A stretch of DNA of 64,000 bases from Peptoclostridium sp. (GCF_009881055.1 NZ_WXFG01000026.1:1-64000), one strand, 5' to 3'; counted from the first letter of the stretch, positions 1 to 64,000 are shown. Notes: generated from the sequence alone by a model not told the origin. Numbers and translations are program-made.

Positions 1-70
1 CTTCGCGAAGGAGTTCAAGCACGATTGCGGCTTTCTCCTCAGGGGTCCAGTTTCTTCTCATTCTGCTCAT
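1..70 (-). CDS. Transposase OrfA, N-terminal fragment (cut by window edge)
   Basis: Minus-strand reading from ATG at 70 gives 23 residues with the WTPEEKAAIVLELL pattern typical of the helix-turn-helix start of IS3/IS911-type OrfA transposase proteins. A second in-frame ATG at 61 is an alternative start; neither has a strong ribosome site. OrfA binds the element's inverted repeats and is usually made with OrfB by frameshifting. The gene continues beyond base 1, so intactness cannot be judged. Confidence 0.6.
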   Translation of the reverse strand, partial: MSRMRRNWTPEEKAAIVLELLRE

Positions 71-107
71 ATTCTTATTTTATCTTATTTTTTAGAATCT
101 GTGTCCA
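1..107 (-). mobile_element. Right-hand end of an IS3-like insertion sequence
   Basis: A transposase OrfA start lies on the minus strand and reads out of the window to the left. Upstream of it the sequence read on the minus strand begins TGGACACAGATTCT at about position 107, a TG-starting terminus of the kind IS3-family elements carry. The boundary at 107 is inferred from this motif only; the other end and any target duplication are outside the window. Confidence 0.5.
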
Positions 108-255
108 ATGCTATGTGTACATTTTAAAGTAATGGGAATGAGTAGTAATATATTAATTGTGTTGGTGCATACAACCATTTATGGCAGGCGTAATCCAATT
201 GCGTAAATATTGATAAATAATTAACAAAACATATAATATTCAGGAGGGAACCGAA

Positions 256-441
256 ATGTTAGTTTTAGGCAGGAAGCCAGGAGAATATGTAATGATTGGA
301 GACCATATAAAGGTGCAGGTGGTCAAGAGTGAAAATGGAAATTTGAGACTTGCAATAGATGCTCCAAGGGAGTATCCGATTACGCGTGGGGAGATATACG
401 AAGAGAGCCTTGAAAAGAAACAGGCTATGGCTTGCGTGTAA
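256..441 (+). CDS. csrA: Carbon storage regulator / flagellin translational repressor CsrA
   Basis: A 61-residue protein of normal CsrA length starting MLVLGRKPGE, the classic N-terminal strand with the conserved GRKPGE stretch, followed by the IKVQVV and LAIDAP strands. CsrA is a dimeric RNA-binding protein that blocks ribosome access at GGA motifs. The start follows an AGGAGG at 242-247. The gene lies immediately ahead of flagellin, and the flagellin leader carries CsrA-type sites, so direct repression as in Bacillus subtilis hag is likely. The usual partner fliW, commonly just upstream, is absent here: the upstream side is occupied by an IS end. Confidence 0.95.
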   Translation: MLVLGRKPGEYVMIGDHIKVQVVKSENGNLRLAIDAPREYPITRGEIYEESLEKKQAMACV

Positions 442-511
442 CATATTATATCAATGCATTATGACATATGTAAAAACCATAAAACATACAATATTACATA
501 ATATAATTTAC

Positions 512-538
512 TCAAGGAAGAGTTGATTAGTCCGATTC
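512..538 (+). promoter_or_regulatory. Sigma-28 (SigD/FliA) promoter of flagellin
   Basis: TCAA at 512-515, 15 bases, then TCCGATTC at 531-538. This matches the sigma-28 layout TAAA-N15-GCCGATAA with exact spacing. A transcript would start near 545 and have a leader of about 115 bases before the flagellin start at 661. Confidence 0.7.
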
Positions 539-611
539 AAATGGATTTTGAATGGACATATCAGCTTTTTTTTATTTTCGTTATCACGCCGCAAGGCTTG
601 ATATATATCAA

Positions 612-650
612 TTGCGGGAAAGGAAGCCCGCAAAACAAAAACAGGGAGGT
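612..650 (+). promoter_or_regulatory. CsrA-binding-type hairpin and Shine-Dalgarno site in flagellin leader
   Basis: TTGCGGG (612-618) pairs perfectly with CCCGCAA (627-633) around the loop AAAGGAAG, so GGA (622-624) is displayed in the loop, the standard high-affinity CsrA site. A second GGA (645-647) lies inside the Shine-Dalgarno GGGAGG (644-649). Two sites, one looped and one over the ribosome site, repeat the design known for Bacillus subtilis hag. Binding is inferred. Confidence 0.7.
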
Positions 651-660
651 AGTAGTAACA

Positions 661-2022
661 ATGATAATCAACCACAATATGAACGCAATGAATGCTCACA
701 GAAATATGATGGGTAACACTGCAGCAGCAGGAAAATCAATGGAGAAACTTTCTTCTGGCTTAAGAATTAATAAGGCTGGAGACGATGCAGCAGGTCTTGC
801 TATATCCGAAAAGATGAGAGGACAAATAAGAGGGCTTGACCAAGCATCAAGAAATGGACAAGACGCTATATCTATGGTTCAAACAGGTGAAGGTGCATTA
901 AATGAAACTCACTCAATTCTTCAAAGAATGAGAGAGTTAGCAGTACAAGCATCAAATGATACTAATACTGCAGATGACCGTTCACAAATACAAAAAGAAG
1001 TTAACCAACTAACTGAAGAAATTAACAGAATAGGTAACAACACAGAATTTAATACAAAAAAATTATTAAATGGCGATGCTAAGGGTGCAGGTACTTCTGG
1101 AGCAGTACAAGAAAGTGTAAAATTTGATTTAACAGGTATTGTTGCAGGTGCAACTGGTAACACTAAATTAACGATAGGTGGAACTGAATATACAATATCA
1201 TATGATGCGACAGTGGCAAATAATAATGATGGTAGTGCAGATGTAGTTAATGCTGGTACTAAAACTATCAAGCTTGCTACAATGACTTCTGATCCAAATG
1301 AATTAGGAGATCGTTTAAAAGCTGCATTCGAAACTATGCGTGGAGCAGATCCATCTTTATCAATAGCTGAGTTTGATTTCACTAGTGATGGTGGTGAAGG
1401 ACTTACAATTACAGCTAGAGTTGGTGGAAGTTTTGATGGTCAAGCAGGAGATGGGCAGATTAAATTTAAGAGTGGAACAAATCCTACAACAACTCAAGTA
1501 GCTGAAGGCTCAAATGGAACAAATGGTACGTTAACATTCCAAGTTGGAGCAAATAACGACCAACAAGTATCATTATCTGTTAATGATATGAGAGCAGTTG
1601 CATTAGGAATTGCAAGCACTAGTGCGGGAGCTGACGCGGATGCCGGTGCTGGTGATGCTGCATTTGCATCTGGAGCAGATAATCAAATAACTAAAGATGT
1701 TACAAGTGGAACTGAGTATGCTCTAGATTTATCAAGTGCAGCTAAGGCTACTGATGCAGTTAAAGTTATTGATGAGGCTATAAAATCAGTTTCAACAGAA
1801 CGTTCAAAACTTGGTGCATTCCAAAATAGATTAGAGCACACAATAGCTAACCTTGGAACAGCTTCTGAAAACTTAACAGCAGCTGAATCAAGAGTTAGAG
1901 ACGTAGACATGGCTAAAGAAATGATGCAGTTCTCAAAGAATAACATCCTTAGCCAAGCTGCTCAAGCTATGCTGGCTCAAGCAAATCAACAACCTCAAGG
2001 AGTTCTTCAGCTTCTAAGATAA
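661..2022 (+). CDS. hag: Flagellin (flagellar filament protein)
   Basis: A 453-residue flagellin exported by the flagellar type III apparatus and polymerised into the filament. The N-terminal D0/D1 region starts MIINHNMNAMNAHRNM and has the SSGLRINKAGDDAAGLAISEKM signature. The C-terminal D1/D0 region ends in the LAQANQQPQGVLQLL pattern. The middle, roughly residues 145-350, is a variable, Gly/Asp/Thr-rich D2/D3 insert. I start at 661 because GGGAGG sits just upstream and the sequence before it is not flagellin-like, although the frame is open from 523. Codon use is more A+T-rich than in the neighbours, as expected for a very highly expressed gene. It is preceded by a sigma-28 promoter and a CsrA-type leader. 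Confidence 0.97.
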   Translation: MIINHNMNAMNAHRNMMGNTAAAGKSMEKLSSGLRINKAGDDAAGLAISEKMRGQIRGLDQASRNGQDAISMVQTGEGALNETHSILQRMRELAVQASNDTNTADDRSQIQKEVNQLTEEINRIGNNTEFNTKKLLNGDAKGAGTSGAVQESVKFDLTGIVAGATGNTKLTIGGTEYTISYDATVANNNDGSADVVNAGTKTIKLATMTSDPNELGDRLKAAFETMRGADPSLSIAEFDFTSDGGEGLTITARVGGSFDGQAGDGQIKFKSGTNPTTTQVAEGSNGTNGTLTFQVGANNDQQVSLSVNDMRAVALGIASTSAGADADAGAGDAAFASGADNQITKDVTSGTEYALDLSSAAKATDAVKVIDEAIKSVSTERSKLGAFQNRLEHTIANLGTASENLTAAESRVRDVDMAKEMMQFSKNNILSQAAQAMLAQANQQPQGVLQLLR

Positions 2023-2031
2023 TTTAAGTGA

Positions 2032-2069
2032 CGTGCCTGACACGAGCTTACGAACTTATGGGAGAATCA
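2032..2069 (+). repeat. Flagellar-region intergenic repeat, copy 1
   Basis: Core GCCTGACACGAGCTTACGAA followed by CTTATGGGAGAAT. It matches copies at 2155, 2756 and 16207. Its last bases overlap the left arm of the flagellin terminator. Confidence 0.5.
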
Positions 2070-2092
2070 GTCTTCGGACTGGTTCTTCTTTT
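2063..2092 (+). terminator. Rho-independent terminator of flagellin
   Basis: AGAATCAGTC (2063-2072) pairs with GACTGGTTCT (2077-2086) around a TTCG tetraloop, followed by a T-rich tail. Confidence 0.85.
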
Positions 2093-2154
2093 TATCTGGA
2101 TAACTATTCGTTAAAACTATATTCAGAGAATAGTGCGCTTGGTTTAAAAATAGC

Positions 2155-2195
2155 TGAGCCTGCCAAGAGCGTATGAACTTATTGGAGAATAAGTA
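2155..2195 (+). repeat. Flagellar-region intergenic repeat, copy 2
   Basis: Core GCCTGCCAAGAGCGTATGAA followed by CTTATTGGAGAATAAGT. It is the copy closest to copy 1, including the shared GAACTTAT and GGAGAAT blocks, but it has no terminator hairpin after it. Confidence 0.5.
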
Positions 2196-2234
2196 TTTGG
2201 ACATTGTTTTTGGCATATTGCAGTGAATTTGATG

Positions 2235-2264
2235 TTGACACAACTAAAATCAAAATCATATGAT
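2235..2264 (+). promoter_or_regulatory. Sigma-A-type promoter ahead of the FlaG-like gene
   Basis: TTGACA (2235-2240), 18 bases, TATGAT (2259-2264). The -35 box is consensus. It would give a leader of about 90 bases. Confidence 0.55.
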
Positions 2265-2361
2265 ATTATTGCATTTGAATTAGAGATTGGTTATATGGGT
2301 ATACTTTAAAAACGGTAATTCCTTTATGCTGTTGCTCGAATAAATTATCAAAGGAGAGTGA

Positions 2362-2730
2362 ATGCTGATGTCAACTATTAACCTAGGCACTGTCTCAGGG
2401 CACTCATACCCTACGGTGGAAATCAAGTCCCTGCCAGAAATAAAAACTCCGGCCGTGCAAGAAATTGAGCAGCAGAGCAAGGCGCAGGGAAGGAAAGAAA
2501 TCGGAGAGAGGGCCCATGAGGCGGCGCTGCAGCATCTGGCAAAGCTTCTCCATCACAAGGACATACAGGTTTCAACATACATGGATACACGCTCGGGTCT
2601 CAAGAATACCGTCATTACAGACGGGGAAACGGGCAGGACAATTGCGGAGCTTCCTCCGGCAGCAGTAATAGAGATTACCGAGAAGGCCAGAGAAAAACAC
2701 ATCGGCTGGATAGTCGATGTCATGACTTAA
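2362..2730 (+). CDS. FlaG-like flagellar protein
   Basis: A 122-residue protein whose C-terminal half (from about residue 60) has the FlaG pattern: a strand, the DGETGRTIAELPPAAVIEI motif comparable to D-x-x-T-x-E-V-I-R-x-I-P-P-E in FlaG, then a short amphipathic helix. The N-terminal part is charged and unstructured-looking. FlaG proteins influence filament length and are usually near fliD. This is a second, more divergent copy; the canonical one is at 14169. AAGGAGAG (2351-2358) fits either ATG 2362 or ATG 2368, so the first two residues are uncertain. Confidence 0.7.
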   Translation: MLMSTINLGTVSGHSYPTVEIKSLPEIKTPAVQEIEQQSKAQGRKEIGERAHEAALQHLAKLLHHKDIQVSTYMDTRSGLKNTVITDGETGRTIAELPPAAVIEITEKAREKHIGWIVDVMT

Positions 2731-2755
2731 AGCTCTGGTGACTAAAAATAGCAAA

Positions 2756-2789
2756 GCCTGACAAGGGCTTATGAACATATTCGAATACT
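2756..2789 (+). repeat. Flagellar-region intergenic repeat, copy 3
   Basis: Core GCCTGACAAGGGCTTATGAA followed by CATATTCGAATACT, behind the FlaG-like gene. The first 20 bases align well with copies 1 and 2; the 3' part diverges. Confidence 0.5.
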
Positions 2790-2875
2790 TGACACCAATG
2801 GAAGAAACCGTGATGAACTCTAGGAAGGATAACATGATATAATAGATTTAATAAGAAAAATGCGGAGGCGAGAAT

Positions 2876-3055
2876 ATGGACATAGCAGCACTGTCAATAG
2901 TTATGAACCAGTCAAAGGTACAGCAGGATGCGGGGATTGCGGTAATGAAGATGGCAATGGATGCAGGAAAGGAAACTGCAGCCAAAATTACAGATATGAT
3001 AGAGACTGTGGCTGTGGATCCCAACAGGGGCAGGCACATCGACATAAAGGGTTAG
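2876..3055 (+). CDS. YjfB-family putative motility protein
   Basis: A 59-residue reading frame starting MDIAALSIVMNQSKVQQDAG and containing VMKMAMDAG, the pattern of the short YjfB family often found beside flagellin or chemotaxis genes in Firmicutes. Function is unknown. CGGAGG (2863-2868) lies 7 bases before the ATG. A longer open frame over the same bases (2860-3096) reads as cysteine/glycine nonsense and starts over this ribosome site, so I reject it. A terminator follows at 3134, so the gene probably shares a transcript with the FlaG-like gene. Confidence 0.75.
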   Translation: MDIAALSIVMNQSKVQQDAGIAVMKMAMDAGKETAAKITDMIETVAVDPNRGRHIDIKG

Positions 3056-3133
3056 CAATGAGCCTTATGGCATCGCAGGTCAGGTCGCTTGATTAGGAAA
3101 GCAGAGTAACAGAATACGGGAAGATACTTTAGT

Positions 3134-3178
3134 TAGCACTGATGGCTGAAAAACAGCTGTAGTGCTATTTTTATTTTT
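3134..3178 (+). terminator. Rho-independent terminator after the YjfB-like gene
   Basis: TAGCACT (3134-3140) pairs with AGTGCTA (3161-3167), with an inner GGCTG/CAGCT stem, and is followed by ATTTTTATTTTTT. Confidence 0.8.
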
Positions 3179-3205
3179 TGGCTGGAAATATTTCTTGTAA
3201 AGGGC

Positions 3206-3270
3206 TTTACAAAAATGGAAACAGAGGATATACTAACTGTAACAACTGTACTAATTATAATAATACAGTT
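3206..3270 (+). promoter_or_regulatory. Promoter and palindromic operator of the GntR-ABC operon
   Basis: TTTACA (3206-3211), 17 bases, TATACT (3229-3234) form a good sigma-A promoter. Just downstream, AACTGTA (3244-3250) and TACAGTT (3264-3270) are perfect inverted repeats with a 13-base spacer, covering the likely start of the transcript. An extra TAACTGT half-site is at 3234-3240. This is the expected place for autorepression by the GntR protein encoded next. Confidence 0.7.
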
Positions 3271-3290
3271 AATGCGAAAGAGGTGAATAA

Positions 3291-3680
3291 ATGTTTGAGC
3301 TTGATTTGAGAAGCCGCGTCCCGATATACGAGCAGCTTGTGGAGAAGCTAAAGAAGCTTATAATAAGCGACATGTTAAGAGAAAACGAGCAGCTGCCGGC
3401 AGTGAGGACTCTGGCTAAGGAGCTGACTATAAATCCGAACACAATACAAAAGGCTTACAGGGAGCTTGAGCGGCAGGGGTACATATACTCCATTCCAGGC
3501 AAGGGAAGCTTCGTGAGCGAATCTAAAAGCGGGGTGAATATTGAAAAGATGAACGAGCTGAAGGCAGAGCTGGAAAAGATAGTGTCGGAGCTTATATTCA
3601 TGGGAACCGACAAGGGGGAGCTTATAGAGCTCATAGAAAATGTCGGAGATAACGGAAAAAGGGGTGAGGGAGATGATTAG
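3291..3680 (+). CDS. GntR-family transcriptional regulator, YtrA subfamily
   Basis: A 129-residue regulator. Residues 1-75 form the GntR winged helix-turn-helix, with the IYEQLVEKLKKLI start, the LPAVRTLAKEL recognition helix region and the GYIYSIPGKGSFV wing. The short C-terminal helix of about 40 residues, instead of a large ligand domain, is typical of YtrA regulators, which repress the ABC exporter operon they belong to. The gene overlaps the next ATPase start by 8 bases, and a palindromic operator lies over the operon promoter. Confidence 0.9.
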   Translation: MFELDLRSRVPIYEQLVEKLKKLIISDMLRENEQLPAVRTLAKELTINPNTIQKAYRELERQGYIYSIPGKGSFVSESKSGVNIEKMNELKAELEKIVSELIFMGTDKGELIELIENVGDNGKRGEGDD

Positions 3681-4572
3681 GGCTCAAGGCGTTTCGAAAT
3701 CGTACCATGACGTGCTGGCACTCAGCGGCGTCAATCTAGATGTCAGAAGAGGAAGCATATACGGCCTTATAGGCTCTAACGGCGCGGGCAAGACTACTCT
3801 CCTTAAGATACTCTCGGGTATATACAGACAGGACAAGGGCAGATTGGAGATAGACGCCCAGGAGGTGTTCGAAAACGAGGGCCTAAAGCAGAGGGTGATT
3901 TTCATACCGGACAGCCCGTATTTCCTGCCCCAGCACACAATAGACGGCATGGCGGAGTTCTACAGGGGAGTATATGAAAACTTCAGCGACGAGCGCTATG
4001 AGAAGCTTAAGGAAGTTTTCCAGATAGACACGGGCAAGAAGATAGAGTCGCTCTCAAAGGGAATGCAAAGGCAGGTGGCATTCTGGCTGGCGCTTTCCAT
4101 GATGCCGGACCTTCTGGTGCTCGACGAGCCCCTTGACGGGCTGGATCCGGTGGTAAGGCAGAGGGTCAAGAATCTGCTTATACAGGATGTGGCTCAAAGG
4201 GACATGAGTGTAGTCATATCCTCCCACAACCTGAGGGAGCTTGAGGACATATGCGACTCAATTGGCATACTCCACAGGGGTGAGATGGTGGCGCAAAAGG
4301 ATATAGACGACTTCAAGTCGGACGTGCACAAGATACAGGTCGCCTTCAGGGATATGGTAGGGCCGAGGCTCTACGAGGGTATGGACGTGCTCTATCGGGA
4401 AGAGCGTGGGAGTGTCAGCATGCTCATAGTAAAGGGCAGAAAGGCAGAGGTGATTTCGAGATTCAGGGAGCTTCAGCCTGTGATACTCGACATATTGCCT
4501 CTGACTCTCGAGGAGATATTCATATACGAAATGGGGGATATAGGATATGCGATTAAAGACGTCTTTATTTAG
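3673..4572 (+). CDS. ABC transporter ATP-binding protein (YtrB/EcsA-like)
   Basis: A 299-residue ABC-2-type ATPase. The Walker A motif GSNGAGKTT is at residues 34-42, the signature region is SLSKGMQRQ, and Walker B is LLVLDEPLDGLD, followed by the switch His in SSHNL. A C-terminal domain of about 80 residues follows, as in drug or antimicrobial-peptide exporters. I start at ATG 3673, where GGTGAGGGAG lies upstream, rather than the further-upstream ATG 3640. It overlaps gntR upstream and the permease downstream by 26 bases. Substrate unknown; YtrA-linked exporters commonly respond to cell-wall-active compounds. Confidence 0.9.
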   Translation: MIRAQGVSKSYHDVLALSGVNLDVRRGSIYGLIGSNGAGKTTLLKILSGIYRQDKGRLEIDAQEVFENEGLKQRVIFIPDSPYFLPQHTIDGMAEFYRGVYENFSDERYEKLKEVFQIDTGKKIESLSKGMQRQVAFWLALSMMPDLLVLDEPLDGLDPVVRQRVKNLLIQDVAQRDMSVVISSHNLRELEDICDSIGILHRGEMVAQKDIDDFKSDVHKIQVAFRDMVGPRLYEGMDVLYREERGSVSMLIVKGRKAEVISRFRELQPVILDILPLTLEEIFIYEMGDIGYAIKDVFI

Positions 4573-6526
4573 CAGGGCCGTATTCTTAAACGACATTAAA
4601 AGGTTCACCTGGGCCTTCATAGGGTATTTTGTAATGCTCTCCCTTGCAGTGCCTATACAGCTTATAATGAAGGCCGGCTATCTGGAAGAAATCGGGTCCT
4701 TTACAGTAGCTGACAACCCGTTGGCTATGATATTCAGATTCAGGAGTTTTGACATGATGCTCATGGCGGTGGTGCCGATTCTTGCGGGGGTGTTCCTGTT
4801 CAGGTACATGCAGTCAAAACGGAGCGCGGACATGTACCACTCGCTTCCGGTTTGCAGGGATGCTGTGTTCAACTCGAAGCTGGCCGTGGGGGCATTGCTT
4901 TGCTCGCTGCCTGTGGTTGCAACCGGCATAATATGCATGGCCATAAGAAGCTACATAGGGCTGCAGGAGTACTTTACGCTAAATGCTGTGCTCAACTGGA
5001 TGTACATAAGCGTGCTCTTCAACATGACGCTGCTCCTTGCAAGCGTGCTTGTGGGAATGACTACGGGAATATCGGTGATGCAGGGCGCGCTGACGTACAT
5101 ATACCTGTTCCTTCCCATCGGCCTGAGCACGCTCGTTATACTGAACATAGAGCCATTCATGCACGGCTTCAGCGCGGACTACTACATGACGCAGAAAATG
5201 ATGTATTTTTCTCCGCTTGCAAGGATGGCAGAGCTAAGTTCGAAATTCACACTGAAACCAATGGAGATAGGAGGTTATGTAGCGGCGTGCATAGTAATGG
5301 CAGCGGCTGCAGTAATGCTCTACAGGATAAGAAAGACCGAGTCCTACTCCAGGGCGGTTGCGTTTGACGTGTTCGAGCCGGTATTCAAATACGGAGTTAC
5401 GTTCTGTTCCATGCTGCTTGGAGGCACTTTCTTCGGGCAGACGGGCGACAGCATGGGCTGGATGGTGTTCGGCTATGCTGCAGGCTCCGTAATAGGCTAT
5501 GTGGTCGTGCAGATGATACTCAAAAAATCATTCTCAATACTGGATTATAAAACATTTATAGGCTATGTGGGTTTTGTGGCTGCAGCAGTGCTGGTCTTTG
5601 GAGTGCTCAAGCTGGACGTAATGGGATTTGAAAAAAGTATACCGCAGGCAGATGAAGTGGACAGGGTATACATGGGGTACGGCATATATTCGTATATCGA
5701 TGGCTATGATGAAGCGTCTTTTTACACAAGCGCCGAAAACATAAAAAATGTGATAGCAATGCACAAGAAGATGGCGGGTGATGAGCGAGCTTTTGAGAGC
5801 AGGAATTCCGATAAGAACTCAGCGAGAATAAGCATAGCATATGAGCTTGAAGGCGGCAAAAGGCTTGTGAGGGATTACAACGTGCAGCTTGATGAGTACA
5901 GGGATTTTCTAAAGCCTATATACGAGTCCATGGAGTACAAGAGGGCCAACTATGGAATACTCAAGGTGTCTCCGGAGAATGTGGAAAAGATAACGCTAAG
6001 CCCCAATCAAAGCAGCAGGGTAAATGGCGTTTCCATAGTGGACCCGTCGGAGATAAGGGAGTTCATGGAGATTGCAGGAGGGGACATAAAGGACGCTACC
6101 TATGATGAGCTCGAGAATACAAGGGGCTGCACATCAAGCGTAAATATTATGCTGTCTAACAACAAGACTCTTTATTTCACATACAACAAAAGCTTCGACA
6201 AGACCAGAAACTGGCTGGAGCAGAAGGGATACCTCAGGGGAGCGGTCATAATGCCTGAGGACGTAAGCTATATTGTGGTGGAAAAGAGAAGCAACTCCGA
6301 TGCTTACACTATTGAAGACAATGAAGCGAAGGGCGGCAAGGCCATAAAGAGATTCGAAACCAGGGATAAGCAGCAGATAGCCGAGTGCCTTGATACGTTC
6401 GCTGACGGATACAAGAGTGACAATCAGTATATAATAGGGGTGTATACAGAAAGAATAGAGGAAGGATTCTACGGGACTTTCGATGAAGAATCTGTTCCGG
6501 ATTTCGTCCAGAGCTACTTCAAGTAA
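4547..6526 (+). CDS. ABC transporter permease with large C-terminal extracytoplasmic domain
   Basis: A 659-residue membrane protein. About eight hydrophobic segments lie within residues 15-370 in ABC-2 permease style (for example the IGYFVMLSLAVP and MMLMAVVPILAGVFL segments). A soluble C-terminal domain of about 290 residues follows, of the sort found in Clostridia next to YtrA-type regulators. It pairs with the upstream ATPase, whose reading frame it overlaps. It carries all the transmembrane helices of the operon, so the exporter is probably a homodimer of permease plus ATPase. The operon ends in a terminator at 6593. Confidence 0.85.
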   Translation: MRLKTSLFSRAVFLNDIKRFTWAFIGYFVMLSLAVPIQLIMKAGYLEEIGSFTVADNPLAMIFRFRSFDMMLMAVVPILAGVFLFRYMQSKRSADMYHSLPVCRDAVFNSKLAVGALLCSLPVVATGIICMAIRSYIGLQEYFTLNAVLNWMYISVLFNMTLLLASVLVGMTTGISVMQGALTYIYLFLPIGLSTLVILNIEPFMHGFSADYYMTQKMMYFSPLARMAELSSKFTLKPMEIGGYVAACIVMAAAAVMLYRIRKTESYSRAVAFDVFEPVFKYGVTFCSMLLGGTFFGQTGDSMGWMVFGYAAGSVIGYVVVQMILKKSFSILDYKTFIGYVGFVAAAVLVFGVLKLDVMGFEKSIPQADEVDRVYMGYGIYSYIDGYDEASFYTSAENIKNVIAMHKKMAGDERAFESRNSDKNSARISIAYELEGGKRLVRDYNVQLDEYRDFLKPIYESMEYKRANYGILKVSPENVEKITLSPNQSSRVNGVSIVDPSEIREFMEIAGGDIKDATYDELENTRGCTSSVNIMLSNNKTLYFTYNKSFDKTRNWLEQKGYLRGAVIMPEDVSYIVVEKRSNSDAYTIEDNEAKGGKAIKRFETRDKQQIAECLDTFADGYKSDNQYIIGVYTERIEEGFYGTFDEESVPDFVQSYFK

Positions 6527-6592
6527 TAAATAAAATAAGTTTCAGGGGGACAAAGAATCCAAGGTTCGGTTTGCAATGCATACAAAGATTAA

Positions 6593-6633
6593 AAGGCTCT
6601 TGCGGCTAGATTTTAAGTCGCAGGAGCCTTTTT
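6593..6633 (+). terminator. Rho-independent terminator of the GntR-ABC operon
   Basis: AAGGCTCTTGCGGC pairs along about 14 positions with GTCGCAGGAGCCTT, followed by TTTTT. The stem is nearly the same as that of the terminator at 13979, on the other side of the next locus. Confidence 0.9.
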
Positions 6634-6690
6634 GCGCAGACGACATAAAATTTGTCTATATATTACAAAAAATGAATAAATTATTTCGAT

Positions 6691-6719
6691 TTCATATTTT
6701 TATTCATAATAAGTATAAT
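6691..6719 (+). promoter_or_regulatory. Promoter of the importer-methyltransferase locus
   Basis: TTCATA (6691-6696), 17 bases, TATAAT (6714-6719). The -10 is consensus. It leaves a leader of about 35 bases before the first gene. Confidence 0.6.
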
Positions 6720-6761
6720 TTGTAATTGTAAAATGAAATTTACTGCAGTGAGGTCAATGAC

Positions 6762-7511
6762 ATGGCGGACAGAAAAAAGCACATATTGGGAGTTGAAAAT
6801 CTGAGCAAATCATTCGGACATGTTAGGGCAATTGAAAATGTGTCCGTTGATTTTTACGCAGGGGAGATTACTGCGATTGTTGGCGACAACGGCGCAGGAA
6901 AGTCCACGCTAATTAAGATGCTCTCGGGAGCCGAAAGGCCTGACAGAGGAAAAATATGCATAAATAAGGTGGAACACAACTTCTTCACGCCATCAGAGGC
7001 TATAGAGAATGGGATAGCGACTGTATATCAGGACCTTGGGCTTGTGAACTGCATGGACATAAGCTCGAATATTTTCCTTGGTCTGGAGCCGCTTAGAAAA
7101 GGCATATTTGTGGACAAGGCCAGGATGAAAAGGGAAAGTCGAGAGCTAATAGAAAAGCTCAGGATTGGAATATCTGACATGGACCTGCTTGCAGGAAACT
7201 TATCCGGGGGCCAAAGGCAGGCTCTTGCCATAGGCAGGGCTATAAAGCAGGGCGGCAGGATACTAATACTTGATGAGCCGACCGCAGCCATGGGGGTTAA
7301 GGAGACACAGCAGGTGATAGAGCTGCTTTTAAACCTTAAAACCCAGGGCTACACAATAATAATAATAACTCACAACATGCAACAGGTTTTTTCGCTGTCC
7401 GACAGGGTTGTTGTGATGAGGCAGGGAAGAGTTGCTGGAGACCTTTCTACAGGGGAGTCCTCGCACAACGAGGTTGTGGGACTAATAACCGGCATGGAAG
7501 GGGTAAGCTGA
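6762..7511 (+). CDS. Sugar-type ABC importer ATPase, single nucleotide-binding domain
   Basis: A 249-residue ATPase of the RbsA/FrcA group. The Walker A motif GDNGAGKST is at residues 41-49, the signature is LSGGQRQ, Walker B is ILILDEPTAAMG and the switch His is in ITHNM. Classic RbsA/MglA proteins are about 500 residues with two such domains; this one has a single complete domain, like the FrcA type, so it would work as a dimer. ATG 6762 follows a modest GAGGTC. The stop is separated from the permease start by a single base, so the two are translationally coupled. Substrate not deducible from sequence. Confidence 0.9.
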   Translation: MADRKKHILGVENLSKSFGHVRAIENVSVDFYAGEITAIVGDNGAGKSTLIKMLSGAERPDRGKICINKVEHNFFTPSEAIENGIATVYQDLGLVNCMDISSNIFLGLEPLRKGIFVDKARMKRESRELIEKLRIGISDMDLLAGNLSGGQRQALAIGRAIKQGGRILILDEPTAAMGVKETQQVIELLLNLKTQGYTIIIITHNMQQVFSLSDRVVVMRQGRVAGDLSTGESSHNEVVGLITGMEGVS

Positions 7512-7512
7512 G

Positions 7513-8478
7513 ATGACTTTGACTGACAAAATAAGAAAAGTGAATATAGAGCCAGGCAGCAGCTTTCACCAGCTGCTTTTGATGGTAGTGCTTGTTGCAG
7601 CCGTGGCTGGTCTTAGCATATCGTCGCCGTTTTTCCTCAAGTGGGACAACATGAGGAATATTCTGGACCAGAGTGTAATAAACATAATAATAGGAGCAGG
7701 CATGACTTATGTGATAAGCAGCGGCGGGATAGACCTTTCCGTAGGGGCGGCAGCTGCTGTATGCGGCGTCATAATTGCCCTGCTGCTAAAGGCGGGACTG
7801 CCCGTATTCCCTGCGGCGGCAGCGGGGCTGCTTGCAGGAGCGCTTCTTGGCGGTGCGAATGGACTCATGGTCTCAAGGCTCAAGGTAAATCCTTTCATAG
7901 TTACTCTGGCCTCCATGTCTGTATTCAGGGGGCTGACGCTGATACTCACAAAGAGCATACCCATATACAGCTTTCCCACTGAATTCACATGGCTTGGAAG
8001 CGGCAGCGTAATAGGCATGCCTGTGCCTGTTATAATTACGCTTGCAGTGGTTGCGCTAGCGTGGACCACGATAAGGAGAACTAGGCTGGGGTATTACACG
8101 ATGGCCATAGGAGGCAACGAGGAGGCCCTTAGGAGAACGGGCGTAAGCGTGGATTATTACAAGACTGCCATATACATGATTTCAGGTTTCACGGCGGCGC
8201 TTGCGGGGCTCATTGTCACAGCCAGGTTAAACAGCGCAGACCCGCTGGCAGGGTATATGTACGAGCTTGACGCCATAGCCACGGTCATACTTGGAGGAAC
8301 GAGCATAAAAGGCGGTCATGGAAGCATGGCGGGCACGGTTATAGCAGGGCTTTTCCTTTCGGTTGTAAGAAACGGCCTTACAATAAACGGAATAGCATCC
8401 TACTGTCAACAGCTTCTAGTTGGGCTGATAATACTCTTTGCGGTTGTGATTTCTGAAAGAAGCGGAAGAAGACTATGA
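7513..8478 (+). CDS. Sugar-type ABC importer permease (RbsC-like)
   Basis: A 321-residue inner-membrane permease with about eight to ten hydrophobic segments and the family features DLSVGAAAAVCGVI near the N-terminus and ATVILGGTSIKGGHGSMAGT near residue 270, characteristic of ribose/xylose/AI-2-type permeases (BPD_transp_2). It forms the channel for the ATPase upstream and the binding lipoprotein at 11741. Its stop overlaps the start of the methyltransferase-like gene (ATGA at 8475-8478), which physically ties transport to that enzyme. Confidence 0.93.
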   Translation: MTLTDKIRKVNIEPGSSFHQLLLMVVLVAAVAGLSISSPFFLKWDNMRNILDQSVINIIIGAGMTYVISSGGIDLSVGAAAAVCGVIIALLLKAGLPVFPAAAAGLLAGALLGGANGLMVSRLKVNPFIVTLASMSVFRGLTLILTKSIPIYSFPTEFTWLGSGSVIGMPVPVIITLAVVALAWTTIRRTRLGYYTMAIGGNEEALRRTGVSVDYYKTAIYMISGFTAALAGLIVTARLNSADPLAGYMYELDAIATVILGGTSIKGGHGSMAGTVIAGLFLSVVRNGLTINGIASYCQQLLVGLIILFAVVISERSGRRL

Positions 8479-9536
8479 AGCTAGAGTGGAACAGAGACGA
8501 GATGACACCGCTGCAAAGAGCAAGTGCCATTTCCAAGGGTATGGCCTATGACAGGCTCCAGGCAAAGCCCTCAATAGGCGAGCAGCCTGCAAGGGTTCTG
8601 GGGATAAGCATAGAGGACTATCTGGGCGATCCAAGGCTAATGGCGCTTGCGCAGACAAAGGGATTCATGCTGTATGGCCAGGACGGCGTGGGAGTTGGTC
8701 CGGACCAGTTTGCATTGCCGGAGGCCATGGGGGCCAGGCTCGTATATTTCCGGAATGATATACCCCAGATGGGAGAGCCGATAATTAAAAATCATGGAGA
8801 TTTAGATATGCTGGAGCCGCCGGACCCGGCAAGGGACGGCAGACTGCCGGTTTTCATCGAGGCGCTTGAAATTATAAGGGATAGGATAGGTCATATTGTG
8901 GGGGTTGGCAGCGGCATAGGAGGACCATTCACAGCGGCTGCATTTTTGAGGGGCACAGGTCAGCTGCTCCGGGACATGAGAAAGAGCCCCGAGCTTGTCC
9001 ACGGCCTGCTTGAGATAACAACTACAGGAGTAATAGCCTACATGGAGGAGTGTTGGAGAAGAGGCTTTGGCTGTGGAATAGGCGAGCCGCTCGCATCAGG
9101 CACTGTGATAAGCGAAAGGGACTTTGTAGAGTTTGTTAAACCCTGTCTTTTTAGAATAGGCGAGTGGAGCAGGAAGAATTACGGCAAGGGTTACTCACTG
9201 CACATATGCGGCGACACGAGGAGAATATGGAATCACATGGCGGATGCAGGGGCATCAAGCATAAGCCTGGACAATATGGTAGACCTTGCGGATGCAAGAG
9301 AAGCCATAGGAAGCAGGGTATCGCTAGGCGGAAACGTACCGCCGGTTGACATCATGCTCCGCGGCGGCAGGGAAGATATATACCAGGCGGTGAAAGACTG
9401 CATATCAAAGGCGGGAGACAATCCCAAAGGGTATGTCGTGGGAACTGGCTGCAGAGTGCCTCTTGGCACGTCGAAGGAAAACGTAATTCATTTCATGGAT
9501 GCGGTAAGGCTGCATGGCAGCTTTAAAAAGGAGTAG
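8475..9536 (+). CDS. Uroporphyrinogen decarboxylase-family protein, MtbA/MtaA-like methyltransferase
   Basis: A 353-residue TIM-barrel protein of the UroD superfamily. It has the zinc-site pattern of the methylcobamide:CoM methyltransferase branch (MtaA/MtbA/CmuA): His243 and Cys245 in LHICGDT and Cys326 in GTGCRVPLGT. True heme-pathway UroD lacks this HxC...C set, so a zinc-dependent methyl or thiol transfer is more likely than decarboxylation. No corrinoid protein is encoded nearby, so the methyl donor and acceptor are unknown. The gene starts inside the stop of the permease and ends 3 bases before the next gene. The proposed role, processing of an imported methylated compound, is inference. 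Confidence 0.8.
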   Translation: MKLEWNRDEMTPLQRASAISKGMAYDRLQAKPSIGEQPARVLGISIEDYLGDPRLMALAQTKGFMLYGQDGVGVGPDQFALPEAMGARLVYFRNDIPQMGEPIIKNHGDLDMLEPPDPARDGRLPVFIEALEIIRDRIGHIVGVGSGIGGPFTAAAFLRGTGQLLRDMRKSPELVHGLLEITTTGVIAYMEECWRRGFGCGIGEPLASGTVISERDFVEFVKPCLFRIGEWSRKNYGKGYSLHICGDTRRIWNHMADAGASSISLDNMVDLADAREAIGSRVSLGGNVPPVDIMLRGGREDIYQAVKDCISKAGDNPKGYVVGTGCRVPLGTSKENVIHFMDAVRLHGSFKKE

Positions 9537-9539
9537 GCT

Positions 9540-10691
9540 ATGGAACAGGACTTGTTTGAATCGTTTAGGGAAATGAAGGAAAAAAATATGATGCTTCTAA
9601 AGGAGGCCAAGGAGAGAGGCCAGAAAGTGGTGGGGCTATACTGCACATACGGCCCCCGGGAGCTTGTGCTGGCTGCGGGAGCCATAGGCGTTGGACTTTG
9701 CGGTACGCGAGAGGAGCCAATAGCAGATGCTGAAAAGCACCTGCCGAGAAACCTGTGCCCGCTTATCAAATCCTCCTATGGCTATGCCGTGACAGACGCA
9801 TGTCCGTACTTTTACTTTTCGGATATGGTCATAGGTGAAACAACTTGTGACGGCAAAAAGAAGATGTTCGAACTGATGAAGGAATTCAAGAAGGTTCATG
9901 TGATGAATATGCCCCAGAATCAGGAATCGCAGTCTTCTCTTGAGCTGATGTACGCAGAGATGAAACGCCTGAAGGTCGCACTTGAAGAGTATCTTGAAAC
10001 GAGCATAAGCGACGAAGATTTAAGAAGGGCAATACACACTGTAAACGAGGAAAAGAAGGCTCTAAAGAGGCTCTATGACCTCAACAGGGCAAAGCCGGCG
10101 TTTATATCGGGAATGGAGCTGCTGAGGGTATCCTGGCAGATAGGCTTTCACAGCGACAGAGAGGAGCGCGTCAGGCTAATACACAAGCTCTGCGGCGATA
10201 TTCTATCGGAGGCGGCAAAAGGAAAGCACGCTGTATCCGAAGATGCGCCGAGGATACTCCTTACCGGAACTCCCGTAGGCATTGGCAGTGAAAAGGTGGT
10301 TGCAATAGTCGAAGAAAGCGGAGGGACTGTAGTCAACATGGAAAGCTGCGGCGGCTACAAGACACTTGGTTTTTACATTGACGAGAATGACACTAGGGAT
10401 CCGCTGCTCCTTCTGGCTGAGAAATATCTAAAGATACCATGCTCCATAATGTCACCAAACGATGGGCGCTTGGAGCTAATCAAGGAAATAGTCAAGGAAT
10501 TCAGCATAGACGGCATAATAGACCTTACGTGGCAGGGCTGCCACACGTACAACATAGAATCGAATCATGTGGCAAGGCTTGCTAAAGATAAGCTGGGCTT
10601 ACCTTTTTTACACCTGGAGACGGACTATTCACAAAATGATGCAGAGATGCTGAGGGTACGCATAGGCGCATTCCTTGAAATGATGGGTTAG
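9540..10691 (+). CDS. Double-cubane-cluster protein (YjiM/DCCP family, 2-hydroxyacyl-CoA dehydratase-related reductase)
   Basis: A 383-residue protein of the HgdB/BcrC superfamily. Length and cysteine layout match YjiM/DCCP: Cys35 (YCTYGP), Cys73 (NLCP), Cys88 (DACPY), Cys103 (TTCDGKKK), then ESCGGYK and WQGCHTYN in the C-terminal half. DCCPs carry a bridged [Fe8S9]-type double cubane and perform very low-potential, ATP-driven reductions when electrons come from a dedicated ATPase activator (YjiL/HgdC type). No such activator is encoded in this window. Only one subunit is present, unlike true dehydratases with two. It lies 3 bases after the methyltransferase-like gene, so the pair is probably one functional unit. 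Substrate unknown. Confidence 0.85.
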   Translation: MEQDLFESFREMKEKNMMLLKEAKERGQKVVGLYCTYGPRELVLAAGAIGVGLCGTREEPIADAEKHLPRNLCPLIKSSYGYAVTDACPYFYFSDMVIGETTCDGKKKMFELMKEFKKVHVMNMPQNQESQSSLELMYAEMKRLKVALEEYLETSISDEDLRRAIHTVNEEKKALKRLYDLNRAKPAFISGMELLRVSWQIGFHSDREERVRLIHKLCGDILSEAAKGKHAVSEDAPRILLTGTPVGIGSEKVVAIVEESGGTVVNMESCGGYKTLGFYIDENDTRDPLLLLAEKYLKIPCSIMSPNDGRLELIKEIVKEFSIDGIIDLTWQGCHTYNIESNHVARLAKDKLGLPFLHLETDYSQNDAEMLRVRIGAFLEMMG

Positions 10692-10723
10692 CTATACATT
10701 CAAAAGAGAAAGAGGGGGTTTTC

Positions 10724-11662
10724 ATGAGTGTTGAGATATTAGGTCTTGGTGCGTCGGCCATGGATATAGTAATGCAGTGCGAGAATCTGCCAAAGGAGGA
10801 TGGTTTTTCATTCATACACTGTGAAAAGCTTATGCCGGGTGGAAGCTGCGCAAATGTTCTCGTAACGCTAAGCAACATGGATATCAGAACGTCACTTGTG
10901 GCACAGCTTGGCGATGACCACTACGGAGGGCTTTTTCTCGAAGACATAAAGCTCAGCGGAGTGGAGACTGAGTACGTTAAAGTAAAGCAGGGCGGTGAAT
11001 CGCTGCATACATTTATAACGGTAGATAAAAAAGGAGATAAGGCCATATATTGCAATTTGGGCGACAGCCTGCTGGAGCTTGGGGCGGACGATGTGGGCAG
11101 TGAAATGCTAAAAGGCATAAAACTTTTCTACACTGATATGTTCCCTGTAAAGCCGGCTATAAAGCTGGCAAGGCTGTGCAAGGAGGAGGGCATCCCAGTA
11201 GCAGTCAACCTGCAGTGTGCGCCTTCTTTCATGTCATTATGCAATGCAAGCAGTCAGGAGCTTGAGGAGATGTTCTCTCTGGCAGACGTGATATTTGCAT
11301 GCAGGGAGGGCCTTTTGGAGCTGGCAGGGAGCGATGACTACCTCAGCGCCGGAAACAGCATATACGATAAGTACAGGCCAAAGTACGGGTTGGTATTTAC
11401 TTTAGGAGAAAATGGAGCGCTTGTTTTTGGAGAGGAAGGATTAGCTGAGATTCCAGCAATTGATATTGAGGCGGTAGATACTACAGGCGCCGGGGACTCT
11501 TTCATAGGAGGCTTCATATATGCGTTTTTTATTAGCAAAATGACTGCTGCAGATTCGGCAAGATTTGCAAACGCCTGCGCAGCAATAAAGTGCACACAGC
11601 GAGGACCAAGGCTAAAGGCTTCAAAAGAGGACATACTTGAAGTGTTAAGCAGGGAAGCTTAA
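10724..11662 (+). CDS. PfkB-family carbohydrate/nucleoside kinase
   Basis: A 312-residue ribokinase-fold kinase. The N-terminal GLGASAMDIV strand, the PGGSCANV glycine pair near residue 38 and the C-terminal signature DTTGAGDSF near residue 252, including the catalytic Asp, are all present. It transfers phosphate from ATP to a hydroxymethyl group of a sugar or nucleoside; the exact substrate cannot be read from sequence. AGGGGG precedes the ATG. Inside this locus it would phosphorylate the imported compound or a product of it. Confidence 0.9.
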   Translation: MSVEILGLGASAMDIVMQCENLPKEDGFSFIHCEKLMPGGSCANVLVTLSNMDIRTSLVAQLGDDHYGGLFLEDIKLSGVETEYVKVKQGGESLHTFITVDKKGDKAIYCNLGDSLLELGADDVGSEMLKGIKLFYTDMFPVKPAIKLARLCKEEGIPVAVNLQCAPSFMSLCNASSQELEEMFSLADVIFACREGLLELAGSDDYLSAGNSIYDKYRPKYGLVFTLGENGALVFGEEGLAEIPAIDIEAVDTTGAGDSFIGGFIYAFFISKMTAADSARFANACAAIKCTQRGPRLKASKEDILEVLSREA

Positions 11663-11670
11663 ATTTGTTA

Positions 11671-11707
11671 TGCATTGATTAATGCAAGTGAGCTGTTCCT
11701 GTATAAT
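11671..11707 (+). promoter_or_regulatory. Inverted repeat and -10 box ahead of the binding-protein gene
   Basis: TGCATT-GATT-AATGCA (11671-11686) is a perfect inverted repeat, and TATAAT lies at 11702-11707. The best-spaced -35 (TTAATG, 11679-11684, 17-base spacer) is weak and overlaps the repeat, so this may be an internal promoter controlled by a regulator bound to the repeat. It would allow extra expression of the binding protein relative to the enzymes. Confidence 0.4.
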
Positions 11708-11740
11708 AAAAAATCAAACTACATTAGGAGGCTTTAATCG

Positions 11741-12814
11741 ATGAAAAATGCAAAAAGACTAATCGCAGCTTTTTTGGCAGCAACAATGATGTTTTCGATG
11801 GCAGGCTGCTCAGCAAAGCAGGAAGCAAAGACAGCCGAACCAAAGAGTACTACGCAGGAGACACAAAAGAATTCTGCTTTTGCAGATGCGGAAAAGAAGC
11901 TTGAGGAAGCTCTAGCTCCACTGCCTGCAAAAGACAGCAAGGCAAAGCTTGCGGCTTTGGAGATAACTCTTGCAAATCCTTTCTGGGTGACAATGAAAGA
12001 AGGATACGAGTCTGCAGCAGCTGAATATGGAGTTACAATAGATGTGCTTGCAGCTCCGAAGGAAGACGACGTGAACTCTCAGCTTGAAACGCTGAAAACG
12101 CTACTTAGCAAAGATTACAACGCAATAGCTATATCGGCTATAACTCCATTCAACCTTGTTCCTGGAGTAGCTGAGGCGACAAAAAAAGGAATACCTGTGG
12201 TAGCGGTAGGAACATCTGTAGATGCAGAGGAAGCCAAAAAAGTAAACGCAAAGATAGAAGCCTTCATAACATCCGACTTTGAAGAGCAGGGCAAGATGGG
12301 CGCTGAATTCATAGCAGAAAAGATAGGCTCTGGAAAGGTTGCAATAATCGAAGGGCTTCCTGGAGCTGCTCAAGGTGAAGCTAGAAAGAGCGGCGCGCAA
12401 AAGGGCTTTGAAGGCAAGGACGGCATAGAAGTGGTTTCGGTTCAGCCAGGCAACTGGGACCGCAAAACTGCATACGATATAACTACGAACCTGCTTCAGG
12501 CCAACCCTGATTTGAAGGGAATATTCTGTGCAAATGACATGATGGCCCTTGGCGCTGTTGAAGCTCTTAAGGCTGCGAACAAGAAAGACCAGGTCGTTGT
12601 GGTAGGCGTTGACTTCATAGAAGAGGCGAAGGCTTCGATAGCAAAGGGCGAACTTGACGCAACAGTTGCTATGTCGCCATATCTTTTCGGTAAGGGCGGT
12701 TTGATAATTGCGCTTAAGGTTCTGGAGGGGCAGACGATAGACAAGGACATCTACTGGACTCCGCTTGGACTTGTAACAAAGGACAATGTTGACAGCTTCG
12801 AAGGCTGGAAATAG
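11741..12814 (+). CDS. Sugar-type ABC importer substrate-binding lipoprotein (RbsB-like)
   Basis: A 357-residue lipoprotein. A short signal peptide ends in the lipobox MAGC with lipidated Cys23, followed by a low-complexity linker to about residue 65. A periplasmic-binding-protein type I fold follows (ALEITLANPFWVTMKEGYES start, the GVDFIEEAKASIAKGELDAT region near the C-terminus). It captures the ligand outside the membrane for the RbsA/RbsC-like pair. AGGAGG precedes the ATG. Its position at the far end of the locus, after the enzymes and with its own possible promoter, is unusual for rbs-type operons. Confidence 0.93.
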   Translation: MKNAKRLIAAFLAATMMFSMAGCSAKQEAKTAEPKSTTQETQKNSAFADAEKKLEEALAPLPAKDSKAKLAALEITLANPFWVTMKEGYESAAAEYGVTIDVLAAPKEDDVNSQLETLKTLLSKDYNAIAISAITPFNLVPGVAEATKKGIPVVAVGTSVDAEEAKKVNAKIEAFITSDFEEQGKMGAEFIAEKIGSGKVAIIEGLPGAAQGEARKSGAQKGFEGKDGIEVVSVQPGNWDRKTAYDITTNLLQANPDLKGIFCANDMMALGAVEALKAANKKDQVVVVGVDFIEEAKASIAKGELDATVAMSPYLFGKGGLIIALKVLEGQTIDKDIYWTPLGLVTKDNVDSFEGWK

Positions 12815-12824
12815 AAAACTTTCA

Positions 12825-12862
12825 GGGCAGCATTCACATAGGGTGCTGCTCGATTTATTTTT
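12825..12862 (+). terminator. Terminator or attenuator between binding protein and alcohol dehydrogenase
   Basis: GCAGCA (12827-12832) and TGCTGC (12844-12849) form a short hairpin followed by CGATTTATTTTT. The stem is modest, so partial read-through into the dehydrogenase gene is likely. Confidence 0.55.
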
Positions 12863-12877
12863 AAGGAGCTGAGTGAT

Positions 12878-13978
12878 TTGAAGACGTGGAACATAAAAAC
12901 TCCCAGGCTTGTCTACAGTGGACTGGGCTCGGTTTCAAAGCTAAAGGATATAATGGAGGCTAATTCGGCTAAAAGCGCATTTGTAGTGCTTGACAGAGGG
13001 CTCGAAGGAACTTGTTTTGAGACAAAGCTCAAGCTAGCCTTGGAAGGATATGAAACGACTTGCTGGGACGGTTTTTCAACAAATCCGAGCGTTATCCAGT
13101 GTGAGGATGGCGTAGAATGCTTCAGAAGAAACAAAGGGGACATAGTTATAGCGGCCGGAGGAGGAAGCGCAATAGATGCTGCAAAATACATCCTCATGAA
13201 CAGTGGTTTTCAGACTTTCGTGGCAATACCAACTACATGTGGAACCGGCGCGGAATGCAGCCCATTTGCGATAATAAAGGAAACTGAGCCTTTGAGGAAA
13301 GCGGCAATATCACATGAGAGGTTCATACCAGAATACGTAATACTAGATCCGCAGTCGCTGGTGTCGCTGAGCAGGGAGATGATAGCTGCTACTGCAATGG
13401 ACACGCTGGCTCACGGAATAGAGGTGCACATATCAAAAAATGCAGATTCCCTTGTCAGGATAAGCACAAGGGGGAGTCTTGATACCATTTTCAGACACAT
13501 GGAAAGAGCCGTGTTCGACAGGGATATGGAATCTCTTGAAGCGCTTCAGAATGTGGCGTTTACGGCAAGACTACTTTATCCAAGGACGGGGCTTTCAATA
13601 GCACATAGTCTGGCCCACCCTCTTGGAGCAATCACGGACTGGCACCACGGCATTATAATAGCTCTCTTGCTGCCCCAGACGCTGATTTTCAACAAAGGGT
13701 ACTGCCAGGAGTTTCTTGGAGAGATAAATGGAATATTATCGCTAAATGACGGGCGCAAAACCGATATAATAGAGTGGATAGAAGACATTGCCCATAGATC
13801 GGAGATGTTCAAGCATCTAAATGCATCAGGATATCCATTAGAAGAGCTGGCAATAGACAGGATAGCAAAGGAAGCAATGAAAAGCAGTAACATTGCATCA
13901 AACCCGAGGGAGATAAGCTCATCCGAGGAATTGAAAGAAGTTCTAGTTGAATCTCTAAAGAAGATAAAAGTTAGGTGA
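12878..13978 (+). CDS. Iron-containing alcohol dehydrogenase family protein
   Basis: A 366-residue group III (iron-type) dehydrogenase. The nucleotide-binding GGGSAIDAAK is near residue 94, TTCGTGAECSPFAII follows, and the metal-binding Asp/His set is in the AMDTLAHGIEVH and SIAHSLAHPLGA segments plus DWHHG. These enzymes interconvert small alcohols and aldehydes with NAD(P)H. The start is TTG 12878, supported by AAGGAG at 12863-12868. It is at the end of the importer-kinase locus and ahead of a strong terminator, so it probably handles a short aldehyde or alcohol from the pathway; the substrate is unknown. Confidence 0.9.
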   Translation: MKTWNIKTPRLVYSGLGSVSKLKDIMEANSAKSAFVVLDRGLEGTCFETKLKLALEGYETTCWDGFSTNPSVIQCEDGVECFRRNKGDIVIAAGGGSAIDAAKYILMNSGFQTFVAIPTTCGTGAECSPFAIIKETEPLRKAAISHERFIPEYVILDPQSLVSLSREMIAATAMDTLAHGIEVHISKNADSLVRISTRGSLDTIFRHMERAVFDRDMESLEALQNVAFTARLLYPRTGLSIAHSLAHPLGAITDWHHGIIIALLLPQTLIFNKGYCQEFLGEINGILSLNDGRKTDIIEWIEDIAHRSEMFKHLNASGYPLEELAIDRIAKEAMKSSNIASNPREISSSEELKEVLVESLKKIKVR

Positions 13979-14018
13979 TGGCTCTTGTGGCAGGCAGTTT
14001 AGGTCGCAGGAGCTTTTT
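13979..14018 (+). terminator. Terminator closing the importer-methyltransferase locus
   Basis: GGCTCTTGTGGC pairs with GTCGCAGGAGCT, followed by TTTTAAA. The stem sequence is nearly identical to that of the terminator at 6593 before the locus. Confidence 0.85.
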
Positions 14019-14100
14019 AAAATATGGAGAATTTTGCTAAGGGATTATTTCGATTTTGAACACTATAGGTGGACTGGTTGAAAATTTCAGGTATCGGCTC

Positions 14101-14127
14101 TAAACTTTTCATGTCATTTGCCGATAA
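14101..14127 (+). promoter_or_regulatory. Consensus sigma-28 promoter of flaG-fliD-fliS
   Basis: TAAA (14101-14104), 15 bases, GCCGATAA (14120-14127): an exact match to the TAAA-N15-GCCGATAA consensus. It lies 41 bases ahead of flaG. Confidence 0.9.
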
Positions 14128-14168
14128 AACTCCTTAGAGGAAACAATATATAAGGACGGTGGATACAT

Positions 14169-14531
14169 ATGAAGATTGAAAGCTCTGTAGTAAGCACCAA
14201 CACGCTGTCTCAAAGAAGCGAGATATCGCATTCAGAAAAGATGTCGTCCGAAAAGGCAGATATGGTAAAGCAGGCTCTAGGCAAGGAAGATCAGGCGTCA
14301 TTTCCGGGAGAAAGAAAGCTCATAGAGGCCATAGAAAAGGCTAATCCCGAACTTGCCGGACAGAACACAAGCATAAGATTTTCAGTGCATGAGAAGACAA
14401 AACAGATAATGATAAAGATAATGGATAATTCGACAGACGAGGTCATAAAAGAAATCCCTTCGGAAAAGATACTCGACATGGTGGCCGACATGATGGAAAA
14501 GGCAGGTCTTTTCGTAGACAAGAGGGGCTAG
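14169..14531 (+). CDS. flaG: FlaG flagellar protein
   Basis: A 120-residue canonical FlaG. A charged, unstructured N-terminal half is followed by the domain IRFSVHEKTKQIMIKIMDNS, TDEVIKEIPSEKIL and a terminal helix. FlaG proteins affect filament length and are normally encoded next to fliD. It is first in an operon with a consensus sigma-28 promoter and is 21 bases ahead of fliD. Confidence 0.93.
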   Translation: MKIESSVVSTNTLSQRSEISHSEKMSSEKADMVKQALGKEDQASFPGERKLIEAIEKANPELAGQNTSIRFSVHEKTKQIMIKIMDNSTDEVIKEIPSEKILDMVADMMEKAGLFVDKRG

Positions 14532-14552
14532 AATTAATATAGGGGTGATAAA

Positions 14553-16205
14553 ATGTCGACAATAAGGTTCGGCGGTATGGCATCGGGGCTTGACACGGAG
14601 AGCATGGTTAAGGAGCTAATGAAGGCCGAAAGGGCCAAGGTTGACAAGCTCCAGCAGAGCAAGCAGACAAAGACATGGGTGCAGGAAGCCTACAACGATA
14701 TGAACAAGAGCTTCGCCAACTTCATACTGGATTCGAAAAAGGCGCTCGGCATCACAAGGACAAGCTCCACAGGCTCCACGTTTTCAACATCCTACAGCAG
14801 CTTCACATGGGTGAAAAGCGCATCGTCCTCAAATGAAAGCACATTTACAGCGACAGCTACCACTTCTGCGGTATCGGGAACTCATAGCATTAAAGTAGAG
14901 AAGCTTGCAGAGGGAGTCAACAAGGCAAGTATTAAGGATATCGCTGCCAGGAATGTCGAATTGGGAGGCGCTCTTACCGATGTCACTTCGACTACCAAGC
15001 TTTCAGAGCTTGGAGCAGGTGGTTCGGTAAACATAAAGACCACATCAGGAGAAGTGAATATTTCTATTACAGCTGATAAAACAATAGCTGACATAGTAAA
15101 TGAAATCAATTCAGGGAATTTAGGCATAAAAGCAACGTTCGACGATACATCCAACAGGTTTTTTATTTCCACAACATCAATGGGGAGCAACGCCAAGATA
15201 AACATTACCGAGACAATAGATTCAGGTAAAAAAAGAGTTTTCGCTGAATCAGCAGAGGGCGCAGAAGATAGCATATTCGCAACTGATTTAGCAGCCGGAG
15301 TTGATATTACCGGCCAGGACGCTGAAATAGAATTTGACGGGGCGGCGGGAATAAAATATTCCTCAAACCAGTTTACAATAAACGGCATTACGATAGACCT
15401 CAAAGCGGCTCAGCCGGGAGTCACAAACACCATAAAGGTCGACACAAACACAGACGGCATAGTCGAGAAGGTCAAAGCCTTCGTTGACTCGTACAACACA
15501 CTCATAGACAGCGTAAACACAAAGCTCGGCGAAAAAAAGTACAGGGACTACCAGCCGCTCACTGACGAGCAGAAGGAAGCCATGGACGAGGACACAATAA
15601 AGCTTTGGGAGGAGAAGGCCAAGTCAGGGCTTCTGAGAAACGACTCGACCCTGCAGAGGACTCTGGAAACCATAAGATCAAGCCTCTACGAAAAAGTCGA
15701 AGGTGTCTCGGGCTCGTTTTCTTCAATGTTTGAGATAGGCATAACTACAGGTTCCTACACAGACAAGGGCAAGCTGGAGATAGACGAGACAAAGCTCAGG
15801 GAAAAGATAATGCAGGATCCTGAAGGTGTGATGGAGCTGCTCTTCAAGACCTCAAGCTCGACTGATGAGGATACCAAAAAGGCAGAAACAGGAATAATCA
15901 ACAGAATATACGACAACATGGTTGAGGGCATGAAGGACGTAATAGACAAGGCCGGAGCGGGCGACAACGCCAGCCTCTACAGGAAAGTCCAGTCCAACAT
16001 AATGATAGAATTCGTAGTGAAGGGCTCAAAGAGCCTGATAGATGAAGACCTTCTCAGCATAGCCAAAAGGATAGACACAGAAAACGACAGGCTATCGGAC
16101 GTAGAGGACAGATACTGGAAGCGATTCACCGCACTTGAAAAGGCAATGCAGCAGATGAACTCACAAAGCAGCTGGCTGTCACAGCAGCTTGGGGGAGGAC
16201 AATAA
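14553..16205 (+). CDS. fliD: Flagellar filament cap protein FliD (HAP2)
   Basis: A 550-residue capping protein. The N-terminal domain begins MSTIRFGGMASGLDTESMVK, a hallmark of FliD, followed by the KTWVQEAYNDMNK coiled-coil part. A Thr/Ser-rich central region of beta-rich D2/D3 type covers about residues 75-290. The C-terminal domain (NTLIDSVN, LQRTLETIRSSL, GSYTDKGKLEIDETKL) ends in a coiled coil. The cap sits at the filament tip and helps flagellin monomers fold into place. GGGGTGAT precedes the ATG. Confidence 0.97.
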   Translation: MSTIRFGGMASGLDTESMVKELMKAERAKVDKLQQSKQTKTWVQEAYNDMNKSFANFILDSKKALGITRTSSTGSTFSTSYSSFTWVKSASSSNESTFTATATTSAVSGTHSIKVEKLAEGVNKASIKDIAARNVELGGALTDVTSTTKLSELGAGGSVNIKTTSGEVNISITADKTIADIVNEINSGNLGIKATFDDTSNRFFISTTSMGSNAKINITETIDSGKKRVFAESAEGAEDSIFATDLAAGVDITGQDAEIEFDGAAGIKYSSNQFTINGITIDLKAAQPGVTNTIKVDTNTDGIVEKVKAFVDSYNTLIDSVNTKLGEKKYRDYQPLTDEQKEAMDEDTIKLWEEKAKSGLLRNDSTLQRTLETIRSSLYEKVEGVSGSFSSMFEIGITTGSYTDKGKLEIDETKLREKIMQDPEGVMELLFKTSSSTDEDTKKAETGIINRIYDNMVEGMKDVIDKAGAGDNASLYRKVQSNIMIEFVVKGSKSLIDEDLLSIAKRIDTENDRLSDVEDRYWKRFTALEKAMQQMNSQSSWLSQQLGGGQ

Positions 16206-16206
16206 C

Positions 16207-16240
16207 GGTGCCAGGCACGAACTAATGAACATATAAGGGG
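16207..16240 (+). repeat. Flagellar-region intergenic repeat, copy 4
   Basis: Core GTGCCAGGCACGAACTAATG followed by AACATATAAGG. It lies between fliD and fliS and aligns with the copies at 2032, 2155 and 2756; the core has an internal GTGCC/GGCAC palindrome. Confidence 0.5.
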
Positions 16241-16250
16241 TGTTAACTGT

Positions 16251-16634
16251 ATGGCAATGACAAATCCATATGCGAAATATCAGGAGCAGTCGGTATTCAC
16301 CGCAACTCCGGAAGAACTGACACTTATGCTCTATGACGGCTGCATAAAATTCATAAACAGAGCAGCAATAGGCATAGAAGACAAGAACATAGAAATGACA
16401 AACACAAACATAATAAAAGCTCAAAACATAGTAAGAGAGCTCAATATAACACTCAACATGGACTACGAGGTTTCAAAGGGCCTAAGGCCGCTTTACGACT
16501 ACATGCATACAAGGCTCATAGACGCAAACATAAAAAAAGACTCACAGGCGCTGGAAGAAGTAAAAGAACTCATAACAGACATGAGAGATACGTGGAAAGA
16601 AGCCATAAAACTCGCCAGAATGAACTCGAGGTAA
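16251..16634 (+). CDS. fliS: Flagellin export chaperone FliS
   Basis: A 127-residue helical protein with the FliS features NPYAKYQEQSVFTATPEELTL near the N-terminus and LMLYDGCIKFI, then the DYEVSKGLRPLYDYM segment. It binds the C-terminal helices of flagellin in the cytoplasm and prevents early polymerisation before export. AAGGGGTG precedes the ATG. It stands between fliD and a FliT-like gene, the usual order. Confidence 0.96.
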   Translation: MAMTNPYAKYQEQSVFTATPEELTLMLYDGCIKFINRAAIGIEDKNIEMTNTNIIKAQNIVRELNITLNMDYEVSKGLRPLYDYMHTRLIDANIKKDSQALEEVKELITDMRDTWKEAIKLARMNSR

Positions 16635-16638
16635 TAAT

Positions 16639-17130
16639 ATGAGAATAGAAAGCATAATAGGAAGACTAATAGAGCTGCTCGACAAAAAAGCAGTGCTCAT
16701 GGAAATGCTCTACTGGATGACACTAGAGCAAAAAAGCTTCCTGAAAACCGAAAGCATAGACTCATTCATGAACGAGATGAAAAAAAGGCAGCTCGCCATG
16801 GACGAAATAGACCAGATAGACTCGGAATTCTACAGACTATACATAGAAGTCAAGGAAATGATGGGCATAGCCTCACTCGAGCATGCGGACACAAAAAAAT
16901 ATCCGCAGCTTGCATCGCTCCACCAAAAAGTCCAGGCTGTTATGGAAATAACACAGAAAATACAGGAACTAGACGAGCAGAACAAAAGCGAAGTCAGCGA
17001 AAAATTCGAGCAGGTCAAAGAAGACATGAAAAAACTCCAGGCTCAAAAAAGCGCAGCCAGCAAAATATCAAAGGGTTACGCCTCTAAATACAACCACGCC
17101 CAGGGAGTATTCATAGACAATAAAAAATAA
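16639..17130 (+). CDS. FliT-like flagellar chaperone
   Basis: A 163-residue, strongly charged, all-helical protein with long coiled-coil stretches. It has no recognisable enzyme motif. Position directly after fliS (4 bases) and size suggest the export chaperone FliT or a FlgN-like equivalent, which would hold FliD before export. The name rests on context more than on sequence. The operon ends in a terminator at 17149. Confidence 0.6.
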   Translation: MRIESIIGRLIELLDKKAVLMEMLYWMTLEQKSFLKTESIDSFMNEMKKRQLAMDEIDQIDSEFYRLYIEVKEMMGIASLEHADTKKYPQLASLHQKVQAVMEITQKIQELDEQNKSEVSEKFEQVKEDMKKLQAQKSAASKISKGYASKYNHAQGVFIDNKK

Positions 17131-17148
17131 GAACAGCGAGCACATAAA

Positions 17149-17190
17149 AATGTGAAAGCGACGCCAACCGGCATCTCTTTCGCATTTTTT
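17149..17190 (+). terminator. Terminator of the flaG-fliD-fliS operon
   Basis: A 17-position stem, with AATGTGAAAGCGACGCC pairing with GGCATCTCTTTCGCATT around AACC, followed by a run of T. A few G-T pairs and one mismatch occur. Confidence 0.9.
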
Positions 17191-17229
17191 ATTGCACAGA
17201 ATCATACAGGAGAGCTTGATTTATTTGAG

Positions 17230-17637
17230 TTTTCTAATTGTCGAGTGAATCCAAGTGAAACAGGGGGCCTCTAAATTCATATGGGTTTGAAAGATTTCAT
17301 AGTTAGGTAAGAGAGACATCTATATTTCGAATAATGCTGCGGAGAAAATCCAAGAGGAATAGGAGAGCCTTATTTTTTTGGTTTTGTTGGATTTCTAGAC
17401 GAAGAGAATTGCAGAATTGAAGGAATTTCGAACTGTTTGAGCGAAGCGAGTTTTCGAAATTCCCAATGATGCAAATCGAGGAGTCGCTAGAAATCCTAAA
17501 AACAAAACATAAGGGCGTATATTCCATTGGATTCAGCTCCGCAATTTCAATTTTTGCAAGTTACAAGATTTAAGAAATCCCAAAACCATATAGGAAGTGC
17601 GACTGTTTCACAGGATTCACATTCACCGCACTAGAAT
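17230..17637. repeat. Fold-back element of about 0.4 kb (long imperfect inverted repeat)
   Basis: Nested arms share one centre near 17435-17445. Innermost, GGAATTTCGAA (17422-17432) pairs with TTCGAAATTCC (17453-17463). Further out, GGATTTCTAG (17389-17398) pairs with CTAGAAATCC, and a GGAATA...CCTTAT block (from about 17356) pairs with ATAAGGGCGTATATTCC (17510-17526). Next, TGCGGAG (17337-17343) pairs with CTCCGCA (17537-17543), and outermost GTGAATCC...GTGAAACAG (17245-17263) pairs with CTGTTTCACAGGATTCAC (17603-17620). The loop holds TTTGAGCGAAGCGAG. No protein is encoded. It could be a MITE-like non-autonomous element or a large structured RNA; both are inference. Confidence 0.75.
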
Positions 17638-17779
17638 TCCCATCCCCACACCTTCACGACTCTTTTCCTGCAACATTCAGATAAAAACCATAATTCGACA
17701 CAAAAATCCTGTCAAGACCCAAAAATCTCTTAACACGTTCCTAACAAAACTGCCCACAGCCGGATAGTTGAAATATGAG

Positions 17780-17982
17780 TTATGCACAGAACTATCCACA
17801 TTATCCACAAAAATTAATCCACGGAATCCAGGAAACGTATTTTTGCAATACAATGACGGAAGGGCACGTTTGGCGCCAGAAGTGAGGAAAATGAAGCATT
17901 TTATTCATACAAAAACAGCATGAATTTATAAGTCGATTTGTTCTCATTTTTAATTTTTGGTTGAATTTTTGCATGTGGATAA
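17780..17982. promoter_or_regulatory. DnaA-box cluster
   Basis: Within 44 bases: TTATGCACA (17780-17788, fits TTATNCACA), CTATCCACA (17792-17800, one mismatch), TTATCCACA (17801-17809, perfect) and TAATCCACG (17815-17823, two mismatches). A perfect reverse-oriented box, TGTGGATAA, is at 17974-17982. The stretch between (17875-17970) is very A+T-rich. The genes on both sides point the same way and dnaA is not here, so a DnaA-titrating or regulatory cluster is more likely than oriC. Confidence 0.65.
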
Positions 17983-18092
17983 CTTGGTTATAAACTCGAG
18001 AACCAGCTGTCGATTTCTATCAAGTTTACATCCGCCTGCCGGGGGTAACAATATTCAATAAGTGAAAACATTGCATGTTTGGGGGGGTTCGA

Positions 18093-18419
18093 ATGGAGGA
18101 CATAGAGATACTAAGACGGATACTCGACATAGATTCTCTAAGCAGGGCACTGGATGAAAAGACAAGAAAGCTTGCGGAGGATAATGACGCAGACATCAAA
18201 AAAGAGCTGGTGACCATGGAAACGCAAATGATTGAAGCGGCAAGGCAGGAAGGAAGGGCAAGCATGCAGTTCCTGATAGACGAAGGAAATAAGGAAGCCG
18301 AGAAGATAAAAAGCCGCTATGAGAGCAGGCTGACGGAGCTGGACGAGAAGTTTCAAAAGAGAAAAGACGGCATGGAAAACAAGCTTTTCTTCGAGATATT
18401 TCTAAAAGGGGATGTTTAG
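18093..18419 (+). CDS. ntpH: V-type ATP synthase peripheral stalk subunit H/G
   Basis: A 108-residue, highly charged single long helix, the form of the archaeal/bacterial V-type stalk subunit (AhaH/NtpF/VatH), which dimerises with subunit E to make the peripheral stator. Recognition rests on composition and position at the head of the operon. I start at ATG 18093, which follows a run of seven G; an in-frame start at 18075 would lie before that site. The stop directly abuts the next start. Confidence 0.7.
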   Translation: MEDIEILRRILDIDSLSRALDEKTRKLAEDNDADIKKELVTMETQMIEAARQEGRASMQFLIDEGNKEAEKIKSRYESRLTELDEKFQKRKDGMENKLFFEIFLKGDV

Positions 18420-19457
18420 ATGTCGAGCGTTCAAAAATATGCGGCTGTAAACGCGAAGGTCCGGGCGCTCAAAGCGAGGCTGCTAAGGGACGAGGACTAT
18501 AAAAATATGCTGGCAATGGGAAATGAGGTCGAGATAGTAAGGTATCTCAAGGAAAAGACCGCATACAACCATGTGCTAAAGGACATAGACCCGGACAACT
18601 ACAACAGGCAGGACTTCGAGTTTTGCCTCAGGAAGGCCATACTCGACGACTATGAAAAGATAATCCACTTCCTTACAGGAGAGAGCAAGCAGGTGCTCAA
18701 GGTGCTCACGATGGTCAGATACGAGGTGGAGGACCTCAAGCTAATACTAAGGTCGATAAGCCGCGGCGAGGATCCGGGAGAGATAACAAATCGCTTTCTC
18801 CGCAAGGAGAGTTTCACGGGCGTAAACAGGGAAGAGCTTGTAAAGGCCAGGACCATAGAGGATTTCGTGGAGCGGCTAAAGGGCACAATATATTATAGGC
18901 CGCTCAAGACGCTTACGCAGGAGGACATGGAAAAGAGGCAGTTCCATATGGAGATGAACATAGACAACGCCTATTTTGAGCTCCTCTTCAAGCACATAGA
19001 AAAGCTCGATCCGGAGGATAGGGAGCTCATGCTAATGCAGGTGGGCACTAACGTAGACCTTCAGAACATTCACTTCATATACAGGGCACTTACATTCTAC
19101 AAGCTCACGGGCGTCGAGATATTCAACTACGCTTTGCCATTTGGATATTACCTCAAGGGTAAGACGCTCAAAAGGATATGCTTTAGTGGGACCCCCGAGA
19201 ATTTCATGGCTGAAATGAGAAGCACCAGTTACTGGTCGCTGCTCGAGAGGGGCGTAAGTGACATATTCATGGAAAGGGCGATGTCACAGGCGCTCTACGA
19301 CAACTACCAGACAGTCGGAAGTATGAACATAACCCAGATAATAGAGTACTACCACAGGATAGAGTTCGAGATGAGGGATATAATTTCTATCACGGAGGCT
19401 GTAGGGTACGGCATGGAATATAATGATGCCAGGAAATACCTCATAAGAAGGATATAA
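18420..19457 (+). CDS. ntpC: V-type ATP synthase subunit C (d)
   Basis: A 345-residue helical protein of the AC39/subunit d family, with a start of KYAAVNAKVRALKARLL and the family's RYEVEDLKLILR stretch. It forms the funnel-shaped socket joining the central shaft to the membrane ring. Its place here, ahead of subunit I, differs from the common I-K-E-C-F-A-B-D order. Confidence 0.93.
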   Translation: MSSVQKYAAVNAKVRALKARLLRDEDYKNMLAMGNEVEIVRYLKEKTAYNHVLKDIDPDNYNRQDFEFCLRKAILDDYEKIIHFLTGESKQVLKVLTMVRYEVEDLKLILRSISRGEDPGEITNRFLRKESFTGVNREELVKARTIEDFVERLKGTIYYRPLKTLTQEDMEKRQFHMEMNIDNAYFELLFKHIEKLDPEDRELMLMQVGTNVDLQNIHFIYRALTFYKLTGVEIFNYALPFGYYLKGKTLKRICFSGTPENFMAEMRSTSYWSLLERGVSDIFMERAMSQALYDNYQTVGSMNITQIIEYYHRIEFEMRDIISITEAVGYGMEYNDARKYLIRRI

Positions 19458-19471
19458 GGGGGTGATAGCGA

Positions 19472-21433
19472 ATGGCCGTTGAAAAAATGGAGCTAATGAC
19501 TGTGGCAGGCCCCAGGGAGAGTATTGAAGAGGTGCTAAGGAGTGTAGTGCTCCTTGAGAAAGTCCACATAGAAAGCTCGATCAAAAAGGCAGGCGAGGGG
19601 AGTCTGACGCTGTGCATGCTTGAAGAGGCCGAGGGTGAAATGGAATGCGACATAATGCCGTATGCCGAGTTCGAGGATTTTGGCGAGCTGGAAAAGAAGA
19701 TGGCCATAATCAAGGGCTATTTCGGGATTGAATTCCATGCGGACAAAAATCTGATAACGAGCGAATGCTCCTACAAAAAATGTAGCCAGGAGCTCGAATG
19801 GCTCTACTCGAAAATAGAGCCCATTCACAATGAGATTGTCGACAAAGAAGCCCGTCTTGCTGCGCTGAGGGAATTCAAGGACAGCCTGAGGTATATAAGT
19901 TCAATAGACGTCACAATCGAAGAACTGGAACAGATGAAATACTTCAGCTTCAGGATAGGTACACTTTCGAAGGACAAGAGACTTAAGCTCAAGGAAAGCT
20001 ACGACAGCATAACAGCCGCCATATTCCACATAGGCTCGAGTGAGAAGGAGGAGGTATATCTGGCCGTGTACCCGCGGGAGATAGAGGAGGATACGGACAA
20101 GGTCTTGAAGTCGCTCAATTTCCACGACATACGGATTCCGCAGGAGATAACCGGAAACCCGGGTCAGGCAATAGCGGTCATAGATGAGACTGTGGGAAAT
20201 CTGGAAGCTGAGACGGGGAATCTCAAGTCGGAGCTCGAGGGATTCAAGGAGGAATACGAAGACGATCTTATAAAGGCATATAACATGCTGCTTGTCCAAA
20301 AGCAGATTGAAAGGATAAAGCGCAAGATGGCTTTTACCGACAACTTCTTCTTCCTGACGGGATGGGTTCCAAGAAGGGACAAGGCGCAGGTGCTCGAGAG
20401 CATTGAAAAGGCGGACGAGAGGGCCGTAGTGGTTTGGAGCAAGGACAAGAGCGCACAGGCGATTACGCGGCCGCCCACGAAGCTGCGGAACAACTGGCTC
20501 ATAAAGCCATTTGAAAACCTGGTCAAGATGTACGGGGTGCCGTCTTATGACGAGCTCGATCCGACAACGTTCCTGGGCATAACATACATGCTGCTTTTCG
20601 GGGCGATGTTCGGAGACGTGGGGCAGGGCGCCGTGCTGTTTTTCACAGGGCTCTACCTTGCGCTGAAGGTCGAGAAGTTCAAGGCATACGGTGCCATACT
20701 CACAAGGATTGGAGCGAGCTCGGCCGTGTTCGGGCTGCTCTACGGCAGCGTGTTCGGATTCGAGGAAGTTTTGCCGGCATTGTTTGTGAGGCCAATCGAA
20801 AACATAAACTTCGTGCTCGCCTCATCCGTGGTTTTAGGGGTGGTACTTCTTACAATTAGCTTTGGGTACAACATAGTTAATGCCATAAAGCAAAGGAATA
20901 TAAAGGATGGTTTGTTTGGAAGGAACGGCGTTGCGGGTCTCATATTCTACATTGTGCTGCTCATAATGATATACCAGGTGTTTGCAAGCGCATACATCTT
21001 GAATGTGACGGTCGGTGCAGCGCTGGCGGTGGTACTCATAGCGCTGATGGTGCTACGGGAGCCTCTTTCCAACATAATAATGAAAAAAAGGCCTCTCTAC
21101 CACGAGAATCCATCGCAGTACTACATTGAAAGCGGCTTTGACATATTCGAGACTCTCATGAGCATGGCGAGCAACACCATATCGTTTATAAGGGTCGGGG
21201 CTTTTGCGCTCAACCACGCTGGGCTCTTTATGGCATTTCTTACGATGGCGAAACTGATGGGTAATCCGACAGGAAGCGCCATTATTATAATAATAGGGAA
21301 CATAGTGATAATAGCGCTTGAAGGGCTAATAGTATTCATTCAGGGACTAAGGCTCGAATACTACGAGCTTTTCAGCAAGTATTTCAAGGGCGAGGGCAGG
21401 GAGTTTGACCCAGTTAAGATGAGCGCCGAATAG
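19472..21433 (+). CDS. ntpI: V-type ATP synthase subunit I (a)
   Basis: A 653-residue protein. The cytoplasmic N-terminal stator domain covers about residues 1-345 with coiled-coil arms. The membrane part follows, with GITYMLLFGAMFGDVGQGAV, the SNTISFIRVGAFALNHAGLF segment holding the essential Arg, and GLIVFIQGLRLEYYELFSKYF at the end. This is the ion half-channel partner of the K ring. GGGGGTGAT precedes the ATG. Confidence 0.96.
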   Translation: MAVEKMELMTVAGPRESIEEVLRSVVLLEKVHIESSIKKAGEGSLTLCMLEEAEGEMECDIMPYAEFEDFGELEKKMAIIKGYFGIEFHADKNLITSECSYKKCSQELEWLYSKIEPIHNEIVDKEARLAALREFKDSLRYISSIDVTIEELEQMKYFSFRIGTLSKDKRLKLKESYDSITAAIFHIGSSEKEEVYLAVYPREIEEDTDKVLKSLNFHDIRIPQEITGNPGQAIAVIDETVGNLEAETGNLKSELEGFKEEYEDDLIKAYNMLLVQKQIERIKRKMAFTDNFFFLTGWVPRRDKAQVLESIEKADERAVVVWSKDKSAQAITRPPTKLRNNWLIKPFENLVKMYGVPSYDELDPTTFLGITYMLLFGAMFGDVGQGAVLFFTGLYLALKVEKFKAYGAILTRIGASSAVFGLLYGSVFGFEEVLPALFVRPIENINFVLASSVVLGVVLLTISFGYNIVNAIKQRNIKDGLFGRNGVAGLIFYIVLLIMIYQVFASAYILNVTVGAALAVVLIALMVLREPLSNIIMKKRPLYHENPSQYYIESGFDIFETLMSMASNTISFIRVGAFALNHAGLFMAFLTMAKLMGNPTGSAIIIIIGNIVIIALEGLIVFIQGLRLEYYELFSKYFKGEGREFDPVKMSAE

Positions 21434-21472
21434 GCCGTAAATAAGCCATATAAAAAATTGGAGGGATAACAT

Positions 21473-21898
21473 ATGAAGGCTATTCTTATAATCAACTGCA
21501 TGATAGTGTTTGCAACCATAGCAAGCGGAGTATACCTGGAACTTAGCAAATCAAACAGACTTGGCAAGCGGGCCAGCCTTATGCTCAAAGCCAGCATAGG
21601 GGCGTGTTCTGCTTTCATGCTCACTGCCGTTGGTATGATGGTTCCTGACATCGCATTTGCTGCAACAACAGGAGCTGCAACTAGCGCATCGGGTCTGGGA
21701 TTCATAGCCGCCGCGCTCTGCACGGGCCTTGCCACAATAGGCGCTGGCTACGCTGTGGGTGCAGTCGGCTCTTCGGCGCTTGGAGCCGTATCTGAGGACC
21801 AGAGCATACTTGGAAAAACGCTAATATTCGTAGGCCTTGCCGAGGGAATTGCAATATACGGGCTCATAATATCAATACTTATACTAGGAAGGATATAG
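21473..21898 (+). CDS. ntpK: V-type ATP synthase membrane ring subunit K (c)
   Basis: A 141-residue membrane protein with four hydrophobic segments. Only the second half has the proteolipid pattern: GLATIGAGYAVGAVGSSALGA, then the carboxylate helix with Glu124 in VGLAEGIAIYGLI. The first two segments lack it. The ion-binding residue set of known Na+ V-type rings is not clearly present, so the coupling ion is open. GGAGGG lies ahead of the ATG. Confidence 0.9.
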   Translation: MKAILIINCMIVFATIASGVYLELSKSNRLGKRASLMLKASIGACSAFMLTAVGMMVPDIAFAATTGAATSASGLGFIAAALCTGLATIGAGYAVGAVGSSALGAVSEDQSILGKTLIFVGLAEGIAIYGLIISILILGRI

Positions 21899-21919
21899 CA
21901 CTTAGTTTGGAGGGACTGT

Positions 21920-22228
21920 ATGAGATCATTCATTATAAGCGACGATAGCGACACCCTTCTGGCGATGCGGATTGCCGGCATAGACGGCGTCATGGCCAGG
22001 GAGCGCTCCGAGATATTAAAGGCTGTGGACATGGCAGTGGCCGACGAAGGGATAGGAATACTTATAATCACAGAGACGGCGTCGAAGAAGATTTCGGAGA
22101 GTATAAGCGCCGTGAAGCTCAGCGCAAAGCATCCGCTCATAGTCGAAATACCTTCGCGCAAGGGCAGCATAAAGCCGCCCGACTATATAACTAGCTATAT
22201 AAGGGACTCTATAGGCATAAAGATATAG
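21920..22228 (+). CDS. ntpF: V-type ATP synthase subunit F
   Basis: A 102-residue small shaft subunit. It has the Rossmann-like start FIISDDSDTLLAMRIAGIDG, the DEGIGILIITETASKKI core and the PLIVEIPSRKGSI strand typical of NtpG/AtpF of V-type enzymes. It binds subunit D and regulates rotation. It sits between K and E in this operon. Confidence 0.93.
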   Translation: MRSFIISDDSDTLLAMRIAGIDGVMARERSEILKAVDMAVADEGIGILIITETASKKISESISAVKLSAKHPLIVEIPSRKGSIKPPDYITSYIRDSIGIKI

Positions 22229-22244
22229 CATTGGGGTGATGAGC

Positions 22245-22898
22245 ATGGTAACATTCGAGGACAAGCTCGAACTTTTCAAGAGCATGGTATACGACAAGGT
22301 CAAGGAAGAATCGGACGCCCGCATGGAGAAGATGAATGCAGAAAAGGAAAGGATACTTTCTCAAAACAAGGAAAGGCTTCAAGGCGAGGCTGAGAAGATA
22401 ATAGAGGACATGATTGAAAGGGGCAACCTAAAAAAACAGGAGATAATATCCCAGGAGACTATGGAAGGCAGAAGGAGGGTATTGCTCAAGCTGAGCGGCT
22501 TTGTAGACACGCTAATGCAGCGCCTTTACGCAAGAGGTGCCGAATTTGCAAAGGGTGAAGGCTACAGGGAATTCTTCCTCAATAAGCTGGAGAAGGCTTT
22601 TGCATGCATAGCGGCCAAGGAATGCGCCGGCAGGACGCTCATGCTAGAGCTCACTGCAAAGGACAGGGAGATGTTCGAGGCGGACATAAGGAGACTGTTC
22701 GAAAGAAGAGGCTGCGAGAACAGCGGCATCGAATTCCTCGAGCTCGCAGAAGAGCACATAGGGGGGTTTGTGCTCACAGACAAGGACGGGACATTCAGGA
22801 TTAACAGCTCCTTGTCTGAAATGATAGACGAAAACAGAGAAAAAGTCGGACGCATGGTGTTTGAATACCTTGAAGAGAATGGTGATGATTATGAATAA
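22245..22898 (+). CDS. ntpE: V-type ATP synthase peripheral stalk subunit E
   Basis: A 217-residue protein. A long charged N-terminal helix (residues 5-85) pairs with subunit H, and a globular C-terminal domain (IGGFVLTDKDGTFRINSSLSE) binds the catalytic head. Start choice: ATG 22245 lies 8 bases after GGGG, better placed than the GTG 22236 and ATG 22239 upstream. The end overlaps subunit A. Confidence 0.88.
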   Translation: MVTFEDKLELFKSMVYDKVKEESDARMEKMNAEKERILSQNKERLQGEAEKIIEDMIERGNLKKQEIISQETMEGRRRVLLKLSGFVDTLMQRLYARGAEFAKGEGYREFFLNKLEKAFACIAAKECAGRTLMLELTAKDREMFEADIRRLFERRGCENSGIEFLELAEEHIGGFVLTDKDGTFRINSSLSEMIDENREKVGRMVFEYLEENGDDYE

Positions 22899-24720
22899 CA
22901 ACGGTGAAAATAGATCAGAAGAAATGCAGGATATGGACATGGATATTCATGATGTCCAGTCGGCGATTGTTGCCATGGTAAACGGGCCTGTCGTAAGAGC
23001 CGAAGGCGTAAAGGGTTTCAAGGTCAGAGAGATGGTTATGGTGGGAGGCAAGAAGCTCCTAGGTGAGGTCATATCAATAGAGTCGGACAATGCCACAATA
23101 CAGGTTTACGAAGAGACAGAGGGGCTCAAGGCGGGCGAGGACGTGGTGCCCACAGGCAAGGCGCTATCGCTAAAGCTAGGACCCGGCATAATAGGCAACA
23201 TATTCGACGGCATACAACGGCCTCTCATAAAGATTGAACAGATATCGGGCAATTTCATATCCGAAGGCATTGGGCTGATATCCATAGATCCAGACGCGCT
23301 CTGGCAGGTGGAAATCAAGGTGAGCGAGGGCGATGAACTCGCTCCCGGCAGCGTGTACGCAACAATACAAGAGACCAGCCTCATAGAGCACAGGCTCATG
23401 GTGCCTCCGGAGGTTACGGGCCGGGTGGTAAAGGCGGCCGATAACGGGAAATACAGCCTCGAGGATGAGATAGTGGTTCTAGAGGACAGTCAAGGCGAAA
23501 AACGCAGCCTCAGACTTTATCAGGAATGGGCCGTGAGGGAGCCCAGACCCACTCAGCAGAGGATGTCTATAGAGCAGCCGCTTATCACAGGCCAGAGAGT
23601 GCTAGATGTGTTCTTCCCGCTGGGCAAGGGCGGAACTGCAGCGCTGCCGGGGGGCTTTGGCACAGGAAAGACCATGACACAGCACCAGCTAGCCAAGTGG
23701 TCTGATGCGGACATAATAGTCTACATAGGCTGCGGCGAGCGCGGCAACGAGATGACAGAGGTGCTAGAGGACTTTCCGAAGCTAATGGACCCCAAAAGCG
23801 GCAGGCCGCTCATGGAAAGGACTGTGCTCATAGCCAACACGTCAAACATGCCTGTTGCGGCCAGGGAGGCGAGCATATACACGGGTATCACGATGGCCGA
23901 ATACTACAGGGATATGGGATACCACGTGGCCATAATGGCCGACTCGACATCGAGATGGGCCGAGGCCCTGAGGGAGATATCAGGAAGGCTCGAGGAAATG
24001 CCCGCCGAGGAAGGATATCCCGCATATTTGCCTTCGAGGCTGGCGCAGTTTTATGAGAGGGCGGGGTATGTAAAGACGCTCTCTGGCAGCGAGGGCTCGG
24101 TCACTGTAATCGGAGCTGTTTCTCCTCCCGGGGGAGATTTTTCAGAGCCCGTAACTGAAAACACAAAGAGGTTTGTAAACGCATTCCTTGCGCTTGACCG
24201 GACCCTGGCATACGCAAGGCACTATCCGGCCATAAACTACCTGAGCAGCTACAGCGGCTACATCAAGATGCTGTCGAACTGGTTCAAGGACAACGTGGCG
24301 GAGGACATTATGAGCCTTAGGGCCAAGATGCTCGAACTGCTGCACGAGGAGAAAAAGCTCATGGAGATAGTCGAGCTTGTCGGCGAAGATGTGCTTCCGG
24401 ACTCTCAAAGGCTTGTCATAGAGATTTCAAGAATAATAAAAAACGGCTTCCTGCAGCAAAACGCCATGCACAAGGAGGACACCTACGTGCCGCTCCAGAA
24501 GCAGTATCTCATGCTAAAGACTATAAACCTGCTCTACGAAAAGGCAAGCAAGGCCGTCAAGGAGGGCATACCTATATCCAAGGCGAAGGATGACATGCTT
24601 TTTGCGCAGGTAGTCAAGATGAAATACAACATACCTAACGACAACCTCGAAGGCTTTGAAAAGCTAAGGGACGACATCGAAAGCTACTACGAGGAGCTCT
24701 ACAGGAAATACGAGGAGTAG
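22891..24720 (+). CDS. ntpA: V-type ATP synthase catalytic subunit A
   Basis: A 609-residue catalytic ATPase subunit. Its P-loop GGFGTGKT is near residue 254, where most family members have PFGSGKT; catalytic-domain motifs [17 protein letters not shown] and [23 protein letters not shown] follow. The body ([11 protein letters not shown] onward) starts only about 27 residues after the Met at 22891, so there is an acidic, Met/Asp-rich N-terminal extension compared with the usual proteins. The ATG overlaps the subunit E stop and has no strong ribosome site of its own; ATG 22879 is an alternative. Confidence 0.93.
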
Positions 24721-24736
24721 GAGGGATACTAATACC

Positions 24737-26122
24737 ATGAAAAAGGAATACCTGATGCTGGATAAGATAGAAGGCCCTCTTATAGTGCTCTCGGGCATCC
24801 GGGGAGTCGCCTACGGAGAGATAATAGACATAACAATAGACGGCCAGAAAAAAAGAAGCGGGAAGGTTGTAAAGGTCGACAAGGAAGTTGTCATAGCCCA
24901 GGTTTTCGAAGGCACCTCCGGCATGTCGACAAGTAACGCCAGAGTGTATTTCACGGGCAAGCCTCTTGAGATAGCGCTCTCCGAGGATGTGCTCGGAAGG
25001 GTGTTCGACGGCGTGGGACGCCCCATAGACGGCGGGCCGCAGATATTCAGCAAGGAAAAGCACAACGTCAACGGCAACCCCATAAACCCGGTCTCGCGTG
25101 AATACCCAAGGGACTTCATACAGACGGGCATATCAGCAATAGACTGCCTTGCGACTCTCATAAGGGGGCAAAAGCTCCCGATATTCTCGGGCAACGGTCT
25201 TTCCCACAATGAGCTTGCGGCCCAGATAGTGAAGCAGGCCAATGTGGGCGCCAAGGGCAGCGAGAGCTTTGCCGTGATATTTGCCGCAATGGGAGTAAAG
25301 CATGACGATGCAGATTTTTTCAGGAAGACATTCGAGCAGTCCGGTGCGCTAGAGAGGGTTGTAATGTTTATTAACCTCGCTGACGACCCAGTGGTCGAGA
25401 GGCTCTCGCTCCCAAGGTGCGCGCTTACAGCAGCTGAATATTTGGCGTTTGAAAAGGACATGCACATACTCGTAATACTAACGGACATGACAAGCTACTG
25501 CGAGGCCCTAAGGGAGATATCGTCGGCAAGGGAAGAGGTCCCATCCAGAAAGGGATATCCCGGCTATCTCTACAGCGACCTTGCAATGCTCTATGAAAGG
25601 GCGGGCATGATAAAGGGCAAGAACGGCTCCATAACGCTCCTGCCCATACTGACGATGCCAAGCGACGATATAACGCATCCTGTGCCCGACCTTACAGGCT
25701 ACATCACTGAGGGGCAGGTCGTACTCTCAAGGGATCTGTTCCAGAAGAACATATACCCGCCGATAAACGTGCTGCCATCGCTTTCAAGGCTGATGAAGGA
25801 CGGCATAGGAGAGGGCTTTACAAGGGAGGACCATGACGAGATAGCAAACCAGCTTTTCTCGCTCTATTCGAGGGTTCAGGACGTAAGGGCTCTGTCCCAG
25901 ATAATAGGCGAGGAGGAGCTCTCGGAGCTTGACCGGAAATACATGGATTTTGGAAGAAGGTTCGAAGAGGTGTTCCTTGCCCAGGACTTCAACGAGAACA
26001 GGGAGATTGGCCAGACGCTCGATATGGGATGGAAAATGGTGGACATACTGCCTGTGGAGGAGCTCGACAGGCTTCAGCCTGAAACCATCAAAAAATATCT
26101 GCCGTCACAAAAGCAGGGGTGA
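24737..26122 (+). CDS. ntpB: V-type ATP synthase regulatory subunit B
   Basis: A 461-residue non-catalytic nucleotide-binding subunit. It begins [20 protein letters not shown] and carries the [18 protein letters not shown] segment, which replaces the P-loop as expected for B, then the [23 protein letters not shown] motif. With three A subunits it builds the hexameric head. GGAGGGA precedes the ATG. Confidence 0.96.
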
Positions 26123-26128
26123 TGATGC

Positions 26129-26740
26129 ATGAACGGACAGACAGCCGCAACCAAAGCAAATCTCATGAGGCTAAGAAGCTCCCTTGAGTTTTCGCAGAAG
26201 GCCTTCGAGCTTCTGGACAAGAAAAGGAACGTGCTCATACGCGAAATGATGACACTCGTTGACAGGTCAAAGGAGATACAAGCGGAGATAGCAATAGTCT
26301 TTTCGGACGCATACAAGGCGCTCGAGATGGTCAACGTGTCCTTCGGCACGGAGTACGTGGAGGAGCTGGCCCTCTCCATACAAAAGGACGAAGACTACGA
26401 AATACTCATGAAGAGCGTAATGGGAGTAGAGATTCCAAGCGTGAAATTCGAAAAGCATCCGGTTACCCCAAACTACGGCTTTTTCAGGACCAACCCGGCC
26501 TTCGACATAGCAATAAGAAACTTCAGACAGGTCAGGTATCTCATTTACGAGCTGGCAGAGGTTGAAAACTCGGTATACAGGCTGGCTGTAGAGATAAAAA
26601 AGACACAGCGCAGGGCCAATGCGCTAGAGAACGTCCAGATTCCAAGGTACAAGGCTCAGGCCAAGTATATACAGGAGGTGCTCGAGGAGAAGGACCGTGA
26701 GGATTTCTTCAGGCTGAAAAGGATAAAGGGCAAAAAATAA
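26129..26740 (+). CDS. ntpD: V-type ATP synthase central shaft subunit D
   Basis: A 203-residue protein made mainly of two long antiparallel helices: an N-terminal TKANLMRLRSSLEFSQKAFELLDKKR-type segment, and the C-terminal RRANALENVQIPRYKAQAKYI segment. These are the marks of subunit D, the rotor axle. GGGGTGATG precedes the start, which lies 6 bases after the B stop. It is the last gene of the operon. Confidence 0.95.
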   Translation: MNGQTAATKANLMRLRSSLEFSQKAFELLDKKRNVLIREMMTLVDRSKEIQAEIAIVFSDAYKALEMVNVSFGTEYVEELALSIQKDEDYEILMKSVMGVEIPSVKFEKHPVTPNYGFFRTNPAFDIAIRNFRQVRYLIYELAEVENSVYRLAVEIKKTQRRANALENVQIPRYKAQAKYIQEVLEEKDREDFFRLKRIKGKK

Positions 26741-26816
26741 AAGTGTGATTTAAAAAGCACGGTGCTGGGTAACTATTTAATAGGCAACATGAAAGCCACA
26801 GAAGGGGGATGTAATT

Positions 26817-27350
26817 ATGAAAGTAACAGTAAGCGGAAAAAACATACAAATAACGGATGCACTACAAAGCTCAGTAGAGACGAAGCTAAGCAAGCTTGAG
26901 AAGTATTTCAACAAGGAGATAGAGGCTACGGCAACGCTTAGCACCCAGAAGAACCTTCAGAAGATAGAAGTTACAATTCCGGTGGACGGTTCAATACTTA
27001 GAGGCGAAGAGGTTCAGGAAAACCTTTATGTAGCTATAGACCTTGTGGTTGACAAGCTGGCAAGACAGCTCAGAAAGTACAAGGAAAAGCTTCAAACCAA
27101 GGAACACAAGACAATAAGATTTGAAAACATAGAGCCTTACGTTGTTGAGGAAGGCGAGGAAGCAAAGGCTGAGTCCAAGATAGTAAGAAGAAAGAGGATA
27201 GGTCTCAAACCTATGATGGAGGAAGAGGCAGTGCTTCAAATGGAGCTCTCCGGACAGGACTTCTACGTGTTCATAAATGCAGAGACTGACGAGACTAACG
27301 TAGTTTACAAGCGTAAGGCTGGAAACTACGGAATAATAGAACCAGAATAG
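26817..27350 (+). CDS. hpf: Ribosome hibernation promoting factor, long form
   Basis: A 177-residue long-form HPF. The N-terminal domain (KVTVSGKNIQITDALQSSV, then KLEKYFNKE) binds the decoding site of the 30S subunit. A linker leads to the C-terminal dimerisation domain (KPMMEEEAVLQMELSGQDFYVFIN). It drives formation of inactive 100S ribosome dimers in stationary phase. GAAGGGGG precedes the ATG. It stands alone between the V-ATPase operon and its own terminator. Confidence 0.97.
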   Translation: MKVTVSGKNIQITDALQSSVETKLSKLEKYFNKEIEATATLSTQKNLQKIEVTIPVDGSILRGEEVQENLYVAIDLVVDKLARQLRKYKEKLQTKEHKTIRFENIEPYVVEEGEEAKAESKIVRRKRIGLKPMMEEEAVLQMELSGQDFYVFINAETDETNVVYKRKAGNYGIIEPE

Positions 27351-27391
27351 GAAATTTCAATTAACAAAAGCCATTAGAAAGTACTCCCTTT

Positions 27392-27424
27392 GGAGAAGCG
27401 CAAGCTTCTCCGTTTTTCTTTTTT
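27392..27424 (+). terminator. Terminator of hpf
   Basis: GGAGAAGC-GCAA-GCTTCTCC (27392-27411) is a perfect 8-bp stem with tetraloop, followed by GTTTTTCTTTTTTT. Confidence 0.95.
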
Positions 27425-27526
27425 TGCAAGGTTTTTTATGGTATAATTAACGATGGGATAATATGACAACAAGCGCAGTATCAGATAGAAGCCGCATCAT
27501 TAAAAAAGATTATGGAGGTTGTAGAT

Positions 27527-28408
27527 ATGATAAAGAAAGTCAAAAAGGCTGTCATACCGGCTGCGGGACTGGGGACCAGATTTCTGCCTGCAACAAAGGC
27601 TCAGCCAAAGGAGATGCTTCCCATAGTCGACAAGCCTACTCTGCAGTACATTATAGAGGAAGCCGTGAATTCCGGCATAGAGGAGATACTCATAATAACC
27701 GGCAGGAATAAAAAAAGCATTGAGGACCATTTCGACAAGTCGGTGGAGCTCGAGCTCGAGCTTGAAAAAAAGGGAAAGGACGACCTGCTTGAGCTTGTAA
27801 GGGGGATATCCGAGATGGCCAACATATACTATATAAGGCAGAAGGAGCCTCTTGGCCTTGGGCATGCCGTATACTGCGCAAGAAGTTTCATAGGAGACGA
27901 GCCATTTGCGGTGCTGCTCGGAGACGACATTGTGGATGCCGAGACGCCGTGCCTCAAGCAGCTCATTGGCGCATACGAGGAATATGGAACTTCGATACTG
28001 GGGGTTCAAAGCGTTGCAAAAGAGGATGTCAACAAGTACGGCATAGTTGACGGCTACGAGGTAGGCGAGGGAGCCTACAGGGTCAACAGCCTCGTGGAAA
28101 AGCCAGAGCCTGAAAAAGCCCCTTCGGAGATTGCGATACTCGGAAGATACATAATAACACCTCAGATATTCGAAATACTAAAAAATACTAAGCCGGGCAA
28201 GGGTGGAGAGATACAGCTTACGGACGCTCTCAACGTGCTAGCCAAGGAGTCGAGCATGCACGCGTATGTGTTCGAAGGGAGAAGATACGACGTGGGCGAC
28301 AAGATGGGATACCTTGAGGCGACTATAGATTTTGCGCTCAAAAGGGAGGACCTCAGAGCGGGCCTTTTGGAATACATGAAGCAAAAACTGGGATGCGGCG
28401 AAATTTAG
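27527..28408 (+). CDS. galU: UTP-glucose-1-phosphate uridylyltransferase
   Basis: A 293-residue nucleotidyltransferase. AVIPAAGLGTRFLPATKAQPKEML is the nucleotide-binding signature, and KPTLQYIIEEA and LGDDIVDAE follow, as in GalU. It makes UDP-glucose for glycolipids and cell-surface polysaccharides. GGAGG (27513-27517) sets the start at ATG 27527 rather than the further-upstream start 27512. It is monocistronic: a terminator follows at 28432. Confidence 0.95.
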   Translation: MIKKVKKAVIPAAGLGTRFLPATKAQPKEMLPIVDKPTLQYIIEEAVNSGIEEILIITGRNKKSIEDHFDKSVELELELEKKGKDDLLELVRGISEMANIYYIRQKEPLGLGHAVYCARSFIGDEPFAVLLGDDIVDAETPCLKQLIGAYEEYGTSILGVQSVAKEDVNKYGIVDGYEVGEGAYRVNSLVEKPEPEKAPSEIAILGRYIITPQIFEILKNTKPGKGGEIQLTDALNVLAKESSMHAYVFEGRRYDVGDKMGYLEATIDFALKREDLRAGLLEYMKQKLGCGEI

Positions 28409-28431
28409 AGCAGATACGGACACGCATGCTG

Positions 28432-28469
28432 CGCTCGGGCATATAATGCTTGCCCGGGCGCGTTTTTTT
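28432..28469 (+). terminator. Terminator of galU
   Basis: CGCTCGGGCA (28432-28441) pairs with TGCCCGGGCG (28451-28460) with one G-T pair, followed by CGTTTTTTT. Confidence 0.9.
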
Positions 28470-28484
28470 CGATGTCGGAAAATA

Positions 28485-28546
28485 TTGACATTGGCACGGT
28501 TTGGATATAAAATTTATTTTGTATAATCCTCCGACTCGAGAGTCGG
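28485..28546 (+). promoter_or_regulatory. Promoter and palindromic operator of the RND efflux operon
   Basis: TTGACA (28485-28490), 17 bases, TAAAAT (28508-28513). A second -10-like TATAAT is at 28522. Immediately downstream, CCGACTC-GA-GAGTCGG (28531-28546) is a perfect palindrome of the length bound by TetR- or MarR-type repressors. No regulator gene is adjacent; the only MarR in the region is at 39485. Confidence 0.6.
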
Positions 28547-28565
28547 AAACTGGAGGGCGAACTCT

Positions 28566-29699
28566 ATGCTAAGAAGAAAAACATGTATTTTACTTGCAGC
28601 ATTACTTGCAGTGACAGCAGTTTTGGGTGGCTGCAGCAAGAAAGAGCAGGCATCGTCGGATGCTGACAAGGCCATAAGCGTGCAGGTCGAGCCAGCACAG
28701 GAGAGAGACATAACGATTACCACGGTCATTTCAGGAAAGATAAGTCCGATTCAGGAAGCTGGAGTTTCGGCAAAGCTGCAGGGTCAGATAGAAAGCGTAA
28801 ATGCGGAGATAGGCGACTATGTAAGTGCCGGGGACGTACTCTTCACTATGGACAGCGACAGCCTGAGTGCCAGCTACCAGCAGGCACAGGCTGCTTACAA
28901 TTCTTCGAGGGCAGGCTACGAAAAAGCCCAGCAGGCTTCTGCCAATGCAAAGCTTAACCTTGAGAGGAACAGAATGCTTTACGAGCAAGGCGCAATATCA
29001 AAGCAAGCGTATGAGAATATGCAGCTTCAGGCCATGGATCAGGATCTGGAGATGGCAAGATATGGCGTGGAGAGTGCTCAGGCTGCAGTCCAGAGCGCAG
29101 GCATAATGCTCGACAATGCAGTTGTCAGAGCACCTATATCTGGAACTGTTGCTCTTGTGAGCGTGCAAAAAGGCAGCATGCCGCCGCAGGGAATGCCGTC
29201 AATAGTTATAACGGATTCATCAAGAGTTCAAATGGATGCGACTGTTTCCGAGTATCTTATTAACAAAATAAAAAAGGGCGAGGAGCTTGATGTCAGGATA
29301 AAGTCGGCTTCTTCAAAACCTTTCAAGGGCATGATAACTGCCATGTCTGATGCAACTGCAAGCGGGTCAATGACGTATCCCATAAAGATAGAGCTTGAAA
29401 ACCCGCAGGGTCTGATAAAGGCCGGAATGTTTGCCGAGGTTGACATAGCTACAGAAGGCGAAAAAGGCGTGCTCAGCGTGCCGTCTGAAGCTGTGGTTGT
29501 TAAAGGCGGCGAAAAGCTGGTTTTTGTAATAAAAGACGGCAAGGCCAAGGCAAGGAAGGTTGAAACCGGAATCGATGATGGAAAATTCGTAAAGATAATA
29601 AGCGGCATCAAAAAGGGCGAGCAGATAGCAGTCAAGGGGCAGAACTATCTTGACGACGGCTCGAAGGTCAAAATAAGCGGACAGGAGAGTGCCAAGTAA
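28566..29699 (+). CDS. RND efflux periplasmic-adaptor-type lipoprotein (HlyD/AcrA family)
   Basis: A 377-residue membrane fusion protein. The signal peptide ends in the lipobox LGGC (Cys23). A lipoyl half-motif (GQIESVNAEIGDYVSAGDVLF), a coiled-coil hairpin (about residues 95-175), the matching lipoyl half (APISGTVALVSVQKGSMP) and beta-barrel domains follow. It bridges an RND pump to an exit duct. GGAGGG precedes the ATG, and its TAA overlaps the pump ATG (TAATG). Confidence 0.93.
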   Translation: MLRRKTCILLAALLAVTAVLGGCSKKEQASSDADKAISVQVEPAQERDITITTVISGKISPIQEAGVSAKLQGQIESVNAEIGDYVSAGDVLFTMDSDSLSASYQQAQAAYNSSRAGYEKAQQASANAKLNLERNRMLYEQGAISKQAYENMQLQAMDQDLEMARYGVESAQAAVQSAGIMLDNAVVRAPISGTVALVSVQKGSMPPQGMPSIVITDSSRVQMDATVSEYLINKIKKGEELDVRIKSASSKPFKGMITAMSDATASGSMTYPIKIELENPQGLIKAGMFAEVDIATEGEKGVLSVPSEAVVVKGGEKLVFVIKDGKAKARKVETGIDDGKFVKIISGIKKGEQIAVKGQNYLDDGSKVKISGQESAK

Positions 29700-32600
29700 T
29701 GAATCTTCCAAGTATGTCCGTAAAAAGGCCTGTAACGACGCTTATGTTCATGCTCATAGCAGTGCTCATAGGAACGGTATCTCTCTTCAGGCTCCCGGTA
29801 GATCTCTATCCGGAGCTCGAGGTGCCGGTGGCAATAGTGTCAGTCGACTACAAGGGCGTTGCGCCGCAGGAAATGGAGACGCTTGTCACAAAACCCCTGG
29901 AGCAGTCTCTGGCTACTGTAAGGGATCTTAAGAACATATCCTCGTATTCGAGGGAGGGCAACTCCATAATAGTTGTAGAGTTCGAATACGGGACAGACAT
30001 GGACTTTGCAGCCCTCGAGATGAGGGAAAAGGTGGACATGGTCAAGGGGGCGCTGCCGGACGATGCGTCGGCTCCGCTTGTGCTAAAGATTGACCCGAAT
30101 GCAATGCCTGTAATACAAATAGGCGCATCCTCGAGCATGGAGACGGGCGAGCTCAAGACTCTCGTTGAGGACGACATTCTTTCGAGATTTGAAAGGCTCG
30201 AGGGAGTGGCTTCGGTGAGCGTCTCCGGAGGCGAGGAGACTGAGGTGAAAATAGAGCTCGACCCTGAAAAGCTGTCTGGCTATGGGCTGTCAATCAGCGA
30301 TATCAGAAACTCCCTTAGAGCAGAGAATCTGAACCTTCCGGGCGGAAACGTAAACAACGGGGATAAGGAATTTCTCGTAAGGACTACTGCCGAGTTCAAG
30401 AGCGTAGACGAGATAAGAGAACTTCCAATATCGCTGCGCGGCAATGGCGTTGTTAGGCTCTCGGACATAGCCTCCGTAAAGCTGGGCTACAAGGAGCAGA
30501 CAAGCCTTTCGAGACTCAACGGGAAAAACAGCATAGGAATTGCAATAACAAAGCAGTCGGTGGCAAACACTGTTACTGTTGCAAAAAACGTGCTCGAGGA
30601 GCTCTCGAGCGTCAGGCAGGACCATCCGGAGATAGAATTCGTAGTCGGCTCGGACCAGTCGGAGTTCATAAACAAGTCGATAGACAACGTGACGTCGAAT
30701 GCAGTGGCTGGCGGTCTGCTTGCAGTAGTGGTGCTATTTTTGTTCCTCAGGAACATAAGGTCGACTTTCATAGTCGGAATAGCTATACCGATATCCATTA
30801 TTACGACTTTTGCGCTCATGTATTTCAACGGGCTTACAATAAACCTCATATCGCTTGGAGGACTGGCCCTGGGCATAGGAATGCTGGTGGACAACTCAAT
30901 TGTAGTGCTTGAGAACGTATACAGGTTCAGGGAGGAGGGCTACAGCAAGCAGGAGGCTGCGGTCGCAGGAGCCAAGGAGGTTGCGATGGCAATATCCGCA
31001 TCTACTCTCACTACTGTGGCCGTGTTCCTGCCTATAGTTTTTGTTCAGGGCTTTACAGCGATAATATTCAAGCAGCTCTCGTTCACTGTGGTATTTTCGC
31101 TGCTGTCATCGCTTGCAGTTGCACTGACGGTGGTTCCCATGCTGGCGTCGCAGGTGCTTGAGGTGGGAGAGGTCAAGCAGAGAAGGCACAAGGGAGTTGG
31201 CATAGGCAAATTCCTGGACATGTTCTCGAATTTCATTGATGCCGTTGACAGCAAGTACAGCAAACTGCTCCACTTTGTGCTGTCGCACAGGAAGACAACT
31301 GTCCTCACGGCCATAGGTATATTCGTGGCATCCATGATATCTGTAGCGTTTGTAGGAGGAGAGTTCTTCCCCAAGGAGGACCAGGGGCAGTTTACTGTGA
31401 CCATAGAAACGCCTTTCGGCACCAGCCTTGAGGACTCGGACGCATACGTGCAAAGGATTGAGGAGATAGTCGAGGAAATACCGGAAAAGGATAAGGTGTT
31501 CTCAAGCGTAGGCTCTACAGAGGGCTTCAGCCTCACAGCCACAAACTCCTCAACTGTAAACGTAATGCTTGTAAATCAGAAGGACAGAAAGCGCTCGACG
31601 GAGCAGATTGTTGAGGAGGTCAGGAAAAAGGCACAGGACATTGCAGGCGCAAAGATTACTGTGACTGAGGCTTCCAGCATGGGAATGGGGCCGACAGGCT
31701 CGGCAATAGAAATAGAAATAAGAGGCGACGACATAGACATACTCAAGGGCATAGGAGCCGATATTGAGGAGATAATCAAAAATGTTCCCGGCACGGCTGA
31801 GGTGTCAAGCAACACCAAGGAAGGGGATCCCGAGGTGAGGGTTTCTGTGGACAGGAACCGAGCGTCGTATTACGGTATAACAGCCAGCGAGGTTGCAAGC
31901 GCGCTGGAGGCATCTGTGGAAGGTGTCAAGGCAACGACACTCAAGACGGGTAGCGACGAGATAGACGTAAACGTATCAATGAACGACAGGGTGAAAAACT
32001 CAGTCGAAAACATGAAGCAGATACTCATAAGCTCGAATTCCGGAACTTCTGTGGCGCTTGGCCAGATTGCGGAAATAGGCTACGGCAACTCACCGACCCA
32101 GATAACAAGAATTAACCAGACCAGGACTGTGAGCGTGGGCTCGCAGCTCAGCGGAAGGGACCTCAAATCGGTGACCGACGAGATAGAGGCAAAGCTAAAG
32201 GGCTACCAGCTGCCTGCAGGATATTCATACGAATTCAAGGGGCAGCAGCAAGACATGATGGAGGCCTTTTCGAGCCTTTTCCTGGCTCTGGTTCTGTCTA
32301 TAGTAATCATATACATGATACTGGCGTCCCAGTTTGAATCTCTCATCCACCCGCTCACGGTAATGCTTTCGGTGCCGTTTGCGCTTTCGGGAGGATTCAT
32401 GGCGCTCTTCCTGACGGGACGCGCGCTTTCAGTTCCTGCTTTCATAGGCGTCATAATGCTGGCGGGCATAGTCGTAAACAACGCCATTGTAATGGTGGAC
32501 TTCATAAACCAGCTAAGGAGCAGGGGAATGGAGCGGAACGAGGCGGTCGTGAAGGCGGGCTTTACAAGATTCAGGCCGATACTTATGACCACGCTTACAA

Positions 32601-32815
32601 CGCTTCTTGGACTGCTGCCGCTTGCGCTGGGAATAGGGGAAGGAGCAGCCACACAGGCTCCTATGGCGACCGTTGTAATCGGAGGACTGTCGCTTTCGAC
32701 GCTCCTGACGCTTGCGTTCATACCGGTGGTCTATACTATATTTGATGATTGGACAGTAAAAATTAGAAGTTTTGCAGAAAAAGTGGGTATAATAAGAGAC
32801 AGAAAAGGGGTGTAA
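29699..32815 (+). CDS. RND-family efflux transporter (AcrB/SwrC-like)
   Basis: A 1038-residue pump of full RND length with twelve transmembrane segments and two large extracytoplasmic loops. It starts MNLPSMSVKRPVTTLMFMLIA. In TM4, GMLVDNSIVVLEN has one Asp where AcrB has two, as in the SwrC-type pumps of Firmicutes. TM10 carries GVIMLAGIVVNNAIVMVDFI. It is driven by ion antiport and exports amphipathic compounds; substrate unknown. It is translationally coupled to its adaptor and followed by a TolC-like gene. Confidence 0.95.
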   Translation: MNLPSMSVKRPVTTLMFMLIAVLIGTVSLFRLPVDLYPELEVPVAIVSVDYKGVAPQEMETLVTKPLEQSLATVRDLKNISSYSREGNSIIVVEFEYGTDMDFAALEMREKVDMVKGALPDDASAPLVLKIDPNAMPVIQIGASSSMETGELKTLVEDDILSRFERLEGVASVSVSGGEETEVKIELDPEKLSGYGLSISDIRNSLRAENLNLPGGNVNNGDKEFLVRTTAEFKSVDEIRELPISLRGNGVVRLSDIASVKLGYKEQTSLSRLNGKNSIGIAITKQSVANTVTVAKNVLEELSSVRQDHPEIEFVVGSDQSEFINKSIDNVTSNAVAGGLLAVVVLFLFLRNIRSTFIVGIAIPISIITTFALMYFNGLTINLISLGGLALGIGMLVDNSIVVLENVYRFREEGYSKQEAAVAGAKEVAMAISASTLTTVAVFLPIVFVQGFTAIIFKQLSFTVVFSLLSSLAVALTVVPMLASQVLEVGEVKQRRHKGVGIGKFLDMFSNFIDAVDSKYSKLLHFVLSHRKTTVLTAIGIFVASMISVAFVGGEFFPKEDQGQFTVTIETPFGTSLEDSDAYVQRIEEIVEEIPEKDKVFSSVGSTEGFSLTATNSSTVNVMLVNQKDRKRSTEQIVEEVRKKAQDIAGAKITVTEASSMGMGPTGSAIEIEIRGDDIDILKGIGADIEEIIKNVPGTAEVSSNTKEGDPEVRVSVDRNRASYYGITASEVASALEASVEGVKATTLKTGSDEIDVNVSMNDRVKNSVENMKQILISSNSGTSVALGQIAEIGYGNSPTQITRINQTRTVSVGSQLSGRDLKSVTDEIEAKLKGYQLPAGYSYEFKGQQQDMMEAFSSLFLALVLSIVIIYMILASQFESLIHPLTVMLSVPFALSGGFMALFLTGRALSVPAFIGVIMLAGIVVNNAIVMVDFINQLRSRGMERNEAVVKAGFTRFRPILMTTLTTLLGLLPLALGIGEGAATQAPMATVVIGGLSLSTLLTLAFIPVVYTIFDDWTVKIRSFAEKVGIIRDRKGV

Positions 32816-32821
32816 CATATT

Positions 32822-34003
32822 ATGACATTGTCAAAACGAATTAAAAGAAGTGCAATAGCTCTCATGGCCGGGTTTCTTGTGCTGGCCTCGAGCATAATGA
32901 CTTATGCGCAGGAGACTCCTGCGGCGGAAGTGGTTGCCCCTGCAGTGGCGCCAGCTGCAGAAGCAGCGAAGCCTGTTCAGCTTTCGCTTGAAAAGGCTAT
33001 AGAGGATGCGCTCAAGAATTCGAGCGCAATTGAGATTGCGGATCTCGAGCTTGAAACCAAGACGGTGGAGCTTTCACAGGCAAAAAGAACAGAGTCGAAA
33101 TACTCGGACAGCGATTCCTCGACATACCAGTATCTCAGCGGAACGCTAGAAGGCTTCCAACTGGACAAGAAGGTAAGCTCGACGGCGGCGACTTACGCAC
33201 TCGAAGAGGAGAAGATAAAGAGGGAAAAAAGCATAGAAGACATAAAATACAATGCCACAAGGGCTTACTACGGGGTCATGAGCGCAAAGGGCGCTTTGGA
33301 CGCCGCAACTGACAACCTGGACAATACGAAAAGAAGCCTTGATATAGTGAAGAAAAAGTATGAGCTGGGGGTTGTCTCAAAGTCGGACCTGATAATAGCG
33401 CAGCTTTCGCTCGATGAGGCTGTTTCGACAATGGAGAACGCCCAGAACACATATCAGAATGCTGTAATGGGGCTGAATCTTGTAATGAACTATCCGCTGC
33501 AGACTGAGCTTGTGCTTACAAGTCCGTACAGCATGGCCAAGTTTGCGGCCAACGTAGAAGAGGATATAAAAGCAGCATTTGAAAAAAGGCTGGACGTCAA
33601 GAGTGCGCAGCACGGTGCCCAGCTGGCACAGCTTGATCTTGACGCAACCAAGGTGGTATACACTCCAAATACATTCGTATACAGGAAAAAGGAGCTTGCA
33701 CTCAAGAAGGCCCAAAAGGCACTCGAGAGCATGAAGCTTTCTGTGGAGTATGGAATAAGGGGCAAATACAACGACATAAGCACCAACCTTAGAAATATAG
33801 ACCTAAAAAAGGCCAAGCTTGAGAAGGCCAAGGAGCAGCTGAGGCTCACCGAGCTTTCTTATGACGTAGGATACAAGACTATACTAGATGTGAGACAGGC
33901 AAGAAACATACTATACTATGCCCAGATTGACTATGACGGCGAGATTGCCGCATACAGCCTTTCTGTGCTTGACTACAACAAGGCTGTAAACATAGGCGAC
34001 TAG
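32822..34003 (+). CDS. TolC-like outer efflux component without beta-barrel segments
   Basis: A 393-residue secreted protein. A Sec signal peptide ends around TYAQ (residue 30). Two helical-hairpin repeats of TolC type follow (VQLSLEKAIEDALKNSSAIE at residue 52, YELGVVSKSDLIIAQ and YDVGYKTILDVRQARN). The links between the long helices that form the outer-membrane strands in TolC are very short: about 35 residues in repeat 1 (residues 88-122) and only about 10 in repeat 2 (278-287). This suits a coiled-coil conduit through the wall of a single-membrane cell. Third gene of the RND operon. Confidence 0.8.
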   Translation: MTLSKRIKRSAIALMAGFLVLASSIMTYAQETPAAEVVAPAVAPAAEAAKPVQLSLEKAIEDALKNSSAIEIADLELETKTVELSQAKRTESKYSDSDSSTYQYLSGTLEGFQLDKKVSSTAATYALEEEKIKREKSIEDIKYNATRAYYGVMSAKGALDAATDNLDNTKRSLDIVKKKYELGVVSKSDLIIAQLSLDEAVSTMENAQNTYQNAVMGLNLVMNYPLQTELVLTSPYSMAKFAANVEEDIKAAFEKRLDVKSAQHGAQLAQLDLDATKVVYTPNTFVYRKKELALKKAQKALESMKLSVEYGIRGKYNDISTNLRNIDLKKAKLEKAKEQLRLTELSYDVGYKTILDVRQARNILYYAQIDYDGEIAAYSLSVLDYNKAVNIGD

Positions 34004-34021
34004 CACAGCTAAATACGGGAC

Positions 34022-34055
34022 TAAAGGAGAAGTATACGCTTCTCCTTTAATTTTA
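34022..34055 (+). terminator. Terminator of the RND operon
   Basis: TAAAGGAGAAG (34022-34032) and CTTCTCCTTTA (34039-34049) form a perfect 11-bp stem, followed by ATTTTAT. Confidence 0.85.
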
Positions 34056-34123
34056 TAGAAATATCACAAAATTTTTTTGAGTTTTTGCATTGCCGGGCGG
34101 ATACTTTCCAGCCGGCGGATTAA

Positions 34124-34152
34124 TTGATTTTGTTTTGGCAATAGAGTATAAT
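34124..34152 (+). promoter_or_regulatory. Promoter of the SLH-domain protein gene
   Basis: TTGATT (34124-34129), 17 bases, TATAAT (34147-34152). It gives a leader of about 60 bases with GCAGGAGG before the start. Confidence 0.7.
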
Positions 34153-34221
34153 CAAAACAAGTCAGTCATGCACTAACAAAATGGACAGAACAGCAAATTA
34201 TTATTTTGCAGGAGGTCAGAT

Positions 34222-36081
34222 ATGAAAGATTGGATGAAAAGGGCAGTGGCCATAGCAATAGCTGTAATATTCGTGCTCAGCACAATAATGGTTTCATTTG
34301 GAGCCGAAATGAGCGACGTTTCAAGTCACTGGTCGAAGGCATATGTAAATGAGATGGTAAGCAAGGGCATAGTTACAGGCTATACGGACGGTACATTCAA
34401 GCCTGAAGCGCCTGTAAGCAGGCTCGAGGCAATAGTAATGATATCAAGGCTCTATTCAGCTGCCGAGATCGACAGCGTATATGCAAGCTCAAAAGCCACG
34501 TATGAGGCGGATTTCAAAAAATACGGAATACCGTCATGGGCGCAAAAATCTCTCGTATTCACAATACAAAAGGGCCTGGTTCCAAGCAGCATACTCACTA
34601 ATGTTATGAGTGGAGACAAGCAACTTGAGGCAAAGCGCTACGAGATTCCAGTATACCTTGGCAGGGCTCTTGGCTTTAGCGACGAGAGCAAGGTGTACGT
34701 TCTTGATTTCGAGGATGCAGACAAAATACCAAAGAGTGCGCTTCCATACATAGGCTATATGGCGGACAAGAAGATTGTAAGCGGGCAGACAAACTATCCG
34801 AGCACGAGCGTGCTATTCAACTCTTATGGGATTGTCAAAAGAGGCGAGATGGCAAAGATGCTCAAGCTCACAGCAGACCTTATGGGAAAAACAAGCCAGC
34901 CTGTTGTAACGCCAACAGACGAAGCCGTCATATCGATAAAGGGCACAGTGTACTCTGTATCTCAAAGCAACGGCAGCATAACGCTCATAGTTGAAAATTC
35001 GGCAGGAACAAAGCTTACGTTCAAGAACACTTCAAGCGCTGTATCTGTAATGTTGGGTTCAAGCATAGGCAAGATTTCAGACATTTCAAGCGGAAGGGAA
35101 GTTGAGCTTGAGGTTTCGGGCGAAAAACTGTATTCAGTGAAGATCAAAGAGACCAGCTCAAGCCTGGTGGGCTATTTCCAGAAGACCTACTTCAAGCTTG
35201 AAAGCGACGGCTCCAACAGAGCGTATGTCGTAATAGAAGTCGACGACAGTGACAGGGAATATCCTGTGGGCTCAAGCATAAAGGTGACTCTGGACGGCAA
35301 GGCTTCAAATGTGTACAGCCTCAGCTCTGACGATAAGGTTTCTTTCAAGGTTGTAAGCGGAGCGGTGACCGAGGTGGAGGCGTTCTCCAAGAGCGGAAGC
35401 GCAACTGGATATGTCAAGAAGATAGATTCAAACGGCAAATACATGATAATCACGGACAAGAAGGATGAGGACAAGGAGTACAGATTCGACATAGACTCCA
35501 AGGCTGATGTTGAAAGGAACGGCGAAGATGCCGAGATTTCAGATATCAGAGTGGGCGATGACGTGACACTTTCGCTCAAGTACGCTGTTATTACGGCGAT
35601 AGACGCAGAGAGCGTTACAAAGAAGGTTACGGGCGTGCTCAAGGAGATAATAATATCAGGAGAGCCGAAGATAACTATACAGGACAAGGACAAGAAGCTG
35701 GTGACATATCAGCTATCTCCTGAATTTGAGGTGGAAATCGACGGCAAGAGCGCGGGGCTTTACGACCTCAGGCTAAACTACGAGCTTGTGCTAAGGCTCG
35801 AGACAGATATTGTAAAGACAATAGAGGCTGACGACCAAGTTGTAATATCAACAATAACAGGCGAGATAACAAGCATAAGCACCAGCGACGATACAATAAA
35901 GCTGACAGACAGCTCTACAAAAAAGACGGTATACGTAAGATACACCTCAAGCACTACGCTTGAGGACTACGACGGAGACACTCTAAGAGAGAGCGGCTTC
36001 AGCGAGGGCGACATAATATCGGTGATAGGCAAGGACAATGTGGGCTCGTTCAGCGCCGACAGGATAATAAAGATAAAATAG
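34222..36081 (+). CDS. S-layer homology (SLH) domain surface protein
   Basis: A 619-residue exported protein. The signal peptide ends near VSFGAE (residue 29). Three SLH units follow at about residues 30-75 (SDVSSHWSKAYVNEMVSKGI, GYTDGTFKPEAPVSR), 90-150 and 170-215; they would anchor it to pyruvylated wall polymer. The remaining 400 residues are Ser/Asp/Lys-rich beta domains without cysteine. No C-terminal barrel of the OmpM kind is visible. It is monocistronic between two efflux operons and could be an S-layer or wall-associated protein. Confidence 0.88.
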   Translation: MKDWMKRAVAIAIAVIFVLSTIMVSFGAEMSDVSSHWSKAYVNEMVSKGIVTGYTDGTFKPEAPVSRLEAIVMISRLYSAAEIDSVYASSKATYEADFKKYGIPSWAQKSLVFTIQKGLVPSSILTNVMSGDKQLEAKRYEIPVYLGRALGFSDESKVYVLDFEDADKIPKSALPYIGYMADKKIVSGQTNYPSTSVLFNSYGIVKRGEMAKMLKLTADLMGKTSQPVVTPTDEAVISIKGTVYSVSQSNGSITLIVENSAGTKLTFKNTSSAVSVMLGSSIGKISDISSGREVELEVSGEKLYSVKIKETSSSLVGYFQKTYFKLESDGSNRAYVVIEVDDSDREYPVGSSIKVTLDGKASNVYSLSSDDKVSFKVVSGAVTEVEAFSKSGSATGYVKKIDSNGKYMIITDKKDEDKEYRFDIDSKADVERNGEDAEISDIRVGDDVTLSLKYAVITAIDAESVTKKVTGVLKEIIISGEPKITIQDKDKKLVTYQLSPEFEVEIDGKSAGLYDLRLNYELVLRLETDIVKTIEADDQVVISTITGEITSISTSDDTIKLTDSSTKKTVYVRYTSSTTLEDYDGDTLRESGFSEGDIISVIGKDNVGSFSADRIIKIK

Positions 36082-36086
36082 TATAG

Positions 36087-36134
36087 CGAGCCAGGGGTAT
36101 GATATGTAAGATGATCCTCTTGGCTCGTTTTTTC
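36087..36134 (+). terminator. Terminator of the SLH-protein gene
   Basis: CGAGCCAGGGG (36087-36097) pairs with CCTCTTGGCTCG (36116-36127) with a bulge, followed by TTTTTTC. Confidence 0.85.
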
Positions 36135-36147
36135 TATGCCATGGTTA

Positions 36148-36184
36148 CACAAGGGGACGGTTCTGATGTCCCAGATTCTTTGTG
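36148..36184. repeat. Imperfect inverted repeat, REP-like
   Basis: CACAA...GGGAC and GTCCC...TTGTG (36148-36184) form a two-part stem with the internal GGGACGGTTCTGATGTCCC. GGGAC-GGTTCT-type palindromes are common dispersed repeats in Firmicutes; a mobile origin here is inference. Confidence 0.4.
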
Positions 36185-36201
36185 CGAAATTAGTTAATAT
36201 A

Positions 36202-36230
36202 TTTACAAATATGCCGTATGGGAATATAAT
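36202..36230 (+). promoter_or_regulatory. Promoter of the HlyD/ABC-2/MarR/TolC operon
   Basis: TTTACA (36202-36207), 17 bases, TATAAT (36225-36230), immediately followed by TAACATGTAAAC. A TGTAAA facing the TTTACA makes an inverted pair that a regulator such as the operon's MarR protein might use. Confidence 0.7.
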
Positions 36231-36266
36231 TAACATGTAAACAATTTATCGGAGGAGATGAAATTT

Positions 36267-37286
36267 ATGAGCATGAAAAAGGCGTCAGCAGTCCTAATGG
36301 CATTGGCTTTGATTTTTTCGATGAGTGGCTGCTCGGGCACGGATTCAAAAAAAGACGACGAGCTCCACGGGACTATAGAGGCTGTAGAGGTAGACATAAA
36401 CTCCAAGATACCGGGCAGGGTGGCCGAAGTGCTTGTGGAGGAGGGCGACAAGGTGAATAAGGGCGATGTGATTGCAATAATCGACTCCGACGAGCTTGTT
36501 GCAAAGAAAAACCAGATGCAGGCGCAGGTGGACGCGGCGCTGAGCCAGTACAACGCGGCCATGAGCCAGGTGGATGCGGCGAACGCACAGCTTGAGAAGG
36601 CGCAAAATGGAGCCAGGAGGCAGGACGTGGCAAAGGCTCAGGCGGCCGTGGATTTCATACAGCAGACCTACGAAAGGGTCGAGAGACTCTATGAAAAGGG
36701 CGCCGTATCCAGACAAAAAAGGGACGAGGTTAAGCTGCAGCTCGATGTGGCCAGGCAGGATCTTGACATGGCGCTCGAGGGCGCCCGCGCAGAGGACATA
36801 AGCGGAGCGCAGGCTATGGCGGCATCGGCAATGAACATGGCGTCGGCGGCAAAGGCCAAGTATGACCAGGCGCAGGCAGGCTTGGACGAGGTTATGGCCT
36901 ACATCGACGATACCACAATCGAATCTCCAATAGACGGCACGGTGACTACTGTCGCTGCAAATGCAGGAGAGCTTGTATCTACGGGGATGAGCATTGCTGT
37001 TGTCAGCGACACTAGCGACATGTGGATCGAGGTCGATGTTGAGGAGACAAATGTCGAAAAGCTCAAGGAAGGCGATTATGCGCAGGTACAGGTGCTGGCC
37101 CTGTCGGGGAAACAGCTTGAGGCAAAGATTGTCAGCATAAACAAGAACCCTGATTTTGCAGTCAAGAAGGGCACCGATGAATCGGGCAACTATGACATCA
37201 TCTCATACGGAGTCAAGCTAAAGCTCGAAGGAGTGGCTGAGGGCATAAGGCCGGGGATGAGCGCCAAAATAAAATTCAAGGAATAG
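36267..37286 (+). CDS. HlyD-family membrane fusion lipoprotein (YbhG-like)
   Basis: A 339-residue adaptor. The signal peptide has lipobox SMSGC (Cys22). The lipoyl half IDSDELVAKKNQM, a long Ala/Gln-rich coiled coil (about residues 85-215), and the second lipoyl half ESPIDGTVTTVAANAGELVS follow, resembling E. coli YbhG. GGAGGAG at 36251-36257 abuts ATG 36258, so I use ATG 36267 at proper distance. It feeds the double permease 13 bases downstream. Confidence 0.9.
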   Translation: MSMKKASAVLMALALIFSMSGCSGTDSKKDDELHGTIEAVEVDINSKIPGRVAEVLVEEGDKVNKGDVIAIIDSDELVAKKNQMQAQVDAALSQYNAAMSQVDAANAQLEKAQNGARRQDVAKAQAAVDFIQQTYERVERLYEKGAVSRQKRDEVKLQLDVARQDLDMALEGARAEDISGAQAMAASAMNMASAAKAKYDQAQAGLDEVMAYIDDTTIESPIDGTVTTVAANAGELVSTGMSIAVVSDTSDMWIEVDVEETNVEKLKEGDYAQVQVLALSGKQLEAKIVSINKNPDFAVKKGTDESGNYDIISYGVKLKLEGVAEGIRPGMSAKIKFKE

Positions 37287-37299
37287 GCGGTGCGCAAGT

Positions 37300-39492
37300 G
37301 TGGAATGGCTAAAAAGAAGGTACATGGACTTTGTGATGGTCCTGCTGATACCGCTCATAGTCACAGCGGCGCTGTGCGTCATGTTCCAGGACAGGACGAT
37401 AAAGGAGATTCCAACTGCCGTATACCTGGGTGACAACAGTGCTCTTGCAAGAAAGATAGCGGGATATTTCGACGATTCCGAGACATTCGACATCAGATAT
37501 TATGCTTCGAGTCCCTACGAGATTGAGGAGCTCATCGAAAAAGGTGATGCCAATTTCGGGCTTGTTATTCCCGAAGGCTTTGAGAGGGACATAAAAAGCC
37601 AAAAGCAGACTACGGTGCTTACTGTAATAGACGCCAGCAGGCTTGCAATGGCGTCTGCGGCTAAGATAAAGGCGTTCGAGATACTAATGAGCGTCAAGGC
37701 GGGAGCGCTCATGCAACTTCTGCAGGCGAAGCTTTCGCTGAATTCGCAGCAAGCGCTTCACACTGCGCTTGCGGTGGACATGAAAAGCAGGCTGCTCTAC
37801 AACGAGCTGAGGGACTACAAGTCGTTTCTCATGCCGGGGATTATGGCAGGCATACTCCAGTCGGGCCTTGCAATGGCTGCTGCCGCCAGCAGGAGAAGCG
37901 ATAAGGAAGGCCCAAGGCGGGTGCTCACCCGAATAGGCTATTTTTGGGCGCTTGGCTTTTCAGCTCTTGCTATTAACATAGCGATGCTGGCAATTGTATT
38001 CGGGGTGCCGCTGCGAGGAAGCGCTGCAGCCATAGTGGTGCTCTCAGCTGCGTTCGCCCTGTGCGTATCGGCGATGGGGGTGGCAATATCGTGCGTAGTC
38101 AAAAATAGCCTCACTTGCGCTCAGGCTGCTGCTGTGCTTTTTCTTCCCAACACAATGCTATCAGGCTACACATGGCCGCTTGGGGCAATGCCGCATGCGT
38201 ACGAAACGGCCGGCAGGTTCATACCGTACACAAGGTACGCCGAGAGCCTTCGGGATATGATGATAAAGGGCGAATCGCAGAGCCTCCACTCGGACATGCT
38301 GTATTTGCTGCTGGTCGCGTGCGCGGTGCTTGCAGCAGCCCTCGTGTTTGCGCTTAAAAGGCCCCAGGGCATATCGGGCAAGCTGGAAATCGACACGACA
38401 AAGCGGAGCATTGCAATACTAACGGCAGGGCCCATATTTTTCACGCTGCTCTTTGGCGGCATATATCTTAATGACTACTACAACTCAATACCCTTTGCAG
38501 TGAGCGACAACGACAATTCGCAGCTTTCAAGGATGATAGTCTCGCAGTTCGAAAGGAGCGAAAAGTACGAGCTTGCAGGCTATGCTGATTCGCCGGCAGA
38601 GCTCAAGTCGATGCTGGATTCGAAAAAGGCCCATATAGGGCTTTATATACCAGCTGATTTTGAAAAAAACGTCAAAGCGCTCAAATCGCCAACGGCAGCC
38701 GTAATAGTCGACGGCTCAAATATTGCGGTGGCAAACAACGCGCAATCCAAGGCAACCGAGATAATCTCGACAATAAGCGCCGGAGCGAGCATAAAGGCCA
38801 TGGAGGCCAGGGGCTTCACGCCTGATACGGCGCTAAACCTGGCTAAAATAATAAACATAGAGTCGCGGAACCTTTACGACCCCAAGCTGACGTACAAGAT
38901 GTACATGATGCCAGGCTTCATAGTTATACTGGTGCAGCAGCTTTTCATGTCGGCGCTGACTCCAAAGCTCCTGGATAGGGGCAGGATATCATTCAACGCC
39001 GCAGGATTCTCTCTGCTTGGAGCCCTCGTATACTCTGTGTGCATGCTGCTGGGCAGGCATGCTTTGGGTATGGATTTTACGGGCAGCATAGCAACGGCTT
39101 CGCTGTATGTGTTTTTGATGCTCCTGGCGCTGAGCGGAGTGGCCGCAATAATAGCCTTCTCGTTCGGGGATGCGCTCAGGGCCACTCAGCTGTGCATGAT
39201 GCTCTCGATGCCGACTTTCCTGACGGCCGGTTACGTTTGGCCGCTTGAGCAGATTGATCCTGCGCTGAAAGCAGTTGTTGGAGCTGTCTGGCCGGCGATT
39301 TATGCAGTATCGCCCATAAGGGACGTGCTCATAAAAAACGCGCCGCTTAATCAGTTTACAGTGGAGCTCTTGTCGCTCCTTGCATTCGGCCTGTTTTGGG
39401 GCGCGGCGGGTTATTATGTTTCGAAAAGGACTGGCCACATAAAAAAAAGAAAGCCGTCAGAGCAGGCGGCGATGGAGGTAGGGCATGAATAA
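37300..39492 (+). CDS. Fused tandem ABC-2-type permease
   Basis: A 730-residue membrane protein made of two homologous halves (about 1-360 and 365-720). Each has an N-terminal membrane segment, an extracytoplasmic domain (AHIGLYIPADFEKNVK in half 2, NFGLVIPEGFERDIK in half 1) and about five further membrane segments beginning near MMPGFIVILVQQL and LMPGIMAGILQSG. This corresponds to the YbhS and YbhR permeases of E. coli joined in one chain. No ATPase gene is in the operon, which is unusual for an ABC exporter. The GTG start at 37300 follows GGCGGTG. It overlaps marR by 8 bases. Confidence 0.85.
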   Translation: MEWLKRRYMDFVMVLLIPLIVTAALCVMFQDRTIKEIPTAVYLGDNSALARKIAGYFDDSETFDIRYYASSPYEIEELIEKGDANFGLVIPEGFERDIKSQKQTTVLTVIDASRLAMASAAKIKAFEILMSVKAGALMQLLQAKLSLNSQQALHTALAVDMKSRLLYNELRDYKSFLMPGIMAGILQSGLAMAAAASRRSDKEGPRRVLTRIGYFWALGFSALAINIAMLAIVFGVPLRGSAAAIVVLSAAFALCVSAMGVAISCVVKNSLTCAQAAAVLFLPNTMLSGYTWPLGAMPHAYETAGRFIPYTRYAESLRDMMIKGESQSLHSDMLYLLLVACAVLAAALVFALKRPQGISGKLEIDTTKRSIAILTAGPIFFTLLFGGIYLNDYYNSIPFAVSDNDNSQLSRMIVSQFERSEKYELAGYADSPAELKSMLDSKKAHIGLYIPADFEKNVKALKSPTAAVIVDGSNIAVANNAQSKATEIISTISAGASIKAMEARGFTPDTALNLAKIINIESRNLYDPKLTYKMYMMPGFIVILVQQLFMSALTPKLLDRGRISFNAAGFSLLGALVYSVCMLLGRHALGMDFTGSIATASLYVFLMLLALSGVAAIIAFSFGDALRATQLCMMLSMPTFLTAGYVWPLEQIDPALKAVVGAVWPAIYAVSPIRDVLIKNAPLNQFTVELLSLLAFGLFWGAAGYYVSKRTGHIKKRKPSEQAAMEVGHE

Positions 39493-39967
39493 AAAGGAGC
39501 TTTCCGGTTTTTTGGAGACATATGATTTTGTAGAGGACATGTCTGGCAAGACAATAGTCAATCTTATAAAGACTACCGCTATAATGAGGGCGGTGTATGA
39601 CGAGCTTTTTCATAAGCATTCGATTTCAGAGCCCAAGTTCCTGGTGCTGCTGCTGCTCTATCAGGAGCCTGAGGGCATGGCCTTTAGCGAGATAGGCAGG
39701 AAACTGCTTGTGTCCAGAGCCAACATGACAGGGCTCATAGAGCGCATGATGAAGGAAGGTCTCGTAGAAAAAATGCTGAATCCGTCAGACAAGAGGTCGA
39801 CCAAGGCAATTCTTTCGCAAAAGGGACGCGACTTATTTGAAAGCGTAAAGGATGGCCACATAGAGTTCAGCAGGAGGATGACGGCAGGGATAGACAATGA
39901 GGAGAAGGAGCTGCTGAACAGGCTGCTCGTAAAGCTGCAAAACGACATAGTAGATTCATTTGAATAG
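39485..39967 (+). CDS. MarR-family transcriptional regulator
   Basis: A 160-residue winged-helix regulator with the MarR pattern SEPKFLVLLLLYQEPEGMAF, IGRKLLVSRANMTGLIERM (recognition helix) and the DKRSTKAILSQKGRDLF wing. MarR proteins are dimeric repressors released by small, often toxic, ligands. It lies inside the efflux operon between permease and TolC-like genes, overlapping the permease end, so it probably regulates the promoter at 36202. Confidence 0.93.
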   Translation: MNKKELSGFLETYDFVEDMSGKTIVNLIKTTAIMRAVYDELFHKHSISEPKFLVLLLLYQEPEGMAFSEIGRKLLVSRANMTGLIERMMKEGLVEKMLNPSDKRSTKAILSQKGRDLFESVKDGHIEFSRRMTAGIDNEEKELLNRLLVKLQNDIVDSFE

Positions 39968-39983
39968 AAGCGGGGGTGTTTGT

Positions 39984-41426
39984 ATGAATATAAAAATGAA
40001 GATAAGCTGTCTTGCCATGGCGGCAATTATGGCGGCTTCAAGCTGCGGCGCCGCAGTCTATGCAAGTGGTCAGGATGAGGTTGCAACACAGGAAACGGTG
40101 CTGAGCATAGACGTTGAAGGAGCAATAGAGCTGGCCATGCAAAACAACATGGACCTGAAATCAATAGCTGTAGACACAAAATCGACAGCTCTCTCAAGGG
40201 AGATGGCTGAAAGGGCCGAGAAAAAGCTAAGCGACGGGAAAAGCAGGCTCAGCGACGCCTCCGAAAGCGTCGGGGCTCTCGAGCAGCTTGCGGGCAAGCT
40301 GCCTGAAGGAGTTAAGCTTGGCGACATCGCAGGAAGCAACGAAGCAGTAGCAGGTCTTTTAAAGGAGCATCCTGAGTTTGCGGGGCTTGACAAGGCCGGA
40401 CTTGAAAAAAACGTGATAAATCCCGCCAGAGATGCAATTGAATCGGGAGACGTAAAGCTGGAGCTTGGCATTGAAGATGTCAACGATTCGATAAAGGACA
40501 AGCTGGACATAACGGCGTCGAGATATCTCTCCATGAGTTCATCCACAAAGCTCCTTACGACCATGGCGCAGCTGCAGGAGAGCGTCACAGGCTCGGGCTA
40601 CAAAATAGCAAGAAAAAACGTGGCTCTGCTCACAAGAAAAAGGTATTATGACGTCCTCAAGGCCAGCAGGATAGAGGAGATAAAGAGGCTGGCCCTGGAG
40701 AGGGCCAGAAGCCAGTATGACATGGCCAAGGCGTCATACGAGGAGGGCATGAAGGCAAAGGACGACATGCTGCTCTCGAGGGTGCAGCTGAATCTCTTTG
40801 GAGCAGCATACACAAAGGCTCAGATGGACAGGAGGAACGCTGAGATAGAGCTCAAAAGGGTCATGAACATAGACATGGACACAAAGCTTAGCCTCACAGA
40901 GAACTTTTCAACAGAGCCGCTACAGGCGGATCTGAATGAGGGACTCGCCCAGGGACTTGAAAAGAGGCTGGAGATGCAAAAGCTCATGGCACAGTACATC
41001 GTAGACAAGCTCAATTTCGAGCTGACAAAGGGGCCCTACCCTGAAAACACATACCAGTACAAGGAGGCACTAGTGAAGCTTGAAAAGGCGCAGGCCGAGC
41101 TTGAAAAAGGGCAGGTGGACACGGGGGCCCAGATAAGACAGTCATACGAAAGTCTTGTAAGCGCTACGCAGATGCTCGAGTATACACAGGGCATAGTGGA
41201 GGATGCGAGAGAGTCGCTTGCCATAGCACAGCTGCGTTATGACGAAGGCTACTCGTTTGAAACCTCGGGCATAAAATCAGCAGGGCTTTCGGATTTTGCA
41301 GGCACTATAGTGGAGGTCATAGCGGCGCAGGAGAGGCTTGCAGACGTTGAAGAAAAGACGGTCGACATAATATACAGCTACAACCTTGCAAAGGACAAAT
41401 ATCTAAATGACATAGGAACATACTAA
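39984..41426 (+). CDS. TolC-like efflux component, second copy
   Basis: A 480-residue secreted protein. The signal peptide ends near VYASG (residue 28). A TolC-type repeat begins at SIDVEGAIELAMQNNMDLKS. A non-barrel insert of about 100 residues, charged and Gly/Ala-rich, occupies the first link (about 80-185). The second link is only 15 or so residues (347-362). Long coiled coils make up the rest. As in the copy at 32822, the strands needed for an outer-membrane barrel are missing. The start is ATG 39984 after GCGGGGGTG, not the in-frame TTG at 39960. Confidence 0.78.
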   Translation: MNIKMKISCLAMAAIMAASSCGAAVYASGQDEVATQETVLSIDVEGAIELAMQNNMDLKSIAVDTKSTALSREMAERAEKKLSDGKSRLSDASESVGALEQLAGKLPEGVKLGDIAGSNEAVAGLLKEHPEFAGLDKAGLEKNVINPARDAIESGDVKLELGIEDVNDSIKDKLDITASRYLSMSSSTKLLTTMAQLQESVTGSGYKIARKNVALLTRKRYYDVLKASRIEEIKRLALERARSQYDMAKASYEEGMKAKDDMLLSRVQLNLFGAAYTKAQMDRRNAEIELKRVMNIDMDTKLSLTENFSTEPLQADLNEGLAQGLEKRLEMQKLMAQYIVDKLNFELTKGPYPENTYQYKEALVKLEKAQAELEKGQVDTGAQIRQSYESLVSATQMLEYTQGIVEDARESLAIAQLRYDEGYSFETSGIKSAGLSDFAGTIVEVIAAQERLADVEEKTVDIIYSYNLAKDKYLNDIGTY

Positions 41427-41464
41427 TTGCTGCTCGGGAATTCCTCAATGAGGCGCTACAAATA

Positions 41465-41490
41465 AAAAACCGCCATTTGGCGGTTTTTTT
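41465..41490 (+). terminator. Terminator of the second efflux operon
   Basis: CCGCC-ATTT-GGCGG with A- and T-tracts on each side: a compact, probably bidirectional terminator. Confidence 0.93.
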
Positions 41491-41568
41491 GGCATAGGAT
41501 GAGAATTTGGGTATATAATTATAGATATAACAAAAATATAAAAAGATAATTCGTGGGGGGATAAGCAA

Positions 41569-42216
41569 ATGATATTTTTCATCGATACTGCAAATGTGGA
41601 CGAGATAAGGGAAGTCAACTCGTGGGGGGTTCTTGACGGAGTGACTACAAATCCGTCGCTTGTGGCAAAGGAAGGCAGAGATTTTCAGGAGGTCATAAAG
41701 GAGATAACCTCTATAGTTGACGGACCTGTTTCGGCAGAGGTCATATCGCTGAAGGCCGAAGGGATGATAGAGGAAGCCAGGGAGCTTTCCAAAATACACA
41801 GCAACGTGGTTATCAAAGTGCCTATGACTGACGAGGGACTAAAGGCTGTAAAGGTGCTTTCTAAAGAGGGTATAAGGATAAATGTTACGCTAGTGTTCTC
41901 GGCAAATCAGGCGCTCCTTGCGGCCAAAGCAGGAGCCAGCTTTGTGAGCCCGTTCGTTGGAAGGCTTGACGACGTAGGCAATAGGGGCATGGACGTCATA
42001 GAGGATATAGTCAGGATATTCGACACTTACGGCATAGATACTCAGGTTATAGCCGCAAGCATAAGACATCCGCAGCACGTAATTGAGGCCGCTCTTGCCG
42101 GCTCTCACATAGCAACTGTGCCATACGGCGTATTCAAGAACATGCTGAGGCATCCGCTTACTGACACAGGCATAGAAAAATTCCTCTCCGACTGGGAAAA
42201 AGCTGCGCAAAAATAA
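41569..42216 (+). CDS. fsa: Transaldolase of the fructose-6-phosphate aldolase (TalC/Fsa) type
   Basis: A 215-residue short transaldolase. It has [16 protein letters not shown] and [13 protein letters not shown], the Schiff-base Lys in [11 protein letters not shown] (about residue 84) and [11 protein letters not shown]. It moves a dihydroxyacetone unit between sugar phosphates in the non-oxidative pentose phosphate pathway. GGGGGG lies ahead of ATG 41569. Adjacent to glpX and rho, as is common in Clostridia. Confidence 0.95.
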
Positions 42217-42370
42217 TAATTTTAATAAAAGATGAGGCCTGCATAAAGAAATTGTATATCTCAATATGGAATATCTGCTATAATATTGGAGTGCGTTTTG
42301 AAAAACTGCGGAAAATCAAGAGCCATTTGCATGAATGCTTGACAATAGATAAGTATTGGGAGTGATAATC

Positions 42371-43336
42371 TTGGATAGAAATCTTGGGATAAACCTTGTC
42401 AGAGTAACTGAAGCTGCAGCGCTTGGAGCAGCAAAACATTTTGGTAAGGGAGACAAGAATCTGGCCGACCAGGCTGCTGTCGACAGGATGAGAGCTATGT
42501 TCGAGAGCATAGACATAAGCGGAGTAGTTGTAATAGGAGAGGGAGAACTCGACGAGGCTCCTATGCTCTATATCGGCGAAGAGATAGGAATGAGAAGGGA
42601 AGGCAGCCTCGAGGTGGACATCGCTGTAGACCCTGTTGACGGTACTAGCTGCGTTGCAAAAGGACTCCCGGGCTCGATTTCTGTTGTCGCAATGGGGCCA
42701 AGAGGAACACTGCTAAATGCTCCCGATATGTACATGGACAAGATAGCTGTTGGTCCAAAGGGGAAGGGTCTTGTCCAGCTTGATCTCCCTGTGAAGGAGA
42801 ACGTCAAGAGGCTGGCTCAGGCTCTGGGCAAATCAATTGAAGACATGACGGTTACAACTATAGACAGGGAAAGAAGCCTTGGCGTAATAAGCGAATGCAG
42901 AAGCATGGGCTGCAGGGTGAGGCTTTTTGATTCTGGAGACATAGAGGCCGCAATAGCAACATGCTTTGAGGAAACAGGCATAGACCTGATGATGTGCATA
43001 GGCGGCGCTCCAGAAGGAGTCATATCCGCAGCTGCAATAAAATGCCTTGGCGGAGATTTTCAGGGAAGGCTAATGCCATACACTGAGGAAGAGAGCGCAA
43101 GATGCTACACCATGGGGCTTAACGTTGAAAAGCTGCTTACAATAGACGATCTGGCTGCCGGAAATGAGGTTTATTTTGCGGCTACTGGGATATCTGATGG
43201 CAGCCTGCTCAAGGGAGTTAAATTCTACGGAGACAGCGCGAGGACGCAGTCGGTAGTAATGAGAAGCGCTACGGGCACAATAAGATTCATTGATGCCATA
43301 CACAGGCTTGAGAAGAAGCCTGGATACTCAAAATAA
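42371..43336 (+). CDS. glpX: Fructose-1,6-bisphosphatase class II
   Basis: A 321-residue GlpX. It begins MDRNLGINLVRVTEAAALGAAK and carries the metal-binding VIGEGELDEAPML and DPVDGTSCVAKGLPGSISV motifs. It removes the 1-phosphate of fructose-1,6-bisphosphate in gluconeogenesis. The start is TTG 42371, matching the usual family N-terminus and lying 6 bases from GGAGTG; the frame is open further upstream. An extended -10 (TGCTATAAT, ending at 42284) lies ahead. Confidence 0.95.
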   Translation: MDRNLGINLVRVTEAAALGAAKHFGKGDKNLADQAAVDRMRAMFESIDISGVVVIGEGELDEAPMLYIGEEIGMRREGSLEVDIAVDPVDGTSCVAKGLPGSISVVAMGPRGTLLNAPDMYMDKIAVGPKGKGLVQLDLPVKENVKRLAQALGKSIEDMTVTTIDRERSLGVISECRSMGCRVRLFDSGDIEAAIATCFEETGIDLMMCIGGAPEGVISAAAIKCLGGDFQGRLMPYTEEESARCYTMGLNVEKLLTIDDLAAGNEVYFAATGISDGSLLKGVKFYGDSARTQSVVMRSATGTIRFIDAIHRLEKKPGYSK

Positions 43337-43697
43337 GCTGCTTATTTTTCAAATGGATATTCTATCAGCCGGATACGCCTTGGATTAAAGGCGTGCCCGG
43401 CTTGAAAAACGCCATGCTCATGATGATTGCTATAGCGCTGTGCAACTGTTTGAACAAAGTTTAGACTTCCTGTGAAGTGCAATTCAAATATCAATTCTTA
43501 ATACATCCTCCTCTGGTTGAATTCCTGTATTATGACCTTGCATATACCCAAATAACACTATACATAGATACTAATTATGGCGCCGGCATATTTGACTGCC
43601 TTGTTTCATTTTGGATTTTACGTGGATTCATTTAGTTGTATATTTTATACTTTATATATTTTATATTTTTTGATTTATAGATTTTGGAGGTGCAGTT
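43337..43697. other. Gene-free region, probable rho leader
   Basis: These 361 bases contain a GC-rich hairpin (AGCCGG...ACGCCT pairing with AGGCGT...CCGGCT, about 43356-43403) without a T run, and a long A+T-rich stretch before rho. I see no reading frame I would trust. A long untranslated rho leader, common because Rho regulates its own gene, would fit. Confidence 0.45.
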
Positions 43698-45122
43698 TTG
43701 GACAGAGATGAACTTGTAGGCAAGAAGCTTTCCGACCTTAAGGAGATTGCAAAGAAGCTCGGCATAAAGTCGATTGCCAAATATAAAAAAGAAGAAATCA
43801 TAGACATGATACTAGCGGCAGAGGAAATAAATGACGAGGAAGAAATACACCTGCAGGAAGTGGGCGCTGAGGCTACGGATGTTGAGGATGCGGCAATCGA
43901 TGAAATAACAGGCTATGCTGTAGTGGTGCAGGGCGCTGAAGTAGGGCCTGTTAAGGAAGGGATTATTGAAAAGCAGGAATTGGAAGCTCCTGCAGAAGAA
44001 GCTGTAATTGTCGTGGAAGACACTGCTGAAGGAGTCCTCGAGATACTGCCGGACGGATATGGATTTTTGCGGGGCTCGAATTACCTTTCCACAACACACG
44101 ATATTTACATATCACCATCCCAGATAAGAAGATTCAACATGAAGACTGGAGATAGAATTACTGGTATAACAAGGCCTCCAAAGAGCGGCGAGAAGTTCAG
44201 GGCGCTGCTTTATGTTAAGAAAATAAATGATGAGAATCCGGAAACAGCCGTGAGAAGGCCGTCATTCGACAAGCTGACGCCGATATATCCGCAAAGCAGG
44301 ATAACGCTCGAGAACAAGTCGTCGCAGCTTGCAACAAGGCTGATAGACCTTATAGCGCCTCTGGGTAAAGGTCAAAGGGGTCTTATAGTGGCTCCGCCTA
44401 AGGCGGGAAAGACTACTCTTCTAAAGAGTGTCGCAAACAGCCTTGCAAGCAACTATCCCGAAATCCACCTGATAGTGCTGCTTGTAGACGAGAGGCCTGA
44501 AGAGGTAACCGACATGCAAGAGTCCATAGACGGGGAAGTAATATATTCAACCTTCGACGAGCTTCCGTCGCACCACATAAAGGTGGCGGAGATGGTGCTA
44601 AGCAGGGCGAAAAGGCTTGTTGAGCATGGCAAGGATGTGGTGATACTCCTGGACAGCATAACAAGGCTTGCAAGAGCCTACAACCTGACTATACCACCAA
44701 CCGGAAGGACGCTTTCGGGAGGACTTGATCCGGGGGCTCTCCACGGGCCGAAGCGATTCTTTGGAGCAGCAAGGAACCTCAGAGAAGGGGGCTCGCTCAC
44801 AATACTTGCCACAGCGCTTGTGGAGACGGGTTCGAGAATGGATGATGTGATATTCGAGGAGTTCAAGGGCACAGGAAATATGGAGATACACCTGGACAGA
44901 AAGCTGGCCGAAAAGAGGATATTCCCTGCCATAGACATATATAAGTCGGGCACAAGGAGGGAGGAGCTTCTGCTTTCCCAGGAGGAGCTGGCAGCCGTAT
45001 GGAAAATAAGAAGGGCCATGAGCAACGGGGCTTCACAGGAGGTCACTGAAAAGGTGGTCAATGCGCTTGTTAAGACAAGGGACAACAAGGAGTTTGTGGA
45101 TCAGATAAACAAGACAGTTTAA
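43698..45122 (+). CDS. rho: Transcription termination factor Rho
   Basis: A 474-residue hexameric RNA helicase. An N-terminal helical domain ([22 protein letters not shown]) and an acidic insert (to about residue 110) precede the RNA-binding fold ([13 protein letters not shown]). The ATPase domain has P-loop [11 protein letters not shown] and the Q-loop region [10 protein letters not shown]. The start is TTG 43698, with GGAGG 7 bases upstream. The acidic N-terminal insert is typical of clostridial Rho. Confidence 0.96.
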
Positions 45123-45136
45123 AAGGCAAAAAAAAC

Positions 45137-45219
45137 TTGAAGTTAAGAACTTATTGTGCTAGAATAAAGAAGTTGAATATCGACCATATATTTTCCTAGA
45201 GGGAAATAACATAGGAAAG
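45137..45219 (+). promoter_or_regulatory. Promoter and leader hairpin of rpmE
   Basis: TTGAAG (45137-45142), 17 bases, TAGAAT (45160-45165) with a TG extension. The leader has a perfect TTTCCTA/TAGGAAA stem (45192-45198 and 45212-45218) between promoter and ribosome site, possibly a site for feedback by L31. Confidence 0.5.
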
Positions 45220-45245
45220 AGAAATTTAAGGAAGAGGTGATACTG

Positions 45246-45443
45246 ATGAAAAAAGATATACATCCAGATTTCAAAGTTGTAAATGTTCACTGTGCTTGTG
45301 GCAACACTTTTCAAGCAGGTTCAACAAACGATGAAATAAAAGTGGAGATTTGCTCTGAATGCCATCCTTTCTATACAGGAAAGAGCAAGGCTGTAGAAAA
45401 AGGCGGAAGAGTCGAGAGATTCAATAAGAAATACAACCTATAA
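45246..45443 (+). CDS. rpmE: 50S ribosomal protein L31, zinc-containing form
   Basis: A 65-residue L31 starting MKKDIHPDF. The zinc ligands are the CAC pair at residues 16-18 and the CSEC motif near residues 37-40, so it is the C+ type. GGAAGAGGTGAT precedes ATG 45246; the in-frame 45237 start would overlap this site. It follows rho as in many Firmicutes. Confidence 0.97.
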
Positions 45444-45454
45444 GAACAGAACTC

Positions 45455-45487
45455 AAAGAGAGCTTAAACGGCTCTCTTTTTATTTTT
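45455..45487 (+). terminator. Terminator of rpmE
   Basis: AAAGAGAGC (45455-45463) and GCTCTCTTT (45471-45479), perfect stem, followed by TTATTTTTT. Confidence 0.93.
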
Positions 45488-45585
45488 TGCCAGCGCAATT
45501 AAATGTTTATGATATGCATTTTCCAATTGTCGATAATTTGAAAAAATTCGAATTTTTTTTATTATTATGACTAAAACGTAAGCGG

Positions 45586-45804
45586 TTCAACTGCAAAAAA
45601 AAGTGTGCTATAATGAACCAGCAATTTGATTTGTTTGAAAAATCACAATAGTATTCAAATTGAGCTTCAGAGTGCACTCATCCAGAAACAAAGCTTAACA
45701 GGTGGAAATGTATTAAACACTACATAGGACTCATGATCTTCAAGTAAACGTTTCCACGGACTCATCACTACAAAGTTCACATCAGACATCAGGAGGTATT
45801 AGCA
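45586..45804 (+). promoter_or_regulatory. brnQ promoter and long structured leader
   Basis: TTCAAC (45586-45591), 17 bases, TATAAT (45609-45614) with an extended TG. The leader of about 185 bases contains GTGGAAA (45702-45708) pairing with TTTCCAC (45751-45757), and three ACTCAT repeats (near 45677, 45730 and 45761). There is no T-box GGNACCGCG sequence and no terminator. Regulation through this leader is possible but unproven. It fills the 361-base gap between rpmE and brnQ. Confidence 0.5.
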
Positions 45805-47103
45805 ATGAAGAAGAACCAAACTAAGGACTTTTTTGTACTTGGACTTGCCCTGTTTGCAATGTTTTTTGGTGCGGGCAACCTAATATTCCCGCCGGCTCTA
45901 GGGCTTGCATCGGGAGACAAGTGGCTGGCTTGCGCCATAGGATTTTTTCTTACAGGCATAGGAATGCCTATACTAGGAGTGCTTGCAGTTTCAAAGGCGG
46001 GTGGAACTATAGACGACCTTGCAAGCAAGGTTAATCCGACGTTCAGCAAGATACTAGGAACAATAATAATACTGGCAATAGGACCGCTGCTTGCGATACC
46101 AAGAACGGGTGCTACAGTTTATGAAATGGGCATAAAGCCAATGTTCCCTGAATTCAGCCCGATAATAGTATCAGTGATATATTTCGCAATAACTCTTTTC
46201 TTTGTAATAAAGCCGTCTGGCATAGTTGACAGCATAGGAAAAATACTTACGCCTGCGCTTTTGGTTATAATATTTGCTATAATAATAAAAGGCATAGTAG
46301 ACCCTGTGGGAGCACCTGTGAGCACAGGCGTGGCAAATCCGTTCTCGAAGGGTTTCACTGAAGGCTACCAGACGATGGACGCCCTGGCTTCAATAGTATT
46401 TGGGGGCATAATGATGCTTTCTCTTGCTCAAAAGGGCTATGATGACAAGAAAGAGCAGATAAGTGTGGCAATGAAGGCCGGCGTTGTTGCGGGTATAGGC
46501 CTTGCGCTTGTATATGGCGGACTGCTTTACCTTGGATCCACAGCAAGCGGAGTTTTCCCTCAGGACATGGCAAGAACAGACCTTATAGTTGCAATAACTC
46601 AAAACGTGCTTGGAAACTGGGGCACTATAGGCATAGCTCTTGCGGTATCGCTTGCATGCCTTACAACATCGATAGGTCTTACTGCGACTGTGGGCAACTA
46701 TTTTGAGGAGCTTACAAACGGCAAGCTTTCATACAAGATGATAGTAATAGGAACTGTAATATTCAGTGCCGTATTTGCCAACGTGGGAGTTGAAAATATT
46801 GTCAAGTTCGCGGTTCCGCTGCTTGTTACTGTATATCCGGTTGCAATAGTACTTATACTAATGAGCCTTTTCGACAACCTCATAAAAAACAAGAAGGCGT
46901 ATACAGGAGCTGTATACGGAGCGCTTGTTGTAAGCCTTATAGACGGAGTGTCGGCTATGGGTGTCAACACTGAATTCATATCAAGATTCATAAAGATGCT
47001 TCCTCTTTCGGGAGCAGGCTTTGCATGGGTGCTGCCAGCTGCTGTAGGAGCTGTAATAACATCAATGATCATGAAAAATAGGGAAGAGAGCAGCACGCTT
47101 TAA
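45805..47103 (+). CDS. brnQ: Branched-chain amino acid carrier BrnQ
   Basis: A 432-residue carrier with about twelve hydrophobic segments. It starts with LGLALFAMFFGAGNLIFPPALG, the diagnostic N-terminal motif of the LIVCS family, which brings in leucine, isoleucine and valine with Na+ or H+. AGGAGG precedes the ATG. It interrupts the common rpmE-to-YqhQ spacing of relatives, carries its own promoter, and is followed by a short membrane protein. Confidence 0.95.
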   Translation: MKKNQTKDFFVLGLALFAMFFGAGNLIFPPALGLASGDKWLACAIGFFLTGIGMPILGVLAVSKAGGTIDDLASKVNPTFSKILGTIIILAIGPLLAIPRTGATVYEMGIKPMFPEFSPIIVSVIYFAITLFFVIKPSGIVDSIGKILTPALLVIIFAIIIKGIVDPVGAPVSTGVANPFSKGFTEGYQTMDALASIVFGGIMMLSLAQKGYDDKKEQISVAMKAGVVAGIGLALVYGGLLYLGSTASGVFPQDMARTDLIVAITQNVLGNWGTIGIALAVSLACLTTSIGLTATVGNYFEELTNGKLSYKMIVIGTVIFSAVFANVGVENIVKFAVPLLVTVYPVAIVLILMSLFDNLIKNKKAYTGAVYGALVVSLIDGVSAMGVNTEFISRFIKMLPLSGAGFAWVLPAAVGAVITSMIMKNREESSTL

Positions 47104-47169
47104 TTACACTGGCATGACACACTATGAGTGCACATTGTCTTTCTTTATTATGAAAGAAAGGGATAGTTT

Positions 47170-47439
47170 ATGAAATTCTACATGGACGAGGCTTTGGGTC
47201 CCAGATTCGTCGTGTTCCACTACCTTATAAAATGGTATATTGATAACTTCGGACTGCTCTCGTATATGTGCGCAGTGGTAGGAAGTATCACAGCCATTTT
47301 TGCATACGCTATATACATCAACATGCAAAAGGGTGAAAAAGACAGGGCTATGCTGGTACTCATGCTGGCTGTGATAGTCTCGGGAGGTCTTGTCGGCCTG
47401 GGCATAGATATGTCCAACGGGTATATGCCCCTTAGATGA
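47170..47439 (+). CDS. Hypothetical small membrane protein
   Basis: An 89-residue protein with two hydrophobic segments (about residues 28-50 and 60-80) and a charged N-terminal stretch rich in aromatics. I do not recognise a family. A purine-rich GAAAGAAAGGGA precedes the ATG at modest distance. It lies 66 bases after brnQ and before a strong terminator, so it is probably co-transcribed with brnQ. Confidence 0.6.
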   Translation: MKFYMDEALGPRFVVFHYLIKWYIDNFGLLSYMCAVVGSITAIFAYAIYINMQKGEKDRAMLVLMLAVIVSGGLVGLGIDMSNGYMPLR

Positions 47440-47482
47440 GTTCAAGCAACATCTATATATTATAATGAAAGAATAATTTTCA

Positions 47483-47521
47483 AATCAAAAAACTTCGCTG
47501 CTACGCGGAGTTTTTTGATTT
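47483..47521. terminator. Bidirectional-type terminator after brnQ and the small membrane protein
   Basis: AATCAAAAAACT (47483-47494) and AGTTTTTTGATT (47509-47520) are perfect 12-base arms with an inner TCGC/GCGG contact, A- and T-tracts on both sides. Confidence 0.88.
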
Positions 47522-47600
47522 TTGTCTCATTTTTAATTGCCGATTTGATATAATAATAAGTAGTGTGTTTAAACGAGTTGAAAATCTAGGAGCTGAGTGG

Positions 47601-48551
47601 ATGAAAAAATGTAATGTAGGCGGTCAGGCTGTTATAGAAGGCGTAATGATGAAGAATGAGGACAGGCTGGCGGTAGCCGTAAGAAAGTCAGACGGCGATA
47701 TAGAGCTCCAGGAAAAGGTGCTTTCAAGCTGGATAAAGAGCAAGGGCATAGACAAGATGCCTTTTGCAAGAGGCGCTTTTGTGCTTATAGAATCAATGGT
47801 GGAAGGCGTGAAAGCTCTGAATTTTTCTGCCGACTTCTTTGAAGATGAGGAGGAGGAAAAGAAGGGGGCGCTAGACAAGTTTTTTGACAAGGTTTTCGGG
47901 GACAAGGCTTCTGAAGTTGCAATATACATCTCGGTTGCAATATCCATAATGCTGACTGTGGTGCTGTTCATACTCCTGCCGACATTCATAGGGGGCTTAA
48001 TAAATGGGATTACAGACAACGTAATAGCCCTAAACCTTGTTGAAGGGATTGCAAGGGTAGGATTGTTTGTCGCGTACGTATATCTCATATCGTTCAACTC
48101 TGACATAAAAAGGGTATACCAGTACCATGGAGCTGAGCACAAGACTATACACTGCTATGAAAACGGGCTTGAGCTGACGCCCGAGAATGCAGCAGGCTTT
48201 ACCAGGATACACACAAGGTGCGGAACTAACTTCATGTTTGTTGTGCTGATAATATCTATGCTCATGTTCTCGCTGTTCGGATGGCCGAACCCATTTATGA
48301 GGGTGCTTTACAGGCTTGCTCTGCTGCCGGTGGTTGCAGGCATATCCTACGAGATAATAAGGCTGGCGGCCAAAAGTGATACACCTCTTCTAAAGCCTCT
48401 AATGTGGCCGGGGCTTATGCTGCAGAAGATAACAACAAGGGAGCCGGACAATTCGCAGCTTGAGGTTGCGATAGCGGCGCTAAAAGCCGTAGTCGAAGAA
48501 AAGAAGGCGGCAAATGAGACTTCCGTGGAGGGTGAAGCCTGTGAAGGTTAA
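47601..48551 (+). CDS. YqhQ-like membrane protein (DUF1385)
   Basis: A 316-residue protein of the DUF1385/YqhQ family. The N-terminal NVGGQAVIEGVMMKN signature, membrane segments around residues 105-155 and 205-255, and the QYHGAEHKTIHCYENG motif with two His are all present. Function unknown, though it is nearly always beside prmC-prfA in Firmicutes. AGGAG at 47588-47592 chooses ATG 47601 over 47565. It overlaps prmC by 11 bases. Confidence 0.88.
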   Translation: MKKCNVGGQAVIEGVMMKNEDRLAVAVRKSDGDIELQEKVLSSWIKSKGIDKMPFARGAFVLIESMVEGVKALNFSADFFEDEEEEKKGALDKFFDKVFGDKASEVAIYISVAISIMLTVVLFILLPTFIGGLINGITDNVIALNLVEGIARVGLFVAYVYLISFNSDIKRVYQYHGAEHKTIHCYENGLELTPENAAGFTRIHTRCGTNFMFVVLIISMLMFSLFGWPNPFMRVLYRLALLPVVAGISYEIIRLAAKSDTPLLKPLMWPGLMLQKITTREPDNSQLEVAIAALKAVVEEKKAANETSVEGEACEG

Positions 48552-49392
48552 GCAGCTGCTGGAAAACGCAGTGAAAAAAATAGCGGACATGTCTGAAACT
48601 GCGCTGCTCGATGCCCAACTTCTGCTATCAAAGGCGCTCGGAAAGGACAGGCTCTATGTAATCACGCATATTGAAGATGAGGTTGAAGAAAAAGCCGAGT
48701 CTGAGTTTTGGGGAATGGTGTGCGAACGAGGCAACGGAAGGCCTCTTCAGTATATAACAGGAAGCCAGGAATTTATGGGACTTGATTTTTATGTGAGTGA
48801 AGGCGTGCTTATACCGAGGCCGGACACGGAGATCCTCGTTGAAGAGGTCATAAGGCTCGCGGGCGGATTTGAAAAGCCGGTGATAGCCGACATAGGCTGC
48901 GGCTCGGGGGCCATAAGCGTTTCTCTGGCGAAGTATGTAAAGGGGGCATTCGTATACAGCCTGGACATATCCAAGGCGGCCCTGGATATAGGGCGCACTA
49001 ATGCAAAAATTAACGGGGTTGAGGAGAGCATTGAGTTCATGGAATCTGACATCCTATTGGCGCTCGAAGACTCCGGAATAATGTTTGACATAATCGTCTC
49101 GAATCCGCCGTATATAAGGAAGAAAGACATTGAAGAGCTCCATTTGCAGGTGAGGGGCTATGAGCCGCTTACTGCGCTGGATGGAGGAACGGACGGCCTT
49201 GAATTTTACAGAAGGATTACAAAGGAGAGTCTGGCATTTCTAAAGCCCGGAGGATACCTTGCTTACGAGGTCGGGCACGACCAGGCCGGGGATGTAAATC
49301 GGATAATGGAGGCCTGCGGAGGTTTTGGCGAGTTGCGCATATTAAGCGACCTTGCAGGCATAGAAAGAGTTGTAATAGGCAGGAAACTGTGA
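48541..49392 (+). CDS. prmC: Release factor glutamine methyltransferase
   Basis: A 283-residue SAM-dependent methyltransferase. The N-terminal helical domain binds the release factor, IADIGCGSGAISVSLA binds SAM, and the catalytic SNPPYIRK contains the NPPY motif. It methylates the Gln of the GGQ motif in RF1 and RF2. The start is GTG 48541 behind GGAGGG and overlaps the YqhQ-like gene. Its substrate RF1 is the next gene. Confidence 0.95.
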   Translation: MKVKQLLENAVKKIADMSETALLDAQLLLSKALGKDRLYVITHIEDEVEEKAESEFWGMVCERGNGRPLQYITGSQEFMGLDFYVSEGVLIPRPDTEILVEEVIRLAGGFEKPVIADIGCGSGAISVSLAKYVKGAFVYSLDISKAALDIGRTNAKINGVEESIEFMESDILLALEDSGIMFDIIVSNPPYIRKKDIEELHLQVRGYEPLTALDGGTDGLEFYRRITKESLAFLKPGGYLAYEVGHDQAGDVNRIMEACGGFGELRILSDLAGIERVVIGRKL

Positions 49393-49478
49393 TATAATAC
49401 TTTTGCTGGAAAAATGGTAAAAAATAGCACGAAGAGTTATCCATATCGATCATAGAGTAATTAGGAAGGTGGAAATAG

Positions 49479-50546
49479 ATGTTTGACAAGCTGGAATTTC
49501 TAGAAGATAAATATGAAGACATAACAAATAAAATATCTGATCCCGAGGTTATTAATGACCAGTCACTTTGGCAAAAGCTCATGAAGGAGCACGCCGAAGT
49601 GGAGCCTATAGTCATGAAATACAGGGACTACAAGAATACTATCGCAGGTATAAAGGATTCAAAGGAGATAATACAGGAGTCATCTGACGAGGAGCTCAGG
49701 GACCTTGCCAAGATGGAGCTTGACGAGCTTGAGGATAGGATAGAAGGGATAAAGGACGAGCTTAAGATACTGCTCCTGCCGAAGGACCCTAACGACGAAA
49801 AGAACGTAATAGTCGAGATACGAGCAGGCGCAGGCGGAGACGAGGCCGCTCTGTTTGCAGGCAACCTTTTCAGGATGTACTCAATGTATGCCGAGAAGAG
49901 AAACTGGAAGACGGAGCTCATGTCGGCAAACTCGACCGGCGTAGGTGGCTACAAGGAAGTAATATTCATGATAAAGGGAAAAGGCGCCTATTCAAGGCTC
50001 AAGTACGAGTCGGGCGTTCACAGGGTTCAGAGAATTCCTGACACTGAATCGAATGGAAGGATACACACTTCTACCGCTACTGTGGCTGTGCTTCCCGAGG
50101 TTGACGACGTGGAAATTGAAGTTAACCAAAATGACCTGAAGATCGACGTGTTCAGATCTTCGGGCAATGGCGGACAGTCTGTAAACACTACCGATTCGGC
50201 CGTAAGGATGACGCACCTCCCTACAGGCATAGTGGTGTCGATGCAGGACGAGAAGTCGCAGCTCAAGAACAAGGAGAAGGCCCTAAAGATACTTAAGGCC
50301 AAGCTTTATGAGATTGAGCTTGAGAAGCAAAACAAGGAAATAGCCCAGTCCAGAAAGAGTCAGGTAGGCACTGGAGACAGGTCAGAGAGGATAAGAACCT
50401 ACAACTATCCTCAGGGCAGGATAAGCGATCACAGGATAAACCTTACAATATACAGGCTCGACTCGTTCCTTGACGGGGACATAGACGAGATACTGGATGC
50501 GCTCATAACTACAGACCAGGCTGAAAAGATGCAGATGGTTGAATAA
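49479..50546 (+). CDS. prfA: Peptide chain release factor 1
   Basis: A 355-residue RF1. The GGQ catalytic loop is in [17 protein letters not shown], and the stop-codon-reading PxT position is IPDT in [16 protein letters not shown], with Asp at the middle where Ala or Val is usual. It recognises UAA and UAG. GGAAGGTGG precedes the ATG. It directly follows its modifying enzyme prmC. Confidence 0.97.
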
Positions 50547-50554
50547 TAAGTACT

Positions 50555-50587
50555 CGGGAGAGCTCGTAAGGGCTCTCTTTGATTTTA
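50555..50587 (+). terminator. Weak terminator after prfA
   Basis: GGGAGAGC and GGCTCTCTTT form a short stem followed by GATTTTA. It may only partly stop transcription. Confidence 0.55.
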
Positions 50588-50613
50588 GGCATTCAAAAAT
50601 GCGAGGTGGAATC

Positions 50614-51669
50614 ATGAAAAAGACTCTTATAAGCAAAATGGATCCGGAGAACATAGATATTGAGCTCCTGAAAAAATATGCAGGCATTATACGCGATGGA
50701 GGCACAGTTATATTCCCGACAGAAACGGTGTATGGGCTGGGAGCTAACGCTCTCGACGAGCAGGCTGCCGAGAAGATATACAGGGCCAAGGGAAGGCCCT
50801 CGGACAATCCTCTGATAGTTCACATATGCGACATTGCCCAGCTTGACATGCTTACAGACAGCGTAGGCGAGAAGGCAAGGCTTGTAATGGAGAGATTCTG
50901 GCCGGGTCCTGTAACGCTGATATTTTCAAAGAAAAAAACCGTTCCGTATGCGACTACCGGGGGTCTTGACACGGTGGCCGTAAGGATGCCGGCACATCCG
51001 ATAGCACTCGGGCTGATAAGAGAATCCGGGGTCCCAATAGCCGCGCCCTCTGCCAACATATCGGGAAGGCCATCGCCTACAAGGGGAGAGCATGTGGCAG
51101 AGCAGATGGATGGCAGGGTCGATGGAATAATACTAGGCGGCGACTGCAAGGTGGGAGTTGAATCTACGGTTATAGATCTAAGGGGTGATGTACCTGTGAT
51201 TCTAAGGCCGGGCGGATTATCATCGGAGGAGCTTGAAGCTGTGGTTGGCCGAGTGGAAACAGATCCGGCTATAAAGAGCGCTGATACTGGAGCTGCCCCG
51301 CTCGCGCCAGGCATGAAATACACCCACTATTCGCCTGATGCGCAGGTGTACGTTGTAAAAGGCAGTGGAGAAGAGGCGGCCAGAATTATAAACAGGCTTG
51401 TTGAGGACAATGCAAAAAAAGGCATTGTATGCGGTGTAATATGTACAAGTCAGAACTCCAAGTACTATGATGCGCCCGTAAAGCTCGAGCTTGGCTACGA
51501 CAGTGCAGATGCTGCCAGGAACATTTTCAGCATATTAATAGAGATGGACAAGCGCGGTGTTCACGTTGTATATTCAGAGAGTCTTGAGGAAAAGGGGCTT
51601 GGAGCCGCCGTTATGAACAGGCTTGTCAAGTCGGCCGGCTACAGGTTTATAGAAATACAGGAGGATTAG
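50614..51669 (+). CDS. ywlC: L-threonylcarbamoyladenylate synthase (Sua5/YwlC)
   Basis: A 351-residue Sua5-type protein. The YrdC domain is at residues 15-205 (GGTVIFPTETVYGLGANAL, KGRPSDNPLIVHI, APSANISGRPSPT), and the C-terminal Sua5 domain (APGMKYTHYSPDA onward) separates it from short TsaC. It makes threonylcarbamoyl-AMP for the t6A37 modification of tRNAs. GAGGTGG precedes ATG 50614, which I prefer over the upstream 50539 start that overlaps prfA. Confidence 0.95.
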   Translation: MKKTLISKMDPENIDIELLKKYAGIIRDGGTVIFPTETVYGLGANALDEQAAEKIYRAKGRPSDNPLIVHICDIAQLDMLTDSVGEKARLVMERFWPGPVTLIFSKKKTVPYATTGGLDTVAVRMPAHPIALGLIRESGVPIAAPSANISGRPSPTRGEHVAEQMDGRVDGIILGGDCKVGVESTVIDLRGDVPVILRPGGLSSEELEAVVGRVETDPAIKSADTGAAPLAPGMKYTHYSPDAQVYVVKGSGEEAARIINRLVEDNAKKGIVCGVICTSQNSKYYDAPVKLELGYDSADAARNIFSILIEMDKRGVHVVYSESLEEKGLGAAVMNRLVKSAGYRFIEIQED

Positions 51670-51671
51670 TC

Positions 51672-52121
51672 ATGAGGTTACTTTTTGTATGCACCGGCAA
51701 CACCTGCAGAAGCCCTATGGCTGAAGGCTTTGTTAATGACATGTCACAAAGAATGGGACTTGACATAGCTGTTGCTTCAGCCGGAGTGATGACTGCTGAC
51801 GGGCTTGCTGCCTCGGAAAATGCAGTACTTGCCATGAGGGAATATGGAATAGACATATCCGGCCATAGGAGTGCGCGCATAAGAAAGGAAGCCCTCGAGT
51901 CGGCGGACATAGTTCTTACGATGAGTCGATCTCATAGGGACATACTGCTAAGCCTGGAGAGCGACAGCAAGAACATATTTACGCTCAAAGAATTTCTGGG
52001 AATTGCTGAACTTGACGTTATGGATCCCTACGGAGGGGATATAAATATCTACAGGGATACGGCTGCGGAAATAAAATACCTGGTTGAGAAGCTGGTTGAT
52101 TTGCTATTTAAAAAAATTTAG
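51672..52121 (+). CDS. ywlE: Low-molecular-weight protein phosphatase (YwlE-like)
   Basis: A 149-residue LMW phosphatase with the catalytic loop CTGNTCRSP (Cys at residue 7) and the general acid in the VMDPYGGD motif. The Thr after CTGN is the residue associated with protein-arginine phosphatase activity in Bacillus YwlE rather than tyrosine phosphatase. It follows ywlC by 2 bases, as in Bacillus. Confidence 0.9.
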   Translation: MRLLFVCTGNTCRSPMAEGFVNDMSQRMGLDIAVASAGVMTADGLAASENAVLAMREYGIDISGHRSARIRKEALESADIVLTMSRSHRDILLSLESDSKNIFTLKEFLGIAELDVMDPYGGDINIYRDTAAEIKYLVEKLVDLLFKKI

Positions 52122-52197
52122 CCATACGCAAAAAAAATATTAAACTGTCACTATAATGTAGTATAATATACAAGGTTTAATCTTGGAGGTGAATTTC

Positions 52198-52638
52198 TTG
52201 AAAATAGCAGTTGCAAGTGATCATGGTGGTTTTTGCCTTAAAGAGGAGATAAAGGGCTATCTTCTGCAAAAGGGCTATGAGGTTGTTGATTTTGGAACTG
52301 ACAGCGACAAGTCTGTGGATTATCCTGCATTCGGCAAGGCTGCAGCGGTGGCTGTATCTTCCGGAGAGGTAGACAAAGGCATAATATGCTGCGGCACAGG
52401 AATAGGCATATCCATGGCTGCAAACAAGGTGAAGGGAATAAGGTGCGCCGTCGTTTCAGATACGTTCTCGGCGAAAATGTCGAGGGCCCACAATGACGCG
52501 AACATGCTTTCGCTTGGCGAAAGAGTTGTAGGAAAGGGTCTTGCACTTGAGATAGTAGACGCCTGGCTGGCCACTGAATTCGAGGGCGGAAGGCATGAAA
52601 ACAGGGTAAGGCAGATAATGGAGATAGAAGGCTGCTAA
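52198..52638 (+). CDS. rpiB: Ribose-5-phosphate isomerase B
   Basis: A 146-residue isomerase with [17 protein letters not shown], the catalytic Cys in [17 protein letters not shown] and [13 protein letters not shown]. It interconverts ribose-5-phosphate and ribulose-5-phosphate. The start is TTG 52198 with TTGGAGGTG upstream; an earlier TTG at 52183 lies inside this ribosome site and is rejected. Confidence 0.95.
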
Positions 52639-52658
52639 TAAATTTGAGGAGGCGAGAC

Positions 52659-53288
52659 ATGTCTAAGGTTATAGAAGTGCAACACCCGCTTATACAGCAT
52701 AAACTTACACTTATAAGGGATAAGAATACAGGCTCGAAGGATTTTAGGCTGCTTGTAAAGGAAGTATCGCTGCTTCTTGGATATGAGGTTACGAGCGATC
52801 TTCCGCTGGAAGAGGTTGAAATAGAAACTCCGCTTGTGAAGACAAAGAGCAAGGTTATTGCAGGCAAGAAGCTGGGCATAATCCCGATACTGAGGGCCGG
52901 GCTTGGAATGGTAGATGCAATGCTTGAGCTGATGCCTGCGGCCAAAGTAGGGCACATAGGCCTTTACAGGGATCCGGAAACATTGAAGCCAGTGGAATAC
53001 TACTGCAAGCTGCCTTCTGATGTAAGTGAGAGGAAGCTTATAGTAGTTGATCCGATGCTTGCTACAGGAGGATCTGCAGCTGCAGCAATAACGTTCCTCA
53101 AGGAGAGAGGGGCAAATGACATAAAGCTTGTCAATATTATTGCTTCTCCTGAAGGTATAAAAACGGTTCAGGAAGCTCATCCGGACGTGGATATATATGT
53201 GGCTTCAATAGACGAGAGGCTAAATGATCATGGCTACATACTCCCTGGTCTTGGAGATGCTGGAGACAGGCTTTTCGGAACAAAATAG
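52659..53288 (+). CDS. upp: Uracil phosphoribosyltransferase
   Basis: A 209-residue salvage enzyme making UMP from uracil and PRPP. It starts [18 protein letters not shown], has the PRPP loop [15 protein letters not shown] and the uracil-binding [13 protein letters not shown] end. AGGAGGCGA precedes ATG 52659; the in-frame start at 52644 overlaps this site. Confidence 0.97.
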
Positions 53289-53297
53289 CAATGCTAA

Positions 53298-53323
53298 GGC
53301 GGCAGTTTTACTGCCGTTTTTTG
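53298..53323 (+). terminator. Terminator of upp
   Basis: CGGCAG-TTTTA-CTGCCG (53300-53316), followed by TTTTTTG. Confidence 0.92.
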
Positions 53324-53484
53324 TTTGCGCAATATTACAGTAAGGGTACAACTTAACATATTGACTTGTAAATTCTGAGAAAAGGGTATAAAATTAAAAA
53401 TAAGATGCATTTTTAAGAAATTGTTTATTTTATAAGGAACATTTATGCTTGGACGGAGTCCAACTATGCGGGAGGAATATACTT

Positions 53485-53928
53485 TTGAGCAGGCCTTCTT
53501 GGGATGAGTACTTCATGGAGATTGCACATGTAGTAAAGAAACGCTCCACATGTCTTAGGAGGCAGGTGGGTGCTGTAATAGTAAAGGAACGACAAATACT
53601 TTCAACGGGATACAATGGGGCTCCTAGGGGCCTTTTGCATTGCATAGACATAGGCTGCCAAAGGGAAAAGCTCGGGATTCCTTCGGGTGAAAGGCACGAG
53701 CTGTGCAGGGCCACCCATGCGGAGCAGAATGCCATAGTGCAAGCCGCATACAGCGGCATAAGCATAAAGGATGCCACTGTATACTGCACCACCATGCCAT
53801 GCGTGCTGTGTTCAAAGATGATAATAAACGCGGGCATAAAGCGGGTTGTGTTCGAAGGCAGCTACCCTGACGGCATGTCGCTTGACATACTCAGGGAAGC
53901 TGGAGTGGAAATCATTCAGGTTGATTAA
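53485..53928 (+). CDS. comEB: Deoxycytidylate deaminase (ComEB-like)
   Basis: A 147-residue zinc deaminase. It begins [22 protein letters not shown], has the zinc and proton-transfer motif HAEQNAIVQ and the ligand pair PCVLC. It converts dCMP to dUMP for thymidylate synthesis. The start is TTG 53485 after GCGGGAGG. The gene lies just ahead of tagO. Confidence 0.94.
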
Positions 53929-53941
53929 TGGAGGGGTTAGT

Positions 53942-54991
53942 ATGGAATTAAAGAGCATCATGAACGTGTTCCTCTCGTTCGGAGTGGCATTTGCAGTGTC
54001 GTATCTTTTGACTCCTTATGTAATACGGCTGGCTCACAAGGTTGGAGCTATAGACGTGCCAAAGGACGACAGGAGAGTACATAAGAAGCCCGTGCCAAGG
54101 CTTGGCGGAATAGGAATATTTGTGGGATTCATAGTCGCCTCATTCATGTTCGTAGATATGAGTCCGCTACATATGTCAATAATAGCAGGTTCGTTTATAA
54201 TAGTCGGAATAGGAATAATAGATGATATAAAGCCGGTCAGCCCAAAGGTCAAGTTCTCGGCTCAGATACTTGCGGCTTTTGTTGTTATGTACTTTGGCGT
54301 AAGGATAGAATGGCTGACAAATCCGTTCGACAAGGTGGACGGTATGATGTACCTTGGAATGTTCGGAATACCTCTTACTCTCCTTTGGATAGTGGGAGCG
54401 ACAAACACAATAAACCTGATAGACGGCTTGGACGGACTGGCTGCAGGAGTGTCTGCAATAGCGGCTCTTGCACTTACGCTTGTGGCGGTAATAAACAACC
54501 AGTCTACAGAGGTTGTGCTTCTTGTTGCACTTGCAGGAGGGGCGCTCGGATTTTTGCCGTATAACTTCAATCCCGCAAAGGTGTTCATGGGAGATACGGG
54601 GTCGCTGTTTCTGGGCTTCATACTTGCGGTTATATCCATAGAGGGCGTTATGAAATCGGCCACGGCGCTTGCTGTTGCTATACCCATACTTGCGATGGGA
54701 TTCCCTATATTTGACACTACTTTTGCAATAATAAGACGTGCGGCAAACGGGAAGTCTATAGTCGAGGCTGACAAGGGACACTTGCACCACAGGCTCCTGA
54801 GCAAGGGACTTTCACAAAAGCAGACAGTGCTCGCACTCTACGGCATTAGCATAATGCTGGGTGTAAGCGCGGTTGCAATATGCGAGGTTAGCACCATGGA
54901 GGCCGTTGGAGTGCTTTCTGTGGTTATGATGGCAATATATTACGGCATGATAAAGCTCAGGCTTTTGTCCCTGGATGATGAATTAGAATAG
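53942..54991 (+). CDS. tagO: Undecaprenyl-phosphate sugar-1-phosphate transferase (TagO/WecA-like)
   Basis: A 349-residue MraY-family membrane enzyme with about eleven hydrophobic segments. It has the DDRRVHKKPVPRLGGIGIF loop, the GIIDDIKPVSPK Asp pair, the NLIDGLDGLAAG active-site motif and a conserved His loop, GHLHHRLLSKG. It moves GlcNAc-1-phosphate to undecaprenyl phosphate, the first step of teichoic or surface polysaccharide synthesis. GGAGGGG precedes ATG 53942. Confidence 0.94.
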   Translation: MELKSIMNVFLSFGVAFAVSYLLTPYVIRLAHKVGAIDVPKDDRRVHKKPVPRLGGIGIFVGFIVASFMFVDMSPLHMSIIAGSFIIVGIGIIDDIKPVSPKVKFSAQILAAFVVMYFGVRIEWLTNPFDKVDGMMYLGMFGIPLTLLWIVGATNTINLIDGLDGLAAGVSAIAALALTLVAVINNQSTEVVLLVALAGGALGFLPYNFNPAKVFMGDTGSLFLGFILAVISIEGVMKSATALAVAIPILAMGFPIFDTTFAIIRRAANGKSIVEADKGHLHHRLLSKGLSQKQTVLALYGISIMLGVSAVAICEVSTMEAVGVLSVVMMAIYYGMIKLRLLSLDDELE

Positions 54992-55004
54992 GTGGTAGCA
55001 TAAT

Positions 55005-56120
55005 ATGAAGAAAAAGATAATGACTGTATTTGGAACAAGGCCTGAAGCTATAAAGATGGCTCCGCTTGTGAAGCTGCTTCAAAAAAGCGATGAATTCGAA
55101 GTGAAGGTGTGCGTGACTGCCCAGCACAGGCAGATGCTGGATATGGTACTTGAGCTGTTTGCGATAGAGCCGGACTATGACCTTGACATAATGCAGCACG
55201 GACAGACTATTACAGATATAACCTCGAGAGTGATAAAGGGCATGGAGGAAGTTCTCAAGGCAGAAAAACCCGACATGCTGCTTGTGCACGGCGATACAAC
55301 AACTACATTTGCGTCTGCTCTGGCAGCGTTCTACCAGAAAGTGCCTGTTGGGCACGTAGAGGCGGGGCTGCGAAGCGGAAACAAGTATTCTCCTTATCCT
55401 GAGGAGATGAACAGGATGCTTACAACTTCAATATCAGAGCTTTACTTTGCCCCGACTCAGGGCAACAGGGAAAACCTGCTCAAGGAAAACATAGCAGACT
55501 ACAAGATAGCAGTCACAGGCAACACTGTCATAGATGCGCTTATGTCTGTTATAAAAAAGGACTACAGTTTTGGAGAGAATCTAGATGCTGTAGACTTTGA
55601 AAACAAGAAGGTAGTACTGCTCACATGCCACAGGAGAGAAAACTGGGGCGAACCGATGGCTAACATATTCAGAGCTGTCAGAAGGCTCGTAGACGGCCAT
55701 AAAGACGTGGAGGTTGTATTCCCTATACATATGAATCCAAACATAAGGAAAATGGCTTCAGAAATACTTTCAGGCAGCGAGAGGATACATATAATAGAGC
55801 CGCTTGACTACGAGCCGTTTGCAAATCTAATAGACAAATGCCATATTGTCATGACCGATTCAGGAGGGATACAGGAAGAAGCTCCTGCACTGGGCAAGCC
55901 AGTTGTTGTGATGAGGACTGAGACGGAAAGGCCTGAGGCTGTTGAGGCAGGCACTGTCAAAATAGCGGGCGTGCTTGAAGAGGACGTCTATAATGCGGCA
56001 GCGCTGCTTATAGAAGACGAGGCTGAGTATCTGAAAATGGCAAAGGCGGTCAACCCTTATGGGGATGGCACCGCATGTGAAAAAATAAACAAAAAACTCA
56101 TTGAGTTTTTCTACAATTAG
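55005..56120 (+). CDS. wecB: UDP-N-acetylglucosamine 2-epimerase, non-hydrolysing
   Basis: A 371-residue epimerase of GT-B fold. It has MTVFGTRPEAIKMAPLVK, the HGDTTTTFASALAAF and GHVEAGLRSGNKYSPYPEE motifs and TDSGGIQEEAPALGKPV near the C-terminus. It makes UDP-ManNAc, a building block for linkage units of wall polymers, fitting its place 13 bases after tagO. Confidence 0.96.
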   Translation: MKKKIMTVFGTRPEAIKMAPLVKLLQKSDEFEVKVCVTAQHRQMLDMVLELFAIEPDYDLDIMQHGQTITDITSRVIKGMEEVLKAEKPDMLLVHGDTTTTFASALAAFYQKVPVGHVEAGLRSGNKYSPYPEEMNRMLTTSISELYFAPTQGNRENLLKENIADYKIAVTGNTVIDALMSVIKKDYSFGENLDAVDFENKKVVLLTCHRRENWGEPMANIFRAVRRLVDGHKDVEVVFPIHMNPNIRKMASEILSGSERIHIIEPLDYEPFANLIDKCHIVMTDSGGIQEEAPALGKPVVVMRTETERPEAVEAGTVKIAGVLEEDVYNAAALLIEDEAEYLKMAKAVNPYGDGTACEKINKKLIEFFYN

Positions 56121-56127
56121 AATTATG

Positions 56128-56176
56128 AATCCTGCATGAAGCTTTTACTTCAAAAAACCCCATGCAGGATTTTTTA
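56128..56176 (+). terminator. Terminator of the tagO-wecB unit
   Basis: AATCCTGCATG (56128-56138) and CATGCAGGATT (56161-56171) form an 11-bp stem enclosing a smaller GAAG/CTTC hairpin, then TTTTT. Confidence 0.92.
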
Positions 56177-56287
56177 TATGCAGTATTGTATACATCATAA
56201 AGATGCAAAAAAAATGATGAAACAATGCGCATTTTATGGTAAAATTCTATATGTATTATCGCTATACAAAAAAATATATTTTGGGTT

Positions 56288-56316
56288 TTGAAAAAATACA
56301 AAATTCATTGTATAAT
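56288..56316 (+). promoter_or_regulatory. Promoter of the atp operon
   Basis: TTGAAA (56288-56293), 17 bases, TATAAT (56311-56316): a near-consensus sigma-A promoter. It gives a leader of about 108 bases before atpZ. The rest of the 310-base gap 56121-56430 holds the wecB terminator and A+T-rich sequence only. Confidence 0.8.
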
Positions 56317-56430
56317 ATAAAAGGAATTCGCTTTGCGATAATGAAGCGACATGGTTAAAATATAAACTTAGTGCTCACACCCTGGATGTAAAAAGTATAC
56401 ATATATGAGCATACATAATGGAGAATATTT

Positions 56431-56709
56431 ATGAAAGGCAGCGCAAGAAAAAAATGGCTTGGTGATGCAGGCAGAAGGAAAAAGTGGGTTGGCTCTCTAG
56501 GCAACTTGAGGCTCTTTACCCATCTTGGGATAATGATGTCTGTGCCTATTGTGTTTTGCGTATGGCTGGGCAATCTGATTGACAAAAAGCTGGGCACCGC
56601 TCCTTGGTTTCTCTTCATATTCATACTGATAGGAATAGCGGCTTCTTTCTTAAATCTGTACAAGATAGTCCTACAGGAAAAGAATCGGAATGAAGGCATG
56701 AAGAGATGA
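56431..56709 (+). CDS. atpZ: AtpZ-family small membrane protein of ATP synthase operon
   Basis: A 92-residue protein with a basic N-terminal tail and two transmembrane helices (about residues 30-50 and 58-80). It has the LGNLIDKKLGTAPWFLF motif between them, characteristic of AtpZ. AtpZ/AtpI proteins are associated with assembly and ion supply of the F-type enzyme. The ribosome site is weak. Confidence 0.85.
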   Translation: MKGSARKKWLGDAGRRKKWVGSLGNLRLFTHLGIMMSVPIVFCVWLGNLIDKKLGTAPWFLFIFILIGIAASFLNLYKIVLQEKNRNEGMKR

Positions 56710-56749
56710 AAATATTCTAAATAAAAGAATGATAAGTAGGTGCAAAGAC

Positions 56750-57130
56750 TTGGAAGACTACACAGGCAAACTAATGCAAAATGTAATAAAAAGAGTAATA
56801 GCAATAAATTTTTTAACCGTGCTGATAACGTTTGCACTAGGCAAATTCTCACAAGGACTGCTCTTCGGACTTCTGTTTGGAAGCACAATATCGGTTCTGA
56901 ATTTCAGGCTGCTTGCCTTATCGGTTACAAAGGCCCTTGAGATGAGCCCTGGAAAAGCACAGATATATGCATCAAGCAGGTACCTTGTAAGGATGTTAAT
57001 AATCGGGGCAGTCGTATTCGTTTCCATAAAGGCGCCTTACATTAACACGATAGGCACAATAATAGGTCTACTTTCGGCAAAGCTTGCCGTCATACAAATG
57101 GGAACAAGCGGCAAGGATATTATGGAGTAA
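56750..57130 (+). CDS. atpI: ATP synthase protein I (AtpI)
   Basis: A 126-residue membrane protein with four hydrophobic segments, similar in size and position to AtpI, which helps assemble the c ring. LLFGSTISVLNFRLLA and GLLSAKLAVIQMG are visible family features. I prefer the TTG at 56750 (TAGGTG lies 8 bases ahead) over the ATG at 56729, which has no ribosome site. Confidence 0.8.
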   Translation: MEDYTGKLMQNVIKRVIAINFLTVLITFALGKFSQGLLFGLLFGSTISVLNFRLLALSVTKALEMSPGKAQIYASSRYLVRMLIIGAVVFVSIKAPYINTIGTIIGLLSAKLAVIQMGTSGKDIME

Positions 57131-57309
57131 GTACTTTCATGGATTTGAATTTTGTTTTGATTTGAATTGTTTTGATTTTTTTATGGTGAATATAGTTTCT
57201 GATAAAATGCTTATAATCAATTTTTTATATAAGAACAATAAAACTAAATATCTTTAGAACCAAATCAAAAAAACAAAAAATTCAAAAAACTTATGAAAGG
57301 AGGTTGAAC

Positions 57310-57996
57310 ATGAACGGACCAGAGATTCTGTTTCACATAGGGGATGTGGCTATAAGTGAAACAGTAAGAAACACATGGCTTGTAATGATAGCGCTCACCA
57401 TATTTGCATACTTTGGCGGGAGAAAGCTTGAAAGAGTTCCAGGAAAGTTTCAGATAGTTGTTGAGGCTTTTGTTGGAGGCATCAATGGCTTGGTAAAGCA
57501 GACTATGGGAGAAAAGTACATTAACTACGCTCCATACATAGCAACCGTATTTACTGTAATAATGCTATCAAACCTTTTAGGACTTTTAGGGCTCAGATCG
57601 CCTACAGCAGACTTGGTAACAACACTTTCGTTTGCTTTAACAACATTTGTATTGATACAGCTAAACGGACTCAGGTCAAAAGGTATTGGCGGATATGTCA
57701 AGGGATTCATGGAACCGCTGCCAGCACTTCTTCCTATCAACATTGTAGGTGAGCTTGCTACGCCGGTATCGCTTAGCTTCCGTCTCTTTGGTAATATTGC
57801 AGGTGGCGGAGTTATAATGGCGCTTCTCTACCAGGTTTTGAACTGGGTGAGTACGGCAGTTTTCGGATTGCCATTTGGTCTTTTCCAGATAGGTCTTCCA
57901 GGTGTGCTTCACATCTACTTCGATCTATTTGCAGGCGTACTTCAGGCATTCATATTTATAATGCTTACAATGGTTTTCGTGTCTGGAGCAGAGTAA
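57310..57996 (+). CDS. atpB: F-type ATP synthase subunit a
   Basis: A 228-residue membrane subunit forming the ion half-channels. It has NLLGLLGLRSPTADL, the essential Arg helix ELATPVSLSFRLFGNIAGG and the VLHIYFDLFAGVLQAFIF helix. AAAGGAGGT lies ahead of ATG 57310; the TTG at 57304 sits within this site. A 179-base gap with an A+T-rich tract separates it from atpI. Confidence 0.95.
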   Translation: MNGPEILFHIGDVAISETVRNTWLVMIALTIFAYFGGRKLERVPGKFQIVVEAFVGGINGLVKQTMGEKYINYAPYIATVFTVIMLSNLLGLLGLRSPTADLVTTLSFALTTFVLIQLNGLRSKGIGGYVKGFMEPLPALLPINIVGELATPVSLSFRLFGNIAGGGVIMALLYQVLNWVSTAVFGLPFGLFQIGLPGVLHIYFDLFAGVLQAFIFIMLTMVFVSGAE

Positions 57997-58054
57997 GCTG
58001 CAGGCGCAGGATGTGCTTTTGCAATAGTTTGCAACTTGTATGAGTTTTTTATAA

Positions 58055-58393
<339 letters not shown>

Positions 58394-58488
58394 TAACCAT
58401 TTCAAAATCAAGTCCTCATCATGCTACATATTGCTGAAATTTAAGAAAAGACCGCATTAGCAGCTCAGCAGACATTTTTAGAAATGGC

Positions 58489-58597
58489 GGGAGCTTTTAA
58501 TCAAGCTCCCTGATAGCTTAACTACTAGGAGATGCAGGTCATCTCCTTAATTTCAGTATAGGGCAATGTGAGGCTAGGGTGTTGATGGCGACGCCCT
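58489..58597 (+). other. Three stem-loops between atpE and atpF
   Basis: Stem 1 is GGGAGCTT (58489-58496) with AAGCTCCC (58503-58510). Stem 2 is AGGAGATG (58527-58534) with CATCTCCT (58540-58547). Stem 3 is AGGGTGT (58576-58582) with ACGCCCT (58591-58597), one G-T pair. None has a clear terminal T run. They occupy the 245-base gap directly after the c-subunit gene and may protect or partly terminate the atpBE part of the transcript, raising c-subunit dosage. Confidence 0.65.
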
Positions 58598-58638
58598 TAT
58601 TATAATAGCAAAGGGACTATTGCGAGAGGAGGAAGAGC

Positions 58639-59151
58639 ATGGAAGGATTTAAGCCTTTTATAGGGATAGACTTTGAACTTATAGCTCAATGGGTTAATAC
58701 ACTAATAATGTTCCTCATAATGAGAAAGCTCCTTTTCAAACCGGTTACAGCATTCATGGAGAATAGAAAGCAGGAGGTATCTGGAGCGTTTACTGAAGCT
58801 GAAGAGGCTACAGCAAAGGCAAACCAGATGAGAAAAGAGTACGAGCTTAAGATTGAGGAAGCCAAGGAAGAAGCCAGAGAGATAGTTAAGGATGCCAACA
58901 TAAAGGCGCAAAACAATGCTGAAGAAATAATAAAGCAGGCGCATGAAGAGGCAAAAAGACTGTCTGAAAAAGCTCAGGTTGAAATAGCAAGAGACAGACA
59001 AAAAGTTCTTAACGAGCTTAAGGATGAAATATCAGGAATGGCAGTTATGGCCGCTTCCAAGATAATTCAAAAGGATATAGACAAAACTCAGCATGAGAAG
59101 CTTATAAACGACTTTATACAAGAGGTAGGGGAAGCTAAATGGCAGAACTAG
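58639..59151 (+). CDS. atpF: F-type ATP synthase subunit b
   Basis: A 170-residue peripheral-stalk subunit. One N-terminal transmembrane helix (WVNTLIMFLIMRKLLFKPV) is followed by a long charged coiled coil, Glu/Lys/Ala-rich. GAGGAGGAAGAGC precedes the ATG. The 3' end overlaps atpH by 13 bases. Confidence 0.95.
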   Translation: MEGFKPFIGIDFELIAQWVNTLIMFLIMRKLLFKPVTAFMENRKQEVSGAFTEAEEATAKANQMRKEYELKIEEAKEEAREIVKDANIKAQNNAEEIIKQAHEEAKRLSEKAQVEIARDRQKVLNELKDEISGMAVMAASKIIQKDIDKTQHEKLINDFIQEVGEAKWQN

Positions 59152-59681
59152 TTGCTAGAAGATATGCTGGCGCCCTTTTCGAAGTAGGACTTGAAGAGAA
59201 TAAGCTTGATTCTTTTGAACAAGAGCTTGGAGTAATAGCTGCTGCATTCGCCGAAAATAAGGAATTTGGCAGTATTTTCAAGGCTCCTATGGTGCCAAAA
59301 GAAGAAAAGAAAGGCCTTATTGAAAATATTTTCAAGGGCAAGGCTTCTGATGAATTAGTTAACTTTGTAAAAATTCTTGTAGACAAGGACAGAATAAGTG
59401 TTCTGGATGAAATAAACAGAGAATTTGTAAAGCTCGTAAATGAGCACAATAATATTGAAGATGCCGTAGCTATATCAGCAGTACCAATAGACGCTGACAA
59501 GCTGGAAGCGCTAAAGGCTCAGCTTACAAAGGTTACAGGTAAAAATATCAAAATCAAGAATGAAATTAATCCAAGTGTTATGGGTGGAATTCTAGTAAGA
59601 ATAGGAAATGAAGAGATAGATGGTACTGTAAAAGGACGTCTAGACAGACTAGAGGAAGAATTACACCAAATAATAGCATAA
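59139..59681 (+). CDS. atpH: F-type ATP synthase subunit delta
   Basis: A 180-residue stator subunit (OSCP type). It starts MAELVARRYAGALFEVGLEEN, and ends with the family's INPSVMGGILVRIGNEEIDGTVKGRLDRLEE. It joins the b stalk to the top of the alpha/beta head. Overlap with atpF indicates translational coupling. Confidence 0.96.
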   Translation: MAELVARRYAGALFEVGLEENKLDSFEQELGVIAAAFAENKEFGSIFKAPMVPKEEKKGLIENIFKGKASDELVNFVKILVDKDRISVLDEINREFVKLVNEHNNIEDAVAISAVPIDADKLEALKAQLTKVTGKNIKIKNEINPSVMGGILVRIGNEEIDGTVKGRLDRLEEELHQIIA

Positions 59682-59697
59682 ATTAGGAGGTTGGTGA

Positions 59698-61212
<1,515 letters not shown>

Positions 61213-61277
61213 TACTTTAAATTGGGCAGTTTGACTTGTAATGTCTGACTTACGCCTGATTTGATGGAGGGTGAAAT

Positions 61278-62138
61278 ATGGCAGGCGTTGGAATGAAGGA
61301 TATAAAAAGACGTATAAAAAGCGTCTCTAATACAAAGCAGATTACAAAAGCAATGGAGCTTGTATCCTCGGCCAAGCTTAGAAGGGCCAAAGAGGCGGTT
61401 GTGCAGTCAAGACCATACTTTGAAACCCTGTATGATACAATAAAAGATATAGCAATAAATACAAAAGGCATAAACAGCCCATTCCTTGAAAAGAGAGAAG
61501 TAAAAAACAAGTGTTATATAGTTCTCTCTGGAGACAGAGGTCTTTGCGGAGGATACAACTCCAACTCGCTCAAGACGGCTGTTGCACACATGGAAGGCAA
61601 GAAGGAAAAAGTCATTGCTGTTGGAAGAAAATCAGCTGAATTTTTCTCTAAAAGAGGATACGATGTTGTATCAAGACATACTGGAATTTCTGAAAGACCG
61701 CAATATTCGCACGGCCAGGATATAGCTGCAAAAATTTCCGAGCTGTTCACAAAAGGCGAGGTAGACGAAGTCTATCTGGTTTACACATATTTTCAGTCAG
61801 CTCTTGTGCAAGAGCCAAGGGTAGTTAAGCTTCTTCCGCTTTCTTTCGAGGCTACAGCTGAGGCTGCAGCGGAAAAAGGCAAAGGACTAGTTACTTATGA
61901 GCCATCTGAAGACGTAGTGCTTGAATATCTAGTGCCAAAATTCCTTTCGGGCATAGTGTTTGGGGGAATGGTAGAATCTGGAGCTTCAGAGCAGGGCGCA
62001 AGAAGAATGGCCATGGAATCTGCAACAGGCAACGCTGAAGATATGATTGGCAAGCTTGAGCTGCTCTACAACAGAGCTAGACAGGCTACAATAACACAAG
62101 AGCTTTCGGAAATAGTAGCAGGAGCCAATGCACTATAA
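61278..62138 (+). CDS. atpG: F-type ATP synthase subunit gamma
   Basis: A 286-residue rotor shaft protein. The N-terminal helix is MKDIKRRIKSVSNTKQITKAM, the GDRGLCGGYN core follows, and the C-terminal helix ends NRARQATITQELSEIVAGA. It turns inside the head and transmits torque from the c ring. GGAGGGTG precedes the ATG. Confidence 0.97.
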   Translation: MAGVGMKDIKRRIKSVSNTKQITKAMELVSSAKLRRAKEAVVQSRPYFETLYDTIKDIAINTKGINSPFLEKREVKNKCYIVLSGDRGLCGGYNSNSLKTAVAHMEGKKEKVIAVGRKSAEFFSKRGYDVVSRHTGISERPQYSHGQDIAAKISELFTKGEVDEVYLVYTYFQSALVQEPRVVKLLPLSFEATAEAAAEKGKGLVTYEPSEDVVLEYLVPKFLSGIVFGGMVESGASEQGARRMAMESATGNAEDMIGKLELLYNRARQATITQELSEIVAGANAL

Positions 62139-62153
62139 GGGGCAGACTCCTAA

Positions 62154-63584
<1,431 letters not shown>

Positions 63585-63588
63585 TATT

Positions 63589-64000
63589 ATGGCTTCAGTA
63601 TTTCAACTGGAGATAGTGGCTCCCGATAGAAAATTCTACGAAGGCGAAGCTGACATGGTTATAGTGAGGACATTGGAAGGCGACCTTGGAATACTAAAGG
63701 GACACCTTGACTATGTTGCCCCGCTTGACATAGGCGTAGTGAAAATTAAAAAAGACGGTCACTACAAAGAGGCTACTATAGCAGGAGGCTTCGTACAGAT
63801 AGGCAAGGAGAAGGTTACTATACTCACTGACGCTGCAGAGTGGCCGGGCGAGATAGACCTTGACAGAGCTAAGAAAGCCAAGGATCATGCTGAAGAGGAA
63901 ATGAGAAAGGGTCCAAAGGACGAGACTTACGTACTCTTTGCAGAGCTAAAGCTAAAAAGAGCCCTCAACAGAATCAGGATGGCAGAGCACAACGAGAAAT
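63589..64000 (+). CDS. atpC: F-type ATP synthase subunit epsilon (3' end beyond window)
   Basis: An open frame of 137 codons from ATG 63589 to the window end. The N-terminal beta-sandwich has FQLEIVAPDRKFYEGEADMV and GDLGILKGHLDYVAPL, and the C-terminal helices begin at EIDLDRAKKAKDHAEEE. About 134-138 residues is the usual size, so the stop is probably only a few codons past the edge. AAGGGGGC at the end of atpD serves as ribosome site. Confidence 0.95.
   Translation, partial: MASVFQLEIVAPDRKFYEGEADMVIVRTLEGDLGILKGHLDYVAPLDIGVVKIKKDGHYKEATIAGGFVQIGKEKVTILTDAAEWPGEIDLDRAKKAKDHAEEEMRKGPKDETYVLFAELKLKRALNRIRMAEHNEK

Follow-up and report, generated by a model that had tools for sequence, protein, structure and literature searches.

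A recurrent gene cluster that joins a ribose/allose-type importer and a PfkB kinase to a UroD-fold zinc protein and a double-cubane-cluster protein

Introduction

The closest known system to the locus described here is the type 1 mlp cluster, and within it the Mlp2/SdmC-like branch. Type 1 mlp clusters are defined by at least two Mlps together with a corrinoid protein and Ram/RACE, separated by at most 2 kb (PMC10418091). The His-Cys-Cys zinc set of these UroD-fold proteins has been linked to sulfur or selenium substrates; use of dimethyl selenide depends on one member of the Mlp2-like group, and a different member can methylate selenide in vitro (PMC10418091). Genes for double-cubane-cluster proteins (DCCPs) are recurrently linked to such methyl-S/Se methyltransferase clusters (PMC10418091). 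Individual parts of the locus can also be compared with the AlsBAC and RbsBAC importers of E. coli, with PsuK–PsuG pseudouridine catabolism and with the solved DCCP. Widespread among anaerobes, DCCPs contain an unusual nitrogenase-like cluster. To our knowledge, no natural (physiological) substrate is known for any DCCP, the solved one included.

Here we analyze a seven-gene locus in a window, that is, the whole 64,000-nucleotide stretch of DNA from Peptoclostridium sp. (GCF_009881055.1, NZ_WXFG01000026.1:1-64000). A preliminary description, made from the sequence alone, had proposed that the locus takes up and anaerobically degrades a small compound by a step needing a strong reductant. We compared the locus with related clusters in other genomes, and searched the host genome for partners of the encoded enzymes.

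Results

Organization of the locus

ORF and RNA-fold analysis placed seven same-strand genes at 6762–13978, bracketed by two terminator-like hairpins (Table 1). Their order is ABC ATPase, permease, UroD-fold zinc protein, DCCP, PfkB kinase, sugar-binding lipoprotein and iron-containing alcohol dehydrogenase (Fe-ADH). All seven ORFs, with their coordinates and plus strand, were recovered as first described, and the domain calls were upheld by Pfam and NCBIfam. The same holds for the claim that three bases or fewer separate the first four genes: the ATPase and permease genes are 1 nt apart, the permease and UroD genes overlap by 4 nt and the DCCP gene follows after 3 nt. Subsequent intervals are wider, at 32 nt (DCCP to PfkB), 78 nt (PfkB to binding protein) and 63 nt (binding protein to Fe-ADH), with a third hairpin within the last. 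Because hairpins lie before and after the locus and 5' of Fe-ADH, the first six genes are likely to form one transcription unit, and the Fe-ADH gene may be read through only partly; the hairpin in the interval disfavors its strict co-transcription. Within the locus, no riboswitch or other known RNA was matched in Rfam, even at an E value of 1. The locus and an adjoining GntR/ABC cassette sit between flagellar genes.

Table 1. Genes and candidate transcription signals of the locus, in window coordinates
Feature	Position	Strand	Evidence
Terminator-like hairpin 5' of locus	6591..6632	+	17 pairs, -27.7 kcal/mol, z -5.9, T run
Promoter-like TTCATA-N17-TATAAT	6691..6719	+	10/12 consensus match only; 42 nt 5' of first ATG
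Single-domain ABC ATPase, CUT2 sugar type	6762..7511	+	PF00005 (ABC_tran) 107 bits
ABC permease, ribose/allose type	7513..8478	+	PF02653 (BPD_transp_2) 148 bits
UroD-fold zinc protein, SCMT/Mlp2-like	8475..9536	+	PF01208 (URO-D) 221 bits
DCCP	9540..10691	+	NF040772 508.4 bits, cut-off 350; HGD-D 382 bits
PfkB-family kinase, ribokinase-like	10724..11662	+	PF00294 140 bits
Sugar-binding lipoprotein, D-allose/ribose-binding family	11741..12814	+	Peripla_BP_4 200 bits
Terminator-like hairpin, binding protein/Fe-ADH interval	12825..12851	+	11 pairs, z -5.8
Iron-containing alcohol dehydrogenase	12878..13978	+	PF00465 117 bits, TTG start
Terminator-like hairpin, 3' end of locus	13980..14014	+	12 pairs, -17.5 kcal/mol, z -3.7, then T run

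The gene set recurs across families

So that UroD would not bias the choice of loci, whole genomes were searched with the kinase alone; of 398 genomes drawn from across the phylum, 10, the host's included, encode an orthologue (E < 1e-60). Fourteen other loci, all in anaerobic bacteria, were then pooled, nine selected by the kinase and five through UroD (the latter not independent for UroD counts); a single UroD sequence as query of the collection returned no match, and an alignment query retrieved the cluster loci. Within 9 kb of the kinase, the permease is encoded in 14/14, the ATPase and the binding protein each in 13/14, UroD and a full-length DCCP each in 11/14, a PsuG-like protein in 9/14 and a corrinoid protein in 7/14. 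Less frequent neighbors are DUF436 (six loci), DUF362 (four), QueG-like (three), DCCP reductase (three), Fe-ADH (two) and, in at least three, ADP-ribosylglycohydrolase-like proteins. Counted over the nine kinase-selected loci, UroD and full-length DCCP are each present in six. The preliminary description had called for a genome search for the conserved company of UroD and DCCP and named strain-only occurrence as one possible refutation. Recurrence across families rules out a gene set confined to one strain, and the 14 other loci bear out the view that importer and enzymes belong to a single conserved locus for catabolism or salvage.

The most similar copy, in Candidatus Formimonas warabiya (L076), has the identical seven genes in identical order, with identities of 55% (UroD), 68% (DCCP), 59% (PfkB), 74% (binding protein) and 44% (Fe-ADH). 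Elsewhere the set varies. A full-length DCCP is missing in L217, L221 and L222; L217 retains a 157-aa fragment only, probably the result of a frameshift. UroD is missing near the kinase in L219, and L216 and L220 have only distantly related UroDs. As each is missing near the kinase in some loci, neither UroD nor DCCP is indispensable to the cluster. Fe-ADH is an accessory part, being found in only two of the 14 other loci (L076 and L214).

In a maximum-likelihood tree, the window UroD groups with that of Formimonas (support 100/98), and nine cluster UroDs, the window's among them, form an exclusive clade (100/99). A second group of cluster UroDs falls elsewhere (L223, L090 and L094, with L077 nearby), and the mlp-type UroDs of the host's family occupy a separate region. 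Some outgroup rows are mispicked neighbor ORFs (corrinoid and RACE proteins with very long branches); they lie outside the cluster clade, but deep branches of the tree are unreliable. The best UroD homologues in the host's own family (42–45% identity) belong to sets of a UroD, a corrinoid protein, a second UroD and a RACE activator, the arrangement of type 1 mlp clusters. That the host merely carries its family's mlp cluster is ruled out, since its UroD groups with Formimonas and not with the Peptostreptococcaceae mlp UroDs. No orthologous cluster was found in 98 other relatives or in the class sample, an absence most simply explained by horizontal acquisition of the locus.

The importer and the kinase are the most constant parts of the cluster, and UroD or DCCP is absent from some copies. 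It could be imagined, then, that the locus is an ordinary ribose/allose-type sugar operon with UroD and DCCP as redox passengers that have no role in sugar use, a view with which the D-allose-binding protein as nearest relative of the binding protein also agrees. We consider this improbable. UroD and/or DCCP are found among the transporter and kinase genes in most loci, from different families; spacing in the window is only 1–4 nt; the cluster UroDs form a clade; and the core-group cluster DCCPs are 62–68% identical to the window DCCP, against 36–49% for the host's own paralogues.

The importer has a modified ribose-type pocket

The ATPase, the permease and the Peripla_BP_4 lipoprotein together make up a CUT2 ribose/allose-type importer. 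Its proteins score below all equivalog cut-offs in NCBIfam: the best matches of the ATPase are halves of YtfR, AraG and RbsA, every one below cut-off, and the permease reaches 259 bits against the ribose permease model (cut-off 398). Nearest to the binding protein is the D-allose-binding protein 1gub (217 bits). When placed on the published list of pocket residues of ribose-binding protein (PMC2630998), it retains N13, F15, the aromatic residue at 16, R141, the aromatic residue at 164, N190 and D215, and has Met in place of Q235. Pairwise alignment to the allose protein puts Gly-Thr at the D89-R90 pair, while a multiple alignment instead shifts the equivalent to a nearby Asp. The importer thus shares its family and most ribose contacts with AlsBAC and RbsBAC of E. 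coli, but differs in its single-domain ATPase and in the loss of the Q235 and D89-R90 equivalents from the binding protein.

The binding protein is highly conserved, at 65–74% identity to its orthologues in most cluster loci, which suggests that these loci have one ligand in common. This ligand would contain a sugar ring and be held in a pocket altered at one end; a ribose/allose-like pocket might as readily accommodate a sugar in free form.

Kinase and PsuG-like lyase point to a ribosyl substrate

By sequence and fold comparison, the nearest solved relatives of the kinase are YihV sulfofructose kinase and ribokinase rather than pseudouridine kinase, and it scores only 35.4 bits against the PsuK model NF007355 (cut-off 540). 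In nine of the 14 relatives, a PfkB kinase is found beside a PsuG-like protein matching PF04227, as in PsuK–PsuG pseudouridine catabolism. These proteins retain the equivalents of E. coli PsuG D149 and K166, as well as E31 except in two that have Asp; K93, H137 and N289 are not conserved. We take K166 to be the ring-opening lysine. The pairing of kinase and lyase points to a ribosyl compound that would be phosphorylated and then split at C1. The host differs in having no PF04227 match over its whole genome, which rules out a PsuG encoded elsewhere in it. Of the substrates first proposed, a nucleoside-like compound gains from the lyase in nine relatives and from the retained ribose-pocket residues; nothing supports a polyol.

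A related possibility is anaerobic salvage of 5-methylthioribose along a DHAP-shunt-like route, in which methylthioribose would be imported, phosphorylated and split to a methylthio-aldehyde for Fe-ADH, with the C–S bond broken by DCCP instead of the nitrogenase-like MarHDK. The window does encode a sugar-type importer and an Fe-ADH with the D/H/H/H metal-ligand motif, and a connection of mlp clusters with methionine salvage and MarHDK has been described (PMC10418091). Yet neither MtnA isomerase nor an aldolase was recognized in the cluster loci, by eye or with the families searched, the PsuG-like lyase implies that the 5-OH is free to be phosphorylated, and Fe-ADH is rare among the other loci. 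The kinase counts against this route as well, being a PfkB protein and not of the known MtnK family. Such a route is very improbable.

The UroD-fold protein lacks a standard corrinoid partner in the host

The HxC...C motif noted in the preliminary description is present in the UroD-fold protein as H243, C245 and C326, likely zinc ligands judging from sequence, and His-Cys-Cys is retained in 13/13 aligned cluster homologues. The term 'MtbA-like' proved loose: the protein scores 87 bits on the MtbA model (cut-off 600), and MtbA as a name is ruled out. The MtaA/CmuA model TIGR01463 gave 156 bits, below its cut-off of 235.4. The protein shares the His-Cys-Cys ligands and UroD fold of MtaA/CmuA, but the host genome has no PF02607 methyl-corrinoid protein as partner. 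The predicted structure (pLDDT 90) best matches the M. mazei methyltransferase 4ay7 in the PDB (TM 0.85/0.88), followed by uroporphyrinogen decarboxylases and only remotely by MetE.

The host genome, 99.7% complete, was searched throughout for PF02607, PF02310, PF14574, PF04227, PF01869, PF01208 and PF06050. No PF02607 corrinoid carrier and no RACE corrinoid activator were found over the whole genome, and PF02310 occurs only within long ORFs of 446–622 aa. In the approximately 80% of the genome searched for them, cobT, cobS, cobU and btuR had no match, and one BtuC-like permease was detected. Because carrier and RACE are lacking, standard corrinoid methyl transfer with recognized parts cannot run in the host. 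This, with the sub-threshold MtaA/CmuA score, weakens the original proposal of methyl transfer between corrinoid and thiol. The corrinoid proteins in seven relatives' loci do point to methyl transfer, and in most relatives UroD is probably partnered with a corrinoid protein; in the host, UroD has to do without such a protein or use corrinoid that is free or imported.

Cobalamin-independent members of the UroD superfamily are known, among them MetE and epoxyalkane:CoM transferase. The window protein might likewise act directly on a thiol, selenol or alkyl group, paired with DCCP. Besides the gaps in the host's corrinoid machinery, the protein's intact zinc ligands and a branch that is not unusually long in the tree are in keeping with such chemistry. 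We regard it as unlikely, however, as a corrinoid protein lies within 9 kb in seven of the 14 other loci, the best fold match is a corrinoid-dependent enzyme, MetE being remote, and free cobalamin might substitute.

Compared with type 1 mlp clusters (PMC10418091), the locus shares a His-Cys-Cys UroD and a DCCP, a frequent mlp neighbor, and its UroD is 39–44% identical to those found beside a corrinoid protein, a second UroD and RACE in mlp-type loci of the host's family and other clostridia. It falls outside the definition in having one UroD, with no second Mlp, corrinoid protein or Ram/RACE, and corrinoid protein and RACE are missing from the rest of the host genome too. In the tree, which was built without reference Mlps, its UroD lies near mlp-type UroDs but in a separate clade. 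The locus also contains an importer and a kinase, whereas the main text of PMC10418091 mentions neither PfkB nor ABC transporters.

The DCCP aligns with the solved enzyme

The preliminary identification of the fourth gene product as a DCCP is confirmed by the curated NF040772 model (Table 1). The protein aligns with the solved DCCP (6eno, 7yyl) at 286 bits across 361 residues. Eight cysteines (35, 54, 73, 88, 103, 270, 301 and 334) are conserved in the full-length cluster DCCPs, seven of which visibly align with the solved enzyme, which supports the proposal of an enzyme of strong reducing power. A reductase gene is absent from the window locus. One close DCCP-type reductase (ASKHA), a candidate for the ATP-dependent reduction that goes with the [8Fe-9S] cluster of DCCPs, is encoded on another contig of the host (C31), where its neighbors are a further DCCP gene and a DUF3343-like one.

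Discussion

The reading we favor, though we put it at somewhat less than an even chance, is that of a horizontally spread anaerobic cluster by which a ribose-type glycoside is imported, phosphorylated and cleaved, and its aglycone processed by the zinc UroD and DCCP. Gene set, conservation, clade, motifs and folds are observed here; we infer the ligand class, the order of steps and the chemistry from them. The lipoprotein would hold on to the sugar ring of the compound, which would then enter through the ABC importer; inside the cell, the PfkB kinase would phosphorylate the sugar. The sugar–aglycone bond would then be opened, in most relatives by the PsuG-like lyase with its ring-opening lysine and in the host by another enzyme. 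UroD may act on a soft group of the aglycone (a thiol or selenol, or a methyl ether of either), and DCCP may perform a low-potential reduction, driven by an ATP-dependent reductase whose gene lies outside the locus. Where present, the optional Fe-ADH probably reduces an aldehyde product. Cleavage and aglycone processing are incomplete in the host because it has no PsuG homologue, corrinoid carrier or RACE.

A bolder proposal, which we consider possible but doubtful, is that the cluster represents a new anaerobic pathway that opens ribosyl compounds and uses a zinc UroD and DCCP, with no protein-bound corrinoid in the host, to dismantle a methylated sulfur or selenium aglycone or one that otherwise resists reduction. 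If true, it would provide the first physiological substrate for a DCCP. Because one lineage of DCCPs is linked here to a particular importer, a kinase and a methyltransferase-like zinc protein, screening the soluble binding protein against candidate ligands could disclose the DCCP substrate. A host that has UroD but lacks known corrinoid methyl-carrier machinery also offers a direct test of the need of this UroD branch for corrinoid. As to precedent, the statement that no pathway with this gene set had been described stands for the combination, for which a full-text search of open-licence papers returned none, but not for all of its parts, as the link between DCCP and methyl-S/Se methyltransferases is already published (PMC10418091).

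A narrower form of the favored reading is sulfur or selenium salvage, in which a methylthio- or methylseleno-sugar or nucleoside, such as a selenosugar or a methylthiolated tRNA nucleoside, would be imported. After phosphorylation and cleavage, UroD would demethylate the methyl-S/Se group, DCCP would reduce the chalcogen and selenide would feed selenoproteins. This, too, is unlikely: none of the cluster loci examined contains selenium genes, the corrinoid protein used by known Mlp2 systems is missing from the host, and neither the PsuG-like lyase nor the ribose pocket is specific to selenium or sulfur. It has in its favor that the window UroD appears closest to the Mlp2-like group and that selenium loci repeatedly include DCCP genes (PMC10418091; PMC5322559). 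The host has selA, selB and selD, and one cluster copy (L077) includes a TudS-related desulfidase.

Genomic setting of the locus

In the window, the flagellar region is interrupted by the seven-gene locus together with a GntR/ABC cassette, as if both had been inserted into it, with flagellar genes lying on either flank. The same 64-kb window also holds two ATPase operons, one encoding a V-type ATPase and the other an F-type ATP synthase.

Positions of the features discussed
Feature	Location	Basis
Flagellin and FlaG, one flank	window 523-2730	
GntR/ABC cassette	window 3291-6526	
FlaG, FliD and FliS, other flank	window 14169-17130	
V-type ATPase and F-type ATP synthase operons	window 18075-26122 and 57304-63584	ORF translations
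DCCP-reductase cassette, host contig C31	L053 8616-11030	
Formimonas extension	L076 14557-18612	
Desulfosporosinus BRH_c37 copy with its neighboring genes	L077 8409-14407	
PsuG-like gene, Tissierella	L102 3570-4346	

Related loci and neighboring genes

The cluster of Ca. Formimonas warabiya extends further, with genes for a corrinoid protein, a second UroD and a molybdopterin oxidoreductase after it; no such extension was seen in the window. At L074, a UroD cluster is followed by a molybdopterin gene related to that of Formimonas. In the Desulfosporosinus copy, the ORFs for the importer, kinase and binding protein are all shortened, reflecting either decay or assembly errors, and the nearby DCCP, UroD and corrinoid genes are intact and accompanied by a TudS-related desulfidase gene.

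In four genomes (L219–L222), the importer-kinase cluster is flanked by one or two ADP-ribosylglycohydrolase-like genes, whose substrate may be an alpha-ribosyl compound. Tissierella (L102) likewise has a PsuG-like (PF04227) gene, located at a distance of a few kilobases from an mlp-type cluster, and no PfkB orthologue was seen there.

Elsewhere in the host, there is a cassette made up of a DCCP paralogue, a DUF3343-like small protein and a DCCP reductase. A connection between DUF3343 and selenium utilization has been published (PMC5322559), and the host selA, selB and selD are grouped on contig C10.

Follow-up and report, generated by a model that had tools for sequence, protein, structure and literature searches.

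TolC is the textbook outer-membrane duct. The locus described here encodes two TolC-family proteins (OEP 1 and OEP 2) beside adaptors and permeases in a bacterium with one membrane, and therefore bears on how tripartite pumps could function without an outer membrane. The window that we analyzed, a stretch of 64,000 nucleotides, is part of a 2.04-Mb, 99.7% complete Peptoclostridium sp. genome, to which, judged by the OEP locus, Peptoclostridium litorale and Tepidibacter species come closest among named organisms. Stubenrauch et al. 2022 (PMC8809574) had already described TolC-like proteins from 12 monoderm Firmicutes; they presented a homology model for C. difficile with a gap in the barrel and proposed an S-layer location. 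Priority for monoderm TolC-like proteins, their reduced barrel and the S-layer proposal is theirs.

The genes lie on the plus strand in the order adaptor, RND permease, OEP 1, SLH protein, second adaptor, fused ABC-2 permeases, MarR regulator and OEP 2. Behind a promoter-like site (28485..28513; 11/12, a consensus match only), the RND operon encodes a lipoprotein-type adaptor (HlyD/RND_mfp; 28566..29699; lipobox LGGC read from the sequence), a permease matching the AcrB/AcrD/AcrF family (29699..32815), and OEP 1 (32822..34003; 393 aa), a predicted barrel-less protein of the RND type with a Sec-type signal. By sequence comparison, the permease is an HAE-1-like RND protein, from a family of drug and amphiphile exporters, and the adaptor, permease and OEP genes of the HAE-1 tripartite set stand together in one operon. 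The SLH-domain protein (34222..36081), a conserved neighbor of barrel-less OEPs, comes next. The second operon encodes a HlyD-like lipoprotein adaptor (36258..37286), two ABC-2 permeases fused in a single gene without an ATPase domain (37300..39492), a MarR-family regulator (39485..39967), and OEP 2 (39984..41426), a predicted barrel-less protein of the ABC type with 480 aa, or 488 aa from an alternative TTG at 39960. Promoter-like sites before 28566, 34222 (34124..34152; 10/12) and 36258 (36202..36230; 11/12), together with a terminator-like hairpin of 12 pairs downstream of OEP 1 (34022..34049), suggest three transcription units, all of these elements being consensus matches only. An Rfam scan across the window gave 0 matches. 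A third barrel-less OEP (371 aa) is encoded on contig 22 of the same genome (L055:2443-3558), with genes for a histidine kinase and an adaptor nearby; an SLH gene is absent from the stretch retrieved there.

Predicted fold of OEP 1 and OEP 2

Both TolC-family reading frames are real, and each exceeds the Pfam OEP cut-off. The profile (PF02321; cut-off 22) matches two stretches in each protein, at 96.4 and 59.5 bits, and leaves the N-terminal half of every repeat uncovered in both. Single chains were modeled with AlphaFold2 (pLDDT 82 for OEP 1 and 77 for OEP 2). When the models were used in structure comparisons, all top matches were OMF channels, with Z from 13.7 to 24.9; the next unrelated rows were at about 9. 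Compared with 1ek9, OEP 1 gave Z 21.1 over 321 residues (4.6 A) and OEP 2 gave Z 23.9 over 325 residues (4.3 A).

In the OEP 1 model, the two repeats contain helices 68-93/116-181 and 257-276/285-348. Because the helices have 64-66 residues, or about 10 nm, the tube is expected to be about as long as TolC. The repeat-1 link consists of residues 94-115 (33101..33166), a mostly low-confidence loop with two short bridges and without barrel strands, which replaces the first strand pair in the model. Residues 277-284 (33650..33673) form the repeat-2 link and replace the second strand pair, according to both the model and a profile alignment. In the OEP 2 model, the corresponding link is residues 350-356, and thus the modeled repeat-2 link has 7-8 residues in both proteins. 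Repeat 1 of OEP 2 carries an inserted stretch (about residues 106-182; 40299..40529), delimited by the model and by the anchor census, with predicted helices at 112-157 and a low-confidence portion at 155-186. As a separate observation, the class of OEP 2 is longer than OEP 1 by about 16 residues at the adaptor-side tip of repeat 2 (residues about 423-438).

A profile of OEP 1 relatives, aligned with TolC, has 17 residues where TolC has 68, which is a net deletion of 51 residues in repeat 2. Measured from anchor to anchor, repeat 2 spans 17 residues in both OEP 1 and OEP 2 versus 68 in TolC, and repeat 1 spans 33 residues in OEP 1 and 117 in OEP 2 versus 50 in TolC. Four strands per chain, as in the 12-strand outer-membrane barrel, were found in neither protein by models, alignment or the census described below, and neither single-chain model shows barrel strands. 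These predictions and alignments show OEP 1 and OEP 2 as putative helical channels of the OEP/TolC superfamily that lack the outer-membrane barrel and retain the alpha-barrel and the adaptor-docking end.

A preliminary description of the locus had proposed TolC-like coiled-coil repeats without a barrel, which Pfam, the models and the structure matches bear out, and a short repeat-2 link in both proteins, which agrees with the modeled lengths and with the roughly 51 additional residues in TolC. Its account of repeat 1 stands for the insert of OEP 2, which is predicted to be partly helical, but needs correction for OEP 1, whose link of about 22 residues appears unstructured rather than merely short.

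Barrels and Omp85 across the Bacillota

Omp85 is absent from the Peptoclostridium sp. genome and from 40 relatives, and neither LpxC nor TamB was found in the former. The same searches for Omp85, LpxC and TamB gave matches in 7, 4 and 6, respectively, of 14 control genomes. The missing markers show that the organism has one membrane, in line with the earlier premise of a single-membrane cell.

To relate barrels to Omp85 more broadly, we used 299 Bacillota genomes. Omp85 was detected in 76 of them, in one weakly, and 75 were used. HlyD adaptors and an FtsX-like protein are among the weak PF02321 matches in the relatives, and PF02321 tallies were therefore not taken at face value. Instead, we used a census of link lengths and a junction-crossing profile (A4). 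Barrel-less proteins match this profile of the barrel-less repeat-2 hairpin across the junction, and full OEPs match it only from position 35 or later.

Among the matches listed, 51 of the 52 genomes with full-length OEPs are Omp85-positive; the assembly of the Omp85-negative exception consists of about 450 contigs and might be contaminated. Junction-crossing matches occur in at least 67 Omp85-negative genomes, so that the barrel-less subfamily anticipated in monoderm Firmicutes does exist, and in at least 22 Omp85-positive ones. In 66 barrel-less OEPs from Omp85-negative genomes, repeat-2 links range from 14 to 18 residues, and repeat-1 links from 21 to 143. Because the repeat-2 link is exactly 17 residues in 61 of these 66, its shortness is far beyond chance. 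By comparison, repeat-2 links are 46 or more in 32 full OEPs (TolC, 50 in repeat 1 and 68 in repeat 2). In two proteins from Omp85-negative genomes (G017 and G025), the repeat-2 stretch is longer, at 41 and 87 residues. The former (L042:6140-7456) combines a short repeat-1 link with a charged, proline-rich 41-residue stretch and has no SLH partner. Much of the monoderm class shares a tip motif, Y-x-x-N-T-Y/F-x-Y, which reads YTPNTFVYR in OEP 1 (33659..33685) and YPENTYQYK in OEP 2 (41037..41063). Two OEPs of other families are fused N-terminally to the copper-amine-oxidase N-terminal domain PF07833 (L040:6438-7994 and L063:5577-7139).

The barrel-less OEPs of Omp85-positive Bacillota form a second class, with links of about 13 and 16 residues; in 26 such proteins, the repeat-1 link is 13 and the repeat-2 link is 15-17. 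Twenty of the 26 are encoded in tandem with another OEP, often by overlapping genes. At L165, L166, L182 and other Omp85-positive loci, the barrel-less OEP gene lies just before or overlaps that of a barrel-bearing OEP, and these tandems sit in RND operons or near other adaptors. We therefore rejected barrel loss as a trait of monoderms only: given at least 22 Omp85-positive genomes with the barrel-less class, the form is not confined to single-membrane cells, and the absence of a barrel does not on its own amount to an adaptation to one membrane. The preliminary description had interpreted the proteins as parts of tripartite pumps fitted to a single membrane. This idea is partly supported at our locus by the complete RND operon and the lack of both barrel and Omp85, but it cannot be generalized from the missing barrel.

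Because barrel-less OEPs in Omp85-positive genomes are mostly paired with a barrel-bearing one, they need not be the terminal duct. A barrel-less OEP could instead be an accessory pump segment or regulator, for example, a sleeve between the adaptor and another exit component, or a hetero-oligomer partner, and in monoderms the other component would have disappeared or given way to the SLH protein. Gene order is consistent with this alternative, as are the tandems themselves. Two Omp85-positive RND operons that we checked have the order adaptor-RND-short OEP-long OEP-TetR, and monoderm operons from several families have the order adaptor-RND-OEP-TetR-SLH (two regulators checked), such that the SLH gene of monoderms occupies roughly the position of the barrel-bearing OEP gene of diderms. 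However, the monoderm class differs from the tandem class in its repeat-1 link and tip motif, and a tree of the helical core, which has long branches and unresolved deep ones, does not place the two barrel-less classes in one clade. We consider an accessory role unlikely, although it is the most probable of the alternatives.

The SLH protein and the position of the tube

The SLH domains of the protein encoded downstream of OEP 1 score 68.2 bits (cut-off 20.8), and OEP 1 is followed by this gene in P. litorale, Tepidibacter genomes and one further relative as well. More broadly, an SLH gene lies on the same strand within 1.1 kb in 28 of 49 Omp85-negative entries (27 of 48 after removal of one duplicate genome). 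In the remaining 21, no SLH gene was present within 1.1 kb in the retrieved stretch, and none was present within this distance in any Omp85-positive locus. All 75 Omp85-positive genomes bear SLH domains, and genome-level presence is therefore uninformative for diderms. For this reason, SLH evidence was used solely within Omp85-negative genomes and by gene adjacency. Among Omp85-negative genomes, counted irrespective of kinship, 112 have both a hairpin match and SLH, one has a hairpin match alone, 73 have SLH alone, and 38 have neither. With strict barrel-less matches, all 67 Omp85-negative genomes among the matches listed carry SLH domains.

The C-terminal non-SLH region of the protein (34915..36078) is more discriminating. 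As a single-sequence query, it has one match in its own genome, which contains 35 SLH matches. Of the relatives that have an OEP, 16 of 17 carry the region, versus 2 of 24 of those that lack one, an association that ignores kinship; the latter two carry the partner alone, and G017 has an OEP but not the partner. We then built a profile of the region and removed the six seed genomes before counting across the phylum. A barrel-less OEP is present in 19 of the 20 genomes with strong matches, versus 42 of 198 others (Fisher 5e-11, kinship ignored), and no Omp85-positive genome is among the strong matches. Remote matches are widespread, and the boundary of the family is therefore soft. This region and the barrel-less OEPs are inherited together. 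Against a strict OEP-SLH unit, a terminator-like hairpin followed by a separate promoter-like site, both consensus matches only, lies between OEP 1 and the SLH gene.

The most likely interpretation is a pump anchored in the wall, with an SLH protein as its partner. In this scheme, the lipoprotein adaptor and the RND permease would pass substrate to a trimeric helical tube of OEP 1, which, judging by operon and fold, would open into the wall zone. Lacking a membrane anchor, OEP 1 is most likely retained by the SLH protein in the wall or S-layer zone; co-inheritance is observed, and the contact is inferred. The exit tube would thus exchange membrane anchoring for wall anchoring. OEP 2 would be the same kind of tube with a repeat-1 insert, working with its adaptor and ABC-2 permeases. 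Taken as a whole, the reading of OEP 1 as the duct of an RND pump in the wall zone, held by the SLH protein, with OEP 2 acting alike, is one that we modestly favor. More tentatively, RND pumps of monoderm Bacillota may be four-part exporters in general, with a wall-bound protein taking the place of the barrel and holding the TolC-like tube, an arrangement either derived from or parallel to the two-OEP set of diderms.

The Gram-positive wall and the zone inside it are commonly tens of nanometers thick, and it is therefore doubtful that a tube of about 10 nm crosses the whole wall, as the earlier proposal of a tube crossing the wall or S-layer would have it. In E. coli complexes, peptidoglycan lies at the adaptor-TolC junction (PMC13082787), which, with a tube of TolC length, makes a position at or in the wall plausible. 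A tube that extends into the wall, or into an SLH-anchored zone, thus appears more plausible than one that spans a thick wall. Surface proteomics of relatives supports an outer location: the surface proteome of the Gram-positive bacterium Desulfotomaculum reducens contained Dred_3141, a PF02321 protein (PMC4137172), and, according to work cited in PMC8809574, TolC-like proteins of C. difficile are shed together with the S-layer.

The pump of OEP 2 is the least certain part. The second operon contains no ABC ATPase motif pair, the sole pair within the window being at 6762-7511. The view that each OEP has its own adaptor and pump is therefore correct for the RND operon, where the set is complete, but not for the second operon, which has no ATPase gene. 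The fused permease resembles the permease part of RbbA, and an ATPase, if this pump uses one, could be encoded elsewhere in the genome. In Tepidibacter, the ABC-2 permeases are separate genes rather than fused, and an ATPase gene is present in neither arrangement. P. litorale (L127:13378-15353) retains MarR and OEP 2 and is missing the second adaptor and the ABC-2 permeases, and OEP 2 may therefore serve other pumps too.

The SLH proteins might also be cargo, or a co-regulated product, of a pump and OEP that export S-layer or wall polymers, rather than an anchor. SLH genes adjoin OEPs, OEP genomes bear SLH, and the D. reducens authors proposed a type I secretion-like complex, given the surface S-layer proteins and proteases (PMC4137172). 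But SLH proteins have Sec-type N-termini as read from their sequences, SLH occurs in 73 Omp85-negative genomes that show no OEP hairpin match, and pump 1 belongs to a family of drug and amphiphile exporters, so that we regard this explanation as quite improbable. The patchy presence of OEPs among relatives might suggest decaying, functionless remnants of a lost outer membrane, but near-constant link length, tip residues invariant across distant families, intact operons and several OEP copies per genome make this very improbable. Finally, we rejected a cryptic outer membrane with divergent outer-membrane factors as scarcely credible: only the OEP family name and fold speak for it, against three missing markers in a 99.7% complete genome and models without a barrel.

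Comparison with known systems

The proteins described here resemble those of Stubenrauch et al. (PMC8809574) in coming from single-membrane Firmicutes, in their operons with adaptor and pump, and in their reduced barrel. That study covered 12 proteins, with a single homology model, and considered S-layer presence at the level of genomes. It described the barrel region of the C. difficile protein as hydrophilic with an omission, whereas 0 barrel strands are predicted for OEP 1 and OEP 2. Our analysis adds the census of links and Omp85, the tip motif, the SLH partner family and the Omp85-positive barrel-less class; in the open-access literature, we found no paper on the partner family, a link census or this class. 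What is new is the pairing of barrel and Omp85 across 299 Bacillota, the Omp85-positive barrel-less class, and the tracking of the SLH partner. Together, the pairing, the near-constant linker and the co-inherited SLH family make the published S-layer idea testable on one gene pair. The tandem barrel-less and barrel-bearing OEPs also bear on the loss of the outer membrane in the phylum and on gain or loss of the TolC barrel.

OEP 1 and OEP 2 share with E. coli TolC and PF02321 the two-repeat helical fold, short equatorial strands, helix lengths, and adaptor and RND partners, but they lack the beta-barrel, and their host lacks an outer membrane. As in AcrAB-TolC and MdtABC (HAE-1), the adaptor, RND permease and OEP genes form a single operon; unlike in those systems, the exit duct is predicted to be barrel-less and an SLH gene lies downstream. 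The second operon resembles E. coli YhiI-RbbA-YhhJ and YbhGFSR in its HlyD-like adaptor and ABC-2 permeases, and differs in having neither an ATPase domain nor an ATPase gene and in including OEP and MarR genes. A dedicated partner also has a precedent in YbjP, an outer-membrane lipoprotein that joins TolC close to the membrane end of the channel (PMC13082787), whereas the partner proposed here is an SLH protein that would contact OEP 1 in the wall zone.
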